Positions 1 to 64,000 of a stretch of DNA of 64,000 nucleotides are shown in pieces. Position 1 is the first letter of the stretch, and each line of letters opens with the position of its first letter. The DNA is taken from positions 20,933-84,932 of the forward strand of contig BGKB01000223.1 in the NCBI GenBank assembly GCA_003116975.1, in the 5' to 3' direction. The position numbers and the translations under genes were made by a program. The notes below the pieces were generated by a model. The model saw nothing but the letters and a program-made list of their open reading frames with translations. It made no database searches and was not told the origin of the DNA. The stretch is from Aurantiochytrium sp. KH105. Its lineage: Eukaryota > Sar > Bigyra > Thraustochytrida > Thraustochytriidae.

Positions 1-3000
1 CAAATCTTGGTGCTTCCACACGGGGCGGCGCCGTTGCGACAGGAATAACACGATTCATCGGTGCAATCGGACGAGCGTAGGGTTCGCGCTGCTCGGCTCC
101 GCCGCCCTGAAAGCTGGAAACTTGAGGATTGGCTTGTTGCAGAGGAGGTGCAGCCTGAACTCTCCGCGGTCCCTTGTTAGAGAACGCAGACGGCCCGCCG
201 CTACTCTTGAACGAATCCATAATGCAATCAAGCTCGGTCGAACGGTCGCTGCAACTTGGAGATACACACAGGTACAGAGGATTGTCCCAGCCTGGGGGTA
301 GCGCGCTTGATTTAAAGAGAAGTTTTACCTTGCAGCCACCGCATGCTCGGCATTTCGCGCTTCCCTTTTTTGGAACCGACGCCTCGCGGACGGAGCGAGG
401 AAAGTACAGGCGTTGCTTGCACGTCTTATTTTTACATCGTAGCGAAAAGCTGGCAGGTTCACCAATGGCGCCCGGAAACTTGACAAGCCGTAGCCCACCA
501 GAATCGCCGCCTCCTCCTCCTCCACATTGAGGACACGGCAAAACGTCCACGTCATCGCCTTCGACGCCTCCGGAAAGTGCGCAACGCGCTTCGCGGCAAT
601 CCCGGCATGTCATGGTCCGTCGGATCAACATGTCTTCGATATCTCCTGACTTTGGGGGACAATGATAACATCGTGGACACACGTTGAAACTCCACTCCCC
701 GGGCTTAGCACTCAAGACTTGAGTCTTGCATAGGTAGCATTCGTGCTCAACAGTCGAAATGGCACCACGAGGCAATTCGAAGGCCTCTGTACAGGATGAA
801 CATATTACTGCGTTCAAAATCGCTGTCGTTTTGCCGCCGCGCGGACCCGGCTTGCCCTCAACCGTGCGCGTGTAGTGGTCCATGGACTGATTTCCGCATT
901 TTCCGCAACTCGAGATACCGCGCTTTTTAAGTCGATACTCCTTCTTGATTTGCTCGAGCTTGCGCGCATTTCCGCGCTGTACTCTTGTCGGAAGAGGATT
1001 GCCGCCTCCGCCATGGCCTCCACCGCCACCATTACCTCCGCCACCATTACCTCCTCCTCCTCCTCCTCCTCCTCCTCCTCCTCCGCCGCCGCCGCCGCCG
1101 CCACCACCACCGTCTCCGTTGTCAGGGTCTGCGGGATTGTCCATGTTGGCTGCGAAATTTTCATAGCCTTGCAGGTACTCTTCGACGGCTTGGTGCAAAA
1201 GGTTAACTCGTGCGAGCGTGGCTTGGAAAACGCCACGAAAACGTTCAATCATTGCCTGGATAACAGCCGGTTTCGTCGCCCGTCCCTGACAAATATCCTT
1301 GAGTTGCTGCTCCATCTGAGCCCGGAGCGAAGGACCAGAAATCTCTTGCTCGTGACCAATGCGCTTGTATGCTTGGACAAGAGCATAACCAAGTGGACTT
1401 GGCCGGAAGCGCTTGACAGCCTGGCCCACTTTTGTCGCATACTCGCGGTCTTGAACTGTCTTGATGTGGTCTTGGATGGTTGCATCGGTTCCAATGCCAT
1501 GTCGATCCATCAACCGAATCAGCTCCGGCTCGGAGAGTAGCTCAGGCGGCACTGTTCGGCCGTGATGCATTTTTAGCACGCTTGGCACAAAGGTCTGGCC
1601 CTCTTCGAAACGAGGCAGGCTACGCTGCGCCCAGCGCTCGTAAACATAGACGTCCAAATAGTTCCGCTCGAGGACCTCGAGGCCGGATGTCTCGAATGTC
1701 TCAGCACCCATGCTGACCACGATTGTGCTCTTGCTGCCCCGCGCGTCCCGACTGCAGCAGGCCAGAAAGTGCCGCACAACAAACTCGTACACCGCCTTTT
1801 CCGGGCCCTGCAGCTGTTCAAGAGGCACGCACGCCGTCGGATGGATGGGAGGGTGTGCCTGATCGTTATTGCGACCCTGTCTGGGCATTTGGAACCCCCC
1901 CGCATCCAGCAACATCGCCGCGTAGCCCCCCCAGGTCGCATGTGCGCGTTGGACGTCGACAAGGGCCTGAAGATCAAAACTTGCATCGAAACTATCCGTC
2001 TCCGTACGTGGGTAGCTGATGAGACCCCGCTGGTAAAGTGACTCGGCGGCATGCATGGTGGCTTCCGAGGCAAGGCCCCGCGACCGTGAGAGCCGAATCT
2101 GCATTTCCACCGTCGAGAGGGGCACAGGCCGCCACTTGGTCGTCAAGCGCTGGTTCACTCGCTCCACGCGCGCTTCCCGTGCCTCGACGCACATTTCAAA
2201 GAGAACAAGCGTCGTGAGATGGTCATAAAGCTGGCCACGGCTCCACTGAAAATCACAAGCGGCTTCGGCGCTTGCTTGGTACGACATGCGAATCGTCCAG
2301 AAATCCTCGGCCACAAAAAGTCGGATTTCCTCAGCGCGCTCCACAATAAAGCCCAAGGTAGGGAACTGGCACGGCCCAAAGCTAATGAGGCGCTGCTGCA
2401 GGCCCATGTTTTCCCGCAGGTCAAGCGTTTGAAAGCGTGTAAAAGCCGAGCCAATACGGAGATCAATCTCGCTTCGTGTCTCGACGGCGTCGACTTCATT
2501 CTGATTGAGGTCTCGCAGCGTGCGAAGCGCCTGCCACAGGTTGGCCTCGTTGGCGACCGAGAATTGCGCGCGCTTCACAATAATGTTGGGCGCTTTTTCA
2601 CGACAGGCCTCTGCAATCTCTTGACCAATTGCCTCGCCTTCACGGTCACAATCAGTCCAGATAATGAGCACGCGCGCGGCTCGCGCCTCGCGCTGCAGAG
2701 TTTTGGCAATGGCTTCGCTTTGCGAACTCACCTTGCGGATAACTGGCGCTTCGAAGAGTGTGCTTGGATTGCACGCATTCCAGCTTCGAAACTGGTCCGC
2801 AAAGTCGAGCTCCATGAGATGACCCGAGACGGAGGTGACCACCATGGAAAACTCTTGCTCTTGCGCAAACATGGGCGGAATGGCGAACCTGCATCGAAAG
2901 TCGAAGCACCGGTTGTACTTGGAGAAGCCGTCGCGCGACCGGAACCCGTTCTGCGAGAGCACCTCTGCTACGCGTTTGGCAATCGACGGCTTCTCCGCCA

Positions 3001-3019
3001 CGTTCAAGACTACCACCAT
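1..3019 (-). CDS. TOP3A: DNA topoisomerase III alpha, 3' end cut by window edge
   Basis: Type IA topoisomerase that passes single strands and, in other eukaryotes, dissolves recombination intermediates with a RecQ helicase and RMI1. The reading frame is open from an ATG at 3019 to base 1, giving about 1006 residues (human TOP3A is about 1001). The N-terminus has the Toprim start MVVVLNVAEKPS with the catalytic Glu at residue 9, then a D-x-D-x-E type acidic motif near residues 122-126. The active-site Tyr lies in GLISYPRTETDSFD, codon 2014-2012, residue 336. A tract of 21 consecutive Gly (1049-1111) separates the core from a Cys-rich C-terminal region with several CxxC pairs, as in zinc-binding TOP3A tails. 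A stop lies in frame upstream of the ATG with no earlier ATG, so no longer mitochondrial form is visible. No intron is needed. Family assignment is firm; the true C-terminus lies outside the window. Confidence 0.93.
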   Translation of the reverse strand, partial: MVVVLNVAEKPSIAKRVAEVLSQNGFRSRDGFSKYNRCFDFRCRFAIPPMFAQEQEFSMVVTSVSGHLMELDFADQFRSWNACNPSTLFEAPVIRKVSSQSEAIAKTLQREARAARVLIIWTDCDREGEAIGQEIAEACREKAPNIIVKRAQFSVANEANLWQALRTLRDLNQNEVDAVETRSEIDLRIGSAFTRFQTLDLRENMGLQQRLISFGPCQFPTLGFIVERAEEIRLFVAEDFWTIRMSYQASAEAACDFQWSRGQLYDHLTTLVLFEMCVEAREARVERVNQRLTTKWRPVPLSTVEMQIRLSRSRGLASEATMHAAESLYQRGLISYPRTETDSFDASFDLQALVDVQRAHATWGGYAAMLLDAGGFQMPRQGRNNDQAHPPIHPTACVPLEQLQGPEKAVYEFVVRHFLACCSRDARGSKSTIVVSMGAETFETSGLEVLERNYLDVYVYERWAQRSLPRFEEGQTFVPSVLKMHHGRTVPPELLSEPELIRLMDRHGIGTDATIQDHIKTVQDREYATKVGQAVKRFRPSPLGYALVQAYKRIGHEQEISGPSLRAQMEQQLKDICQGRATKPAVIQAMIERFRGVFQATLARVNLLHQAVEEYLQGYENFAANMDNPADPDNGDGGGGGGGGGGGGGGGGGGGGGNGGGGNGGGGGHGGGGNPLPTRVQRGNARKLEQIKKEYRLKKRGISSCGKCGNQSMDHYTRTVEGKPGPRGGKTTAILNAVICSSCTEAFELPRGAISTVEHECYLCKTQVLSAKPGEWSFNVCPRCYHCPPKSGDIEDMLIRRTMTCRDCREARCALSGGVEGDDVDVLPCPQCGGGGGGDSGGLRLVKFPGAIGEPASFSLRCKNKTCKQRLYFPRSVREASVPKKGSAKCRACGGCKVKLLFKSSALPPGWDNPLYLCVSPSCSDRSTELDCIMDSFKSSGGPSAFSNKGPRRVQAAPPLQQANPQVSSFQGGGAEQREPYARPIAPMNRVIPVATAPPRVEAPRF
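1049..1111 (-). repeat. GGN codon repeat encoding 21 glycines in TOP3A
   Basis: On the + strand this is a TCC/GCC/ACC triplet run. Read on the minus strand it gives 21 uninterrupted Gly codons, flanked by further Gly-Asn and Gly-His stretches. It sits between the catalytic core and the zinc-rich tail and probably forms a flexible linker. Triplet runs like this are prone to length polymorphism. Confidence 0.9.
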
Positions 3020-3475
3020 GCTGCCTTCCAGGGCAGCGCGCGCCCACCTCGTGCGCCTCCCGAGCCTCGCGCGCCCGCCACGTTTCTTGGCGGCCTCAGC
3101 GTTAGGCTTTTGCGCGCGTTCTCACTCGCGCTCTCGACCCCGTTCAAACCGTGGTTCGTTCCGCCAATGGATGGGGTGGAGTAATGGTTGGGCTCTCTCC
3201 TTCCACCCGCCCTCGCGGCCCACGCCGGCCAAAGGTCTGCCCTGCGCCGCCCGGACTCGCCCGTCCGTGCACCGCCCGAGCGCGGCGCCTCCGTCCGCGC
3301 CCGGCGGCTGCACCTGGGCGCACCAATTGAACTCTGTTCTCTCAGCTGGAGCAGCAGCGGTGGTTAACTAATCCTATAGTGGGGAAGAGGCCCATGACAA
3401 CACAACGCTCGCGATTCGTGCTAAAGAGGCCAAATGAAGTACTGCTTCCACGGCCATTTTCCCGACGCAATACAA
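3020..3475. promoter_or_regulatory. Gap upstream of TOP3A
   Basis: This 456-bp gap separates the TOP3A start codon from the end of the seven-helix gene; both genes are on the minus strand. It is GC-rich near TOP3A and should contain that gene's promoter and 5' UTR. No TATA box or other defined element is convincing. The apparent ORFs here are short and unsupported. Confidence 0.4.
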
Positions 3476-4504
3476 TCATTCTTGATCTGCACTCTGCAGC
3501 TGCTGTTCAGAGTTTGCCGTCTTCTTGCTAGCCCCAGATGCTTTTAATATTCGAGGAGGTGGCGTGCAATTTGCGATGCGTCGCGTTCTGGGATTGAAAT
3601 CGAAGATGAGACGCCAATAGAGAGTTACAATGACGCAAGCATTGCAAAGTACGTCAAGCGAGCCACCATACGTTGTATACAGCCGAAGATGCTGAACGCT
3701 AGCGCTCTCATCTCCGGCAAGCCGCGGGGTCGTTATGCCAATTCCAAGCAAGTATGCATTCGACGAAAAGATTGAGATGCTCGAGAGGACCAGATTTCGC
3801 CATGCCGCCTTGACAAGTGCTGTCTTCACCGTTGAATCACTTCCCAAGGCGACCCGATTGCTCTCGTGGAAGACTGGAATTACAAACAATACCAATAGCG
3901 TACCCGTCAAGCCAATGTCCATGAAAGCTCCAATCACGGGAAGCAGCCCCTCCATTTGCTGCGTACAAATCTGCTCTTCAAAGGTCGTTTTCCCAGATGT
4001 AAAAAGCACCGCAGTAACAAATATTGGCCCCAGACCACCATGGGCTCCGATCTTTACCAGAAGCAAGAGCACGTGCGACCAATCGGGCATTACCTGTTCC
4101 ACACTTTTTACTCGCAACAAAAGGACTCGATAGCAAAAGAAGCGGGACAAGCCGTACATGCATAAAGGCACAGTCCCCAGGATGGAGCACGCCCGCCAAG
4201 AGAGCGCAAGCCCGTGTAAGCAGAGCGACACAACAGGAAAAAGTAAAGAGAAGAGAAGGAAAAGCAGAATCTCGCGTAGCGTTGTTTCGCGAATGGACAG
4301 CTGACTAGTTTTCCCTTCATTTCTTCTCCTCTTTCATTCCCTTCTCAGCGCCAATGTCACGACAGCGATGCATATCGCAATCACGACGCTCGCGATGCTG
4401 GCAATCATGATCGAAAACTGTACTGCAGTGACGAATGACGCCGGTGCCAGATTTTCCGCAAAGAGCACGGTCGACGCTTCATTTCGAGATGCTCTTCCGC
4501 CCAT
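3476..4504 (-). pseudogene. Seven-transmembrane protein interrupted by one in-frame TGA
   Basis: From the ATG at 4504 one frame runs to the stop near 3476, broken only by a TGA at 4336-4334. The 56 residues before the TGA contain helix 1 (core FSIMIASIASVVIAICIAVV). The part after it, in the same frame, has six more hydrophobic segments, giving seven in all: cores LLFLLFSLLFPVVSL, VPLCMYGLSRFFCY, HVLLLLVKIGAHGGLGPIF, VIGAFMDIGLTGTLLVLFV, VLSSISIFSSNAYLLG and SLDVLCNACVIVTLYW. Protein length would be about 341 residues. This resembles orphan GPCR-like proteins of protists, but no family motif can be named. The hydrophilic stretch around the TGA reads smoothly and no GT-AG intron obviously removes it. 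It could therefore be a recent pseudogene, a recoded or read-through stop, or a sequencing error. Confidence 0.5.
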
Positions 4505-5197
4505 CTTTGTGGGCGACGCGCACCTATCGACACAGGCTAGCCAGGTCGTGTCTTTGTGTTTCGACTCTGCCTCGATTTTTGTCGATGAACACCAATGCAC
4601 GCATAGCCTGAGGAGGGGAGGACCTTGAGCCCTGGACTCACCGGTAATGAAAGCTTGATGTTCCGTTGAGTAAATCAAAACAATTTTATTTTTATTTTGA
4701 AGCGCCACAATCTTCTACTGTCATGTCGAAACGATGGACCGAATTATCTGAAGGAGACGAAGGCCCGCATCCGGGAACGGCCACAGTGCTGTCTTGTTTT
4801 GCGATTCATCGGGGGTGGAACAAACACAGACTTGCTCTGGACACCTTGGAGAAACAAAGCCGCAACTGAATACTTGCTTGACTGCTTGAAGTCTCGGCTC
4901 CATGATACCTCGAGAGTACTAGATCACAGAGTAAATAAAAGACTAAACATGCGCACGCACTTGGCAATGAGCAGATCATCCATATTCTTTTACCTCGAGC
5001 ATTGACGTCTAGTAGGCTCAAAGGGCAACATCTGGCGATAAGATGTCGCTACGACATTGCGTTGACGCTCGTTTACTCGGACTTGACGGCGCAAAAGCTA
5101 ATATGGTAAACAGCACACATCAGTCGACCTTAAGAAGTCAAATCTTTGATTTTTAGGCGCATGGCAAAGGCTAAATGTCGATACTCAGTTCTCGGTG
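4505..5197. other. Intergenic gap, no gene seen
   Basis: About 690 bp between the seven-helix gene and the small Cys-rich membrane protein gene. It is AT-richer than neighbouring coding DNA. The only ORFs are short, lack good starts and have no recognisable motif. Confidence 0.5.
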
Positions 5198-5539
5198 TCA
5201 GTTGAGAATTATTTTGCGCCCCTCGGGACTTTTCCAGACTTCGCGTTGGTCGACGGGGCAGCACACAATGCATGGGCACCCAATGAGACAAATGACAACG
5301 CTCAGAATGCCACAGTAGCGCTCGTTATCATACGTGCCTCCCGTCTGACGTTCGGGAGGCACGCCGCGCATTGTCAATCGTGGGTCTGCCATCGTTTGAA
5401 CCTGGGGCGCCTGCTGCTGGCGCGGCGCGGAAGGAGTCCTGCAGCCTGGCTGAGCGACACGTGGAGCCTCCTGAGGAAGTGGAGTCGCATATTCTGCCTT
5501 GGGAACTTGCTGTTGCTGCTGCGTTTCTTGCAGAGACAT
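5198..5539 (-). CDS. Small Cys-rich single-pass membrane protein, unknown function
   Basis: Starts at the ATG at 5539 (MSLQETQQQQQ) and encodes 113 residues; the frame is open further upstream but has no other ATG. The first about 75 residues are Gln/Pro-rich and probably disordered. They are followed by a short hydrophobic segment with clustered cysteines, RYCGILSVVICLIGCPCIVC, ending in CPVDQREVW and a short basic tail. The layout (disordered Gln/Pro N-terminus, one Cys-dense membrane segment near the C-terminus) recalls small CYSTM-like membrane proteins, where cysteines can be palmitoylated, but I cannot assign a family. Codon use looks coding. Function unknown. Confidence 0.55.
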   Translation of the reverse strand: MSLQETQQQQQVPKAEYATPLPQEAPRVAQPGCRTPSAPRQQQAPQVQTMADPRLTMRGVPPERQTGGTYDNERYCGILSVVICLIGCPCIVCCPVDQREVWKSPEGRKIILN

Positions 5540-6353
5540 CGTTTCAAGAGCTGGCTTCACGTTTGTTCTCTCTTCTGATTCTTGAATGCTCTTGTTCTTG
5601 ATTATTCCGCCTTGAACTTTCTCTCTTGGTTGCGAATTTGCTTGCAGACCCAAGTGTCTCCAGCGACGGCAGGGCTCGCTAACTTGCCGCGCGTCGAGGG
5701 CTTATGCGTCCCAACATCTTTTGGGACCGGCATGTTCCGGTTCAGACACAACTTTCCCGCTCTTTTCGACGTTGCATTTGAAGAGAGGGGGTATAAAAGA
5801 AGTATATAAAATATAGTCAAGTTTTTACGATAGCTCTTATAAGGAAAATTGGGTGAACAACTCTCCGTATACTCGTATTGTACCCCCTTTTTCTAAAAAA
5901 AAAAAACTGAATGAAATTGGGCTAGAGTTCGGCGCATCTGGCATGCTGCCAGGTTTTCTTCTTGCTATCGTGGCGCATTGGCCTTGAGCCGACTTGGCAG
6001 TGGGCCATGTACCGAACCGGTGTCGTCATTCAGAGCAGAGTGTCCCGACAAAGTCTTGGCGTAAAGCCAGCTCGATGGAAAAGGTTCGCGAGACTATGAC
6101 TGAATCGAGTGACCTCCTTTGGGCATAGGCGGCAGGATAGTATTTGACAAAAACTGTCAAGTGTCTTGAGAAACATGCGTATACTTACGACTTCTGCCTG
6201 ATACTGCGATGCAAAGATCTAAGAAGAGAGAAATCAATCAAGATTCCGAATACGAAGATCCTCAAACAAAAACATACAATATTCTTTTCAACAAATGGAA
6301 CGAAGTTCCTGCACAAATTTTAATTTTAAAATACACCCGTGCCCTGCAGAACA
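5540..6353. other. AT-rich intergenic gap, no gene seen
   Basis: About 810 bp between the small membrane protein and the 3' end of the multicopper oxidase fusion gene. It includes an A-run near 5897 and AT-rich stretches near 6200-6340. Nothing here reads as a gene or structural RNA. It probably holds the promoter of the small upstream gene and the 3' UTR of the large one. Confidence 0.5.
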
Positions 6354-9300
6354 TTAGACAAAATCAAGATCGTCGTGGCGAAAGTCTGGGTCGTCCTCGT
6401 CTTCGTCGTTATCAAAGACGGAACGGGCATCTTTTCGCTTGAAAAGCATGGAGGAGAGGGTCGAGCCTCGGCGCCGGCGTGGCGTACGCGCAGTGTTGAA
6501 CGTTGTGTGCGAATCGCTTGGAGCAGAGGACTTGGCACCAAAGAATGACTTACTTTGGTGCAATGTCGTGTCTGTCCCCGTAGTCTCGTAGCCATCGTCA
6601 ACCTCGTCTTCATCTTCATCTTCATCATAATACTCGGTGCCCTCCTCGTCGGTGTTCACAGTATTCGTCATGAACTTGCTCAGGATACCCGAGAAACCAG
6701 TTGCAGCTGACAACGTCGATCCTCTTCGGCGCGAGGACAATTTGCTTTGTGGGCGAGGCTGTTCGCGTTGTTGGCGACGTCGCTGTTGCTGCTGTCTCTG
6801 CTGCTGCCCTTGTTTTTGCTGCATGCCAAAGACCTCGGCGGCCTTATTGTCCAAATCACTTGCCACAGAAAAGTTCAGCGAGGTTGCTGAGGGATCTTGA
6901 TGTCTCGCCCAATCCCCGCGCCGCCCCTGAACGCCTCCGCCCAGGCTTCGTTGACTATTCTGTCTGAATGAAGGCTCGCGGCCGCTGATGGGTTCCATCT
7001 CAAGCGACCTCGTCGAGATTCGACTATCCCATGAAAAATGTGACCCGCGGTTCCGAGAAATGAGCGGAATCTTCTCGCGCGTGTGGCGAGGAAAGAGCGC
7101 AAAGGCGACAAAGAATAGCACCAAGGGTTCAACGATGACAACGCCCACACCAAAGGCAATGACAGCGTGAAGAGCCCAAGATCTTGGGGTGGAAATATCC
7201 TTGGTTCCAATCGCCACCAAGTACGTGCATGCAGCAAATAGCCCAAGCATCAACAGCGCACAGAGAAGTCTTGGTAAATTGCATCGCCTCGGACGCACAT
7301 GATATGCCCTCTCGAGCCTGGCAAGGCCTCGCTCATGGCGTGCTAGTGCTACAGAGATATGCACTTTACCGCCATAGATGCGACGGAGGCCATCATTGAA
7401 TAAACGGAAAAACCACACGCTTGATGCAATGTTCTTGGCCAGACGGTAGTACTTGGAACGCATAACGTGGTCGTGCATTGCCTTCATGAAGATGAGCTGG
7501 CCACGCTTTATGAAAACCTGCATTTGACGCTTGCGCAGCTGCTCGAGCTCCGGATTGGCCGTGCGAGAAATGTTTCGTTCCAAGTCCACAAGCTCTGTGT
7601 CTTCAATCCTGTGCTGATTCGGGTTTCTCCAAGCCTTGTCGGCGGACCGGTTCTTGCGCCGGTTCTTGCGCTTGCGTACTTGCCCACTATTGTGCCAAGG
7701 CGAATCAACGATCGCAATAGCTTGCGCCTTGAGGTGCGCCACACGGCCCAGGACGCGTCGCTCGCTCTGCGCCAGCTTGTAAAGCGCATATCGATACACA
7801 AGAATGACAGTTGCAACCACAAGTGCGCCCACGATAAAGCCCACCAACGTGAGCGACTGTTCTTCGAATTGATCACCGAGCTTATTCACCATGTAGACGC
7901 TGGCAAAGGCGGCCAGCATGGCCAACGGGACCACCACACTCCGCGCAATGCGACTTCGCTGCGGGTCAAAAACCAAAAGACCCGCTACAGAGTGTGCATT
8001 TGCCACATCGCCAAGGAGGTCAGAGAACGACTTGGTAGGATTCATCGGTGGCTGTGCGTGCGCACGAAGCTTTTGAAATGCATCGCGCTTCATGAACTCA
8101 AGGCTCCGAACGTTCTTACCAAAGTGCCGCTGCGCCAAAAACGCCAGCACTGCGCCACGCTGCACGCGATTAGCGTCACGGACATCCTGCGTATGCAACC
8201 ACATGGAAAGGAACAGCCACGCGCCGATGGTTGCACCCAAGATGATCCCCAGCAAAGCCGGGTCAAAAGGCAAACCGGAGTCGACGACTTCGGACAACTG
8301 AATTCCCGCAAATTGGCTCCGCGAGGTGATCGGGCCGCACTCACAGGTAATGATATCCGACGTGCGATTGATGACGGCACAGGCATCAGAGTCCCAAACC
8401 TCTCCGGTCGAGTCCCACATGCTACACGAGATTGCGCTTGTCGATGAGGCATCAGCATAAAGAATGTCCAAACTGAGATTGACGCGTCTCGACGAAGAGG
8501 CAAAAATCACAGACGAGTGCTGAAGCTCGAGAGACAAAACGTCTGTCACAACATTCTGTTGATATGCGGTGGTCTGTTGCGCGCGCTCCGTTGACGCAAG
8601 GTTCCGGCCTAACTCAGAAGCCTTGATATCAATGTTGGCGAGCTTGGTCACAATAGCGTTGACAGTGTCCCCATTGACGCAAATCTCTTCTGGAGGAGAG
8701 CGCAACACCGAGACAATGACCTCATCGTAAACGGCAGAGGGCCCAGGATCAAAGAGCTCGGAAGGAATCTCTACAAACGTGTAATTCCCTGCATCCGTAG
8801 TGGAACTCGCTGGTTGGTAGCGACCCGATACGCCATTGGAGAACTCCTTGTACGATAACGAGTCCATTCCAGAGAAGCTAACTGCGAAGCTGCCTTGACC
8901 TGAAAGCCGCGGGGCAAGGACTGTCTCGATAATGTCGCTGTGCAAATCAGTGAGGGAAAAGTTGTATCGGCAGATCCCGGAGAGTGAGGCGAGCTCGGCG
9001 AGAACCTCCGATGCGATGCCCATGGCCCCCTCGGGAACGGAAAAGGCAAGGTTGGGCTCCACATTCGCTGCCGAGGCAACCTCCACAACTCGGGTGATCT
9101 CATTCCGCCAGAGACTCAGTGTAGTCTGGAACATCTCCGCGACGCGCTCGGCAAGGGCAATGTCATCGTCATCGAGACTGAGAGCGATCTCGAGTAGCAC
9201 GAGCATGATAAGTTCGCCGAGCTGCGAAGAAAAGGTGCGTTCGTGCAGCAAGGTCAGGGCCCCCTCGAGCTGCGTGGTAATCTGAGACTTCAAGGTGTCC

Positions 9301-12041
9301 ACGCCCTCATCCGAAAGGCTTTCGAGAGCACGTGTAAGCACGGATGAATACGCGAGCTGGTCTCGTAAACTTTCATCTGGATCCTCATCATCAACCTTGC
9401 TGGCAACGGTCACCTCATCGATCGATGAAGGCACGCTGAGTCGGATAAACACCGGGTCTGATGCTGGGGACTCTGCACCGTAGCCGTCACGCACAAAGGC
9501 CACCACGGACGTGTACGATACGGTCTCGGTTTTTTGAGTAAAGGGCAGCACAACGTTCGACAACGTTGGGGAAGAGCTCCACTCCGAAATGGAAACGGGC
9601 TCCGCCCCCAGCGTGTTGCGCTCCAGCGCGAACTTGTACTCGAAGAGGTCTGTGTTTTCCGCATCATCGGCAGGAACGGCTGTCAGCGTGAAGCGCGTGA
9701 CACCAGCTGTTCCTTGGGAGCTCGAAACCACGACAGAAGGGGCCGCGGGGAAGCCGTACACTCGGAAACCAATTTCATTGGTATAACTCGACGCATTCGC
9801 CTGCTTCGCGACGAGTTCATATCGAAAGCTTACTTTTCCTGTGCTCACGGCAGGAACGGCGTACGGCTTGATGGCGAGGTTTGGAGAGAGAGGGGATGTC
9901 GCATAGACCTCGTTGACCTTTTCAATCTCTGCAGCAGACAGTTCGCAGCTGGACCGTTCCACCAATTCTCCAATTTCGGCCTCAACGTCATCCGTAAACT
10001 GCCCTTCACGGCGGGTCCAGCAGTACTCGACAGGGGTGTCAGCGCGTGCCTGAACCACGCGCGTCGAGAGAACAATGCCTGCATGGGAGTACGTGACGTC
10101 TGCAACATTGTTGATGGTCACTTTGATGGAGGTTTCAACCGGAGCAGCAGTAGGACTCGGCGTTGGTGTTGTGCCTGACGAAGTTGGTATCTCGAGGGCG
10201 ACCTCAGAGCCACAGATATCCGCCCATGGGCGCGTCAGAGAAGGCACCCGGCTATCCGAAAGGTTCGGGTTCTCAATAATGAATGCCTGCGCCTTGGCTC
10301 CTTCGTCCGAGTGCTCCATATTGTGACAATGAAGAGCAACGCGGCCAAGAAAGGTGTCTGGCTGAAAGCGAAAAGAGACGGCTGCGCCCGTACGTGGGCG
10401 AACGGTGTCGAGCCAATCGCCTCGCTTGTGGAAACCGGTCTCGTCTTCGATATCATGCAAAAGCTGGTAGTGATTGACGTGAATGTGAAGCGGGTGATTG
10501 TGGCTACTCTCGGTGAGCTCCCACTCTTGGACCTCGCCAAGTCTCATGACGGAGACATTGCGCTGCTCGGGCAACGCCTCGTCGGCCGTAATCCAATCCT
10601 TGGCAAACTCAACGTTATTGACGGAAAAGGGATTCACAAGAATGACCCACTGCAGAAAGTCAGGGGACTTCCAGCGCTCCTCAAAGTCAGGTCTCGCAAT
10701 CGTCGCCGAGGCTTCCTGGACTTCGGCGAGCGTGAAGCCCGAGTAAGGACTTGGCTCTCGGTCCAAAAGGTCGGCGAGATAAAAGGGAAGGCAAGCTTGC
10801 CATGAAAACGCAGTGTCCGGAAGCGCAGACGTTTGCGTCGCACTGACGACCGAAATTGTAAAGAGAAACTCCCGTTGATACACGGGATCCTGCCGCGAGT
10901 CGTCAACGAGACCTTCCTCGTCGAACGCGTCAAAGTTGTCATACACCAAGGCTTGCGAACCTGGCTCACCGGAACAGCGAACAAGGACGTCGGCGCGATT
11001 GGCCGGATGAAGGTGAATCGAATGATTCGCAGCAAAGTTCAGGTCACGAGGGCCATCTCTAAGGTACACGCCATCGCGCGCAATCACTTGAACCTCGCAA
11101 TTCGACGGAGTGGCAGCGGAGGCGTTGTAGATGGCCATTTTCAAGTCGCGCACCGCAGCAACGTGCGCAATGCGCCATCGATACCAGATGCCCTGTTCCA
11201 CTTCAAGACGCGGTTTGTAAAGACCGTTGATGAGGAAGATACCATCCGACTTGAAATTTGCAAAGGCATCTGTAGCAGAGTCAAAGCCGAGTCCGCTTAC
11301 GTTGACTGCAAAGGTTGTGTCTTTGACCCCAATTCGATGCGAGAACGGATCATCCTCGACGCCGTCGGAAAGATCGAGAAGTCGGGGCGGATCAACGTGC
11401 TGCACAAAAATCACCTGCTCCGGTGTGTCCAAGAGCTCTGTGGGGATTTCGGTCCCATCGTCCGCATCGTCAATAATGAGCATCCCTGCTGCGCCGGCGC
11501 CAGTAAAAGCGACTGCCAAAGGATGCATGTGCGGATGGTACCAGTGCGAGCCACCGGCGTGGTCCGTGGGGAGCGTGTACACGTAGTCATGGCCCTCTCC
11601 CGGCGGAATCTTGAGTGCGACGTCATCTTCATCTCCAGACACGTGGAGGCCATGCGTGTGGATATTCGAAGTATGATTTCCGGGCGATGGAGGATCGAGA
11701 TCGTTTGTGTAACGAACAGTGACCTTGGCGCCCTTGGCCATGCGGATGATGGGGCCAGGCACTGTTCTGGCGGCGCCATTGGCGCCATAGCCCTTTCCGT
11801 GCATCGTAAAGGACCCCTCGTGCGAGATGGTACGCGTCGTGCCGTCCGTGCTTTCTACGAGAAAGGGTAATTCCAAGACGGATGTGCCAAAGGAGAGGTC
11901 CATGGAGTCTCCATCGCCCAGAACGACCTCGCTCAGCGGGCAGTCGCTCAATAGAATTCCCTCCTCGTTCGAGTTGCAGTTCGCGGTTGTCTGCGCGCGT
12001 ACAGCCTGCACCAAAAAGGCCACGAGGACTACGCTGAGCAT
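6354..12041 (-). CDS. Multicopper oxidase fused to REJ-GPS polycystin-like membrane module
   Basis: Intronless; about 1895 residues from the ATG at 12041, which opens a signal peptide (MLSVVLVAFLVQAVRA). In-frame ATGs further upstream (for example 12197) would add an Ala-rich leader. Residues ~80-600 are a laccase-type multicopper oxidase with all four copper-ligand clusters: HTHG (~127), SHWYHPHMH (~167), HPLHIHVNH (~515) and HCHNMEH (~572). A REJ-like Ig/FN3 region follows (~640-900), then a GAIN-like region ending in a GPS box (C-x2-W...W...C-E-C...F-A, ~1205-1245). Five predicted helices follow (~1260-1280, 1366-1388, 1394-1417, 1586-1609, 1626-1654). The cytosolic tail is Gln-rich and acidic, with two RRRGSTLS motifs. 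Many N-x-S/T sites fit an extracellular ectodomain. Polycystin-1/REJ proteins share the REJ-GPS-TM order but lack a copper oxidase; no PLAT domain is visible after the first helix. Inference: a surface-anchored oxidase or an oxidase-sensing receptor. Confidence 0.85.
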   Translation of the reverse strand: MLSVVLVAFLVQAVRAQTTANCNSNEEGILLSDCPLSEVVLGDGDSMDLSFGTSVLELPFLVESTDGTTRTISHEGSFTMHGKGYGANGAARTVPGPIIRMAKGAKVTVRYTNDLDPPSPGNHTSNIHTHGLHVSGDEDDVALKIPPGEGHDYVYTLPTDHAGGSHWYHPHMHPLAVAFTGAGAAGMLIIDDADDGTEIPTELLDTPEQVIFVQHVDPPRLLDLSDGVEDDPFSHRIGVKDTTFAVNVSGLGFDSATDAFANFKSDGIFLINGLYKPRLEVEQGIWYRWRIAHVAAVRDLKMAIYNASAATPSNCEVQVIARDGVYLRDGPRDLNFAANHSIHLHPANRADVLVRCSGEPGSQALVYDNFDAFDEEGLVDDSRQDPVYQREFLFTISVVSATQTSALPDTAFSWQACLPFYLADLLDREPSPYSGFTLAEVQEASATIARPDFEERWKSPDFLQWVILVNPFSVNNVEFAKDWITADEALPEQRNVSVMRLGEVQEWELTESSHNHPLHIHVNHYQLLHDIEDETGFHKRGDWLDTVRPRTGAAVSFRFQPDTFLGRVALHCHNMEHSDEGAKAQAFIIENPNLSDSRVPSLTRPWADICGSEVALEIPTSSGTTPTPSPTAAPVETSIKVTINNVADVTYSHAGIVLSTRVVQARADTPVEYCWTRREGQFTDDVEAEIGELVERSSCELSAAEIEKVNEVYATSPLSPNLAIKPYAVPAVSTGKVSFRYELVAKQANASSYTNEIGFRVYGFPAAPSVVVSSSQGTAGVTRFTLTAVPADDAENTDLFEYKFALERNTLGAEPVSISEWSSSPTLSNVVLPFTQKTETVSYTSVVAFVRDGYGAESPASDPVFIRLSVPSSIDEVTVASKVDDEDPDESLRDQLAYSSVLTRALESLSDEGVDTLKSQITTQLEGALTLLHERTFSSQLGELIMLVLLEIALSLDDDDIALAERVAEMFQTTLSLWRNEITRVVEVASAANVEPNLAFSVPEGAMGIASEVLAELASLSGICRYNFSLTDLHSDIIETVLAPRLSGQGSFAVSFSGMDSLSYKEFSNGVSGRYQPASSTTDAGNYTFVEIPSELFDPGPSAVYDEVIVSVLRSPPEEICVNGDTVNAIVTKLANIDIKASELGRNLASTERAQQTTAYQQNVVTDVLSLELQHSSVIFASSSRRVNLSLDILYADASSTSAISCSMWDSTGEVWDSDACAVINRTSDIITCECGPITSRSQFAGIQLSEVVDSGLPFDPALLGIILGATIGAWLFLSMWLHTQDVRDANRVQRGAVLAFLAQRHFGKNVRSLEFMKRDAFQKLRAHAQPPMNPTKSFSDLLGDVANAHSVAGLLVFDPQRSRIARSVVVPLAMLAAFASVYMVNKLGDQFEEQSLTLVGFIVGALVVATVILVYRYALYKLAQSERRVLGRVAHLKAQAIAIVDSPWHNSGQVRKRKNRRKNRSADKAWRNPNQHRIEDTELVDLERNISRTANPELEQLRKRQMQVFIKRGQLIFMKAMHDHVMRSKYYRLAKNIASSVWFFRLFNDGLRRIYGGKVHISVALARHERGLARLERAYHVRPRRCNLPRLLCALLMLGLFAACTYLVAIGTKDISTPRSWALHAVIAFGVGVVIVEPLVLFFVAFALFPRHTREKIPLISRNRGSHFSWDSRISTRSLEMEPISGREPSFRQNSQRSLGGGVQGRRGDWARHQDPSATSLNFSVASDLDNKAAEVFGMQQKQGQQQRQQQQRRRQQREQPRPQSKLSSRRRGSTLSAATGFSGILSKFMTNTVNTDEEGTEYYDEDEDEDEVDDGYETTGTDTTLHQSKSFFGAKSSAPSDSHTTFNTARTPRRRRGSTLSSMLFKRKDARSVFDNDEDEDDPDFRHDDLDFV
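8307..8426 (-). other. GPS box of the fusion protein, cleavage triad not conserved
   Basis: Encodes a GPS-like motif: C-S-M-W-D, a second Trp, a Cys pair (DACAV) and C-E-C-G-P-I-T-S-R-S-Q-F-A. In self-cleaving GPS motifs a His-Leu-Thr/Ser triad lies just before x-F-A. Here neither alignment (from C-E-C or from F-A) supplies the His, so autoproteolysis is doubtful. Confidence 0.6.
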
Positions 12042-12095
12042 CGTGATGGCCCTGTTCGACGCACTTCTTCGCTTGTCTCTTGGCGCAAAAGTAGT

Positions 12096-12104
12096 GGTAG
12101 CAGT

Positions 12105-12135
<31 letters not shown>

Positions 12136-12140
12136 GCAGA
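12096..12140. repeat. GCA/GTA trinucleotide repeat upstream of the oxidase fusion
   Basis: Imperfect run of GTAGCA units passing into uninterrupted GCA. On the minus strand it is TGC/GCT-like and codes for Ala-rich sequence if translation starts upstream of the signal peptide. It is otherwise 5' UTR. Confidence 0.8.
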
Positions 12141-12589
12141 ACACGAACTGTTACTCCTCGCGCAACTCCTATTCCTCGACCTGTCCTCCTCGGCCATTAA
12201 GTTTGTCGCAGCGCCGCAGCTCCTCAACCTCATTTCCGTATTGCACGCGGCGCACGCCTCTCTTGGCGGCGCGGCGTGGGCGCGTTTTCGCCCCTCGTCG
12301 CCGCTGTCGACGCCGCCGCTCCTTCTCTTCCTGCTCCTGCTCCTGCCACCGCTGCACCTGCTGCTGGCGCGCGCTTCTGCGGCCTCCTCGCTCTTCGTCG
12401 CCGCGCGCTCCATGGCCAAAAACGTGCTAGACCCGCGCGCGAGCCGCCAACCAGACGCCGCGGTCTCCGCCGATGGGCGTATGCTTGCCCGCATGCCAGC
12501 GCCCAGCAAGCACGCACGCACGCAGGCAAACAAACAAACTACAATAACCAGCACGCCAGCCAGCGCGCGCACAACTTGGACGCTGTGCT

Positions 12590-12660
12590 CGCCTGGTTTG
12601 CTTGCTCGCTCGCTTGACCTGCTTGCTCGCTTGCTTGCTCGTGCTTGCTAATACTACTCG
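12590..12660. repeat. GCTTGC/GCTCGC-type tetranucleotide stretch
   Basis: Imperfect GCTT and GCTC units in a promoter-proximal position. Similar stretches occur near 16795-16830, 24945-25010, 28950-28975 and 63200-63370. Confidence 0.7.
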
Positions 12661-13393
12661 CTTGCGGGCGCGCGATAAAGTGGGCCCCAGCTCCGCGCCC
12701 CGCTGTGTCCCCGCGTGCCCCCCTCGAACCTGGACTCCGCCCCCGCGCTCGCACGGGCACGTGCCCCTTGCGGGGCGCATCTGGGGAATCTAGAGGGGGA
12801 CGCATGCCGCCTGTCGGCGACGCTCCAACAGTGCTGTGCGCGTCGTGTTTCCCTGCTGCTCCTTGCGCGCGCCTCCAAGTTGGGTGCAGAGCCTGCCATC
12901 AGAGGCGACTCGCCGGGCCAGGGCGTCCATTCCCTCCCCCCGGCCCGCTCGAGCCGAACTCGCGGCCGCGGCCTCCGCCAGCTGCAGGCTGCAGCTGCGT
13001 GCGACGCGGGCCGCCGGCTGCTGCTGCGGCCGGCCAGGCTGTGACGAGGCGCGCGGCGGATCAACTTGGTGCACACCCCGGGAGGACGCCGGGGAACCCA
13101 ATTGGCGAGGCACCCGATTGGCCCGGCGGCGAGAGCGGGGTGACCGTCGGCGCCACCTTTGCGGCGCGGTGGTCACTGTCGAGGACGAGGTGATTACGCA
13201 GTCATGCGCGGCGATGCGCGGCGTGAAAAGGAAAAGAAAGTAGTGTAGGCCTAGAGTGGAGTCTGTTGGGGTGGGTGAGGTGGGACGGACGGCCAGGCTC
13301 GTGTTGCCACTTCACGAGTTCTACCAGGCAGGCCCAGCATACGAGCTGCTTACTTCCCTCGCTCGGGTCGCTGACGTGAGCGACAAACCTGCA

Positions 13394-14821
13394 ATGATAT
13401 GCGTGGCCGACGGGAGCCAGACGAGCACGATGCAACAAAAGGATACGGCAGCGGTCGGGCACGTGGCGGGCGCACCGAGCGACGATGGTGACGCGGCGGT
13501 CCACAAGGCGTACCGGATCAGGTGGCTAGTGATGCTTATTTTTTGCATGGCAAGCGCGTCGAACGCGGTCTTATGGATCACCTTTGCGCCCATTAATTCT
13601 CTCGTGCAAGAGTTCTATGCTTGCAGCGCAGCCGCTGTGAACGCGCTTAGTCTCGTGTACCTCATTGCGTATGTCCCGTTTTCCATTGTGGCCAACCTGA
13701 TTTTCAAGAAGCAGGGCATGTATCGGGCCATCGTCCTCGCCGTGTTTCTTGACTTTCTGAGCAGCCTTTTGCGATTCCTGAGCGCAGCATCCAACGCAGA
13801 GCCGCGCGGGGGAAGCGATACCGGCTATGCCCTTCTCTTAAGCGGACAGACGCTGGGAGCGATGGCACAGCCGCTCTTGACCAATGCTCCGGCACTCATG
13901 GCGTCAAGATGGTTTCCTACAAAGGAACGTGACGTAGCCGCGGTCGTCATGTCTCTTGCAAACCCAGTAGGAATCGCAATCGGCTCGGTGCTACCGACCT
14001 TTTATGTCATCGGAGATGACGCTGGTGTGCGCATGTACGACCTCCTTCTCGTTGAGATGGGAGTGATGGCCGCTATCTTCATTCTCGCGTTGATTTTCTT
14101 TGCGGAGAAGCCCGAACTTCACCCGTCGCACAGCGAGACGCTCAAGGCAACGCAGCAGGAGCTCCCACTCAGGAGCGAGCTGGGCCTGATGCTGTCAAAT
14201 CGAGATTACCGCATTCTCTTTGTCTGCTTTGGGGTTGGTCTCGGATTCTTCAACGCGCTCACCACCCTCGTCGAGCAATTTGTAAACAAGAGTGGCTATA
14301 CGTCGGATGACGCGGGTTTGTTTAGCGGTCTACTCATTGGAACTGGCATCATCTCCGCCATCATTATCGGATTGGTGCTCGACCGTGTGCACAAGTACAA
14401 CTTTGTGCTCAAGCTTCTCTTTGTTATTGGCGGCACGTTTGTGATCATCTTTGTGCTTGTCTTGCGTCCGAACAATATGCCTGTTCTCGCGTTCACCTTT
14501 GCTGGCATGGGGTCCGCCATGTTGCCTCTCCTTCCAGTCGTCTTTCAGTGCGCAGCCGAGTGTACCTATCCTCTACGCGAAGACCTTACCACGGGTGGGA
14601 TCATGAGCGCCGGTCAAGTCACTGGCGTAGTCTTTATAGTTGTCCTCGGGGAGATGGTGGATGCGCAGCCCGTATACGATGGCTATGTGTTCGAGCCCGC
14701 GTACATTTTGATTGTTGTTTGTATTGTCAGCTGTGTTTTGGGTATTCTTCTGTACAATGGCTCATACCACCGACTCAAGGCAGATCAAGATCCACTCAGC
14801 CCGGCAAGCACAATCGCTTGA
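13394..14821 (+). CDS. MFS transporter, FLVCR (SLC49)-like
   Basis: Starts at the first in-frame ATG, 13394, giving about 475 residues; the frame is open for 46 codons upstream but without an ATG. Twelve hydrophobic segments are visible. The N-terminal half has RIRWLVMLIFCMASASNAVL, then WITFAPI, and a segment with NAPALMASRWFPTKERDVA. That pattern (W-x-x-F-A-P-I, and R-W-F-P with charged residues in the loop) is typical of the SLC49/FLVCR group, whose animal members move heme, choline or ethanolamine. A long polar loop separates TM6 and TM7. The substrate here cannot be read from sequence. Followed by a tandem 76-bp repeat in the presumed 3' UTR. Confidence 0.8.
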   Translation: MICVADGSQTSTMQQKDTAAVGHVAGAPSDDGDAAVHKAYRIRWLVMLIFCMASASNAVLWITFAPINSLVQEFYACSAAAVNALSLVYLIAYVPFSIVANLIFKKQGMYRAIVLAVFLDFLSSLLRFLSAASNAEPRGGSDTGYALLLSGQTLGAMAQPLLTNAPALMASRWFPTKERDVAAVVMSLANPVGIAIGSVLPTFYVIGDDAGVRMYDLLLVEMGVMAAIFILALIFFAEKPELHPSHSETLKATQQELPLRSELGLMLSNRDYRILFVCFGVGLGFFNALTTLVEQFVNKSGYTSDDAGLFSGLLIGTGIISAIIIGLVLDRVHKYNFVLKLLFVIGGTFVIIFVLVLRPNNMPVLAFTFAGMGSAMLPLLPVVFQCAAECTYPLREDLTTGGIMSAGQVTGVVFIVVLGEMVDAQPVYDGYVFEPAYILIVVCIVSCVLGILLYNGSYHRLKADQDPLSPASTIA

Positions 14822-15457
14822 CGAAGCGTCTGACCGAGTCAACAAGCTCAAACGATTTTTCTGCATGTCAGACAATTGGAAAGCGAAAAGCGCAAAGAAA
14901 TGTAATGCGGCGGGCATCAACTTGTCATTCCTGGCCCTGACACCAAACTAAGTGTAATGTTGTTGTTTTCATTGTTGTACCGCACACTCAAACCAGCTTG
15001 TCATTCCTGGCCCTGACACCAAACCCAGTGTTATGTTGTTGTTTTCATTGTTGTACCGCACACTCACACCAGCTTGTCATTCCTTGCCCTGACACCAAAC
15101 CAAGCGTGATGCTGTACTTTCCAATGTGATCATTTTTCTGGACCACACAAGATAGCAGAAAGTAGGAGACCTAAATGCGATTTGGAAAAGTCAACACATC
15201 GCAACGCTCAAGATGCGTAGGCCATGCTTCATTTCGATTTTGATTTTTGAGACCAATTGTGTGAGACAAGCAAAGTTGTCGCTGGTAGCATGAAACAAAT
15301 TGCGATAAAGATACGAAAATCTTACTCGCAAAACAACCTTGCGATTGAGTCTCCTTTTTTCTTATAATAGATAGAATTCTTTCCGAAACAATGCTACACT
15401 GTATACATTGGTAGTGGTTGGTGGTGCGGCGCGCACGATTGCTATTCGCGATACTGG
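14822..15457. other. Convergent 3' gap between MFS gene and repeat-protein gene
   Basis: About 635 bp between two gene ends facing each other. It contains the three 76-bp tandem repeats (14921-15120) and otherwise AT-rich sequence. No additional gene is supported. Confidence 0.6.
14921..15120. repeat. 76-bp tandem repeat, about 2.7 copies
   Basis: Copies begin at 14921, 14997 and 15073, each with CTTGTCATTCCTGGCCCTGA or a one-base variant, exactly 76 bp apart. The first two copies differ at only a few positions. The third diverges after about 48 bp. It lies just after the MFS stop codon, so is probably in its 3' UTR. Confidence 0.9.
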
Positions 15458-16878
15458 TCAAGTGACGCTTGCCCACGAGGGAGAGTCTACTGCAATAGGC
15501 GACACTGTGCTCGCTACAGGCGGCATGGAATCGACAAAGGGCCAAATGAGCCGGTCAGCTCTTACGGAAAGTATCCGTTCGCGATTGTTCTTTTTCGGGT
15601 CTCGTACCGAAACGGTGAATCGCAAAAGAGCGGCCGACGGCGCGCGGCCAAGTACAAAGCATTTCAAACCGTTTAAGTGTGACACCTCTGGTTTACGCAG
15701 GCCGTGGAGAACTGCCATGGCTCCAGCTCCCCAAAGTAGAGGTGCAGCAAAGTTCGTACGAGAGAGCCGGGCCGGGTCGACACTGATTTCGCGAAGAGTT
15801 TTGGTTGAGGCTTTTGACTCACAAACTTGAACTACAATACGGCTCACCTTTGCAGGAGCGGACCCAACTACAACACAGCGTCTTCCATTCAGCTCCAAGG
15901 ATTTCAAGCCCTCGAGCACAGTAAACTCCCCAGGTTGCCAAAGCGCAGTGCCAGCAAAGGGGTGCATTTCTCCAGTCAAAGTGTCATCGGACCCGCTCTC
16001 GGAGAGCACTTTAGCCGTGGGAATCGAAACGTCAATCTCGGTGATGGCATCGTCTTGTAATGGGCCGCACGGCATGCCACCTCGCAAGAGTACTTGATCG
16101 CGACGGGCGCGCACAAGCAATTTGCGTTTCGATCCCATACAATCCAAAAGAACGACGACTCGGCCGTCGTCGCGAGGGTCCTCCGCTACAAAGCCAGTCA
16201 CCCCTTCGAGACTTATGGGTCTGCTCTGCGATCCATTTACAAGCAAACTGTACTCATTGACAGCGCGCAGCTTCACAGGGAAGCCCCGCTCGAGGTGCTG
16301 CACAAACTCGATATTTTGCAGCTTGACCCAAACAGAGGTCCCGCCCTTGATCTCCACGCGACATTTGATGCCCGAGTCCCCTTCCATGGCCTCTTTCACA
16401 AACCCTATCTCCCCGTTGAGGTCGGCGCGCCGCTGGAGCCCGACCAGCCGCACGCGCGTGGCCTCTTCAAATTCATCGCAAGCCGCATCCTTGTTTTCGC
16501 TTTCTGCTCGCGACTCGGCTTTGCGCGGCAGCCCTCTGCCGATGCAGGAACGCGCGGCGCCCATTCGCAGTTGCTGTCCGTCTGCCCCGCGAAGGCGGGT
16601 CGGATGGCGGCGCTGCTGCGCGCGACGCTGCCGGCCCTCGCGTTTCAGTCTTGCTTCTCGTTCTGCTCGAAAAGCCAGAGAGAGAGAGTGCGGGAGAACG
16701 TGCTTGACACATGTTTGCCAGACCTCGACTCGGATGGGCTCCAAGTTCTCAAGCTGCTCTTTTCCTTGCGCGGGGCCATCTTCTCAAGCGAGCGAGCGAG
16801 CGGGCTGGCGAGCGAACTCACATCTTGGAGCTCGCGTTGGGAGCTAAGAAGGTGAGCATGGTGGTCAAGATTATCCAT
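15458..16878 (-). CDS. Protein with four SH3/KOW-like repeats, two exons
   Basis: The main frame (16753-15458) has no usable ATG. A 68-nt intron (16821-16754, donor GTGAGT, acceptor GCAG) joins it in frame to a first exon 16878-16822 starting MDNLDHHAHLL. The product is 450 residues. The first about 110 residues are charged and partly helical (EREARLKREG). Four repeats follow, each with a hydrophobic-Gly-Leu turn, then LNG and a G-x-V or C-x-V strand, for example VRLVGLQRRADLNGEIGFV, FTVLEGLKSLELNGRRCVVV and MAVLHGLRKPEVSHLNGLKC. This resembles the small beta-barrel LNG-G-V repeats common in protist proteins (SH3/KOW-like). Function unknown. The splice model is inferred and no transcript is available. 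Confidence 0.6.
16754..16821 (-). other. Predicted 68-nt intron
   Basis: Starts GTGAGT and ends GAGCAG on the minus strand. Its removal joins the only suitable ATG to the main reading frame; without splicing the main frame is preceded by a TGA and has no ATG. It includes GCTC tetranucleotide units. Confidence 0.6.
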
Positions 16879-17517
16879 CCTCGAGTCTCATCAAGGTCGA
16901 TGTAAGGGTAGGCTAGCTAGCAGCAATAGCAGCAATCATCCCCCCTCTTGGTTCATGAGCACCGCTGAGCACCGCCGGCTGCAAGTCACACTGACTGCTT
17001 CGAACCCATGGTCCGGCAGACAACCCATCTTCTTCGCCCGCTGCCTTCCGGAGGCATTTCGCTGCACGCGTATCCTCATCGAGGCCTCGCCCTCGCGCAC
17101 GACGTTGCTCCTCCCTCGCAGCAATCATCCTCTCCTCCGCATCCGCTGCGGCCCCATCTTGAGCCCTCCGTTGGCCAAAAAGCGACGCGGAAAAGCATAA
17201 ACATCCCCTCCGCAGCCCCTCCACGAGCCCGCGCGGATCGCCCGCCGCCGGCCCGCGCTGCCTCGCGTCGCGTGGCCTCGCGAGCCTCGCGTCGCCGGTG
17301 ACGGTTCTGCGGTCTCTGCTCAGCTCCTCGACGGCGCGAGTAGTAGCATAACATCGCACAACAATCTAGACCCCGTTGGCGAGCCGGCGACCCGACCTCG
17401 TCCAGGCCCGGCGCTGCGCCGGGACCTTCGCGCTCTCGCGCTGCGCCGGCGGCGATCGCATCGCGTCGCGTCTCGCCCCGCGCGCGCGCGGGCCTGCTCG
17501 CGCTCGCGGCCGCGGCC
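16879..17517. promoter_or_regulatory. Divergent gap between repeat-protein and Furry-like genes
   Basis: About 640 bp separating two head-to-head start codons. GC content rises sharply toward 17518, with CGCG-rich sequence. It is likely a shared promoter region and no discrete element can be named. Confidence 0.5.
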
Positions 17518-20500
17518 ATGGAGCGCGAGGCGGCGCCGCACGAGGTCGACGTCGGCAACGGCGGCGACAGCGTGGAAAAACACGGCGACTCGCGCGCCGC
17601 GCGGCTGCAGCAGGAGCAGCAGCAGCAGGAGGAGATGGCCCGCGCCGGGGATGGCGACGGAGAGCTCGAAGACATTGCGCTCGACAATGATGACGACGAC
17701 GAGGAGGAGCACGTGGACGATGTAGAGGACCACGAAGAGACGGCGCCTGCCGCCGCGAATGAGCAAAGCGAACGGGAAGACGGCCACGTCGACGACAGAA
17801 AAGGAGACAAGCAAGGCAACAAGGAGGCAAGCCAAAGTCAAAGTCCACACGTGGCAGTACCGCCAGTCCCGGCAAGTGCTAACGAAGGCGACGAGCAGAA
17901 ACGCCCGCCTTCGCCAACTGCGAGCTCCGTCTCCTCGACAGCGACAACGGGCACCACATCACGCGCAGCCGTCTGCAGCGACCCATCCCTCAATGACGCC
18001 TTACTTCAGCTTCAACTCTTGCTGACAGCTCACGTGGCAAGAATGTACGGCATTCTGTGGCCATCAGATAGTGGATCTCGCAAACTCGTCGAGGCAGGCT
18101 TCTCACCCAAAAGGGTGGTGGCCCTCCGCAAGGTTTCCCAGCAAGATATCGAGCGCGGCCTCGAGCAGGTCCTTCAATATCTTGCCATTCTTTTGAGAGA
18201 CCGCACAGGCACGGTCGTGCCCATGTGCGTGGTCTTGCTTCGCGTTCGCGAGCAAGCCATCTCCATGGATCCGCAGAAAGCCAAAAAGACGCGTCTACTG
18301 CCCTCAATTCAGCAGCGCGAACCCAAAGAGGCAATCTCCGAGACAAGTCTTGCCATGGAAGGGATTCTTTTCAGCACCTTGAATGAGCTTCTAGCAGGCG
18401 TTTCGGCAGCTACAGTAGTGGAGCCGCTCGACGCCCGCGGCGAAGCCGTCGTGAACAAATTCGTCGACATTGCCTACGAGCATTTTGCCAAGCATCTCAA
18501 ATCTGCCGAAGCTGGATCCCTGGAGCCGTGTGTGGCGCTCATTGGACGTCTCTCTTGGTTCTGTCTTCCACGCACATTGGAGAACTTTGCCACGAGAATG
18601 GGAAAGGTATACTTTAATGCCAGCGCACTCGAGTACGTGCCCTTTATGCAAATTCTGTCACGACGCGTCAAGTACTCTCTTCTCCGGACTCCCCAATGCA
18701 GACCCGCATGTCTCTCGTTCACGCAAGCATTGGCTAAGCTGCTAAAAACCACCTCGTGCGGCGAGCTCATTGACGAGACCTTTCGTTGCGTTGTCTTTAT
18801 GCTCTCCCGACTGCGCCGTGAGCACACGCAGCAACAACAATCGCTGCAACACTCACAGCGATATTTCAAACGAAGCACTTCGTCGGCCAGTTCGGTGGTT
18901 TCGGCGAGCTCGGTGAGCTCGGAGACCTCGGCCTCATCGCCATTAGCATCGTTCGAGGCCGCCATGGGCACCGCGCTCGAGGCCATCTTTGGCTATGCCC
19001 ATGGGTACGCCTCGCATGGCAAGCACCTTCCGTCGGCGCTCGAGGCGATGGAGACTCTTGTAGGCTGGCAAGCCTTGCAAAGCCCCTTGCCTGCTCTTGT
19101 GGGTTCGCAGCACGAGCGTCTCTGCAAGGAGTTGCTCCGCCGCGTGTGCAATACAACGACACGAATCTCTGGCCTTGATCACATGCAGCGCTACCTCAAG
19201 AGTTTACCGCCGACGAGCTCTTTGCCTGGCCCAGAACCCCTCGATGAGATCCCCAAGGCTCTCTTTGTCGATGAAGCCGTACCCCGGGCGCAGGAAGCAG
19301 CGCTCGTGAGTGCAGTCATGGTCGAGCTGGGACGATGTTTTCCACGCCTCTTTGACGCAGCAATGGCGCGCGGACTCACAAGCACCAAAACGACCACGGC
19401 GCAACGCGCCATTTGCCTCAATGCGCTGTCCAAAATTGCGCAGTCTGTCCCTCAAGGCGAACGTTCGCCGCTTCGAGGCTACGCAAAATTTGTCATCAAT
19501 CTCTCTGGCCGTGACTCGCCAGTCGGTACGGTTGCCGAGGCGCTGGCATGCTTTCCCATGCTTGGAGAGCAAAGCCAACAGCTGCTACAGAACTGTGTGA
19601 ACTGCGCATTTGGCTTTGATCTGACACTTGTCGACGCAGGCCGCGATGCGTTGATCCGGTTTTGCCAGCTGGGTCCCATCTATGCCGAGAAAGCCATCAT
19701 GGTCACGGTAGAGTCCCCATCCATCAAGTTAGTGTGCACCATGCAGCATACCAAGGCACCGCTCGACACGGCTCAGATTTCAAGCAGCGTCACGACTCTT
19801 GAACGCATTCTTTGCGCGGCCTTGGACAAAGGTTTCGAGTCTTCCGATCTTGTTGCCGAGGCTGGGGCCTCGTTGCTTCTCGCGAGCACGTATCCCGATG
19901 AAAAAGTCCAGGCCAAGGCGCGGGATGCTCTTGAGCGTATTGGGACAATCACTGACAAACATGGCGAGAGTCAGTACCTGCAGCGTGCGCTTGACAAGCT
20001 CTTGCTCGGGCTCTTGGGCGCGAGCGGTTCGGCGGACTCTTGTGGCGGAGCTCGGGTTCAAGCTCTGAACAAGCGACTGGCGCGAAAAGCGGGCTATTGC
20101 GATTTTGTCGCGTGGTGGCGCAACCAGTGCACCCTGATTTGCGAGGCAAATCTGCCGCATAGCAACAAGCCGCCCTTTGTGCGCTCTCTTGTGCACGAGT
20201 ACCTGACGGCCTCAAGCAATCGGTTGCAAAATGCGGCGCTCATTTCGCTCAGTCATTTGAAGGATTGCCATGAGGTTCTTGAGAAGCAAATGGCCATGCA
20301 GTCGTTGCAGGCGCGCAATGAGATCTTTAATGGGCTTTTTGTAAAGCTTATGGCGGCCTTGCGCGATTCGTATCGCGGTGGCGCGTTGGAACGTCGCGTG
20401 CATCAAATGGTTCGCACGTGGATCCAGTCTTCTGGAGATGAGGTGGCTCGTTTGCACATGGCCAAGTGGACTCCGCACGTGGTCGAGGCGGCAGCGCGAC

Positions 20501-23487
20501 TGTTGCGCAAGTTTGTTCTTTTTGGCCAACTGAACGCGTTTCCTGATCCCGATGTGGCGCGAGACCAGGCCATTTTCCTCATTCGAGAGTGGCATCGTAC
20601 ACGTGACCGTGCGCCGCGTCTCGCCGCGGTTTCGGACGCTTTTGTTACCTTGCTGGACTCGGGCCATCTCAAGACGGTTGACGCGCAGTCGTTTGCACTC
20701 GAAATGCTCTCGGGCAGCGCCGGGTCGAAGCGGTATCAGCAGTTTGGCCTGCGCGCACTTTTACGTCAAAACCTCGATGCCATGCTCAAGCATTATTACG
20801 AGGCGGTCTTGCGCTCTTTTGATCCAGATCGTTGGGCCAAGGAGCCCGCAGGGATCATCCCAATTGGGAGCCCCGCATCTGCTCGTGCAAATGATCCTGC
20901 TGCCAGGGGTCTCGCGAACAAGAGCACTGAACGAAGCCCCTTTATGGTCCACATTGCTTCGGCTGTACTTTACGCCCTCGATGCCTCGGTGACGAGCGAT
21001 CACACGCTTGCGGAAGGTCTGCGACCGCAAATGGCCCTTTTGGTGTCGCTGCTCTTTGTGCACCCACTTCGAGAGATGCGCGAGCTGGTCGCAGGATGGG
21101 TACCGCACGGCACATTTCTGGGTCTGCCTCACCGTGACTTTTCTCCTGCGCTTGTGTCCAACAAGCTATCCGGCCTCGAACGCTCTGTTCTTGTCTCTAG
21201 ATTCCTCGCCACGCACTGGGAAGCGTCGTCGATTGACGAAATGGTCCAGGGCGCTGCCAAGGTGTCGCCGTACTTGAGCGACGAGCACATTAGCTGTCTT
21301 TTGCAGGTGCTTGAACCGTGGCTCGTTCACTGCTACCCTCGCGCTACGCGACAGCCTGGACGTTTGATCACCCGACTTTTGCGACTATGTGCGCGACTTC
21401 GATCCGGCGACAATGATCCCGCATGGGGCATTTGGCGCAGCGTGAGTCTCGAGGAGGGCCTCGAAGAAACGGTGCGCACGATGGTGAATTTCGTGGTGGC
21501 CATGGAGCAAGACAACGCGCAGCAGCGTTCCGCGATGGACGCCATGAGTTCTCTTTTTTCGAAATCGTCTCAACTTGGCGATGCGCCTGTTGACACGCTT
21601 CGTGCGCTCGTTGCCGCCTTTCCGGAGCCCTCGTGGAAAGTGCCAGACAAGGACTCTTTTATTCGCGAGGCTGAAGAGGCAAGTGCCGCGGACGCAGAGG
21701 CGATTCCAGGTTTAACTGCGACAGAGCGAGCGCGAGCCGAGGAGGATACTCGAACTTCGCGTGCAGTCTTGCGCCTCGTAAATCATGCCCCATTTTTGAC
21801 GCGCAATTTCTCTGGTGCGGACCTCGCACGTGTGCTCTACTTTACGTTTGTGGAGGAAGGCGTGGACAGCGCGCTGAGTCAGCGCACGCTTCGCGCAGTG
21901 AATGAAGAGTTTGCGGCAGGCATGCCGGCGCTCTTGCTGCACTTTGAAGCTGATGGCGCTCGCGAAGACCATGACGACGGCGTCGCGCAGCAGGTTGGCG
22001 GTGCTGCTGGTATGGCGAGTGCAAACGGACATGGCAACCTTGCGCGTAGTAGCAGCAAGAACTTGGGTGATCTTGATATTGGCGAGGTGACCAGCGTCGG
22101 GAGCGGAGGAGACTGGCTCTCTGTCATCGCAGAACATAGCACGGAAACCGTACGTAAACTTGCGGAAACGGCGCTTCATTGTGTCATTTACTGCCTCGAG
22201 CCTGGGAAGCGAACTCGCGCGATCATGCTGCTGCAAAATATCCCGACGACAGCCTTGGAGGACAGCTTTGTGCGCGAGCTTGCGAAGCGGATTGAGTCAC
22301 GCTGCATGTATCTTTTGAAGCTGCTTGAGCTGGGAAATGGAAACGCGGCGACCGCGCCGCGTCTGGAAGCTCTCGAGCACCTTTTCATTCTCGGCGAGTG
22401 GCTAGCTTCGGCACCGTCTCTGGAGAGGCGTTTGCGCGAGGATCTCGCGATCCTTGGCACGTGCGCATTGTCGATTCCGGTAGTCATGCGTCCGAACCCA
22501 TTCTCGCGCATTCGCGTCTCGGCGCTCAAGCTGTTGCAGTCGATTGGACCCTCCGATGATGGGGAGGCTGCAGACCCGGTTTTGCAGGATCATTTGGTAG
22601 GCTGTCTGGTGCACCAAGAGGTAGCCCCTCGGGCGGCAGAGATTATTCTCTCGCAGGGGGCAGCGCACGGCCTACCGGAGCCTGCGAACTTCGTCTTGCT
22701 TGCAGCAGCGATTTGCCTTGTGCAAGCGTCGGCGTCTGGGTCACGCGTCCAGGCCGAGACGCAACGCGGTCTTGCGCGTTATCTCGTCAACCAAGTGGAG
22801 GCCGTAGCGGACACCCGTCCCCAGGTGAGCGGGCTATTGGACCAGCTGAGCGCACGGCTTTTGGCCCTATCGGAGCCGAGCAAGTCAATGTTGATGGCCT
22901 CGGCCTCGGCCTCGGCCTCGCCGTCGTCTGCAGTGCGGCGCTCGAGCGACGCGAGCGAGGATCGCGAATCCGTGGTGGCGCTATCGTCATCGGTGTCGAC
23001 GCCAGCCGACTTTGTGCAGAATTTTGTTGCAACTCTTCTTCGCGGATCTGGGACGGCTGCTGTTGTTATTGATGGTAGTGGTGATGCTGACGAAACTGGG
23101 AACGGTGGCACCAATGTCAGCACAGAGAGCTTTCAGTCGGTGCTGCAATTTTTGGTGCAGACGATAGAAGTCGGCAGCGAACCGTGGGCCTTTGGCGCGC
23201 TGGAGCTCTTGCGCGAGTGCATCAAGCATCGCGAAGTGGTGAGCTTGCTACTGGAGCCAGAAAATAGATTGCTGGAGACCGTCATGGACGGTCTGGTAGT
23301 AGCTTTGGAATCTTGGCCACGGGCGCGGCGCGCGGACATCTTTAATGTAATGGCGACGCTGCGGCTTAAGCCCGCGAGCTCGTTTGACTTTATTCACGCT
23401 GAGACAACTGCGCTAGCGGCGAAGCAGCGATGTCTCGTGAGCGGGCTTGCACACTGCAGAGCACAGCTCGACGCGAATTTGCACTAA
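17518..23487 (+). CDS. Giant helical-repeat protein, Furry/Mor2/Tao3-like
   Basis: Single exon, 1989 residues, from an ATG at 17518. Residues ~1-150 are acidic, Gln/Ser-rich and probably disordered. The rest is almost entirely amphipathic helices with Leu-rich HEAT/ARM-like spacing. Ser-rich loops interrupt it near residues 450-480 and 1790-1840 (a GCCTCG repeat encodes alternating Ala-Ser at 22897-22920). Segments such as RVADKF-like stretches early on, SFALEMLSGSAGSKRYQQFG in the middle and a WxxW-containing helix later resemble cell morphogenesis (Furry) proteins, NDR/LATS kinase scaffolds of about 2000-3000 residues. The match is by overall layout and a few patches, so another HEAT scaffold remains possible. 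Confidence 0.55.
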   Translation: MEREAAPHEVDVGNGGDSVEKHGDSRAARLQQEQQQQEEMARAGDGDGELEDIALDNDDDDEEEHVDDVEDHEETAPAAANEQSEREDGHVDDRKGDKQGNKEASQSQSPHVAVPPVPASANEGDEQKRPPSPTASSVSSTATTGTTSRAAVCSDPSLNDALLQLQLLLTAHVARMYGILWPSDSGSRKLVEAGFSPKRVVALRKVSQQDIERGLEQVLQYLAILLRDRTGTVVPMCVVLLRVREQAISMDPQKAKKTRLLPSIQQREPKEAISETSLAMEGILFSTLNELLAGVSAATVVEPLDARGEAVVNKFVDIAYEHFAKHLKSAEAGSLEPCVALIGRLSWFCLPRTLENFATRMGKVYFNASALEYVPFMQILSRRVKYSLLRTPQCRPACLSFTQALAKLLKTTSCGELIDETFRCVVFMLSRLRREHTQQQQSLQHSQRYFKRSTSSASSVVSASSVSSETSASSPLASFEAAMGTALEAIFGYAHGYASHGKHLPSALEAMETLVGWQALQSPLPALVGSQHERLCKELLRRVCNTTTRISGLDHMQRYLKSLPPTSSLPGPEPLDEIPKALFVDEAVPRAQEAALVSAVMVELGRCFPRLFDAAMARGLTSTKTTTAQRAICLNALSKIAQSVPQGERSPLRGYAKFVINLSGRDSPVGTVAEALACFPMLGEQSQQLLQNCVNCAFGFDLTLVDAGRDALIRFCQLGPIYAEKAIMVTVESPSIKLVCTMQHTKAPLDTAQISSSVTTLERILCAALDKGFESSDLVAEAGASLLLASTYPDEKVQAKARDALERIGTITDKHGESQYLQRALDKLLLGLLGASGSADSCGGARVQALNKRLARKAGYCDFVAWWRNQCTLICEANLPHSNKPPFVRSLVHEYLTASSNRLQNAALISLSHLKDCHEVLEKQMAMQSLQARNEIFNGLFVKLMAALRDSYRGGALERRVHQMVRTWIQSSGDEVARLHMAKWTPHVVEAAARLLRKFVLFGQLNAFPDPDVARDQAIFLIREWHRTRDRAPRLAAVSDAFVTLLDSGHLKTVDAQSFALEMLSGSAGSKRYQQFGLRALLRQNLDAMLKHYYEAVLRSFDPDRWAKEPAGIIPIGSPASARANDPAARGLANKSTERSPFMVHIASAVLYALDASVTSDHTLAEGLRPQMALLVSLLFVHPLREMRELVAGWVPHGTFLGLPHRDFSPALVSNKLSGLERSVLVSRFLATHWEASSIDEMVQGAAKVSPYLSDEHISCLLQVLEPWLVHCYPRATRQPGRLITRLLRLCARLRSGDNDPAWGIWRSVSLEEGLEETVRTMVNFVVAMEQDNAQQRSAMDAMSSLFSKSSQLGDAPVDTLRALVAAFPEPSWKVPDKDSFIREAEEASAADAEAIPGLTATERARAEEDTRTSRAVLRLVNHAPFLTRNFSGADLARVLYFTFVEEGVDSALSQRTLRAVNEEFAAGMPALLLHFEADGAREDHDDGVAQQVGGAAGMASANGHGNLARSSSKNLGDLDIGEVTSVGSGGDWLSVIAEHSTETVRKLAETALHCVIYCLEPGKRTRAIMLLQNIPTTALEDSFVRELAKRIESRCMYLLKLLELGNGNAATAPRLEALEHLFILGEWLASAPSLERRLREDLAILGTCALSIPVVMRPNPFSRIRVSALKLLQSIGPSDDGEAADPVLQDHLVGCLVHQEVAPRAAEIILSQGAAHGLPEPANFVLLAAAICLVQASASGSRVQAETQRGLARYLVNQVEAVADTRPQVSGLLDQLSARLLALSEPSKSMLMASASASASPSSAVRRSSDASEDRESVVALSSSVSTPADFVQNFVATLLRGSGTAAVVIDGSGDADETGNGGTNVSTESFQSVLQFLVQTIEVGSEPWAFGALELLRECIKHREVVSLLLEPENRLLETVMDGLVVALESWPRARRADIFNVMATLRLKPASSFDFIHAETTALAAKQRCLVSGLAHCRAQLDANLH

Positions 23488-23794
23488 AATCGTGACGATA
23501 GCGATGGTGGTTTGTTTGTAGCTGACGATTGAAAATTCAAGTTTAGGTCTGGTGCGAGAAATGAAGAAGCTGGCTGGATTTGATGAGAAAAAAGAAAAGA
23601 AAAAAGAACTGGAAATGAGAAAGAACTGACTTCAGGCCTTACTCAGCTTTGGTGCCTGCAAGCTGCTTGCAAGGCCGAGAACGAATGCGGAATGGAAAGC
23701 TACTGAATGGATGAGTAATTTTACGTTTTCGATAAATTGAGCGTACCCACACTGAGGCACGTATAAGAAATAGAGTACAGAAAAACTGGGTTTT
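23488..23794. other. Convergent 3' gap, no gene seen
   Basis: Roughly 300 bp between converging stop codons, A-rich near 23585. Presumed 3' UTRs of both neighbours. Confidence 0.6.
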
Positions 23795-24874
23795 CTATGA
23801 CGCAGAGGGTTGGCTTCCTGGTTGGACTTGATGTTGCATGTTCTGCAGCCATGGGAAAACGAGCGGAGAATTGACAACTTGGAGGGGAAGCGCATTTTGA
23901 AGAAAAGAGGGAAGAGGCATGTGATTTCCAGAATTGCCCACCGGGGCTTGTGCGCTTTGCCTAGCAACTTGCTGCAATTGTTGCAATTGCTGCAAGCTGA
24001 GGGCGGTGGTATCGACCCTGAGCTTGGGTTCTGCCTCCTTGAGGTGGTGAGGTGTTCCAGGCGCTGAAGCTCCCAGAAAGGGAGGGATCGAACTTGCGCT
24101 CGCCGCAGTGCAGGTACTCTTGCTGGTGCTGCTGCTACGGCTCTGGGCGTCCATGGCGTGAGGCGCTGGCGAGTCGGAGCCGCCATGCGAGGCGCCGGGA
24201 AGCCTCGCGCCGTCGGCATCTGACTCTGTGGCATCCGATGCCGCGGTTTCGTCACTCGTGTTGCGCGCATCAGTGCGCATGCGCTTCTTGGGGCGAGCGT
24301 CCTTGGCGCGTTTTAGATTCTTGAATCTCGCGTCGAGGATATCGACAACGGCAGGGCCGTCAGGGCGCACGAGGCCGATCTCACGCAGCAGACAGTCCAC
24401 GGATTGCACGAGTTCGCGGACCTTTCGGACGGCGTACATCTTGCCATCCTTGCCGTACGGGCCGCGGAGCGCGATGAGGGCGATGAGGTCGCGGTCGGGT
24501 TTGGCATGAAAGTCAGTAATGTCGAGCTGCACGCAGGCGCGCTCGAGGTCTGGGCGCGCCATTTCGGAGAGCTCGCAGACGGTGGCTGGGAGTTGGAATT
24601 CATGTTCATGAGAAGAGGAAGGCGGGGCTAATCCGCCGAGAGCGGGATTCGGTCGTGCGGTCTCGACGGCGTGGATGCCCTTTAGCAAGGCCTCGATCTT
24701 GCCGCGAGTGTCCATGAGGTCAAAGGGCACCTCGCCCTGCGCTTGGCTGGGCGCTACGGCGGCTTTTCGGACGACGCCTTTGTTCCGCGAAATGGTCACC
24801 TTCTTTCTCTTGTGCTGGTTCTGCTGGTGGCCCGCTTGGGCGTTGCTTTTCGCGGCCGTCTCGATTTTGCTCAT
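23795..24874 (-). CDS. Uncharacterised basic, probably nuclear protein
   Basis: 359 residues from an ATG at 24874, no intron. The N-terminus is basic (HKRKKVTISRNKGVVRK). The middle (about 95-185) is the most ordered part, with predicted helices (RPDLERACVQLDITDF, VRKVRELVQSVDCLLREIG). A second basic cluster, KNLKRAKDARPKKRMR, looks like a bipartite nuclear signal. The C-terminal half is Ser/Gln-rich with LQQLQQLQQV and a hydrophobic end. The middle region could be a small SAP-like or KIX-like helical domain, but this is only an impression. I do not recognise the family. Confidence 0.55.
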   Translation of the reverse strand: MSKIETAAKSNAQAGHQQNQHKRKKVTISRNKGVVRKAAVAPSQAQGEVPFDLMDTRGKIEALLKGIHAVETARPNPALGGLAPPSSSHEHEFQLPATVCELSEMARPDLERACVQLDITDFHAKPDRDLIALIALRGPYGKDGKMYAVRKVRELVQSVDCLLREIGLVRPDGPAVVDILDARFKNLKRAKDARPKKRMRTDARNTSDETAASDATESDADGARLPGASHGGSDSPAPHAMDAQSRSSSTSKSTCTAASASSIPPFLGASAPGTPHHLKEAEPKLRVDTTALSLQQLQQLQQVARQSAQAPVGNSGNHMPLPSFLQNALPLQVVNSPLVFPWLQNMQHQVQPGSQPSAS

Positions 24875-25176
24875 CTCTCGCTTGCGCGCAATGTGCAGAA
24901 ATGCAGAAGGGCTAAGCGTGCCCGATACCTGCCTGCCTGCCTGCCTACCTGCCTTCCCTCCCTTCGAAGCGGGCGCGCAATCAATCGCTCGCTCGCTTGG
25001 ACGATCGAATGTACAAAGCTATGTACTTCTGTATGGATGAGCGAGAGTACCCGCCCGCCCTGCCGTGCCGCCACTGCAATCGATCGATCGATCGATTGCT
25101 CACTCGATGCAGATCGAATTAGGTTTGGTCCGTGCCAGCGAGGGGGCTCCGCACTCCTGTTGAGTTCGGGACCTAG

Positions 25177-25206
25177 CTTGGCTTGGCTTGGCTTGGCTTG
25201 GCTTGG
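25177..25206. repeat. (CTTGG)6 microsatellite
   Basis: Six perfect CTTGG units followed by two CTTCG variants. Confidence 0.9.
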
Positions 25207-26018
25207 CTTCGCTTCGCGGGTCTCTTCCGCGCCGCCCGCGTCTTGGATCGACGATGATTCGTTTTTCGCTTCTCCGCTTCTCCGCAGCCGCTTCTTCGCA
25301 CGCTCGCTCGCACGCTCGTTGAAGCTGGCTAGCTCGCGAACGAGCTGCCCTTTGATTGGTTGCGGTTCTGCTCGTGCTTGTTGTTGCGCTGCTCGTCCGC
25401 GCGAGCACAGCTTCCCGGCGTTTCACGGCGGCGACGCAGCCTCTGGAGGAAGCGCCCACCGCGAGCGCACGCACCAAGCTGTAGCTTGCCCTCCTTCCTG
25501 CCCGGCCGCCGCTCGCTCGCTCGCCCAAGCAAGCAAGCCAGCTAGCTAGCTTCGCTTGCTCGGCCCAGGTCAAGGTCCTCTCGAGGTTGGGAGTTTGCGA
25601 GCTCGCGCGCGAGCTCGAGATGGTCGAAAGATCCCGCCCCTCGAGGCTTGTTGATTCCCGCGCAGACGACGAGCACCCAAACGCCGCCGTCGCCCTCGTC
25701 GCCGTCCTCGCTCGCCGTCCTCGCTCCTGGGCAGCCTGAGCCCCCGCTGGCACGCTGGCACGGCACGGCACGGCGGGCGGGCAGCTCGGGTTTTGCTCGC
25801 GGCTTTCTCGCGGTCTATCTGCAGTGCGCCGGCGCCTGGCGGTGTCGCCTCGCGCGGGGTCGAGCGGACTCGTGTACTCGTGCCGCGCCGTGTCGTCTTG
25901 TGCCCGTCGCGGCCGGTCGCCTCGCGCCCCCGCCTCGCCGCTTCTTGGTCCGGCGCGGGCCGTTCGCGGGCACTTTCGCCTGGCCCCGCACCCGCGTTCC
26001 GCTTTTTGTATTCGCGGA

Positions 26019-26063
26019 GCTAGCTAGCTAGCTAGTAGCTGGCTGGAGCTAGCTAGCTAGCTG
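26019..26063. repeat. GCTA tetranucleotide repeat, interrupted
   Basis: Two blocks of AGCT/GCTA units separated by GTAGCTGGCTGG. The units are self-complementary (AGCT), so either strand could fold back. Confidence 0.85.
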
Positions 26064-26558
26064 CAGGGGGAGCTGCCGCCTCTGCGCACTTCCTCCCTGC
26101 TGTGGGGGGAGGGGGGGGGGCTGCGGAGCGCGGGCGGCGAGCTGCCTGAGCTGCCTGCTCTGCTTAGCTCCCCCCCCGCTCTCTCTGAGTCCGCCAGCGC
26201 CCGCCCCGCACCGCGCGTCTTCCTCCCGCACTGGCCCGTATTCCTGCGCTTATCATGCCACGCTGGGTAGCTAGCTGTGGAGAGATGTGGGGGAAGAAAA
26301 GAGGCCGTCTGCGGGCGGGCGAGCAATCGGCCGATTCGTCAATCGATTGGTCGATCGAGCGATCGATCGACCGTCGAGCGATTGGGTGATCCGCGCCGGC
26401 GAGCCTGGTGCAGCCGCTGGGACGCGGCCAGGCGAGATGTCTTGCCAATGTCATGCTTGCTCGGCCTCGAGAAGGAAGAGCTCGCGGGCAACTCGACTAG
26501 CCTCAGCGCAAGCAAGAACCAACCATGAGCAACGCCAAAACCGCGACGTCAGAACAAA

Positions 26559-26632
26559 GAAACAAACAAAGAAACAAACAACAAAGAAACAAACAAAGAA
26601 ACAAACAGACAAACAAGAAAACAAACTGCTCC
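26559..26632. repeat. AAAC/AAAG repeat
   Basis: Imperfect alternation of CAAAGAAA and CAAACAAA units, an A-rich island in otherwise GC-rich sequence. The purine bias is on the + strand. Confidence 0.85.
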
Positions 26633-27117
26633 TCCCAAGAACCGTTCATCGATCCGCCAGCGAACTCGGAGTCTCCCGCCCACCTTCGAAAAGGCGCGAG
26701 TCAGCATCTGCAGCTGCATGCATGCATGCATCCACATGCATCCACAATGCATCTACATGCATCTGCATCTGCGTGCATGCCGCACCAGCAGCTGCAGCTG
26801 CACCAGCGAAACGTACGCGCCAGCGACGTGCGGCCACGTTCACTCGTTCGACGATCATGGCGGATGAACCGCACCCGGCACCTCGCCTCCTCCCGCGCCG
26901 GCCAGCTTTGATTGACGCGCTCTACTTCGCTCTAGCTCGCCCCAGCTTGCTCCAGCCTGCTCAGGCTAGCTTCGCTAGCTTCTACTCTCTTGCGTTGGGG
27001 GACATTCCGCGTGCATGCGCAGCCCAGCTGCGCCGCGCGGCTGCGGCTGCGGCTGCGGCTCGTCTCGTCTCGCCTCCAACGCTCCGGCTGCTGGCCGCGG
27101 AGGAAACGGCACGAGCC

Positions 27118-27160
27118 GTGTCGTGTCGTGTCGTGTCGCGTCGCGTCGCGTCGTGTCGAC
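27118..27160. repeat. GTGTC/GCGTC pentanucleotide repeat
   Basis: About eight 5-bp units, first GTGTC then GCGTC, returning to GTGTC. Only the second base varies, suggesting C/T mutation of one unit. Confidence 0.85.
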
Positions 27161-28519
27161 GCAGCCCGCGGCACAAACCGGGGCGGAGGCCGCGCTTCTG
27201 CGCTGCTTTCGTGCGTGCATTCATTCTCCGCTTCCACGTTCTTTTCGTCTCCAACGCTCTCTCCCTTCCATCTTTCCCTCCTTCCTTCACTCATTTCTTT
27301 CATTCATTCACAGTCAATCTTTCTTCCTTCCTTTCTTTCTTTCTTCCTTTCTATCTTTTCTTACACTTCTACCAGCCACAGCAGCTGCAGCTGACCGGGG
27401 CAAAAGGCGCGCACGGTGTCGACCTCGAATTGTCCCAACGCCGCCGCCCGGACCACCGCCGACCGGGGGAACAGGTCCCCGCCTCGCAGGCGCTCGAGCT
27501 CGAGCTCGCACCCTCGCACCCTCGCCCTCGCCGCCTCCGCGCCGTCCCGCCCTCGCTGCCGCGCCTCGCTCTCCTGCCCGCGCCTGCGCGCACGCGCGTG
27601 CACTGCATCACCATCACCATCATCAAACCTCGCCCCCTGCTCACCGTGGCAGGCTCCACCTCGCCTCGCCCTTCGCGCGCGTTTCGCTGGCGCGTCTGAC
27701 GACCTCGCGGCCTCCGCGCCTCCGCTCGCCGCGGCGCGTCGCCCGCGCCTGCGCCTCCCGCGCTCGCTCGCTCGCTCGCTCGGGCCTCGCCATCCTCCAG
27801 CGCCAATCTCCAGCGCCGTTCGCCATCGCCAATCTCCATCTCCATCAGCGAGCGCCCTGCGCCAAAAAGGCAAGCGAGCAGAGCCTCCGGGGCGGGTGCT
27901 GGCCGCGCCGGCGGGCCATGATGGATGCCTGCCTGCCAGCTGCGCGGGTGCCGGCTCGTCCGTCGCTCGCAGGTCAGCCAGGAGGTCGGCCAGCGGGGAG
28001 GTCGGCCGGAGGTCACCGCTCGAGCCGTCAAGCGGCCAGGCTTCGAGTCGCTGTCGCGAGTGCGGACCTCGGCCCGGACGCGCTCGTACAGCGGGATGTC
28101 GAGGTGTTCCCGTGAGATGGATAATGCAGCCCGTGTCGCATCGATCATCGCAAGAGATCATCACAAGAATCGCAAGCTCGCGCTCACAGGCGGCGCTTTA
28201 CTGTTAGTGCAGCAGCCACACCGCGCACTTGACCGTGGCGTTATAGTCCACACCGCATTACGTACTTACATTACTAATTAACCCTGCCTCGCATCGCAGG
28301 TCCCGGTCCTCGGCAGAGGCACGGCCGGCCACGTGGAAAACTTGGCAGGAATGGCCGGAAGGCGCACGTCGCGGCAGCCCTGTGACCGCCGCCTCCCGAG
28401 CTCGTGCGCTTCCTCCGCGGAGACGCCAGGACCAGGCTCGGGAGGCCTGGACCAGGCTTCGCGCACGGCCTGCCTTCCTGCTTTGGCTCCTTCCTGCGCT
28501 CGCTGCGCGGCCGCGGCCT

Positions 28520-28579
28520 GCCGCAGCTTGCCGAGCCGCAGCTCGCCGAGCCGCAGCTCGCCAAGCCGCAGCTTGCCGA
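28520..28579. repeat. 15-bp minisatellite, four copies
   Basis: Units start GCCGCAGCTTGCCGA at 28520, 28535, 28550 and 28565 with one or two substitutions per copy. Partial GCCGA units follow. Confidence 0.9.
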
Positions 28580-30202
28580 GCCGAGCCGAGCGCGGAAAGT
28601 CCGCGAGTCTTGTCTTGCCAATGCGCGGGACCCGGGCTCGTTCTACACAGCCGGACCATCCATCGTCGTTCACAAGATACCCAAAGCCGAAGCCTGGCAA
28701 GAGAAAAGAGCGCTGTACGACCGAGCGCAAGATTTGATTTTCTTCCCCACGGACCCATCCCTTTCCCCAACTCCAAAAATCATCGGCCTCGCGCACCTAC
28801 ATCGCGCACCGCGACCACCCAGCCAGCTGCGCCTGCACCTGCTGCGACGTCGCGGCTCCGCGAGCCGGAGTCCAAGGCCCCTCCCTTTTCCCGCGCGTCG
28901 CAAGATCGCTCGCATCGTCCGCACGCGCCGCATGCATGCATTCGCTGCTCGCTCGCTCGCTCGCTCGCCGGCCACGGCCGCGACAGCTGGACGCGGGCGT
29001 TCCCGGGCGCCGCGTCTGCCCCGGCAGCGATGCCGCCGCCTCGCCCGCGCGGCGCCTGGCGCACGGACCTGGCCTGCCTCGGCCGCGGGAGCCCCGCCCT
29101 CGCTCGCGCCCGGACGAGCGAGCGTGGCGCCCAAGTCCCAGGCCAGGCCTCCGGGCCGACCTGCGTTTCCTCGCGCCAGCCGCCGCCGCGCTTCCAGCAG
29201 CCTGGCCCCGCCTCCCGAGCCGCCGCCCGCCTCCCCAGGCCGCGCGGGCGGTCGCGAGGCCTCGCTCGCGCGTCGCGGCGCGCCATGGCACGCCGTGCGT
29301 GTCTTGCTTGCCACGCCGCGGCGTGCCACGGCGCGCCCCGGCATGCCATCCCGAGCCCCGGGCCGCGGCCGCGACCCCCGGCCGGACCGCCTGGCGCCGG
29401 CGACCGTGACCGTGCGCGGCCGCGGCGGGCTCTTTCGTACCTCCGGCCGGGCCACGCACGCCAGCGCCCGCGGCGCCAGCGGGGTCGAGGGGAAACGCGG
29501 CCGCGATAGGAGCCATGCGGGTGGAAAGGTGGCGAGCCCTGGGGATGCGGATCGGGCGAGGCGAGGGCTCCGGGCGCCGTCGGCGAAAAGTCTCCGGGCG
29601 GATGCATTCGCCGCCGCGCAAAGGTGGTGGCGAGCGAGAGCTGTACTGTGCGGCGGTGCGGTACTGCTCGGCTTTGCACTGGCCGCACCCAGACGATTGC
29701 GCATCCGTTTCGGCTGGTTGGTTGGAGCTGCAGCCTGGCTGGCGTGCTCGCTCTGCTCTGCTCTGTTTTCTTTCTGTCTTCTCGCATTGCCTTCGCATTG
29801 CTTTACGTAAAATCGAAAGTACGAGCTCTTCCGCGAACCTGACGCACCCAGTCCATCGGCAGAGCGAGGCTGCCTCGCCATCGCTCGATCGATCACGGCC
29901 GCGGCCATCCCTGCTCAGCCTGCAGTGCAGAAAAGCATCATGTCCAAGACAACCAGCAAGAAGTAAAGCGCGAGCTCCGTGCTGCTCTGATCCACGGCCA
30001 GTCTCGCCCGCGCCTCGAACTTGCGTACGTACCAGGCAGGGGGCGGTACCGCGCGTGCCACTGCGGCGGGGCCGAAGTGCGGCCTGCGCTGCGACGCCAG
30101 GCGGCGGCGTCGGCGGGGCGCGGTAGATAGCTTGGCGGGGCTCGGGCTGGGCGGCCTTACTGGCAGCGGAGCAGCGGCGAAGCAAGCAGGCGAGGAAGAA
30201 GA

Positions 30203-30255
30203 ACTTGAGCTTGAACTTGAACTTGAGCTTGAGCTTGAACTTGGGTGAACTTGAG
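30203..30255. repeat. GAACTT/GAGCTT hexanucleotide repeat
   Basis: About eight units alternating AACTTG and AGCTTG, with one GGTGAA interruption near 30246. Confidence 0.9.
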
Positions 30256-31248
30256 TTCGCGGCCGGGGCGCGAGTCCTGGCCCGCGCGGAAGGCTGCAGC
30301 CGGCACGGCGGCGGCCGCGTCAGTCACCCAGGCAGGCAGCCGGCCAGCCATGCGTGCAGCCAGCTGGAACGAAGCGCGGAGCGCTCGCTTGCTTGCTTGC
30401 TTGCATGGGCAAAGGGGGGACGTGAAGGAGAAAAAGGAGGAGAAGAAGACTGGCGTACTAGTAACATCAGTAAGTATGCTACTTATCTCCCAGGACCGCC
30501 CGCCGGGTCCAATTGTCGGCCCCACAAGAGGCCCCAAAGTTCCTCCACACCTTCCCCCACAGAATCAAGGAAACCGCTCCGGCGCGGCCCGCTGTGGGGG
30601 GACGGGCGCGCAGGGCCGCCGGACCAAATCTGCGCGAGGAGGAAGGCAGACTCGCGAGGCGATCAAGAGCGCGACACACGCAGGCGCCACTCGCGGTCAG
30701 CGGCGGCGGCGAGCGCGCGAGGGCACGACGTCGCATGGCGCGACGCGGCGTCGCGATCATCAGCGACGTGCGTCTCGAGTCTCTCGGTCGGTTGGCCGGT
30801 CGGCTGATTGCAGGACCAGCACGCGTGCGGACATGCATGCGTGCATGTATCGTGCATGCGTGCGTGAACTTGACTGTGAATGCGAATGCAGGATGCGGAT
30901 GCGGACGCAGAGCAGGGGCAGATGCAGATGCAGGCAGATGCACGCACGCGTGCATCAACGATAAAGAGCTTGTCATGCGTAGATCAGACAGCGAGACCCA
31001 CGAGATGGCACGGAGCTAGTGGATATCGATCGCTGCAGAGGAACTGCCTTGCTTGCATCCGTTGGCGCCGCCGCTCTGAGCTCAGACTGCACCAGATTGG
31101 CAACGAACTTGAAGACCGCGAGGAAACTGCTCCCTGCGCCACAGTGCAGAACGCCGCAGATGCACGGGTTGGCGCGCTCGCTCGCTCACTCGAGGCAGCT
31201 TCGCTGAGCCTGCTGAGCGCGCCGCGCCTGAGAACCGTTGCGGGCTAT

Positions 31249-31539
31249 TTACACTGCACTGGCAGGGCGAGGCGACCAGAGCTGGCATGTACGAAGCACC
31301 AAGTTCGACGCTCTGCTGCCGTAGGCCTGCGTCTCTGTGCGGCGCAAGTAATTTCCAGCACCGCGGAAGCAAGCCCGGCCGTCCAAGCCATCCAAATTTG
31401 TCGCCACAACGAACAATTGTGCAAGCTCACTTGGAGTGTTCGTTGGGTCGATGAAAATTGAACTGCCTTCCGCGTCTAATGACTTGGCCAGACGCTGGGA
31501 ATCCACGCTGTGTCCACGCAGGAGATTGGACAATGCCAT
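31249..31539 (-). other. Coding-like segment, possible relic or exon
   Basis: A 96-codon minus-strand frame from an ATG at 31539. The first about 65 codons read like a normal soluble protein (SQRLAKSLDAEGSSIFID, NTPSELAQLFVVATNLDG), unlike the Arg/Ala-rich frames nearby. No domain is recognised. It could be an exon of an unannotated gene or a decayed copy. Confidence 0.25.
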
Positions 31540-31727
31540 GATAACGGCGGCAGTAACGTATGGGTAGGTTTATCCTGTTTTTTTTTGCGACCATTCCTTC
31601 GACAAGAGACAGCAATCAAGCAAGTCGAATGAAGAGGGTTGAATCGGAGGGGAATGGGGAAGGAAGGAATTGGTGACGCGGCCGCCCACGAGCGTTTCTC
31701 TAGCCATCCTCCTCAGCGGCCGAACCG

Positions 31728-31940
31728 CTATGCTTCGCAATGCAGATCGCGACCGGCAAGTTGAAATGGCGTTGAAGGCACAAAGAAGTCGTCTGGTTTC
31801 TCTTCCACAAACACGGCGTCACCCACTTGCCATGGCAACACGTTACACATAGGAGGGTGTACAAGTCGTTCATTCGAAACAAAGTTCGCGTATTTTGATA
31901 ATTTTCTTTCATTTCTTTTCTTTTCTTTTTTCTTGGATGC
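31728..31940 (-). other. Coding-like segment downstream of the giant E2/E3 gene
   Basis: An open minus-strand frame between stops at 31941-31943 and 31728-31730. It has an internal ATG at 31850 (40-residue product MCNVLPWQVGDAVFVEEKPD...). The residue mix (PWQVGDAVFVEEKPDDFF, TPFQLAGRDLHCEA) looks like a genuine protein end. It may be the last exon of a gene whose other exons are not recognised, or a remnant. No family known. Confidence 0.3.
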
Positions 31941-32007
31941 CTACTCCCCCTCCCCCGCTTTCCCCCTCCCTCCATCCCCTTCAAGAGGAGACCGTGAGCG
32001 ACGCGGA

Positions 32008-35000
32008 CTAGGCCTTTTTGGAGCTGGCAAGGCTATCTAACACGAACTTCAGCTCCTTCTGCAGGGCCCTTAGATTGGTTAGATGAGCTGATGGACCAAA
32101 CTCCTCGGCCTCAGCAACCCAGCCTTGTACAGTTGTCTGAATATGATCGCACTTGAGCCGAAAATGCTCGCGTACAAGATTCTCAAAGAATCGCGGAGGA
32201 TCCAGAATCTGCGCAATGATGGCATGTTGTATAGTGCTCTCGCGAAGCTTCTCATACCCGCCATTTGCGTGAAGGCGTCGCGCGCGGCGTCCTCGGGCAG
32301 TGCCCCACTCTACCTCAGCGCCTGGCTCATTAAAGTAAGGGAATTCGGCTCCAAGAATCGCGCTTTGGATCGACACGAGCACTTGGATCAAGGTCGATTT
32401 CTTCGTCCACATCTCATTTCTCGTCGCGCCACCTCGCCACGTCCCGAGGAGAGAAAGGCAGACCTTGCCATTAGCATACAAATTGGGATTGAAGCGCACC
32501 GACCCATTCCCCGTCGTCATGCTCTGCACCTTTGGTGGCTTACTCGGATACTCTGGCGGAACATGTATGTCGAACAAAAAGCAACCAGAATCGTAAGGCG
32601 TCCCTCCCGGAGCAAGAATGATCGCTTGCATAAAAAATGGCTGCCGTTCATCGACTCGAACCGCAATTGACGAACCCCAGTGCACGGGCAATGACTTACG
32701 CAGAGATCGCACCTCTCTGTTCAAGCGCATGGCCCGCGTCCGTGCCGTCCTGCCTCCACTTTCAGAGTCTTTCTTATCAGCAAAGTAGTGTGCGGCCCAT
32801 AAACTGCGAACTGTTGACACAGATGCTTTCATGGTTTTGCTCTTGCTCGTACTTTCTGAGCCAACAATTTGACTTTCCTTTAGGGCGTCGCTCCCTTCTT
32901 TACCGCTCGCTTGTGCCTTGGACATCAATGCAAATGAACCTGCTTTACTCTCGTGAGGATGGGACGTTGACAATAAATTTGCCCCCGTGCAACCTTCTTC
33001 ACTTGGCGTCGCGACGCTTTCTTCACCTTGAGTGACGGCCTGGCCAGTAGCGTCCGACAAAGGACTATTTTCTTCCTCGCTGGTTTTTGGTTTGGCACTT
33101 GCAGTTGCACCGCTCGCTTTTGCTGGAGCATCTTCAGCAGACGGAGCAGCATTTGCAAGAGACTCTGAATACGATTCGGTCTTTGTACCTTGGCTTTGAA
33201 CCTCATTGTTGCCTTCGCTAGTAGAATCGCGGCTATAATGCGCAGACCCAAATATCAGAGCTCCAAGCGTCTTCTCATACTCACTCGCCAGAGTCGATGT
33301 TGACGGCTTCGAAATTTCATCTGGCCGATAATTGCCAGCATCCTTGTTTGATGAGCAAGTCTCCGCAGAGCAAGTTTCCGCGGCAGCACATGCCGTTAGA
33401 GCCATGCGGCTTTCCTTCAGCACCTTAACTAAAGATTCCAACAGCGCAATATCTGGTACCTCGGACCCGGTCGATTCGGCTGCAAGAGAGAGAAGCCCCC
33501 CATCTTCGTCACACTCCGTGCATACGACGTCTTCGAGCTCTTCAAGCAGATCATCGGCCAGAGACTGCACGAGCTTTGCCACGGACCATCGACCCTTAAC
33601 CTCAAAGTGCCGCAAGGACTCGAATTCGGCCCGTGTCAAGATGTTCTTGCAAATGCGCAACAAAATTAACACGAGCTCAGCGTTGTCCATGAGGGATTTG
33701 AGCGTGTTTCCGAACAAATTCTCATGCGCAACCAACGGAAAGAATGAATTGCGGACTTCCGCGGCGAAGAGAACGCCGCCATGACCATGGGCGCTTTCCA
33801 TCATCTCTTGAAGTACGAAGAGTACTTGTGCTTGAGCAGCTCGGCGCTTCTGCAGGGCCTCTTCGTGCGCGCGACTGCCGAGATCTGTGTCACGATTAAA
33901 TCCACTGCCATAGCCAGGTTTCCAGAGCGAGACCTTTTCACCTGCAGTCGAGCTGCTCCTACTGCTCCTGCTCCTCCTGCTTCTTTTGACCTCGGTAGTG
34001 TCAACGACGTTCTCTGTGCGTGATGTTGCAGACCTATCGCGTTCATCGGACCCCTCACAAGCGGGCAAGAGACCGCGGACCATGTCCAACGGGGCCTCGT
34101 AGTCAAAGATGCCATGCCCATAGTTCAAAATGAGACTCCCATTCTGGCACGGACGACACACAATCGCGAGACGCCAGCTGTCTGATTGTGGATTTAAGCT
34201 TTTAGATTCCACGAGATCGCCAAAGAAAAAGTCCGCCGGCTTCGCCAAGGTTGCTGCTGCACCTTCACTGCCAGCATTGCCCAAAGTCGCTTCTGAATTT
34301 TGGCCGCTTTCTGCTACAGTAGTTGCGAAAATGCCTCGAATAGCAAGATAACGACGATCATACTGCGCTTGGCGCGCTTCAAAGGCGCTTGGAAAGCCCG
34401 CGAGTTCGCCACTCAGGTCTCCGAGGCGAAGCAACACAAGCCCCACCATGCCGTGCTCAATGAGGTCCGCAATGTCGAACTTTGTGAATTGAGGCAAGAT
34501 CTCCACAAAGAAATTGCATGGATCTTGGCGACAGAGGGCAACGGCCCCAAAACCTGGGTCGCTCTTCGTAAACCGACTCCACAACAATGAGGAGAAGATC
34601 TCGAACACGGTTTCATGGCCCATAAGCTCCGGGAAAATAGCTTTCGAGGCAACGCGAAAGAACATCAACCACCGCATCCAGTCATCTCCGTTGCGAAAGG
34701 ACTGACCTCTTTCGTAAAATGGATCACCAGTCTCAAGAGGGGTAGGACTGCCCTCCATACATACCCTTAGCCTCTTCCTTGGTTTGCTAAAGGTTCCGTC
34801 CGCGTCTGAGCTAGAATCCGAAATGAAGAGGCCATTGATAGTAGAGACAGCATCGTTTTCATAAAAAGAATCGGGGGTGTCTTGGGGTTTAAGACGCCTC
34901 AGTGCATGTTCCCATAGGCTGGTACTGAAATCGCTCAAGAGCTTGTGCTCGAGAGCGCGGACCAGGTGGCCCAACAGCGTAGAGTCACGGCTAAGAACAT

Positions 35001-38000
35001 ACTTGAAGGCGCCAGCAACGGATGAAAGCGTCGAGCAAAGAACAGCGACATCTTCTTCGACAACATCATTCGCAGCTGGCTGCCAAGAAACGCTAATGTC
35101 CTGCATTGATCCGCAGTTCGCACCAGCTGTCGCAGTCAGCGCATAGGAACTATCATGCAGACATTTGCACACGGAGGTTTCAATGTTGCAATCGCAGTAA
35201 AAACCGAATCGAGAAGTTATCTCCTCCAAAGTGTGGCCTTCATGGCAAACTGCCGCGCAGGCCACGCAGCAGCCCAAACCATCGGACAGCTTGCAAGTCA
35301 GGCAGGCGTACCGGGTCTGCGTTATATATCTCTTTCCAGTATGAGCAATAGAGCACGGCTGAAAGCGCAGCTCCCTGCGAGAAAAGTCAGGTTTCTCGGT
35401 CTCGCTCGTGGCTGAGAACTTCTTTAGTCTTGCGAGCATGATTTGCCAGCGGGAAATTTGCGTCATCGGCGCAGTCAGACTTGCACAGTCACCAAGTGCC
35501 AAAGCAAGGCTTGCGCGGACAAGCGTCGGTCCCGCATTGTTTCGCAATGAGATGACGGGAAAAGGACGCAGCGCCCAGGCATAGTCGTTCGCATCCCCAC
35601 TCCACGGAGAATGACTCCGCCAAATGTTATCATGGGGCGAGACTGGGAAGTTGAGCGTCTGACGCCCGCTTCGCATCGTGTGATCCAACTGAAGGCTCTC
35701 AACAAACGTCCGAGGAGGCTCGCTGACGAGCGAGCGAGCTTCATCTTTTAACTCCTGCATCTTCTTTCGGACGGCACTCACTCGATAATTCGCCAAGGCC
35801 GTCCTTTCTTTATCATTTTGTCGGTCGTACATCCACCCATTTTCAGTATCATCGCGTGACGTCTGCTGCGCTGCAGGAAGCCCTTCTTCTTCCCCTTCGT
35901 CGTCGTCGCCGCCGACGTCGCCGTTGTCGTGCGTCTTGCTCGCCAGTTCCAGCGCCTCCAGTCGGCTTACGTGCCACTCCCAGAGCATGAGGATTCTTAA
36001 CGGCAAGCGTTCAACTGCTTGATACTTGATCATTCGCTGCCCTGGATGAAAGCCTTGAAGCTCGCCTCGAAGGCCCTTCTTGCTCCGTAGGGGTTCCAAG
36101 CTGACCGTCGCAATGTACTTACGGTCACACGGAATGTTTTCAAAGACGTGTGCATTTCCCCAGTCGCCGTCAGCCGCGATCAAAAGACACCCCTTTGCAA
36201 GGTCCAGGCGAAAGGAGACTCTCTTCTTGAAGGAAAATATTTTGTTGGGGATATCCCCGCCGTGCCAGAGATACGTCCCACGGACTCCCCACCACAGAAT
36301 ACTCGTGCAGGTCCACGCGATCGGTTCCTCGATATCAGCAATTCCAACACACACCTCTCTTTTATCGTCCTCATCACTTTCAGGCGCCACATCGAATTCG
36401 TACACGTTATTTCCTTGCATTGGCTCAACCTCTGAACTTGTGTTCCACTTGCCGTGCAGATTGCGGGGGACAAGCTCCCCGCACGGGCCTTCTTCCGAGA
36501 TAGGCGAAGCAGATTCTCGTCGCGTCCAGCAAAACGTTTGCAAAATTCGCGACGGTGGCTCTGCGAGATCTTTCGCCGTTGCCCATTGGCTGTCCTTCAG
36601 CCTTGCGACTTGGATAAGTTCCGTGGATCCAACTGCGTGTCCAGGCCATGCGCAGATCGGCGCGTGTTTCATCCACTGCACAGTCTTCATCAGCAAGGAA
36701 ACCACGCGTGCACGCGTGCCATCATCCTTCTCTGCAAGCGAATCATCTTCTTGCCAGTGTGTGGTCTCACAGTTTTCGAGTTTCTGCTTGATCCATGAAG
36801 AAAACGTGCTCAAGAAGGGGTTGGACTCAGGATCTCTCCGCAAAACGGAACCCAAAGTGCGGGCCGTCAGCTCTGTCACGTCTTCATCGAGTTTCCCCAA
36901 AGAAGCAATTTCTGCCAAGTCAACGACTCTCTCGCCAATCCATGTGCGCACTGCAAGTGGGCCGTTTTCGCTCAGCAAAGAAAGTATTCGTAGTCCACGC
37001 CTCCTGTCTGATGCGCCTGCGGTGACAGCGTCAAATGCATCGTGAGCAAACTCCAGGCATTGCGGCTCGGTCGCCCGGCCAGCCGCACAATGCAAAAGAA
37101 TGCAGAGCTCCATGCTCGGTCGTGTAGACGGGGCGACGATTGCGTTTTGCGCCTCATTTGCGAGATGCTGCGCATGAACAGAGGGCCACAGCGTCCCCTT
37201 TGAAAAAAAGTCGCCGGCGTCAGCGCGCGAGAGAGCCAATATTTTCTCGCCGACCGCGCCAACGATTTGAGGAAAGGCCCCTGCAAGCTGTGTCAGTGTC
37301 TGCACAATCGCGATGCCAATGCGCCGTGCAAAGGACGCTAGTATCAAGCAGCCATAAACGCGACTCTCGTCAAAACACCAACCTGGCAACGGATTGTTTG
37401 ACATCGAATCCTGACTGGCAACAAAGTCAGGATGCAACCAAATACGCTGAAGATTCTCGGCGAGACAGTATGCAAGCCGAACGGCCCGATTCTCTTCACA
37501 AGCGCTAGATGGACGAGACTCTCGCTTCGTGCAAAGGAAGAGTGATTCCGCGGCAACCTCCAGAATCTCGACTCCCGCAAGAGCATTTCTCGTGCCTGTC
37601 TCCTCGCCAAAGAGACAGATGCCATCGAGTGCAAGTTCCACAACGTCAAAGACTTGACCCATTGTTGCAGACCGTAAAAGAGCCCGCAATCCCCAGGCGC
37701 AAGCAGACATACGCCTCGCACCTTCTGATGCGTTTGGGAGCGCATTCAGCCTTTGCGGAAGAGCATCCCGTACTCTGACCGGGAGCTCTACATCGGAGGA
37801 TATTCTGCCGTCCAAGAGGCCAAGCTGCAGTACGATTTGCGAAATCAGCTCACGAACATGCTCCACATTGCCTCGTACCTCTGCCGCTGAAAATTTGACC
37901 AAGCCTGCGAGTTTTGCAAAGGAGCTCGGCAGACTGTGAATGCAAGTCCATCGTAATAGATCCTGACGAATCTGTGCCCCTTGCAAAGGCGAGAGAAAGC

Positions 38001-41000
38001 AAGAGCTGGAGGCATTCACCTCGATCAAAGCCTCCGCGACGAGTCTCCTTTCTGAGCTGGAAAGTCTGACCCATTTGTTCGTTTGGCTAGAGCCCTCGGC
38101 GAGTACTTCACTGTGACGCTTTCCAACGAAGCGCAGCATTTTGATGAGGTAATTGCGAACTTCATTCGGGCAAGAAGGCGTGTTCACGTCGTTCGGTTCT
38201 GGCCACACAAGACGCACGTATCGACCGACTGCGGGCGACTGTTTAGAGAATCGAAACCGAAATAAGCGCGCAGCACAGATCGGAGTCGCGCGCTGTGCTG
38301 CCACTTCCTGTGAAGGAGTTTCTGTGGCGCCAACATATACCCGAACTTCTGATGGTGGAGAAATCGTAGATGTGTCGATAAAGTCGAGTTGGATCTCCGA
38401 AAGATGACACGTCGTTCCTAGGTCAACAACGAATTGAAAGTTTCGAAACCCAGTCAAACCTTTCGGAAAGTGAACCTCTACGCCCCGTTCCAATTTCTTC
38501 CCCTTTGGGTCAGTCTGTAGGTGTCTGTTCATGGAAGTGACAAAATTCCGATACTCGGACCGCGACAGAGTTCGAGGCCTTGGATGGGGTGCTACCAGAG
38601 TCCCTTTGAGCCAGGCTGGGGCGATTGAATCAGGAGCAGAGTAACACTTCCAAATGTCTTGCGCTTCGAGTCCGGTCACACGCAAACCCAGGCGAGTTTT
38701 GAGAGTCTCTGCCACGAATTCCTCCACCTCTTTACGGGGAGTACTGGTTCGCTCGGTTTCAATTTGCGCGCAGGATGCTGCATCTGTTGCTGCCGGCGAG
38801 ACTGATCTTTTCACTGACATATGGCCGGAGGCAACGAGATGCGAAAGAGTGTTCACGGCGCGCGAGCTTGTAAGGTGCGCGCGTGCCTCAGGAAAGCTTT
38901 TGACAATGTACAAGAGGGCGTCGGCCACATATTCCTTCTGGTATACGCCTTGCGTCGAAAGTACCTCTACGCACGTCTGCGCTACTGTGGCTGGATGACA
39001 CTCCCCAAGACGCATGAGGAAGGCTCGGAGGCTGGCACTCGCGGCGTGTTTGGCATTCGCTACGAGTACTGCCTCATGTTTTCGCGTTTCATCCCCGAGC
39101 ATGCACTCATCGATATTTAAAGAAGCTGCCAGCTCATTGAAATATAACCACACTTGATCCTTTTTGGCGGGTGTGTCCAAGCTCAGACACTCGCACAGAA
39201 TACGCACGACATTGTCAATACGAATCAAGTCTCGCACATCGCGCATCTGGCTGATTGTGAAAAGGATAGAAACAAGATCCTCCTCAACGACAGCCGGAAC
39301 ATTGTGCTCGGCGAGACGAATCTCTGTTCGTCTGCAATCACTACTAGATTCATCCTCAAAGAGGCTGAAAGTCGACTCATGCCCAAATTCGGAGCTTACC
39401 TCGGTATCTTTGCTTTTCTTGCCAGAACTAGCAGCAAGCCCTGGAATAATGTTTGAACCCCCGGGGGGAGTGAAAAAACTCGGTGACACAGCCGTTCCTT
39501 CCCCAAAGGCTTCTATACCCCCAGAGTTTTGCGATTGTGGCGTCGCCAAGACATCAGGAAGGTTCGCTGCTTCTGGGGCCTTTGAGCTGCCAGCAATGGA
39601 GTCTTTCATAGCCTTGGTATCGACCAAAATTCGAGCCCTCGCCCGTCGCAAGTCATTACATCCCCGGGCCTTCTTCGCGGCCAGCGTTGCTGCCTCGGCT
39701 TTGCGTTCAGCTTCGCGGCGGGCGTCTTTCCGTGTTGAGAGGATGCGCCAGAGACTATGATTGAAAAAGGAGACGAGCCCCAACCGCAAGGGGGAGCTTG
39801 CCTCCATTTTTGCGAAAGAGATCCGCTGAAAGTGGATCTGCAGTTGCGTCACAAAGAAGAACAGAAGCTCTGGTGGCGCCCGCTCCCCAGCTTGGAGAAC
39901 GTCCAGCAGGATGTCATCACAATGGGCAGACATTGACAACATGTCTTGATCCTGAGCTGCATCTCGAGCGTTTTCAGCGGTCTCGCCTCTCTCGGTCTCA
40001 ACTGTTACAGTCTCACCATGTTTTTCAGCTTGGATCACATCAGCAGAGGATTCATGCTTGCAAGGACCATTGCCATCAGCGGCAAAAGGAGGATTTCGAG
40101 AGGTGCCCACCTTGCCACTCAATTCAAGCCAGTACTCGCGCAGCTTGAAGGCTAATTGAAGCGTGTCTTCTACGGTATCCGTCACCAAAAGGTGCTGGCG
40201 AATCGCCATTCGAAGATCCAATGAAAAAATTTCCGCTACTGCTGAGGTCTCCAGTTGACGAAGAATAGAGACGGCCAAGGTCCAGCACACGGCATCATCG
40301 ACGGATGTAGAGGCATAGCGAACGATCGAGCGAAGCGTTTCGGCGGGAATGGGAAATCTAGCGTGTCTGAGAAAAGTGATTGCTTGCATAACGCGACGCG
40401 AGACTGGGGCCTGGTATGCCATTTTGGTCAGAGTCTCCGGCATATAGCCGTCTTTACCAACCACCACGTTGAGAAGAGACTCCCCGATGTCTTCATCGAC
40501 AATTAGTGAGCAATATGGCAAGCCACTGAGTGCAGTTCCAAACAGCATGTCACTCAAAATGAAGAAGTCGTTCTGCTCGAATGTGGCACGGAACGGGAAT
40601 TCGTCTTTCCCAAATAAGATAATCGTGTTCAGCAGACGACTTATCTCTTCTCTGCACGACCAAAGCGAGCTGTCCCAAGAGGGGCCCTGGGATGAGTGAA
40701 TTCTGGCAAATAAGCGAAGCGTAATCTGGGTGATCCTGCGGAAATTGCTGAAGTGCACCCTTTCAGACTTTGTGGGCGATTTGAGACGGGTGATTCCACT
40801 TCGCAGAAACAAGCCAATGTTACTTTCAAGAATGTCTCGCAGGACCGAAGTTACTGCATGTAATGGTAGAGCGCGCTTGAGAAAGAGCTCCACTGCAAGC
40901 AGGACGCTGATGAGAGCAGCAAATTTCGTTTCTGTCCACGCGTCCCCGGGGATAACGTTGAAGAGGGCCGATGCACTGCCAAACTTCATCCAATCTCCAT

Positions 41001-44000
41001 CGCCAACAGGATGCTGCTCCGCCTCGGATGAGAGAATGTCACCAATCAGGTGAGGCTGTATTTCCACACAGTTGCTCAGAAGTTTGGCACAGTCCCGGCT
41101 CAGGTTTTGAGACGATCCGAAGAACACGAAAGACCGAAGAAGAGACATGATTTGCTCGTTCTTAAGATGCCTCGTTCCAATCGCTTTCTTTGTAAACTTG
41201 AAAACTTCCCCCGCACAAAGGCGAAGACGTGCTATCGCAAGCGCACTGACAGAGCTAGGGTCGTCTTCGTCATTGTCGATATCACCATCATTGGCGCGCC
41301 AGATGACTCTCATCTCTGCAAGCGGATCGTTGCTAGCAAAGGCCGCAGCAATATCTACGTGAGCCCGAAGGTTCCTTGATGCAGCTGTGTAGAGATTTTG
41401 CAGGCAGCGCAAGGAATTCGCAGCTTCGCTAAAGGTGCGAATGTCGCCCTTCGAGGGCGTTCCCACGAGCTCCCAGCGCCTCGCGTTTGTTTCCAGAAAT
41501 GACTTCAACGCTCTTTTGCGTTCCTGGAACAGTCGTCCAACCTTTTCACGTAGCTCCTGTGCACGTTGTAATGTAGCTGTCGTGGGTGCGGATCGCGCCT
41601 CGGAGACGAGCGAGGTACCTTTGAGATGCACGTCCATAACTTGGCAAGGACCACGTACGTGAATGACCAACAGCAAAAACCGGCTTCGTATCGGGGTTTC
41701 GCATCGAAAGTTTAAAACATTTGCCTGGCCTCCGCCCTCCATGTTGTGGTTTTCGCACAATAGACGCCCGAAAGTCGTGAGGCCTGAGGCAGTATCGGCA
41801 TTAGACCTGCTGGCTTCTTGGGCGAGCTCCGCAGACGAAAAGCAATACAGTGATGCGCGGGATTCACATATCGCCGATTTACGGAATCTTCTCGGATCAT
41901 GAGTCTCGAAGAATTTAAAAGAACATGTCAGTGCGATGATCAGTGGGGGTTCCTCCATGGTGCCATTCGTGGCCTCAAATGCAAATTGTAAAGTTTGGCT
42001 TCGAGCCGAACCCTTGGGCTTGAGCGGAAGGTTGCAACGGAGCTTAATCTGAGCGCCCCGATCGGAAGATAGCTCTTTTGAGCACGGATTACGAAAGACA
42101 AGACTCGCCGCGGCAGTTGTCAAAGACTCTTTTTCGCATGGTTCCGCGTTATTATCGCGCCGTGGGACAGGCAGCAAGCCATGACCTTCCAATCCTAAAG
42201 CTCGGCGGAGCGAGTCCCACACTTGATCAGCCTCTGCGTTCGTGATGCTATGCAAGTTCATCGTATCATCATTGCCAAGGGTATTGCCAAGGGTATAACT
42301 GATTTTCACAGCATACTCGGCCGGTTCCGAGAAGATGTGGCGCCAGCTTACGTTCTGACTGCTCAAAGCCCTTCGTCGCGCCGTAAAGGGGTCAACAGCT
42401 GTGTGTCTCGGCCAGAGTAGGGGTAGTGGCGTCCATCCAGGAAAATCATCCGCTAGCTCATACACTCGCCTGGAGAACAACTCGTGAGATCCGCTGTCTT
42501 TGCTGAAAAAGCGGGAGCAAAGCATCTTGTGGTAGGCGTTGAGATCTTCGTTCCGAACTTTGACAAGTTCTTCCCCAAGGTTGCACAAGACACCAACGTA
42601 ACGATGCCAGTCAGACTCAGGCACATACCTCTCCGAACGATGAACGAAGTAATCGAAAAACATGTGAAGCGAATGAGCGGAAACATCATTCACCTGATGG
42701 ATCTTTTCGAGTGTCGCAAGCACGCTCTCTGACCAGAGCTTTGGAGGAGGAAAAGGAACTCCCATTTCCGAAGACTGCCTCTTCCAAAGCTCGCCTGCCA
42801 GAATCGACCCCACGCAGGACGACACAAGGATCTTGCGTGGGAGCAAGATCACTCGTTCCGCATTATCCGCTCGATCTTTGATGAGAAAAAGGTCCTCCTG
42901 TTGAATTAATGGCTGGCAAAATTCGGCCTCGGTGTCGTCCAACGCACGCTGAGGATCGATCCAGTCGATCATATCTACGCCAGGACGCGTGTCGTAATAC
43001 TGCGCTTCGTGCTCTGCGGTACGCGGCCAGCCGTTCGGCGTGACACGGACGAGGGTAGATATGCCACTCACATCGCACAAGTCTCCTTTGCCAGCGGATT
43101 CGATGTAGATGTCGACAGTTCGAACCTCATTATTCCAAAACTTTGCACACCACGAGCCGTTGTAGGGGCTCTCTGTGTCTTCAGCAGTCGCGGGCTCACC
43201 CTCTTCCTTGGCCAACTCAGTACTCTCGCTCACAAGATGTTTCGTAGGGGGACCATGAAGTTGTTCTTTTGACCACAGTTGCGTCTGCGCGCGACGGTGA
43301 AAATGGGGAGCGACGAGGGTATCCTCACCCGGTTTGGCAGCGACACAGACCTCCTTCACGCATGTTTGCACAAGTTGGCCTTGCTCGTTTCGCAACTTGA
43401 GTGTGATACGGAATGTGCAGCTGCACAGGCGATGTGAAGCGTAAAATGTGGCAAGTCGTGCCGGCAGAGATGCGTGGAGCTCCACGTAGAGTTCCCGGAG
43501 ACAAACAACTCCAGTGAATTCAAGCGATAGAGCGCTCGGTGGAGCCTTTGTTTGGTCCATCGTGAAGAATCCAGACACAAAATTGTTGCATGCCACCTCC
43601 GTACTGATCATCGATGGCGGCGCTTCGAGGCGGAAGGAAAAGCCTCTCGATTGACCAAACGAGCGAGGGTCAAAGGGAAGATCGGGCGGAGCAGAGACTT
43701 CGAGCGGCGTTGTGCGTGCAGGTAGTGGCTCCAGGGTATAACGGGTGTCCGAGCGAACGATGAAAGACAAACGATTCTCGCGAGCGAGGGGGACTATCTT
43801 CAAAGAAGCTTCCTCGTTACTCCGTGAAGGTGATGTCCCTGGATGGCCGTGGACGTCATGTTCCTGGTGGCAGAATCGCTCCAGATGCTGCAAAGATTCG
43901 CGAAAGAAAGCCCAGCTTGTGCCGCTGTCATCCAGAATGACGATAAGGGAATCTGAAGTCACAATACGCATGTTGGCCCCTTCAACGTGAGGCCTAGGAA

Positions 44001-46533
44001 CAATTACGCTCTTGCGCGGTGCACAATTTGCTGCGCACAAATCATAGCGGTACAGCGCCATGCCGTTCGCCTTGGGCGCATGAACCAAGACCCAGAGTGC
44101 GTGCAGAGTCACATCGTGCGAAGACACGTCACAATGCACGGCAAGTACATTTTCTGGCGTCGAGAGGATTCGTTTTCTCCACAAAGGTTTCATTGCACGT
44201 ACGGGTTGAGATTGGGCTTTGCCATTCTCTGATGTTCCCTTTGCTTTGGTGAGTACAACTGCATACTCTGTACTACTTTCCCACTGAAAAGTAAATGCGG
44301 AAAGTACGCACGCTCTCTTGGTAAGGCTGACGGCATAGACAATCGTACTCGAGACAATCTCCGCGACCATGCCGCACTCTCCAGCGACGGCACTTTTGAT
44401 CTCAAAAGCATCACTCACGAGTGCGGAGTCCAAGAATCGCTCATGGGCTGACCGCAAACTTTCACAAGTAACGTCCTGGTCCATTTGCTGCCATGGTAAA
44501 GGCAAAAGAGAAGCACGAACGCGTGGTGCCGCATTCATATTATACGAACGTATGCGCCGAAAGAACCGAAACTCCGCTCTTTGAGTGCTTGTTAGTGTGG
44601 TAAAGCCAATGTCGACGACCTCTCCGGGAACATCAAGAAAGCCATCGGCAACGCATGCGAGGCCAATAATGTTCGCCCTGAGCTCGCAGCGACCGCTGGT
44701 GTCCACGTGAAGATAAGCAGACCCAAATGATTGGCTTGATGGAGCAAAGGTGCGCAAAAATGCACAAGGAGCCTTTGGCTGAGGTCGTTGTTGCGACTCC
44801 TCAGACCATTCACAATACATGGAGGCAGCGCACGCAGCATTTCGAGCCAAACAAGATGGAACAACTGATTTAACGCAGCTGAAGAGAGACCTTTTCGGCG
44901 GCGGCTTTGTGCTTTGAGCACATGAATCATGCTGCGGAAGCAAGCTCGACCCAAACATTGCTGAAGAAAAGCATTCATTCATGTTGCGAATGACCTGCGT
45001 TCGTTCATCTTTGCTGGAACGTGAATTCCCTTTTCTTGTTGATCGATAATTCTCGCGAGTGACACACGGCCCTCCAGGCGTCTTCTGCGTTCTAGTCTCG
45101 AGAAAGGTACCGTGTCGTGCAGCATTTCGAGGACGAATGGAGTGTAGCAGTTTTGTTGTACGGCCCGCACTTTCCCATAGACTTACTTCCCGAAAAATTT
45201 CATTTCGAAGCAAGATGTCTTTATCGTTGGGCAGGATGATGCCCATATTGGGCGCCGGCGCAGATGGCGGTTCTGCGTTGTTGCACTTCTCTGCACCTGG
45301 ATGGCAAAGGGCCGCGCGAACGCGAACATATTCCGCAATGATAGCGACAGACACCAATGCCGGCGCGTTCAGAAGATCCGTTGCCGCGAAGCAGGCAGCT
45401 AGCTCGACCTTGCCTCCGTGAGTAATGAGCCCATTGAATGGCAACGGGGCCTGCTTCCAGCCTGCAGGCGAAGGTAATGAATTGCTCTGAACTATCTGAC
45501 GTAGCTGTTCAAGTTCCGTCCGCATCTCGTCTAAATGCGGGGTTGGAATATCAACATCAAGGAAGATTTTAGCAAAGACTTCCTCTTCGCTCCTGGAATT
45601 TTTGGTAAATGCGTCTTTCGGAGACTTTTTCTTGTTTTCCGCCTTGCCCGTGTCGACATTTAGCTTTCCCTTTTCCCGTTGGTGCTCCTGCAAGCGTTCC
45701 GGGCCATCCTCGCCTTCCTGCACCTGTCTGGGTGTCAGCTTGACGCCAAGGTCACCAAGTAAGGTCTCATCCTCGAGCTGCAACTCACAGGTTCGCGTCG
45801 AGTCGATGGACCAGGCTCGTACAGCTTCAAGCGGTAGACCATGAGCCTTGGAAAAGGTAGCCCTTAATGTAGCGATTGTCTCTGTCAGACCTAAAGGCAC
45901 ACTGAAGACGCCAATGGGCGTTTGGACGTGGACCGCCTCTTGGGTGTCCTTGTCATTCCTTTCCTCTGTATCAGTCTTGCTCGCACAGGCCTCACTGTCA
46001 GTTTGAGGGGTAGGCGACTCCACTGGCCTCGTTTTTTGCACCAGGATCCATTTCGTCAAGCGCATTTCGGGGCTCAAGGGATCGCCGAGAGCTGCAAGGA
46101 GACGCTCAATGTGCGTCGCGGAGAGTGGAATATGCGCTGGATACGCGAGCCCGCAAAAGGGAAAAGCTCCGGTGTCTTCGTCCATGTGAAGAATGAACTG
46201 GACGCCATCAGTCGAGACCACCAGGACGGATTCATCTAGAGCAGCAACGCGTGAAGAGGTCCCAGGGAGCGCATGTGTCCAAAGAACGCGGAGCTGTTCA
46301 CTGATGAGGAGGTGCTCGCAGAAAACGATCCACTCGCAGTGCGAAGACGTCTCGGTCACAATAAGTACGAACCGGTTCCCATGGTCGCCTCCGAGCTGAC
46401 AGGCATCAACGACTTGACTCAGCAAGTGGTCATGAAGCATCCCTGACTCGTCGTGAATGACGCTCGCGGAGCCGACGTGCCTCGCGCGCTGCGCTGCGTC
46501 CGCACCGCGTTGCGAAGCGAGCGGCGGATCCAT
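32008..46533 (-). CDS. Giant BIRC6-like ubiquitin E2/E3 with UBR box
   Basis: Single exon. The ATG at 46533 is the first in the frame and gives 4841 residues (human BIRC6 is about 4857). The C-terminus is a UBC domain of the BIRC6/UBE2O type: KVCLSLLGTW holds the catalytic Cys (codon 32460-32458, residue 4692), preceded by RFNPNLYANG and followed by EFPYFNEPGAE. An upstream zinc domain at residues 3727-3791 fits a UBR4-type UBR box. A ubiquitin-like segment lies near 200-263 (LQLEDETLLGDLGV). A beta-sandwich similar to discoidin/APC10 is near 2664-2790, and a SPRY-like stretch near 3358-3490. The N-terminus has repeated beta-strands consistent with a propeller. No BIR motif was found. By family, it would take ubiquitin from E1 and modify substrates directly; substrate selection through N-degrons is inferred from the UBR box. 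Confidence 0.88.
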   Translation of the reverse strand: MDPPLASQRGADAAQRARHVGSASVIHDESGMLHDHLLSQVVDACQLGGDHGNRFVLIVTETSSHCEWIVFCEHLLISEQLRVLWTHALPGTSSRVAALDESVLVVSTDGVQFILHMDEDTGAFPFCGLAYPAHIPLSATHIERLLAALGDPLSPEMRLTKWILVQKTRPVESPTPQTDSEACASKTDTEERNDKDTQEAVHVQTPIGVFSVPLGLTETIATLRATFSKAHGLPLEAVRAWSIDSTRTCELQLEDETLLGDLGVKLTPRQVQEGEDGPERLQEHQREKGKLNVDTGKAENKKKSPKDAFTKNSRSEEEVFAKIFLDVDIPTPHLDEMRTELEQLRQIVQSNSLPSPAGWKQAPLPFNGLITHGGKVELAACFAATDLLNAPALVSVAIIAEYVRVRAALCHPGAEKCNNAEPPSAPAPNMGIILPNDKDILLRNEIFREVSLWESAGRTTKLLHSIRPRNAARHGTFLETRTQKTPGGPCVTRENYRSTRKGNSRSSKDERTQVIRNMNECFSSAMFGSSLLPQHDSCAQSTKPPPKRSLFSCVKSVVPSCLARNAACAASMYCEWSEESQQRPQPKAPCAFLRTFAPSSQSFGSAYLHVDTSGRCELRANIIGLACVADGFLDVPGEVVDIGFTTLTSTQRAEFRFFRRIRSYNMNAAPRVRASLLPLPWQQMDQDVTCESLRSAHERFLDSALVSDAFEIKSAVAGECGMVAEIVSSTIVYAVSLTKRACVLSAFTFQWESSTEYAVVLTKAKGTSENGKAQSQPVRAMKPLWRKRILSTPENVLAVHCDVSSHDVTLHALWVLVHAPKANGMALYRYDLCAANCAPRKSVIVPRPHVEGANMRIVTSDSLIVILDDSGTSWAFFRESLQHLERFCHQEHDVHGHPGTSPSRSNEEASLKIVPLARENRLSFIVRSDTRYTLEPLPARTTPLEVSAPPDLPFDPRSFGQSRGFSFRLEAPPSMISTEVACNNFVSGFFTMDQTKAPPSALSLEFTGVVCLRELYVELHASLPARLATFYASHRLCSCTFRITLKLRNEQGQLVQTCVKEVCVAAKPGEDTLVAPHFHRRAQTQLWSKEQLHGPPTKHLVSESTELAKEEGEPATAEDTESPYNGSWCAKFWNNEVRTVDIYIESAGKGDLCDVSGISTLVRVTPNGWPRTAEHEAQYYDTRPGVDMIDWIDPQRALDDTEAEFCQPLIQQEDLFLIKDRADNAERVILLPRKILVSSCVGSILAGELWKRQSSEMGVPFPPPKLWSESVLATLEKIHQVNDVSAHSLHMFFDYFVHRSERYVPESDWHRYVGVLCNLGEELVKVRNEDLNAYHKMLCSRFFSKDSGSHELFSRRVYELADDFPGWTPLPLLWPRHTAVDPFTARRRALSSQNVSWRHIFSEPAEYAVKISYTLGNTLGNDDTMNLHSITNAEADQVWDSLRRALGLEGHGLLPVPRRDNNAEPCEKESLTTAAASLVFRNPCSKELSSDRGAQIKLRCNLPLKPKGSARSQTLQFAFEATNGTMEEPPLIIALTCSFKFFETHDPRRFRKSAICESRASLYCFSSAELAQEASRSNADTASGLTTFGRLLCENHNMEGGGQANVLNFRCETPIRSRFLLLVIHVRGPCQVMDVHLKGTSLVSEARSAPTTATLQRAQELREKVGRLFQERKRALKSFLETNARRWELVGTPSKGDIRTFSEAANSLRCLQNLYTAASRNLRAHVDIAAAFASNDPLAEMRVIWRANDGDIDNDEDDPSSVSALAIARLRLCAGEVFKFTKKAIGTRHLKNEQIMSLLRSFVFFGSSQNLSRDCAKLLSNCVEIQPHLIGDILSSEAEQHPVGDGDWMKFGSASALFNVIPGDAWTETKFAALISVLLAVELFLKRALPLHAVTSVLRDILESNIGLFLRSGITRLKSPTKSERVHFSNFRRITQITLRLFARIHSSQGPSWDSSLWSCREEISRLLNTIILFGKDEFPFRATFEQNDFFILSDMLFGTALSGLPYCSLIVDEDIGESLLNVVVGKDGYMPETLTKMAYQAPVSRRVMQAITFLRHARFPIPAETLRSIVRYASTSVDDAVCWTLAVSILRQLETSAVAEIFSLDLRMAIRQHLLVTDTVEDTLQLAFKLREYWLELSGKVGTSRNPPFAADGNGPCKHESSADVIQAEKHGETVTVETERGETAENARDAAQDQDMLSMSAHCDDILLDVLQAGERAPPELLFFFVTQLQIHFQRISFAKMEASSPLRLGLVSFFNHSLWRILSTRKDARREAERKAEAATLAAKKARGCNDLRRARARILVDTKAMKDSIAGSSKAPEAANLPDVLATPQSQNSGGIEAFGEGTAVSPSFFTPPGGSNIIPGLAASSGKKSKDTEVSSEFGHESTFSLFEDESSSDCRRTEIRLAEHNVPAVVEEDLVSILFTISQMRDVRDLIRIDNVVRILCECLSLDTPAKKDQVWLYFNELAASLNIDECMLGDETRKHEAVLVANAKHAASASLRAFLMRLGECHPATVAQTCVEVLSTQGVYQKEYVADALLYIVKSFPEARAHLTSSRAVNTLSHLVASGHMSVKRSVSPAATDAASCAQIETERTSTPRKEVEEFVAETLKTRLGLRVTGLEAQDIWKCYSAPDSIAPAWLKGTLVAPHPRPRTLSRSEYRNFVTSMNRHLQTDPKGKKLERGVEVHFPKGLTGFRNFQFVVDLGTTCHLSEIQLDFIDTSTISPPSEVRVYVGATETPSQEVAAQRATPICAARLFRFRFSKQSPAVGRYVRLVWPEPNDVNTPSCPNEVRNYLIKMLRFVGKRHSEVLAEGSSQTNKWVRLSSSERRLVAEALIEVNASSSCFLSPLQGAQIRQDLLRWTCIHSLPSSFAKLAGLVKFSAAEVRGNVEHVRELISQIVLQLGLLDGRISSDVELPVRVRDALPQRLNALPNASEGARRMSACAWGLRALLRSATMGQVFDVVELALDGICLFGEETGTRNALAGVEILEVAAESLFLCTKRESRPSSACEENRAVRLAYCLAENLQRIWLHPDFVASQDSMSNNPLPGWCFDESRVYGCLILASFARRIGIAIVQTLTQLAGAFPQIVGAVGEKILALSRADAGDFFSKGTLWPSVHAQHLANEAQNAIVAPSTRPSMELCILLHCAAGRATEPQCLEFAHDAFDAVTAGASDRRRGLRILSLLSENGPLAVRTWIGERVVDLAEIASLGKLDEDVTELTARTLGSVLRRDPESNPFLSTFSSWIKQKLENCETTHWQEDDSLAEKDDGTRARVVSLLMKTVQWMKHAPICAWPGHAVGSTELIQVARLKDSQWATAKDLAEPPSRILQTFCWTRRESASPISEEGPCGELVPRNLHGKWNTSSEVEPMQGNNVYEFDVAPESDEDDKREVCVGIADIEEPIAWTCTSILWWGVRGTYLWHGGDIPNKIFSFKKRVSFRLDLAKGCLLIAADGDWGNAHVFENIPCDRKYIATVSLEPLRSKKGLRGELQGFHPGQRMIKYQAVERLPLRILMLWEWHVSRLEALELASKTHDNGDVGGDDDEGEEEGLPAAQQTSRDDTENGWMYDRQNDKERTALANYRVSAVRKKMQELKDEARSLVSEPPRTFVESLQLDHTMRSGRQTLNFPVSPHDNIWRSHSPWSGDANDYAWALRPFPVISLRNNAGPTLVRASLALALGDCASLTAPMTQISRWQIMLARLKKFSATSETEKPDFSRRELRFQPCSIAHTGKRYITQTRYACLTCKLSDGLGCCVACAAVCHEGHTLEEITSRFGFYCDCNIETSVCKCLHDSSYALTATAGANCGSMQDISVSWQPAANDVVEEDVAVLCSTLSSVAGAFKYVLSRDSTLLGHLVRALEHKLLSDFSTSLWEHALRRLKPQDTPDSFYENDAVSTINGLFISDSSSDADGTFSKPRKRLRVCMEGSPTPLETGDPFYERGQSFRNGDDWMRWLMFFRVASKAIFPELMGHETVFEIFSSLLWSRFTKSDPGFGAVALCRQDPCNFFVEILPQFTKFDIADLIEHGMVGLVLLRLGDLSGELAGFPSAFEARQAQYDRRYLAIRGIFATTVAESGQNSEATLGNAGSEGAAATLAKPADFFFGDLVESKSLNPQSDSWRLAIVCRPCQNGSLILNYGHGIFDYEAPLDMVRGLLPACEGSDERDRSATSRTENVVDTTEVKRSRRSRSSRSSSTAGEKVSLWKPGYGSGFNRDTDLGSRAHEEALQKRRAAQAQVLFVLQEMMESAHGHGGVLFAAEVRNSFFPLVAHENLFGNTLKSLMDNAELVLILLRICKNILTRAEFESLRHFEVKGRWSVAKLVQSLADDLLEELEDVVCTECDEDGGLLSLAAESTGSEVPDIALLESLVKVLKESRMALTACAAAETCSAETCSSNKDAGNYRPDEISKPSTSTLASEYEKTLGALIFGSAHYSRDSTSEGNNEVQSQGTKTESYSESLANAAPSAEDAPAKASGATASAKPKTSEEENSPLSDATGQAVTQGEESVATPSEEGCTGANLLSTSHPHESKAGSFALMSKAQASGKEGSDALKESQIVGSESTSKSKTMKASVSTVRSLWAAHYFADKKDSESGGRTARTRAMRLNREVRSLRKSLPVHWGSSIAVRVDERQPFFMQAIILAPGGTPYDSGCFLFDIHVPPEYPSKPPKVQSMTTGNGSVRFNPNLYANGKVCLSLLGTWRGGATRNEMWTKKSTLIQVLVSIQSAILGAEFPYFNEPGAEVEWGTARGRRARRLHANGGYEKLRESTIQHAIIAQILDPPRFFENLVREHFRLKCDHIQTTVQGWVAEAEEFGPSAHLTNLRALQKELKFVLDSLASSKKA
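32100..32700 (-). other. UBC catalytic domain and C-terminal helices of the giant E2/E3
   Basis: The fold runs from SLRKSLPVHWGSSIAVRVDE through the Cys at 32460-32458 to QVLVSIQSAILGAEFPYF. As in BIRC6, the HPN-like motif is FNPNLY. A helical extension of about 100 residues (HAIIAQILDPPRFF onward) matches the part that follows UBC in BIRC6. Confidence 0.85.
35161..35355 (-). other. UBR box inside the BIRC6-like protein
   Basis: Residues 3727-3791: C-S-I-A-H-T-G, then YACLTC, GCCVACAAVCHEGH and FYCDC...VCKC. The order C, CxxC, CxxC, CHxxH, CxC matches UBR4-type zinc-binding UBR boxes, including the Gly after the first Cys and the CDC signature. Known UBR boxes bind destabilising N-terminal residues. 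Confidence 0.8.
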
Positions 46534-46873
46534 CGTTGTTAGTAATCCTCTTCTGCACGGAAAAGGAACCACGCGACGAACGACGACGGCGGGTGCGCCG
46601 CACGAGACGCCTCCTCGTGCGGCGCCGTGTCGGCACGCGGGCGGGCCTGGCCTGGCCGCGCCGGTAAGCGCTGCTCCAACGCTCCTTCGCTTCGCGAGGG
46701 CTGGGCCGCGCTGGCCGCCTGTCCGCGGCGACAAAAGATCGATTCGCGTTCTGCGCGCTCGATCCTTCAAGTTGGAATTGCACGCGCTGCAGGAGAACGG
46801 TCTCCGTATAACCAACCACCTAACAGAAGTATCCGAACTACTCCTCTACTGGCAAGAATGGTATAAGCGAGAG

Positions 46874-46905
<32 letters not shown>

Positions 46906-47419
46906 CGACGACTCGGGCCGGGCCAGTTCGAGCCGGACCTATTGCGACCACCCGCTGCCGGCGAAAGACTGTCAGATTGACAAGAAAAGAGCTAAATTGG
47001 CCCCGGGTCGAAAACCCGGTTCCGCAAGCAGCGCAGAGCAGCACGCGAGTGAGTAGAAAAGCAAAGCACAGGGGCCTGCACAAGCATGACGAGTAGAGCG
47101 CGATTTTGTGTCGTGCGCATTGAGTCGGGTTTGAGCTTGAGAGAACAAACGCATCTCCGATTGCACATTCTTTCACAATTGTCAAAGATTGTGCACGAGT
47201 TCGACAAATGACCTCGTCGACGAAATGATAAAGTCCGTATGCTTACCAATGCGACACCAGCGGAACGAAAAAGGTCTAAGGCCTAGGCCCCACATAATAA
47301 CAAATGATGAAATGCTTTTTGCTTGATGTGCCGCGACATGCTGCTAATGTGCTAATGAATGGAAAGGACGCCAGAAGTCGACGTTGGAGTGATGACTTCG
47401 AATGTGATCCATCAAAGCT
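46534..47419. promoter_or_regulatory. Gap upstream of the giant E2/E3 gene
   Basis: About 890 bp. The frame of the giant gene stays open for 94 codons upstream of the ATG but without another ATG. A (GAAAAC)5 run lies at 46874-46903. No other gene is convincing. Confidence 0.45.
46874..46903. repeat. (GAAAAC)5 hexanucleotide repeat
   Basis: Five perfect units ending in GACGACGAC, in the upstream region of the giant E2/E3 gene. Confidence 0.9.
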
Positions 47420-47731
47420 CTATTTATCGTTGTCCTCGTCGACATCGTCATCCTCATCGTCATCGTCGCCACCATCACCGGCAGCTTTGGCGATCGCTTT
47501 GACGGAGAGTCCGCCGTTCTTATTACGCTTGTCGCTTCCGGCGGACTTTGTCACGGCAGCAATCTGCGCCCCAAGTTGCGCCGTGCTGAAGCCAGGCGCT
47601 TGTCCACCAGTCCCGGCAAGCTTCTTCATGCGCGCGCTGACATCCTTTTTGGCCTGCTCGCGCGCCTCCTCGTCCTCCTTTTTCCGCTTTTCGATCTCGT
47701 CCTGGACGGCCTTGGTCGGGGTGTACGACAT
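47420..47731 (-). CDS. Small charged protein with acidic tail
   Basis: 103 residues from an ATG at 47731 (MSYTPTKAVQDEIEKRKKED). The first 40 residues are highly charged and helix-forming (EIEKRKKEDEEAREQAKKD). A middle part is rich in Ala/Gly with a lysine pair (GSDKRNKNGG). The C-terminus is almost purely Asp/Glu/Gly (DGGDDDDEDDDVDEDNDK). Such helix-plus-acidic-tail proteins often act in chromatin or RNA handling, but this is a general impression. Function unknown. Confidence 0.6.
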   Translation of the reverse strand: MSYTPTKAVQDEIEKRKKEDEEAREQAKKDVSARMKKLAGTGGQAPGFSTAQLGAQIAAVTKSAGSDKRNKNGGLSVKAIAKAAGDGGDDDDEDDDVDEDNDK

Positions 47732-48361
47732 CTTTCTTCTCCTTCCCTCAGGTCTCGTCTCTTCTCTTCTCCTGGAAACGAGCGCTGCGCGCTGGCTGAG
47801 ACGTCCGCAAGAGGCGTTTGTGCGCAGTCAGCGCTCGCCGAAGTGCCGTGGGCGCGCGAGGTACCTCCGGATTAATTCGTGCTCTGTGCCATGCTTGCTT
47901 GCTCGCGTGCTGGCTCGCTGGGCACGTGCCGTACTACGCCCTATCAAAAAGAGCCCTGTAGTGGTGGTGGCTGGTAAGAAAGGTGCAAAAAGCCGCTGGC
48001 ATTGACGAGCCAGTCGTGGTTTTTTCTCCTTGGTTTACTTGGAAGAGTTTTGTGGACGATGAGAGAGGAGGGGCGAGAGAATGCTGCGAGTATGCACATG
48101 GATCATGCTGTCAGTCAAGAAAGACTACCTACCTGCTACATTCCCCCAAACGTTTGGGTCACAGGACAAGTATCTCAAGCTTGTGAGAACTGCCAAAGTC
48201 GCCGTCTAAGCTCTTTGCTAGAATAATTGACGAAGCAACAGCAGCGATCTGAGAGAGGAATGTACTCTGGTGGTGACGATAATAAAAGGTAGGAAAACCC
48301 GGTGACTCAACTCACGCGATTGAAACCGACTGACGATCGCGAGTATTCTGAAACAATTATT
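47732..48361. other. Intergenic gap, no gene seen
   Basis: About 630 bp between two minus-strand genes: promoter and 5' UTR of the small charged protein near 47740-47960, and the 3' UTR of the frataxin-like gene near 48300. No structural RNA was convincing, although CTGA-like boxes occur near 48330. Confidence 0.5.
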
Positions 48362-49015
48362 CTATAGCATAAAGTTGGGAACGCCGTAGCAGTGACGCAT
48401 GACGTCGCGTGTCAAGAGACCATCAAACCCGTGGCCGTCCGTGCGATCCCGCCAACGGCCGCTTTCTGCGTCGAGAAAGTAGGTGCGACCGCCGCTTTCC
48501 GGAGACACAAAGATGAGCTCATTTTTGTCAAAATCGATCTGGACAAGGAAACGGTTGTCCGTGTTGGCAAGGTGCACTTCAATTTCCCAATCTGAAGGTG
48601 AGTTGAGCTGAAGCGAGGGATTGTCGGCCTGCAGTTCTGAAAAACCGCGGCGGACCTTTTCCAGCGCGTCCTTTGCCCCGACGCGAAAGTCTTCGCCCAA
48701 CACCGCAGACCGATCAGCAACCTTTTTCTCAGTCATGGACGCACTTGCGAGCGACTTGCCGCCCCATCCATATCCGGGCTGCATCTTGGAGGTCGCAGCT
48801 TTGAGAAAATCCGGGCGCGGCGGGCCTGACGGCCCCTTTTTCGCTGGATTTTGGGGTTGACCTTTGGCTTTTTCAAAGGCTGCGCGGCGCTTCGATCCTG
48901 ACGTGTCTGCTAGCGTCTTCCTCGTCACGCCATTCTTTCCGCGCAGCAGCATCTCGGCAACAGCTGGGCTCCTGCGCGGGCTTCGCGTCGCGCCCATCTT
49001 CAATGTCGTCAACAT
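48362..49015 (-). CDS. Divergent frataxin-like protein, possibly mitochondrial
   Basis: 217 residues from an ATG at 49015. The first about 60 residues are rich in Arg, Ser, Thr and Ala with few acids, consistent with a mitochondrial presequence. The C-terminal about 100 residues follow the frataxin order: a helix (DALEKVRRGFSELQ), strands DWEIEVHLAN and RFLVQIDFDKNELIFVSPES, GGRTYFLDAESGRWRDRTDG, and a final helix GFDGLLTRDV. This matches the W-x-S-S-P-x-S-G-P-x-R-x-D pattern only partly: the usual Trp before the SP is Phe here, and the first helix is less acidic than in iron-binding frataxins. It is probably a frataxin paralogue or a distant relative. True frataxins promote iron-sulfur cluster assembly. 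Confidence 0.5.
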   Translation of the reverse strand: MLTTLKMGATRSPRRSPAVAEMLLRGKNGVTRKTLADTSGSKRRAAFEKAKGQPQNPAKKGPSGPPRPDFLKAATSKMQPGYGWGGKSLASASMTEKKVADRSAVLGEDFRVGAKDALEKVRRGFSELQADNPSLQLNSPSDWEIEVHLANTDNRFLVQIDFDKNELIFVSPESGGRTYFLDAESGRWRDRTDGHGFDGLLTRDVMRHCYGVPNFML

Positions 49016-50539
49016 TTTTCGCGGTGTTTTGTCTTTTGCTACGAGTCCTTGCCCGAACCGTCCACGAGGCTCTGGTTTTCGTCGCGCCTCGGGCCCACTC
49101 GGATTCCTTCCCCTGCTTTCTCGTCCGCGTCCCTCGTGCGTGAGAGTCTATCTATCTGTCTCTGTCTTGTTGGCTGTGCCACAGCGCTCCGCCTCGGCCA
49201 TCAAGAGCTTTCACAGTCAATGATTTTTCTTCATGTCTACCTAGTCCTAGGCCTAGGCCTAAGCCTACGCCAAGGCCAAGGCCTACCTATGACTCATTGT
49301 CCGAGTTGCGCTCGCTCGACAAAGCGCTGCAGATGTTTCTTTGATTTATGTCAGAAGCAAAACCAAGAACTTGAGGCTCAATGCTGTTGTGCAACTGAAG
49401 TGAAAACAAGACCAGATTCGGGTCACTTCTCGGGAGCATCGATCTCAATTCATGATCATCGGTTTTGCCCCCCTTTTCCTCAAATTGTCGTATCCGCGGC
49501 AGCGGGCTTCACGGGCTACTGTAAAAAGGATGATATAGCAAATTCACATTAATCAAGCTCTCCTCCTTCTGTATAACGTCCGTATATTCTGGTAAAGCTG
49601 GCCATGTAGTATACTCGCGGAATATCACAAATCAAGAAAGTCCGCAACGGCCTTGCGGACCACAAATGTCGAAATGGTTTCGCGTCAATGCCATTCGCCA
49701 TAGCGCCAGCAGATTTTCTGCCAACCCTCAAGTTCTTCCCGTAAGCCATCAGTCAAGAGCACAATGGCCAGCAACCCATGATCTTAACTCTTTCATGTGT
49801 CTCTTTTGCGCACGAGCAGAAGAATAGAAATCTGCACTGTGAAGAGACAGGGCAATTTATTTCAGGGCTACCATCAATACCAATGAGAAGACAGCCCCTA
49901 TTAAGCCTACAGCCAAACAACCGCCCGGGCGTGTTGACCAAAACTTTCATGAGCCGCGCATAGACAGTCCCGCACGCACGCCTCTCTCGCCATCGTAGTG
50001 CACACCAGGTCCGCGGCTGTCCCCGCGGACGGCTCCAGAGGGGAGGGAAAAAAATCCTTGCCACTGCGTCTCAGAGCCGTCAGTGTGCCGGAGAGGGGCG
50101 CGAGGCGAAGCTGGACTTTCCGTTTCCGCATAAGTGCGCAATCGCGCCAAGGTTGACTGGCGGCGGCCGCGGCAAAGGGGCTCATCGCGCGCGCAAAGGG
50201 GAGAGAAAGGACCGCGGCAGACCGGCAACCCACCCAACGACCGTCGCCGCCGCCGCCGCCCGCGCCCCGCCCGCCCGCCCGCGCTCGCGTCCGCGCGCCA
50301 GCCCGCGCCGCCCCGGCCTCGCGCGCGCCTCTCCCGGACGCCCGCCTCGCCCGCGCGCAGCGTGCCCCCGCGCCCGCGTCTTGCGCCCGCGGCAGGATCG
50401 AGAAGGCGAACGTCGCGAGGGAGGGAGGACCCCGACTCACGCACGCGCGTCGAGCATAGCGTGCGCGCGCGCGACGAGCAGCCGTAGCGCGGAAAAGAGG
50501 CCGTAAACCGCAAGCGTAGCACGCCGACGTTGGAGCAAA
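49016..50539. other. Intergenic region, no gene seen
   Basis: About 1.5 kb between two start codons facing apart. It includes a CCTAGG/CCTAAG-type short repeat (about 49243-49290), an AT-richer middle part, and a strongly GC-rich block (50200-50520) just before the acidic protein gene. The GC block is the likely promoter. Short ORFs near 49550-50060 have no recognisable features. Confidence 0.45.
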
Positions 50540-50917
50540 ATGCCCCGCGGACCACGGCTCACCGAGGAGGAGCGCGAGAACCGCAGGGCGGAGATCCAGC
50601 GCAAGCGCGAGGACCTCAGCGAGCAGCTCGTGCTCACCAAGGACTACATTTCGCCCAAACGATGGGAAGAGCTGAGCAGAATCGCCGTTCGCCGCATTCA
50701 GGAGCGCCAGTTTGGTGCTGACGAGGAGGGCATGCCCGGCGAAGAGGACGACGAGGATGGCCACTACGGCAAGAAGCGCAAGGGCGACAGCGACGAGGAG
50801 GATGACGAGGAGGAAGAGGAGGACGAGGACGATGAGGTCGATGCTAACGGTATGAAGAAGAAGGACGGCAAGAAGAGCAACAAGAAGAGCGTCAAGAAGG
50901 TTAGAAAGGTGATGTGA
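50540..50917 (+). CDS. Small nuclear-type protein with acidic and Lys-rich tracts
   Basis: 125 residues from an ATG at 50540. Residues 1-65 are helical and charged (EERENRRAEIQRKREDLSEQ, then SPKRWEELSRIAVRRIQERQ). The rest alternates an acidic run (EEDDEEEEEDEDDEVD) and a Lys-rich end (KKKDGKKSNKKSVKKVRKVM) that looks like a nuclear signal. The composition fits a histone-chaperone-like or ribosome-biogenesis factor, but no family can be named. Its upstream gap is GC-rich and it is well separated from its neighbours. Confidence 0.65.
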   Translation: MPRGPRLTEEERENRRAEIQRKREDLSEQLVLTKDYISPKRWEELSRIAVRRIQERQFGADEEGMPGEEDDEDGHYGKKRKGDSDEEDDEEEEEDEDDEVDANGMKKKDGKKSNKKSVKKVRKVM

Positions 50918-52861
50918 TCTCACTGCCTGGACTTGTCTCGCGAACCCAATAAGCCCTAGAAACCTACAGCCTGAGTGGGAAAAAAAAGGAAAGAAAAAGA
51001 AAAGAAGAAGAAACGTAAAAAAGAAAGAAAAAGACAAGAGACTGAGGCGAGGCGAGGCGACACTGTTACCGACATTATGAAAAACAAGGACAAACCCTTC
51101 TGGGGATGGGCGGGGGCGTTAAGATACTTCAACCTGCATACATGAGCGCTCGAAGTCAACCATCCGAGGGGTGATACTATGGATACGATTAAACAACCAA
51201 GAGGTGTGCGCGAGTCCAATTTCCTTTTCCTCTTCTTTCCCTTCTACACGCTCGCCAGACGCCGTAGCGATCCTAACTGCTCTGCTTGATACCTTTTCCA
51301 GGCCGGCGAAAACGATGTTCGCCACACCCCTTATTTTTACCATTTGATTGCTTTGCTATTTTCATCACCCTTACACTGTGATGCCATGTCATGTCATGTC
51401 ATGTCATGTCATGTCATGTCATGTTGGTCTCGCACACGAGTATGACTCTTGATATCCTTTCACTCACTTCTTTCGGACATGCACGGAAATGTTCAACATG
51501 AGTCGGAATGTACCGTCTGAGGCTCCCCCCCTCCGCATCCTTGTCGCCATTCTGAATGAGACGGCACGAGTCCTCCGTCGATGCTCCTTGTCTCGTATCT
51601 TCCTTCTCCCATACGGCATCGTCGCGCTCGTGCAGTCCGTTCTATTCGACGAATGAGTCGAGTGACGATGATACCATGATCCCATTGAATCCTGTTTTGC
51701 ATTGCTCAAAACATCATTAACCAGGAAGTCTTCCGACACGCGCAAGTTCACACAGAAACGCAAGCTCGCTAAGCGTGCATGGAAAGAAACGCGAGGCATC
51801 GTCTCCAGGCCTTCTATCCATCCATCCTCTCTCGCTTTTCACGTCATTATCGTCAAAGATTGCAATCACGCACGACATGAGCCAAGAGCAGGGGCCCACT
51901 GCGACTACCACCCCACTGACAGACCTTTTGTCGCTCGTGAGCACACTGTGGCGTGTCAAGTCCCCGCAAAATCAAGCTTATTTTTTTTGTTGTGAGGGAA
52001 TCACCACGGTTTGGCACAGTTGTGATGGGTAACTCTAACAAAATACACGACCCCGCGCCATACTAATGATGGTGCAACTTAAAGGCACTGGTTCTCGTAG
52101 TGTACATAAACTTCAATTACGCCTTGTATCCTATTCCGTAAGGTCCTCTACGCGAGTCGGTCCACAAGAACGCACGGCCGCCGGAGAGTGGGCGCGCCCG
52201 CCTTGTCCCGAAGCGTGCGTTCTTGCCGCGCGTCTTCGCGGGCGCGCAAGGAGCCTCGCGGTGGGCCCCAGTGGAGCCCTTTACGATTCCGGGTAAGGTC
52301 GCCCGAGCCCCGCGCCGTCCTGCGTTCTTGCGAGCACCTGGCCGCCGTGCCCCCGCGGGCGCGCCGGCAGATCAGCGCAGCATCGACGGTGAAGTCGACG
52401 GTTCGGGTTGTTGGCGGCCGGTGCTGTGCCATGATGCTCCGCCGAAGCTCCTCGTTGATGTAGCGCACCACCACGGCATCCATGCAGTGGGATGCTGGAC
52501 GTTGCCAAGAGAAAGGATACGGGCGCGTTGCGTGAGTTCGTCCGCGACCAGCACGATGCGGGGGAAAAGGCTTGCAGATGTGCTTTATATATTGCTGCGA
52601 GCAATAAACTTTTGAAAGAGGCGTATGCATTGCATGCGCAGAGGGGACGTGACTACATGGGCAATAAAATTATTGGAGGAGCTCAAGTCATTCGTGTTTA
52701 TTTGTTACCTTTTACTCTTTGTGACTTTTTCTTTTCCTTGTCTCACTCTCTTACTCACTCACTCTGCAAAAGAAGGGTGTCAGAATCTCGTTTCTCTTCA
52801 CGACTTGTTCTTCTTCTTTCCGCGTCAACTTCCTCCCCCTCGTCCATAGAACAAAAGCTGC
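50918..52861. other. 1.9-kb intergenic gap between converging genes
   Basis: Contains the (ATGTC)7 repeat at 51386-51420 and a GC island at about 52150-52400. A 74-residue minus-strand ORF at 51119-51343 has an ATG and ordinary composition but no recognisable feature. Coding-like fragments around 52340-52620 do not form one frame. A pyrimidine-rich tract occurs near 52715-52830. No gene can be supported. Confidence 0.4.
51386..51420. repeat. (ATGTC)7 microsatellite
   Basis: Seven perfect ATGTC units, followed by ATGTT. Confidence 0.95.
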
Positions 52862-54820
52862 TTACTGCTGCGACTCCACCAGCTTTTCGTCGAGGTTGAG
52901 CTGCTTGCCAAAGATGGCGCGGTAGATGCGCTCAATGTCCTCAGCCGCCGACATGAAGTGAGAGGTGGCATCGAGGCTGGAAACGATAAAGCACTTGGTC
53001 TTGGTGCCATCGTCGACGGGCGCAAAGGTGTCGGTGACCGAGTCGAAGCGCTCGGCAATGTCGCCCATGAGATCAAAGGCCTGGCGGAGCTCGGCGACGG
53101 GCTCGTTGGTCTCCACCGTGGTCGAGGCGATGGCCACGTTGACGCCCCTCGGGCACACGTGCAGCGAGGCGCCGAGCTCGGAAAGGTAAACGTCCTGCTT
53201 CTTGTTCAGAAGGTGTTTGGCAGGCAGGATGACTTGGCACGAGTCGCCCACTGTGCTCTTGATGGGCTTTTTGAGCAGGCAGACACTGCGCACGACCGAT
53301 CCAGTCTTGCGGGACATTTGAGGGGGAAAGTAGGACGCGTCGCCGATAATGATCTTGGCCTTGGCGGCGCAGTCGCCCACGCGGACACCGACCGCCTCGC
53401 CAGTGCTGGGGTTCATGATGATCTCGTCCACGTCATGGCGGAGCATCACCGTGCCGCCGTAAATGGCCGACAGCCGGCTAAAGCCCTCGGGCAGCGACGA
53501 GAGACCATAGTTCGGGTACAGGTACGGGCTGTCCTGGCCGTAGCGGCCGACAGAACGGCCATACAGCTGGCAGGCCAGCACCGTGGGCTCGGCAGGCTTG
53601 TCCAGGTACGAGTCGTCCGTCTGCAGGGCCATGGCGTGACCAAGAAAGTTTTGCGTCGTCTCGTCGAGGCCGAACTTGGCGTAAAGCTCGCGCATCGTCA
53701 TGTTCAGCAAATCGTACTTTTGCGTCGAGGGATCAAAGGCCGGCTTCATGAAGGTGATCTTGAGCGGGCGCGCCGCGCTGCGAATGGCCTCCTTCACGTC
53801 CTCGTCCGTTTTGCCCAACATGCTCGTACCGTTGATGTGCGAGAGAATATCGCCCACAACTACGCGGTTCGAGGCCTGGACAGGGCCGGCCTGATTGTTG
53901 GCGTCGCCTTGAAAGGCCTCCACGGAGACGACCGTCTTGATGGGGCCGCCCTGCTCGGGGGCCACTCCCTTTTTGACGGTGCGCGTCTTGACGACAATGC
54001 CCACGGGACCGGGCCCAACCTCGACGTCTGTGCTCTCGGGAAAGACGGGCAGGCCGTACTTCTTCTCCATCGCGCCCACCAAGGTCTCGCGCTTCGTGTC
54101 GAAGCGCTCAATGAGAGCGTCCACCTCGGACACCTTGGTCGGGTTGTGCGTCTCAAAGTACTGCACAAGTGCCGCGCGGAACTCCTCCTTGCTCAGAGTG
54201 TCCGCGACACGCTTCGGGCACTTGTACGTGCGCACAAACTCGGCAAACTTGCGCAGGGCGTTCTTCTGGAAGAGAGACACCAGCGACGAGGTGAGCGCCT
54301 CCGTCGGCGTCACCGGCAACTTGTAGACCTTGCCCGAGTTGAAGACGTACGAGCCAGCAATTCCGTTAAAGTCCATGTACCGGGTCACGTCCGTCTGGAT
54401 GAGCATCTTGACCAGCTTGCCGTTCGCCATGAGTAGCTTCGGCACCATATCTACGCAGTAATCGCGGCTGCGACCAAAGCGCTGCTCGGCCGCATTTTGG
54501 TCAAACGGCTTGTTGTGCTTCTCGTACAGCTCCTTCAGGTTCAAGCTTGCGCAGTGTCCGCCATAGTAGGCGTTGCGATCGATTTGTAGCACGCGCATGC
54601 CGCGCACCGAGAGTAGACCGGCTAGAACGCATTCTTTGAGTCCCGTCGAAAGCACGATCGCGTCGTAGTCACCGTCGGCGAGGGGCTTGTACGAGGTGCC
54701 GTTCAGTTCCACCTTGGGCGGCGTCGGCTCGCCGGCCTGTTCTTGCTCGCCAGCGTCCACGTTCAGGTTCGCCATGGCGTTGGCCGCCTGGTCCGCGCTC
54801 GGCGCAGTTTCTCCCTCCAT
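52862..54820 (-). CDS. Rab GDP dissociation inhibitor with PDZ-like insert
   Basis: 652 residues from an ATG at 54820; typical GDI is about 450. GDI extracts GDP-bound Rab GTPases from membranes. Recognisable GDI blocks: DYDAIVLSTGLKECVLAGLL (~46), RNAYYGGHCASL (~75), MTMRELYAKFGL...GHAMAL, SPYLYPNYGLSSLPEGFSRL, IYGGTVML and a C-terminal IASTTVETNEPVAELRQAF. The N-terminus has an extra acidic about 45-residue leader. Between ~268 and ~358 lies a PDZ-like domain: GPGPVGIVVKTR, then VVSVEAFQGDANNQAGPVQ, NRVVVGDILSHINGTSML and KEAIRSAARPLKITFMKP. It interrupts GDI domain II. Insertion of a PDZ in a GDI is unusual to my knowledge; it could tether the protein. GDI call is firm; PDZ call is by pattern. 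Confidence 0.9.
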   Translation of the reverse strand: MEGETAPSADQAANAMANLNVDAGEQEQAGEPTPPKVELNGTSYKPLADGDYDAIVLSTGLKECVLAGLLSVRGMRVLQIDRNAYYGGHCASLNLKELYEKHNKPFDQNAAEQRFGRSRDYCVDMVPKLLMANGKLVKMLIQTDVTRYMDFNGIAGSYVFNSGKVYKLPVTPTEALTSSLVSLFQKNALRKFAEFVRTYKCPKRVADTLSKEEFRAALVQYFETHNPTKVSEVDALIERFDTKRETLVGAMEKKYGLPVFPESTDVEVGPGPVGIVVKTRTVKKGVAPEQGGPIKTVVSVEAFQGDANNQAGPVQASNRVVVGDILSHINGTSMLGKTDEDVKEAIRSAARPLKITFMKPAFDPSTQKYDLLNMTMRELYAKFGLDETTQNFLGHAMALQTDDSYLDKPAEPTVLACQLYGRSVGRYGQDSPYLYPNYGLSSLPEGFSRLSAIYGGTVMLRHDVDEIIMNPSTGEAVGVRVGDCAAKAKIIIGDASYFPPQMSRKTGSVVRSVCLLKKPIKSTVGDSCQVILPAKHLLNKKQDVYLSELGASLHVCPRGVNVAIASTTVETNEPVAELRQAFDLMGDIAERFDSVTDTFAPVDDGTKTKCFIVSSLDATSHFMSAAEDIERIYRAIFGKQLNLDEKLVESQQ

Positions 54821-55298
54821 CCTCGGTTTCTCCTTGCTCCTTCTTGGTCTCTTTCTCTCTCTCGCGAGCACGCCGCGCGAGCGGGGGCGGGGCGCGGCTC
54901 GGTCGGGGCGGCGGCGCTTGCGAAGGGCGTCCTCGAGGCCTCCAGCGTGGTTCTGCCTCTGCCTGGTCTTCTCCGGTTTCGATATGAAGGCCAGCGTCGA
55001 GCGCAACGAGCGCGAAAAATCCAAGCGCCCTTAACGCCGATATCTTTGCGCCTCCCCTTTCTCCGCCACTGGAGCCGCGTCGACTCCTTTCCCCGCCTTC
55101 ATCGCTTGCAAAGGTTTACCCGAGAGGGGCAGCTGGGCCCCGAAGTCGGGTCGCCAGTTTCCCCGAAGTTAAGTCTCTTTTCTGGTCACCTCAATGGCGT
55201 GACTTAGATGATGACAGCAAAAGGATAACGAGGGAAGCGACAGAAGCCAATCGCAGGGCGCGCACGCGAGGGGGAGGGGGACGCGGCGACCGGCCAGG
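54821..55298. promoter_or_regulatory. Divergent gap between Rab GDI and Med20
   Basis: About 480 bp between head-to-head start codons; GC-rich on the GDI side (54890-54960). The GDI frame remains open upstream for 68 codons without an ATG. It is likely a shared promoter region. Confidence 0.5.
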
Positions 55299-56063
55299 AT
55301 GCACTGGTACTGGGAGACGCGTTCTGAGCAGCAAGATCTCGACACGCTGCGCAATGAGATCCGCAAGTTGGACACGGGCAAGCTGCCCGAGAGCCCCGAG
55401 GTGGAGCCGAGCAAGTGGCGCGTGGACCTCGGTATGCTGCACCTCTCGCCGCAGCAACAACAGCAGCAGCAGCAAATACAGCAGCAGCTGCAACAGCAGG
55501 GTAAACCAAAGCATGAGATCACGTCGCATCTGTTCAGGTCAGAGAACCGTGCCCAATATCCGGGGCAAATGGTCCTGCTCTTTCTCAAAGCGAATCAGCG
55601 AAAGCAGAAACCTGGATTTACCCAAGATCCCAACAAGAACATCCAGCGCTATCCAGCACCAGAAAATGAGTACACCATTGTCCAAACGACCTCAAATATT
55701 AGTTTGTTGAGCTTCTACGGCGACTATTCGGCCAGCAAGGACTTCATTTTTGAAGGCTTTGACTACGTCGTGGGGGACTTTGCACTTCGTGTCGGGGTGG
55801 CACGTCTCCATAAATCGCGATCCCTAATCTTTGTGCGGGCAATGTTCATTCCTTGCAAGCTAGACCCGGATGCGCCTATTTATCGACAAGTCGAAGAGGC
55901 TTTGGGTCTCGGCACCCGATTCCCCTGCCGCGCGATTCCTACCCGATTTGATCATTACAAACCCAACGTCATCCCCGCTCAATTTGGGCCCATGCATGAG
56001 GCTATCGAGAACGTCGAGCTTTTGTCTGCAATGAGGAGCCTCTTGAGCTCCAAGTCACGGTGA
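55299..56063 (+). CDS. MED20: Mediator complex subunit 20
   Basis: 254 residues from an ATG at 55299. Subunit of the Mediator head module, which links transcription activators to RNA polymerase II. It starts MHWYWE, close to the HW start of plant Med20. A poly-Gln insert (about residues 50-68) follows. The Med20 signature FEGFDYVVGDFALRVGVARL and a strand ending in FVRAMFIPCKLDP match the family, as does the C-terminal AQFGPMHEAIENVELLSAM (compare the YGPxDTAVQY-like end of Med20). The canonical length is about 210-225, so the extra residues are the Gln tract and the preceding charged segment. No intron needed. Confidence 0.78.
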   Translation: MHWYWETRSEQQDLDTLRNEIRKLDTGKLPESPEVEPSKWRVDLGMLHLSPQQQQQQQQIQQQLQQQGKPKHEITSHLFRSENRAQYPGQMVLLFLKANQRKQKPGFTQDPNKNIQRYPAPENEYTIVQTTSNISLLSFYGDYSASKDFIFEGFDYVVGDFALRVGVARLHKSRSLIFVRAMFIPCKLDPDAPIYRQVEEALGLGTRFPCRAIPTRFDHYKPNVIPAQFGPMHEAIENVELLSAMRSLLSSKSR

Positions 56064-56436
56064 CTGATTGACTAATGTGACTGTCTGCAGGACGGACCCA
56101 CGAACGGACTCATCAACCATACGGCCAATCAAACGACAATCAATCAATCAATCAACCAACCAACTAGTCAACAAACAAGCAAACAAACGAGCAAACAAAC
56201 GAACAAACCAACACACGCACATTGATAAAACGAACGGCTGGAAGACAAGCATCAAAGTATTTTGTTCTTACCCTCTCCTCTCAAGCCTGCCGTCCGAAAA
56301 AAGTCAATTCAAGGCAAACGCATATCAATCAGTCAACTATTCATAGTTATCTAACTCGAACGGAGCCCTAGTGCAATCGTCCGCGCGTCGCTAGCGAAAA
56401 GGGCACACTTGAGGGGCATTTGCATGCTTTGCAACA
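56064..56436. other. Convergent 3' gap with tetranucleotide repeats
   Basis: About 370 bp between converging genes. Carries an ATCA/AACA repeat block (56124-56214) with about 20 four-base units. Otherwise no feature. Confidence 0.6.
56124..56214. repeat. CAAT/CAAC/AAAC tetranucleotide repeat
   Basis: Runs of AATC, then AACC, then AAAC/AACG units. The unit drifts along the tract, indicating replication slippage plus mutation. Confidence 0.85.
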
Positions 56437-57855
56437 TTACGCGCTGCCTTCAGGAGAAATCAAGTCCATAATAGCCGAGTACATGACAATCATGATGCCG
56501 CCTCCGGGGCCAAGGCGGAGAAGACGCGCCCCGAGGCCTCGCCAGGCCGCAGAGACACCTTCCTCATTAACAATGAGCGCGAGACTCTGAAAGGAGTTCC
56601 GATACTTGTCGGGAACCCCAGGTCGGGTGATCTGGTTTTGCATGCGGCTCTTGATGACATCACTAGTAGATATCGCAGATAGTAACGCCTCGTCAGCTTT
56701 CGACATGAACCAAGACACGAATGTGACTTTGTCTTGCGTTGGGATCAAGCAAGCAAGCAAGGAAGTCAGAAACTTACAATGGGGTGTTCAGCGTTGTTCC
56801 CACGCACGAACCCACAACACCGGCGCAGAATTTGTTAAAGAGCTTTTCGGACTTTGGCGCATCATCTGCAACCTTGAAGTGATTTCCCACAAGACCAACG
56901 GTACCAAAGTAAGCTCCATTCCAAAGTCCATTGCGAATGACCTGCGGCTCGAAACCCTTGTATAGCTTAAGGGGCCCCTCCTCGCGAAGAATGCCCATGA
57001 AACACTCAAGGGTGCTATTAAAACGACCCACATTGTCTGGAGACTGCATCGCCACCTTGACCGTCTCAACGGGGCAGTTCACAACAGCCTCGCTCATACC
57101 AGCAAGAGCTCCGGCGGCAGCCGCCGCCTGAGACGTCAGTTTGCCTTCGGGGTGGCGGCTCTGGAATTGCTCCTTGAAGAAATCATTGGCGGCAAACTTC
57201 CATGCACGCTTTGGCGCCTCGCCGACTGACCATCATTGCGCACCATGCTTTGTGTCAGAAAAGGTTCAACGGTATGCAGATAATGCCATGATGCACGAAA
57301 TCTGTGTAAACGTACGGACGGGCGGAATGATTCCACGGTAAAAACCTGCAATGCCTTGCTTTTCCATGATCTGCCGTCCCACCGTTAGCATCGAGGACGA
57401 GGTGGTGGCCAGCTGCGCTCTGGTTTTAAGCACGTCTGTCGGGTACATGACCAGGATCTCCGTGACGCCTGCACCATGGCAACGCGACAGACATCATGCA
57501 TGTATGTATTGCATGGGGTCAGAGAGTCAGTCAGTCAGTCAGTCAAACACTCAAAGCAATCTGTCAGCTACAGCCACACTCCGCGCCTCATTTTATCGCC
57601 CAAGGTCCTCGCCTTGCCTCGCTGCGCTCGTGCACCCGGCTTCCGCTCCTCGCTCAGTCCTCTCTCGGCTCGCTAGCCCGCCTCCTCTTCTCGCCTCTCT
57701 CTCCCCGTGTGCACATCTTCAATTGTGATGCGCTTCGCCAATTCTGCGATGCCGCCGCACCGACTGACGCGCCGAGGAGACGTACCTGCGCCGCCGCCCG
57801 CGATCGCGTTCTTGGCCAGGTTCTCCCAGAACCCGGGGCCCTCCGTGCCGCCCAT
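56437..57855 (-). CDS. Mitochondrial 2-oxodicarboxylate carrier, four exons
   Basis: Exons on the minus strand: 57855-57786, 57468-57316, 57225-56778 and 56662-56437; total 897 nt, 298 residues. Introns all have GT...AG ends (GTACGT, GTACGT, GTAAGT donors). The product has the three mitochondrial-carrier signatures: YPTDVLKTRAQL, CPVETVKVAMQ and NTPFDVIKSRMQ. EAPKRAWKFAANDFF, then RNGLWNGAYFG, and RLGPGGGIMIVMYSAIMDLI match the oxodicarboxylate carrier group (SLC25A21/ODC). These exchange 2-oxoadipate and 2-oxoglutarate across the inner membrane. Three repeats with six helices are complete. The signature motifs are restored only by splicing, which supports the exon model. Intron 1 holds (AGTC)n near 57526. 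Confidence 0.88.
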
Positions 57856-59046
57856 CGCTCCAATCTCTCTCGCGATGCAAGGCCTCTCCGCGATGCGCGA
57901 TGCGCGACGCGATGCGATGCGATGCGTGCGCGCACAAGATGTTTGGTGACTGCTCTTGGCGGCCCCATGTCGGTCCGTACCATCCCGCGCATCTTCTCTG
58001 CCGGACCCGTGCAAGGGTCGACCCGGATCCTGTGAAAGCCAGCGATGCTGCTGTGAAAATTGCAGATTTGGGTGGCTGCAGGACGGGACACCACGTCTCG
58101 CGAGCGGAACGTCGGCCCTCGGCGCGGATCTCGTCGATGCTCTGACGAGTGATCGGCTCCGTGGCCTACGAAGCGAGCTTGAGATGGGCGCGTTTTAGAG
58201 AATTCTGTTGGCAGGAAGAAATCTCATCCCTATGGCAAAGCATAGCTGGGAAGCTGCTCGCGTCACGGTCAGCTTTGCTGAGGCGGATCCGATCCTCACA
58301 AACGTAGTACACAAACTTGCAAAAACGCAACATCAGCAAACGATGAAAGTTCTCAGCGACTCATTTAGGCGCAAAGGCGACAAGAATGGAGTTCTTGATG
58401 ATTTTCTTCGTCTTCTTTCGCTCACTCTCTTTCCTTCCCACTCTCACTTCTTCGATGTCATTGGATGATGCTTTCTTTTTCGCCTACCTATATGCATGAG
58501 CCAGAGGCATACGAAAGGAAATCATCAAGCAGGAGCAGCTTGATGTGCTTTTCATACGACTTCGTTCTCTCTTATCGCGATACCAAAACCTTAAAGTGAC
58601 CTAAGCCATCCACAAATAGGACCTTTTGTTCGGCTTGCCCAGGCTCTTGTGAAGGTCGGCGCGCAAACCAAGCTCCTTCGAGCGCAAGCGCGGGGCTTAG
58701 CCTTTGGCGCAAGCGGCCGCCGCCCACCGCCGCCGCCCGCCGCCGCCGCATCTAACCGGTCCTTGCGCCCTGGCGCTCGTGGATCAGTTAATCTTTCCGT
58801 CCATCGGTACGACTTCTAGGCTGGCTGCAACGCGGAGTACGAACCTGGACCAGCAAGGACGCTCGCTCTCTTGCAGAGCGCGGCTCGCGTCTTTCGGCTT
58901 GCGGCCCCGTAGGTCCTTTGCCTTTCATAGCTTAGCTCAGCTTAGCCTTGCTTAGCTTAGCTTTGCTAGCAAGCAAGCAAGCGTATAGTCGACCCAAATC
59001 GCTCGCTTCCCATTCAGAACTCAAGGCCTTGCACCAAAAAGCCACA
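57856..59046. other. Divergent gap upstream of carrier and YcxB-like genes
   Basis: About 1.2 kb. A short + strand ORF (ATG at 58232, about 78 residues) reads as coding in its first 55 codons but matches nothing. AGCTTAGC-like units occur at 58917-58985, close to the downstream start. Promoters for both flanking genes are expected here. Confidence 0.4.
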
Positions 59047-59658
59047 ATGCTTGAGTTCGACTACGAGGAAGATGCGGACCGCGTCACGGAGAACAACAGC
59101 CTTTCGACGCTTCTGGACATGACTCCATCCGGCCTGTTCCCTGGCGGCACCAAAATCTTCCCTTCAAAATTCCACTTGCAGCAGCGAACCTGGAAACTTC
59201 TCGCTGGTTCCGCGGTGTACAACATCATCTCGCTGCTCGTGGTGATCTTTGCCGCAAATGGGAGCGAACAGAGTAGCACGGTTGCGACCGTCTTTCTAAT
59301 TCTCTTGGTCCTTTTTGACGGTGCTCTCGTCTTTGTAGTCTGGCGATGGAACACCTTGGACTTTCGCATGTACGAGGAGATGGTGGATCGCGGTTTGTGG
59401 CTTGAGGGCGTCTTTGTCTTTTCAACGGGCGACGTGGTTGTGCGCTTCAATGATCTTTTCCGAAAAGTGGAAATGGAATTTGACAGTGGCACTGTATCCG
59501 AAGCGATTGCCCGTGAATCAGAAAATCTGCTCATCATTGTCTACACGGATTTGAGCGGACGCAAACAAGAGTACAAGGTTGAGTGCGACCGGCTTACCAA
59601 CTCGGCGTCCGAGATTGCGCAGTGCATCAACGCAAGAGATGGCCAGCACTACGTTTAG
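59047..59658 (+). CDS. Two-helix membrane protein with YcxB/PH-like tail
   Basis: 203 residues from an ATG at 59047 (MLEFDYEEDADRVTE); the frame is open earlier but this ATG is preceded by CACA and precedes the acidic start. Two adjacent transmembrane helices (about 55-78, 82-103) form a hairpin: AVYNIISLLVVIFAA and VFLILLVLFDGALVF. The C-terminal about 90 residues (LWLEGVFVFSTGDVVVRFND, IVYTDLSGRKQEYKVECDR) look like the YcxB/PH-like beta domain that follows a TM hairpin in bacterial YcxB proteins and many stramenopile proteins. It likely faces the cytosol. Function unknown. Followed by a 12-base G run (59691-59702). Confidence 0.65.
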   Translation: MLEFDYEEDADRVTENNSLSTLLDMTPSGLFPGGTKIFPSKFHLQQRTWKLLAGSAVYNIISLLVVIFAANGSEQSSTVATVFLILLVLFDGALVFVVWRWNTLDFRMYEEMVDRGLWLEGVFVFSTGDVVVRFNDLFRKVEMEFDSGTVSEAIARESENLLIIVYTDLSGRKQEYKVECDRLTNSASEIAQCINARDGQHYV

Positions 59659-60149
59659 ATGCTGTTGTTGTTTTTTTATAGACTGACTAAGGGGGGGGGG
59701 GGCGGGAAAGGATGGAAGCTCGCCGACGCGTCGGATTCAAATCGATGCCTGTTCGTGCTCGCCTTGATCAGGATTTGATGGGGCAGAAATCTCGATACGA
59801 GAACCACTTGGGGTGTTCGTTCATCCGTTGCTCATGCACGTGGGACTACGTTTCAGAACCTAATGACGTAATGAAGAAAAATGTATTCCTTCCTCTTTTC
59901 ATTTTCTTTTCTTACGCGAAACTTGCGTAGTACAAGCGAGCAAGGCCAAGCAGAAAACGATTGGGCGTTTCATCTTGACTCTCACTCTCTCTCTTTCTGT
60001 ATGCATGAATGTTTCTGTCTTTTCATTCTGCATTATGTTGCTGTCATTGTTTGTTTGTGTTTTCAAGAAGATGTAGGAAAAAAAAAAAGAGGGGTTGGGG
60101 GGGTTGGAGTATACTTCTATCATCAGGGTGCGGGCAAAACATGTTGACA
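59659..60149. other. Convergent 3' gap with a G run
   Basis: About 490 bp between converging stops. It has 12 consecutive G at 59691-59702 and a TC-rich stretch near 59975-60010. No gene seen. Confidence 0.5.
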
Positions 60150-62864
60150 CTACTCGTGCTCGCCATCAGAGCGCCTTCGCTCGTGCTTGAGGTTGTCAAG
60201 GAACTCTTGAAGCTCCTTGATACTGATGACGCCATCGTCATCCTTGTCGATGCGCGAGATGAGCTCGCCGAGACGTTCCTCCGAGAACTCGCCTTCCTTC
60301 TTGCGGAGGACATCCCCGATAGCTTTGCGAATCTCCCAGCTGCTGATCTTGCCATCTCGGTCAAGATCCAGCACTGAAAGCTTGTCGCCGATGCGCTCGC
60401 CCGTCTCCTGGACATCTGCTTCCAGTCGCTCGAGCATGCTGCGCAGCTTGTTCTTGAGCATGGAGCGGGAGCGCTTCTCTGGCTTGGCCTTTTCGCCAGC
60501 CACGCCAACACCCTCTTCTGACTCGACAATGCGACCCGAATAGACCGCCTTTGCTGCCTCCATTTCCTCCTGCCTCTCCAGAATTTCTTCGAGAGTGTTG
60601 CGCTCCTCCTCGACGGGCGAGTCCGCTGCAAGAACCTTGATAGACTCCAAGGTGCTCTCAAAGACCTTGCGTGCTTCCTCTTCCATCATTTCGTCCGTTG
60701 CTTCCTTGCGCATGGCGTCCTCATCCGCGGAGCCGTCGGCATCGTCCTTGGACTTCTTGGACTTCTTCTTTGACTTCGCATCGCCCTCTCCTTCCACGGC
60801 ATGCATGGCGGCGCGATCAGCCTGCTGCAACGCCGCGGCTGCCTTGGTCTTGGCCTCGTCCTCGACGCCATCCTCGACGTGAAGAGGCTTGGCAAGACGA
60901 TCCTGGTCCGGTGCGAGGTCTCCTTCGCCGGCAGCCTTGGAGGCCTCTTCGTGCTTGCGCAAAGCAGCAAGGGCCGACGCCGCGGCCTGCTCAGGAGTGG
61001 CGATTTCATCGCGTGTCGCCGCGTTGGCAGCGGCCATGGCGACCGTCTCGAGACGCGTGGTGTCAAGTTCGGCCTCGAGCTCCTCCTCTGCCTTTTTGCG
61101 CAACTGCTCAATGAAGGCCTGTTTGCGCGACTTCTCCTTGATCTCCATCTCGATGAGGTCGTTCTGGGCCTGAATAGCCTCAAGTTTGAGGCGAGAAATG
61201 GTGGCGCGATCGGCGGCGAGCTCGTGGTTTTCCGCGCCGGCCACCAGAGCCTCCTGAAGCACGTCCGTGTCCATTTGGCTGATCGCCTCACTGATTGCGA
61301 GTTCGATCTGCGACTCGTCCGTCTGCTGCAGAGTAAAGGCACGCGAGAGAATGAGCAGGGAAAGAGGAACGTTCTTGTTGACGCTCAAGTCAATCCAGCG
61401 CTTGAGCTGCGAGCGGAGCTGGTGCATGGTGAGTCCCGTGGCGCGCATGCCGCGATCCTCGCACGCGGCCTTGAGCTCGAGCAGGTTCAGCGAGTCCACG
61501 CCCTCAAAAAAGATGGAGGAGTCGTCGTCGCGGAGCGAGTTGATCTTGTTACGGAGCTGGAAGCGGAGGAACTGATCACCACCATACGGGGCCAAACCCA
61601 TGTAGCGGCAGAGGGTGACAAGCTGGGAGCGAGACATGTTGTCCGTCGTCAGTTCATCGGAAAAGAGCTTGGCCACCTTGAGTACGGTGGCCTCGTCGAT
61701 GTCGCGGCCCATGCGCACGCGCTCCATAAAGTGCTGCACGTCGTCAACGGAGATTTGGGATTCGCCCTCTTTGGCGCGGGACTTGACCTTGTCTTCCATC
61801 TCCGCCACCATGTCCTGTAAGAATCCGGCAATCCCGATACGGAGCTTGAGTTGGCGCTTCATGTTCTCCTCGCGCTTGTAGCTGTCCTGAAAGGTGGAGG
61901 GCAGCATGTTGGGAAACAACTTGAGCGCAACGGGGAGAAGAAACTCCATAAAGGGAACGAGGATGAAGAAGAGAAAGGGCCCGACGCGCGCCAGATCGGC
62001 GGTCGTGCGCACGAGCTGGCGCCGCTCTCGCCGCGTCAGCTGGTGGCCGTTCAGGCGCTTGGTGAGCAGGCTCCACGAGGTGCGTACCTCGACGCCGAGA
62101 AGCTTGAAGCCGGTCCACGTGTGATGCGCCATGTCCTTCAAAGCGACCCAGCCGTCGTTCGCCCATTTCTTCACAATCAGCGGGTTCTTGATGAACTGCA
62201 GAGTGATATCGCCCGTCTTGAGAGCCACGGTCTTGACGCCATTGACGACGACGGCCACGCGAGACTTGGAGCTCGAGTCGTCCTCTTTTTTCTCCTTTTT
62301 GCTGAGCTTTTTGGCGTCCTCGGTCTCGCCGTCTTTCATGGGTTTGACGCGCTGGACATGGCCCTCCTCGCGAACGGCGGCAACGGCGGCGGCGGTGTCG
62401 CGGGCATCCTGCGCCTGGTCCTTTTCGTGCAGGTTGCGCCTGCTGGAGCTGGGCTGGAGCCCGATCGACTTGACGAGCGACTCCTCGGCCGACTCTTTGC
62501 GCCGCTGGGCCTGCTGGACGTCCATGCGGGCCTCCTTGAGCGCGTTGAGCGCGTGCGCGAGGTCTCCGGAGCTCGCGTCTTCGCTGCGGCTGGCGCCGGA
62601 CCCCTTGGCCGGGTCTTCCCAAAGCACGCGGCACCCGTGCAGCGCGCGCAGACTCCCCGGCTCGAGGCCTGGCAACCGGACCGCGCCGCGGCGGCCTGCG
62701 CCAGCGACGCCGCCCTCCTCGTCATCCCTCTTGCGCCAGAGGTCGCCGGCCGCCGCGCCTCCGCCGCGCCAGCCGCCCGCGGCCTCCCGCGGCCTCGTCC
62801 ACGCGTGCGCCGAGAGACCGCCGACGCGCCTCCGCCGCGCGATCCCGCGCACGGCGCCCAGCAT
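60150..62864 (-). CDS. LETM1: LETM1 mitochondrial cation exchanger with two EF-hands
   Basis: 904 residues from an ATG at 62864. Inner-membrane LETM1 proteins mediate K+/H+ or Ca2+/H+ exchange and shape mitochondria. The N-terminus is Arg-rich with few acids, consistent with an import signal. The LETM1 core follows: FKLLGVEVRTSWSLLTKRL, RRERRQLVRTTADLARVGPF, one hydrophobic helix (~293-315, FLFFILVPFMEFLLPVAL), LPSTF and the LETM ribosome-binding-like domain (~330-520, LLRYMG-like LVTLCRYMGLAPYGGDQFL). A long Glu/Lys/Ala-rich coiled coil (~560-800) comes next. Two canonical EF-hand loops, DLDRDGKISSWE (833-844) and DKDDDGVISIKE (873-884), close the protein. Human LETM1 is 739 residues, so the coiled coil is longer here. 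Single exon. Confidence 0.92.
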   Translation of the reverse strand: MLGAVRGIARRRRVGGLSAHAWTRPREAAGGWRGGGAAAGDLWRKRDDEEGGVAGAGRRGAVRLPGLEPGSLRALHGCRVLWEDPAKGSGASRSEDASSGDLAHALNALKEARMDVQQAQRRKESAEESLVKSIGLQPSSSRRNLHEKDQAQDARDTAAAVAAVREEGHVQRVKPMKDGETEDAKKLSKKEKKEDDSSSKSRVAVVVNGVKTVALKTGDITLQFIKNPLIVKKWANDGWVALKDMAHHTWTGFKLLGVEVRTSWSLLTKRLNGHQLTRRERRQLVRTTADLARVGPFLFFILVPFMEFLLPVALKLFPNMLPSTFQDSYKREENMKRQLKLRIGIAGFLQDMVAEMEDKVKSRAKEGESQISVDDVQHFMERVRMGRDIDEATVLKVAKLFSDELTTDNMSRSQLVTLCRYMGLAPYGGDQFLRFQLRNKINSLRDDDSSIFFEGVDSLNLLELKAACEDRGMRATGLTMHQLRSQLKRWIDLSVNKNVPLSLLILSRAFTLQQTDESQIELAISEAISQMDTDVLQEALVAGAENHELAADRATISRLKLEAIQAQNDLIEMEIKEKSRKQAFIEQLRKKAEEELEAELDTTRLETVAMAAANAATRDEIATPEQAAASALAALRKHEEASKAAGEGDLAPDQDRLAKPLHVEDGVEDEAKTKAAAALQQADRAAMHAVEGEGDAKSKKKSKKSKDDADGSADEDAMRKEATDEMMEEEARKVFESTLESIKVLAADSPVEEERNTLEEILERQEEMEAAKAVYSGRIVESEEGVGVAGEKAKPEKRSRSMLKNKLRSMLERLEADVQETGERIGDKLSVLDLDRDGKISSWEIRKAIGDVLRKKEGEFSEERLGELISRIDKDDDGVISIKELQEFLDNLKHERRRSDGEHE

Positions 62865-63325
62865 CCTCGCGCGCCGCGCCTCGCGCCGCGCCTCGCGCTG
62901 CTGCCTGTGCCCTCCGCCGCTGCGGCCCCGCCGCGAGCGTCTGCGCGCGCCTCGCCGTTCCGCGCGAGCGGCTCTGCGCGCAGGTCGTCGTCTTCAGGCG
63001 CCGTCTCGCCGTCGTCGCGCGCCTTGCTTCCTTTCCTCCCTTGCTTCGTTCGTTCGTTCGTTCAAAATCGAGAGAGAGAAGCGGCGGCGTCGCTCGGGCG
63101 ACGATGCTCCTCGCCTCCCCGTCTGCGCGCGGGGAGGGGCTGCCGCGGCGGCGCCGGCCTGCGCGACGCAGAGCCTGGCTGACCGGCCCGGGCGAGCGCC
63201 CGCGAGCGAGCGAGCGAGAGAGCGAGCGGGCGGGCGGGCGGGCGGGCGGGCGGGCGAGCGAGCGTCTCCCTCCGCGGGGCGGGCGAGGCTTGCGAGTCGC
63301 CTCCCTCGGGGGGCGAAGATTTGAT

Positions 63326-63369
<44 letters not shown>
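63326..63369. repeat. (TTGC)11 tetranucleotide repeat
   Basis: Eleven units, uninterrupted; same unit family as GCTT stretches near other promoters in the window. Confidence 0.9.
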
Positions 63370-63428
63370 GTGCTTTGGCTTGGCTGATTTGGTTGATTTG
63401 ACTGTGAATTGATTAGATTTGATTTGCC

Positions 63429-63488
63429 AATTTGAATTTGAATTTGAATTTGAATTTGAATTTAAATTTGAATTTGAATTTGAATTTG
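63429..63488. repeat. (AATTTG)10 hexanucleotide repeat
   Basis: Ten units with a single G-to-A change (TTTAAA) in the middle, an AT-rich island next to GC-rich sequence. Confidence 0.9.
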
Positions 63489-64000
63489 GCTTGCAAAAGA
63501 CAAAAGGAAACTTGGTTATAAAAGTTGACTTGGATGCGACAGCAATAGGTTTGTTCGTAGTTCTGGCTCGCTGGCTGACTGGGAATGCCATCTTGAGAGT
63601 CGTCCTGCTGTGCTCTGCTTGCTTGGCTTCGCTCTACATCGCTTTGCATTGCTTTGCTTGCTTTTCTCACTTCAAGTTGGCTTTCTTCTATAGCTTGGCC
63701 TCGCTCCTTGCGTTGCTATACAATGAACGAATGGATCAATTCAGCCAAAGCCGACTTTCCCTCGCCTCTCGACGCTCGCCTTTCCGCACTTGCCCGATTT
63801 GTTTCCGCTTTCTGCTTCTCTGTCCATCTTGGCCCTGGCCGGCCGCATCTCCCCCCTCTCTGTCAGTCATCTCAGGCCCGCCGCCGTCCACACCGCGGCC
63901 GCACACGGCTCTTCCCGGCACACCCAAATCAACTTCTTGCGCCTCCTCGCGGTCCTGGCCGGCCATCGTCGACGGCCGCCAGCTGGCTGCCAGCAGAGCC

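Follow-up and report, generated by a model that had tools for sequence, protein, structure and literature searches.

Does the long minus-strand frame at positions 6354–12041 encode a single protein in which a multicopper oxidase (MCO) is carried outside the cell on a polycystin-like membrane module, and what would such a protein do? The window, i.e. the whole stretch of 64,000 nucleotides that was analysed, corresponds to C223:20933-84932 of a 76 Mb eukaryotic genome in 367 contigs, most likely that of a marine protist, and the sequence comparisons covered prokaryote and viral contigs, the window's own genome, and the PDB. All features described below are on the minus strand unless another strand is given.

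A single reading frame in two near-copies

The frame can be translated without an internal stop through 1,895 codons, from an ATG at 12041 to a stop codon at 6354–6356 (coding frame 6357–12041, 1,895 aa). From the N- to the C-terminus there are a signal peptide, an MCO, a short linker rich in proline and threonine (P/T), a REJ-like region, a GPS box, five predicted helices, and a tail, and the domain order given in the original prediction is correct. The signal peptide (aa 1–16, MLSVVLVAFLVQAVRA; 11994–12041) was recognized by eye. It is identical in a second near-copy of the gene elsewhere in the genome (C171), and it aligns with a hydrophobic start in the paralogous pair C86/C46.

The C171 frame is intact, and we read it as the other haplotype of the window gene. 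The two copies align over 1,895 codons with one gap column in 1,896, and they differ by 101 synonymous and 27 amino-acid-changing codons (whole gene dN 0.0063, dS 0.0795, dN/dS 0.079). dN is well below dS in all four segments, with dN/dS pairs of 0.0049/0.0717 for the MCO, 0.0052/0.0981 for REJ-GPS, 0.0052/0.0537 for the five helices, and 0.0155/0.0904 for the tail, which is the loosest. Upstream of the ATG (630 bases), 597 of 652 alignment columns are alike, with gaps of 16, 6, and 1 and a further gap of 11 at the alignment end; this indel-bearing divergence is compatible with a predicted start at 12041, short of proof.

Conservation between the window gene and C171 is strong evidence for a single coding frame, and it concerns the frame rather than the mRNA. 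Two neighbouring genes joined through an error of annotation or assembly, or a fusion in the course of decay, would be an exceedingly improbable source of this arrangement, as the frame is kept and all four segments are under purifying selection in two copies. An annotation error is rejected on the same grounds, with selection evident on either side of the junction, and the same MCO–linker–REJ-like junction is found on other contigs in C86/C46. The prediction that signal peptide, oxidase, REJ-like region, GPS, five helices, and tail lie in one frame thus holds.

There are six Cu-oxidase_3 matches in the genome, and these form three near-copy pairs (C223/C171, C86/C46, and C54/C117) that we read as haplotypes; one member of each near-copy pair was counted as independent in the family alignments. 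Both copies of C86/C46 encode an MCO, a long P/T linker, a REJ-like stretch, and a degraded GPS (11.3 bits in C86; no match in C46), followed by a stop. Identity between C86 and the window protein is 283/619 (46%) in the MCO and 125/523 in REJ-GPS. The long linker, which has a PT-repeat match in both copies, is in the same place as the short P/T-rich linker of the window protein (aa 613–634; 10140–10205), and the shared MCO–linker–REJ-like junction suggests that the fusion predates the duplication separating the window gene from C86. Because the C86/C46 frame stops after the degraded GPS and has no membrane part, its product looks to be secreted, a naturally membrane-free version of the protein. 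A thioredoxin-like gene (by eye) follows C86. The third pair, C54/C117, has an axial Met in its MCO and, by eye, an N-terminal anchor.

The oxidase ectodomain and its bacterial relatives

Pfam and PDB comparisons identify aa 20–612 (10206–11984) as a three-domain MCO. Cu-oxidase_3 (54.9 bits, 1.1e-14, aa 91–193) and Cu-oxidase_2 (46.1 bits, 5.4e-12, aa 478–585) are above their curated cut-offs, and the middle cupredoxin domain is weak in Pfam (12.1 bits, 0.22, below cut-off). Among the best 60 of 167 PDB sequences a Thermus laccase is nearest (3.2e-22), with CueO entries at 3.8e-14 to about 1e-12; these are also three-domain MCOs but are free enzymes. The closest NCBIfam models are those for CueO and CopA, both far below their cut-offs.

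The copper ligands are complete, with ten histidines and one cysteine in four clusters: HTHGLH (cluster I, aa 128–133; 11643–11660), HWYHPHMH (cluster II, aa 166–173; 11523–11546), HPLHIHVNH (cluster III, aa 516–524; 10470–10496), and HCHNMEHSDEGA (cluster IV, aa 571–582, with HCHNMEH from 571; 10296–10331). All eleven are kept in each of four aligned MCO sequences, two of them independent, where cluster I, the ligands His169 and His171 of cluster II, and His516, His519, and His521 of cluster III are invariant. The complete laccase-like oxidase with four ligand clusters that had been proposed is therefore present, with the first and last of its domains above the Pfam cut-offs and the middle one below. 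The type-1 axial residue is Met in CueO, whereas this place is taken by Ala582 in the window protein and by Ser in C86.

Loss of the axial Met from both proteins would fit a catalytically dead MCO that serves solely as a binding domain. We regard this as very unlikely, and reject a dead enzyme on the completeness of the ligand set: the ten His and the Cys are retained in the four aligned sequences, and HCHxxxH is retained in 23 bacterial relatives that have Ala at the axial place. Moreover, a Thermus laccase with Ala at this position is reported to be active with a raised redox potential, and non-coordinating axial residues are reported to raise kcat/Km but to lower type-1 copper occupancy (PMC6487685). 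Ala582 is thus no argument against activity, and we infer that the window oxidase would be catalytically competent. Four thraustochytrid transcriptomes are reported to contain a single laccase unigene each (PMC7641610).

The closest MCO relatives found among the prokaryote and viral contigs are bacterial proteins with an axial Ala, with best segments at 26–28% identity. Bacterial contigs were scanned with two peptide patterns based on the ligand clusters of the window itself, which biases the sample; 480 of 512 matches were confirmed, and 80 loci were kept. The axial residue among these 80 is Ala in 23, Met in 44, and Leu in 13, with Ala in every one of the first 18 listed. The axial-Ala proteins form a clade that spans several phyla. 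They share the axial Ala with the window protein but not its architecture: among the six that were scanned, fn3 is present in five and a T9SS sorting tail in two, and none has a GPS or REJ match. The axial-Ala proteins join the window protein and C86 with support of 99/95 in a 39-row tree that has long branches and drew a program warning (2 of 6 own-genome rows, 15 of 23 Ala, 22 of 44 Met, and 0 of 13 Leu; axial column included); in an 86-row tree, which drew a long-branch warning too, the window MCO joins the axial-Ala clade with support of 91, unstarred. A pattern search of IMG/VR for MCO relatives matched 20 stretches, of which none was confirmed.

The REJ-like region, GPS box, and membrane helices

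Two further near-copy pairs share parts of the chassis. C140/C30 (frames of 2,907 and 2,923 aa) have LNR, REJ, GPS, and five helices, and C15/C6 (2,475 and 2,474 aa) have REJ and five helices, with a cysteine pattern that resembles a GPS by eye and not by Pfam. An fn2 domain is present in C15, the copy covered by the fn2 scan. The REJ call in C6 comes from the genome search; its REJ stretch was placed in the alignment by hand, and C6 was left out of one family alignment.

The REJ-like region of the window protein (aa 650–871; 9429–10094) resembles the later half of the C140 REJ domain. Comparison with the Pfam-grade REJ of C140 by hhalign gives a score of 42.7 (E 1.5e-4, probability 51%) over that later half only; none of 300 column shuffles reaches this score (best 26.2), and the reversed profile scores 17.0. 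The value is slightly above that between C140 and C15, two Pfam-grade REJ proteins (40.1). Against C15 the region scores 29.0 (probability 3.7%), with 27.8 for the best of 300 shuffles. A plain HMM built from the REJ domains of C140/C30/C15/C6 is marginal, giving 8.6 bits for the isolated region against a best of 7.7 among 2,000 shuffles, and 6.4 bits for the whole window protein, where five of 2,000 shuffles are higher; C86 has no match to this HMM. The region is common to the window protein and C86/C46, with matches at 5.6e-5 and 3.8e-4. Kinship with REJ is therefore supported by profile comparison with a REJ-bearing paralogue and not by Pfam, as PF02010 has no match in the window protein, in its pieces, or in C86; the predicted REJ has support as a relationship and fails as a PF02010 domain.

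A GAIN-like stretch (aa 872–1204; 8430–9428) is placed by its position alone between the REJ-like region and the GPS; it has no HMM match and may adopt a GAIN fold. The GPS box (aa 1205–1240; 8322–8429) is indicated by Pfam, by profile comparison, and by its cysteine pattern. PF01825 (cut-off 22.5) scores 19.5 bits when the whole protein is scanned and 21.0 for a piece of 622 aa, and it exceeds the cut-off with 25.2 for a piece of 79 aa and 25.9 in the genome search; the predicted GPS is thus borderline. The box has the four cysteines and two tryptophans expected of a GPS, as in adhesion GPCRs, and a six-row profile of the GPS and five helices, which also includes C140/C30 and C15/C6, matches adhesion GPCR F1 (ADGRF1) in the PDB at 2.8e-5. 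The cleavage triad HL↓T or HL↓S is absent: the window protein has PIT, in which the nucleophile Thr is kept and the His is lost, C140 has HAS, and no equivalent is seen in C86. Changing the Thr or Leu of HLT in mouse polycystin-1 is reported to block cleavage (PMC4810088). The replacement of His-Leu-Thr by Pro-Ile-Thr makes canonical self-cleavage of the window protein doubtful.

Five helices are predicted by hydropathy: TM1 (aa 1262–1280; 8202–8258), TM2 (aa 1368–1386; 7884–7940), TM3 (aa 1397–1415; 7797–7853, in which an overlapping hydropathy window at 1406 was counted), TM4 (aa 1593–1611; 7209–7265), and TM5 (aa 1632–1650; 7092–7148). The charges flanking them agree with an N-out, C-in topology, and the predicted number of helices is upheld. 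The 245-aa tail (aa 1651–1895; 6357–7091), cytosolic in this topology, contains two RRRGSTLS motifs (aa 1771–1778 and 1856–1863), both retained in C171, and the duplicated motif resembles a basophilic kinase site.

The helices are spaced 1+2+2 with a long loop before TM4 in the window protein, C140, and C15, and TM1–5 of polycystin-1 are spaced in the same manner. From the GPS to TM3 the window protein and C140 are 25% identical (E about 1e-7), and the membrane parts of C15 and C140 match at an E of 0.25 only. The GPS/membrane alignment is informative for GPS–TM1 only, because MAFFT misaligned TM4–5 of C15/C6. PDB sequence searches with the helices gave no polycystin, and GPS-to-TM1 matched adhesion GPCRs. 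Other PDB matches of the helices (among them ribosomal L34, a vacuolar exchanger, and Asterix) are taken as chance, and one search returned no match at all; matches within the membrane part to Pfam families such as FecCD, HRG, and DUF456, which all fall below cut-off, are likewise taken as chance. The window protein has no Pfam match to a 7TM family, and Pfam finds neither PLAT after TM1 nor the polycystin channel domain PF08016 in the window frame, where the helices number five and not 11. A pattern search of IMG/VR for relatives of the membrane part matched 75 stretches, of which none was confirmed. Elsewhere in the genome PF08016 is found at 45 places, which may amount to some twenty genes once near-copies are paired, and PLAT at a single pair of places within frames of 617 aa.

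The window protein thus resembles the polycystin-1/sea urchin REJ family in having REJ, then GPS, then helices with the 1+2+2 spacing and the long loop, and differs in that an MCO replaces the adhesion modules, PIT replaces HLT, and PLAT and the channel part (TM6–11) are missing; the likeness of TM1–5 to those of polycystin-1 is one of layout and motifs, with no sequence match in the PDB. It differs from adhesion GPCRs in having five helices rather than seven and no 7TM family match. Another counterpart is Esi0130_0068 of the brown alga Ectocarpus, a stramenopile, a 1,427-aa protein with REJ, GPS, and few helices, in which about 450 aa follow a 976-aa ectodomain; unlike the window protein it has a database-grade REJ (3.98e-30) and six or seven predicted helices, and the account available describes it as picked for being male-gamete specific and reports no oxidase (PMC4700764). 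Oomycete PKDRR channels are described as having no GPS (PMC7399828). As REJ-GPS with few helices was already known in Ectocarpus, the novelty lies in the oxidase ectodomain. No described fusion of an MCO with polycystin, REJ, or GPS was found among the open-licence papers examined, and within these the claim that no described protein combines both stands.

A probable surface-tethered oxidase and its possible roles

Drawing on what can be read from the DNA (a single selected frame, a full ligand set, a GPS with its cysteines and its Thr in place, five hydrophobic helices, and sister genes with a like chassis), we think it probable that this one gene encodes an MCO that is competent for catalysis and is tethered to the surface by half of a polycystin-1-like receptor. 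The outermost part of the protein would be a working MCO, supported by a stalk made up of the REJ-like region and GPS and by a 1+2+2 membrane module of five helices, with the cytosolic tail inside. Electrons from an outside substrate, either a phenolic or a metal ion, would enter at the type-1 copper and go on to the trinuclear site, where O2 would accept them. Stalk and helices together would keep the oxidase on the cell surface. If polycystin-1 and adhesion GPCRs are a guide, they may also signal the condition of the ectodomain to the cell interior. The secreted-looking sister C86/C46 would supply a tether-free oxidase.

Immediately upstream and head-to-head with the fusion gene is a plus-strand gene for a 475-aa FLVCR1/2-like MFS transporter (13394–14821; PDB FLVCR2 1.7e-43, MFS_1 5.5e-22), with its start 1.35 kb away, and this neighbour adjoins the C171 copy too. 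Shared regulation of the two genes is a possibility, and what the neighbour suggests goes no further than a link to metal, haem, or choline physiology. Farther into the window there are a 2,046-codon plus-strand open frame with no Pfam match at E 0.01 (17347–23484) and a minus-strand open frame of 4,944 aa (32014–46845) with a ubiquitin-conjugating domain near its C-terminus and a sub-cut-off match to the UBR-box. The PfaA PUFA-synthase model also has large partial matches in the genome, the best at 930 bits against a cut-off of 1010; PUFA synthases of the PfaA type are a thraustochytrid trait, and a labyrinthulomycete host is plausible.

What the membrane part contributes can be read in more than one way. 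It is quite possible, if short of an even chance, that REJ-like region, GPS, and helices are simply a stalk and anchor with no signal, making the protein a surface laccase or metal oxidase. The altered GPS triad fits this, and the oxidase seems useful alone, since C86/C46 has retained its copper ligands and lacks the membrane part; however, one helix suffices for an anchor, and a greater role is suggested by the low dN (0.0052) of the five helices and by the tail, which is 245 aa long and carries RRRGSTLS twice. A role in iron or copper homeostasis, in which the MCO would act at the surface as a ferroxidase or cuprous oxidase for a metal-uptake route, is compatible with such an anchor and is, in our estimate, possible but on the doubtful side. 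The FLVCR-like transporter beside both copies, one FTR1 pair in the genome, and the identity of the nearest (distant) NCBIfam models are in its favour, but FTR1 is on other contigs, C54/C117 with its axial Met and N-terminal anchor would be an equally good FTR1 partner, and the titles of FLVCR entries name choline/ethanolamine transport in addition to that of haem.

At the other extreme is a redox-enzyme receptor, in which the MCO would be the sensing ectodomain of a half-polycystin, and turnover, reflecting the availability of substrate or O2, would be relayed via the stalk and five helices to one of the cell's numerous separate polycystin channels. A soluble N-terminal fragment of polycystin-1 is reported to activate the PC-1/PC-2 channel (PMC7728438), and we would guess, by analogy, that the secreted-looking C86/C46 product, ending at its GPS, could be a natural counterpart of that fragment. 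The receptor as a whole is an unlikely proposition.

To our knowledge, the ectodomains of polycystin-1-like and GPS proteins are binding structures, and an oxidoreductase in this position would make the outer part of a receptor an O2-consuming catalyst. The genome provides a natural series on a like chassis, one member with an oxidase, one with LNR, one with fn2, and one whose oxidase has no membrane part, together with the many polycystin channel places, and if the host is a culturable thraustochytrid, whether a TM1–5 half can function separately from the channel half would be directly testable.
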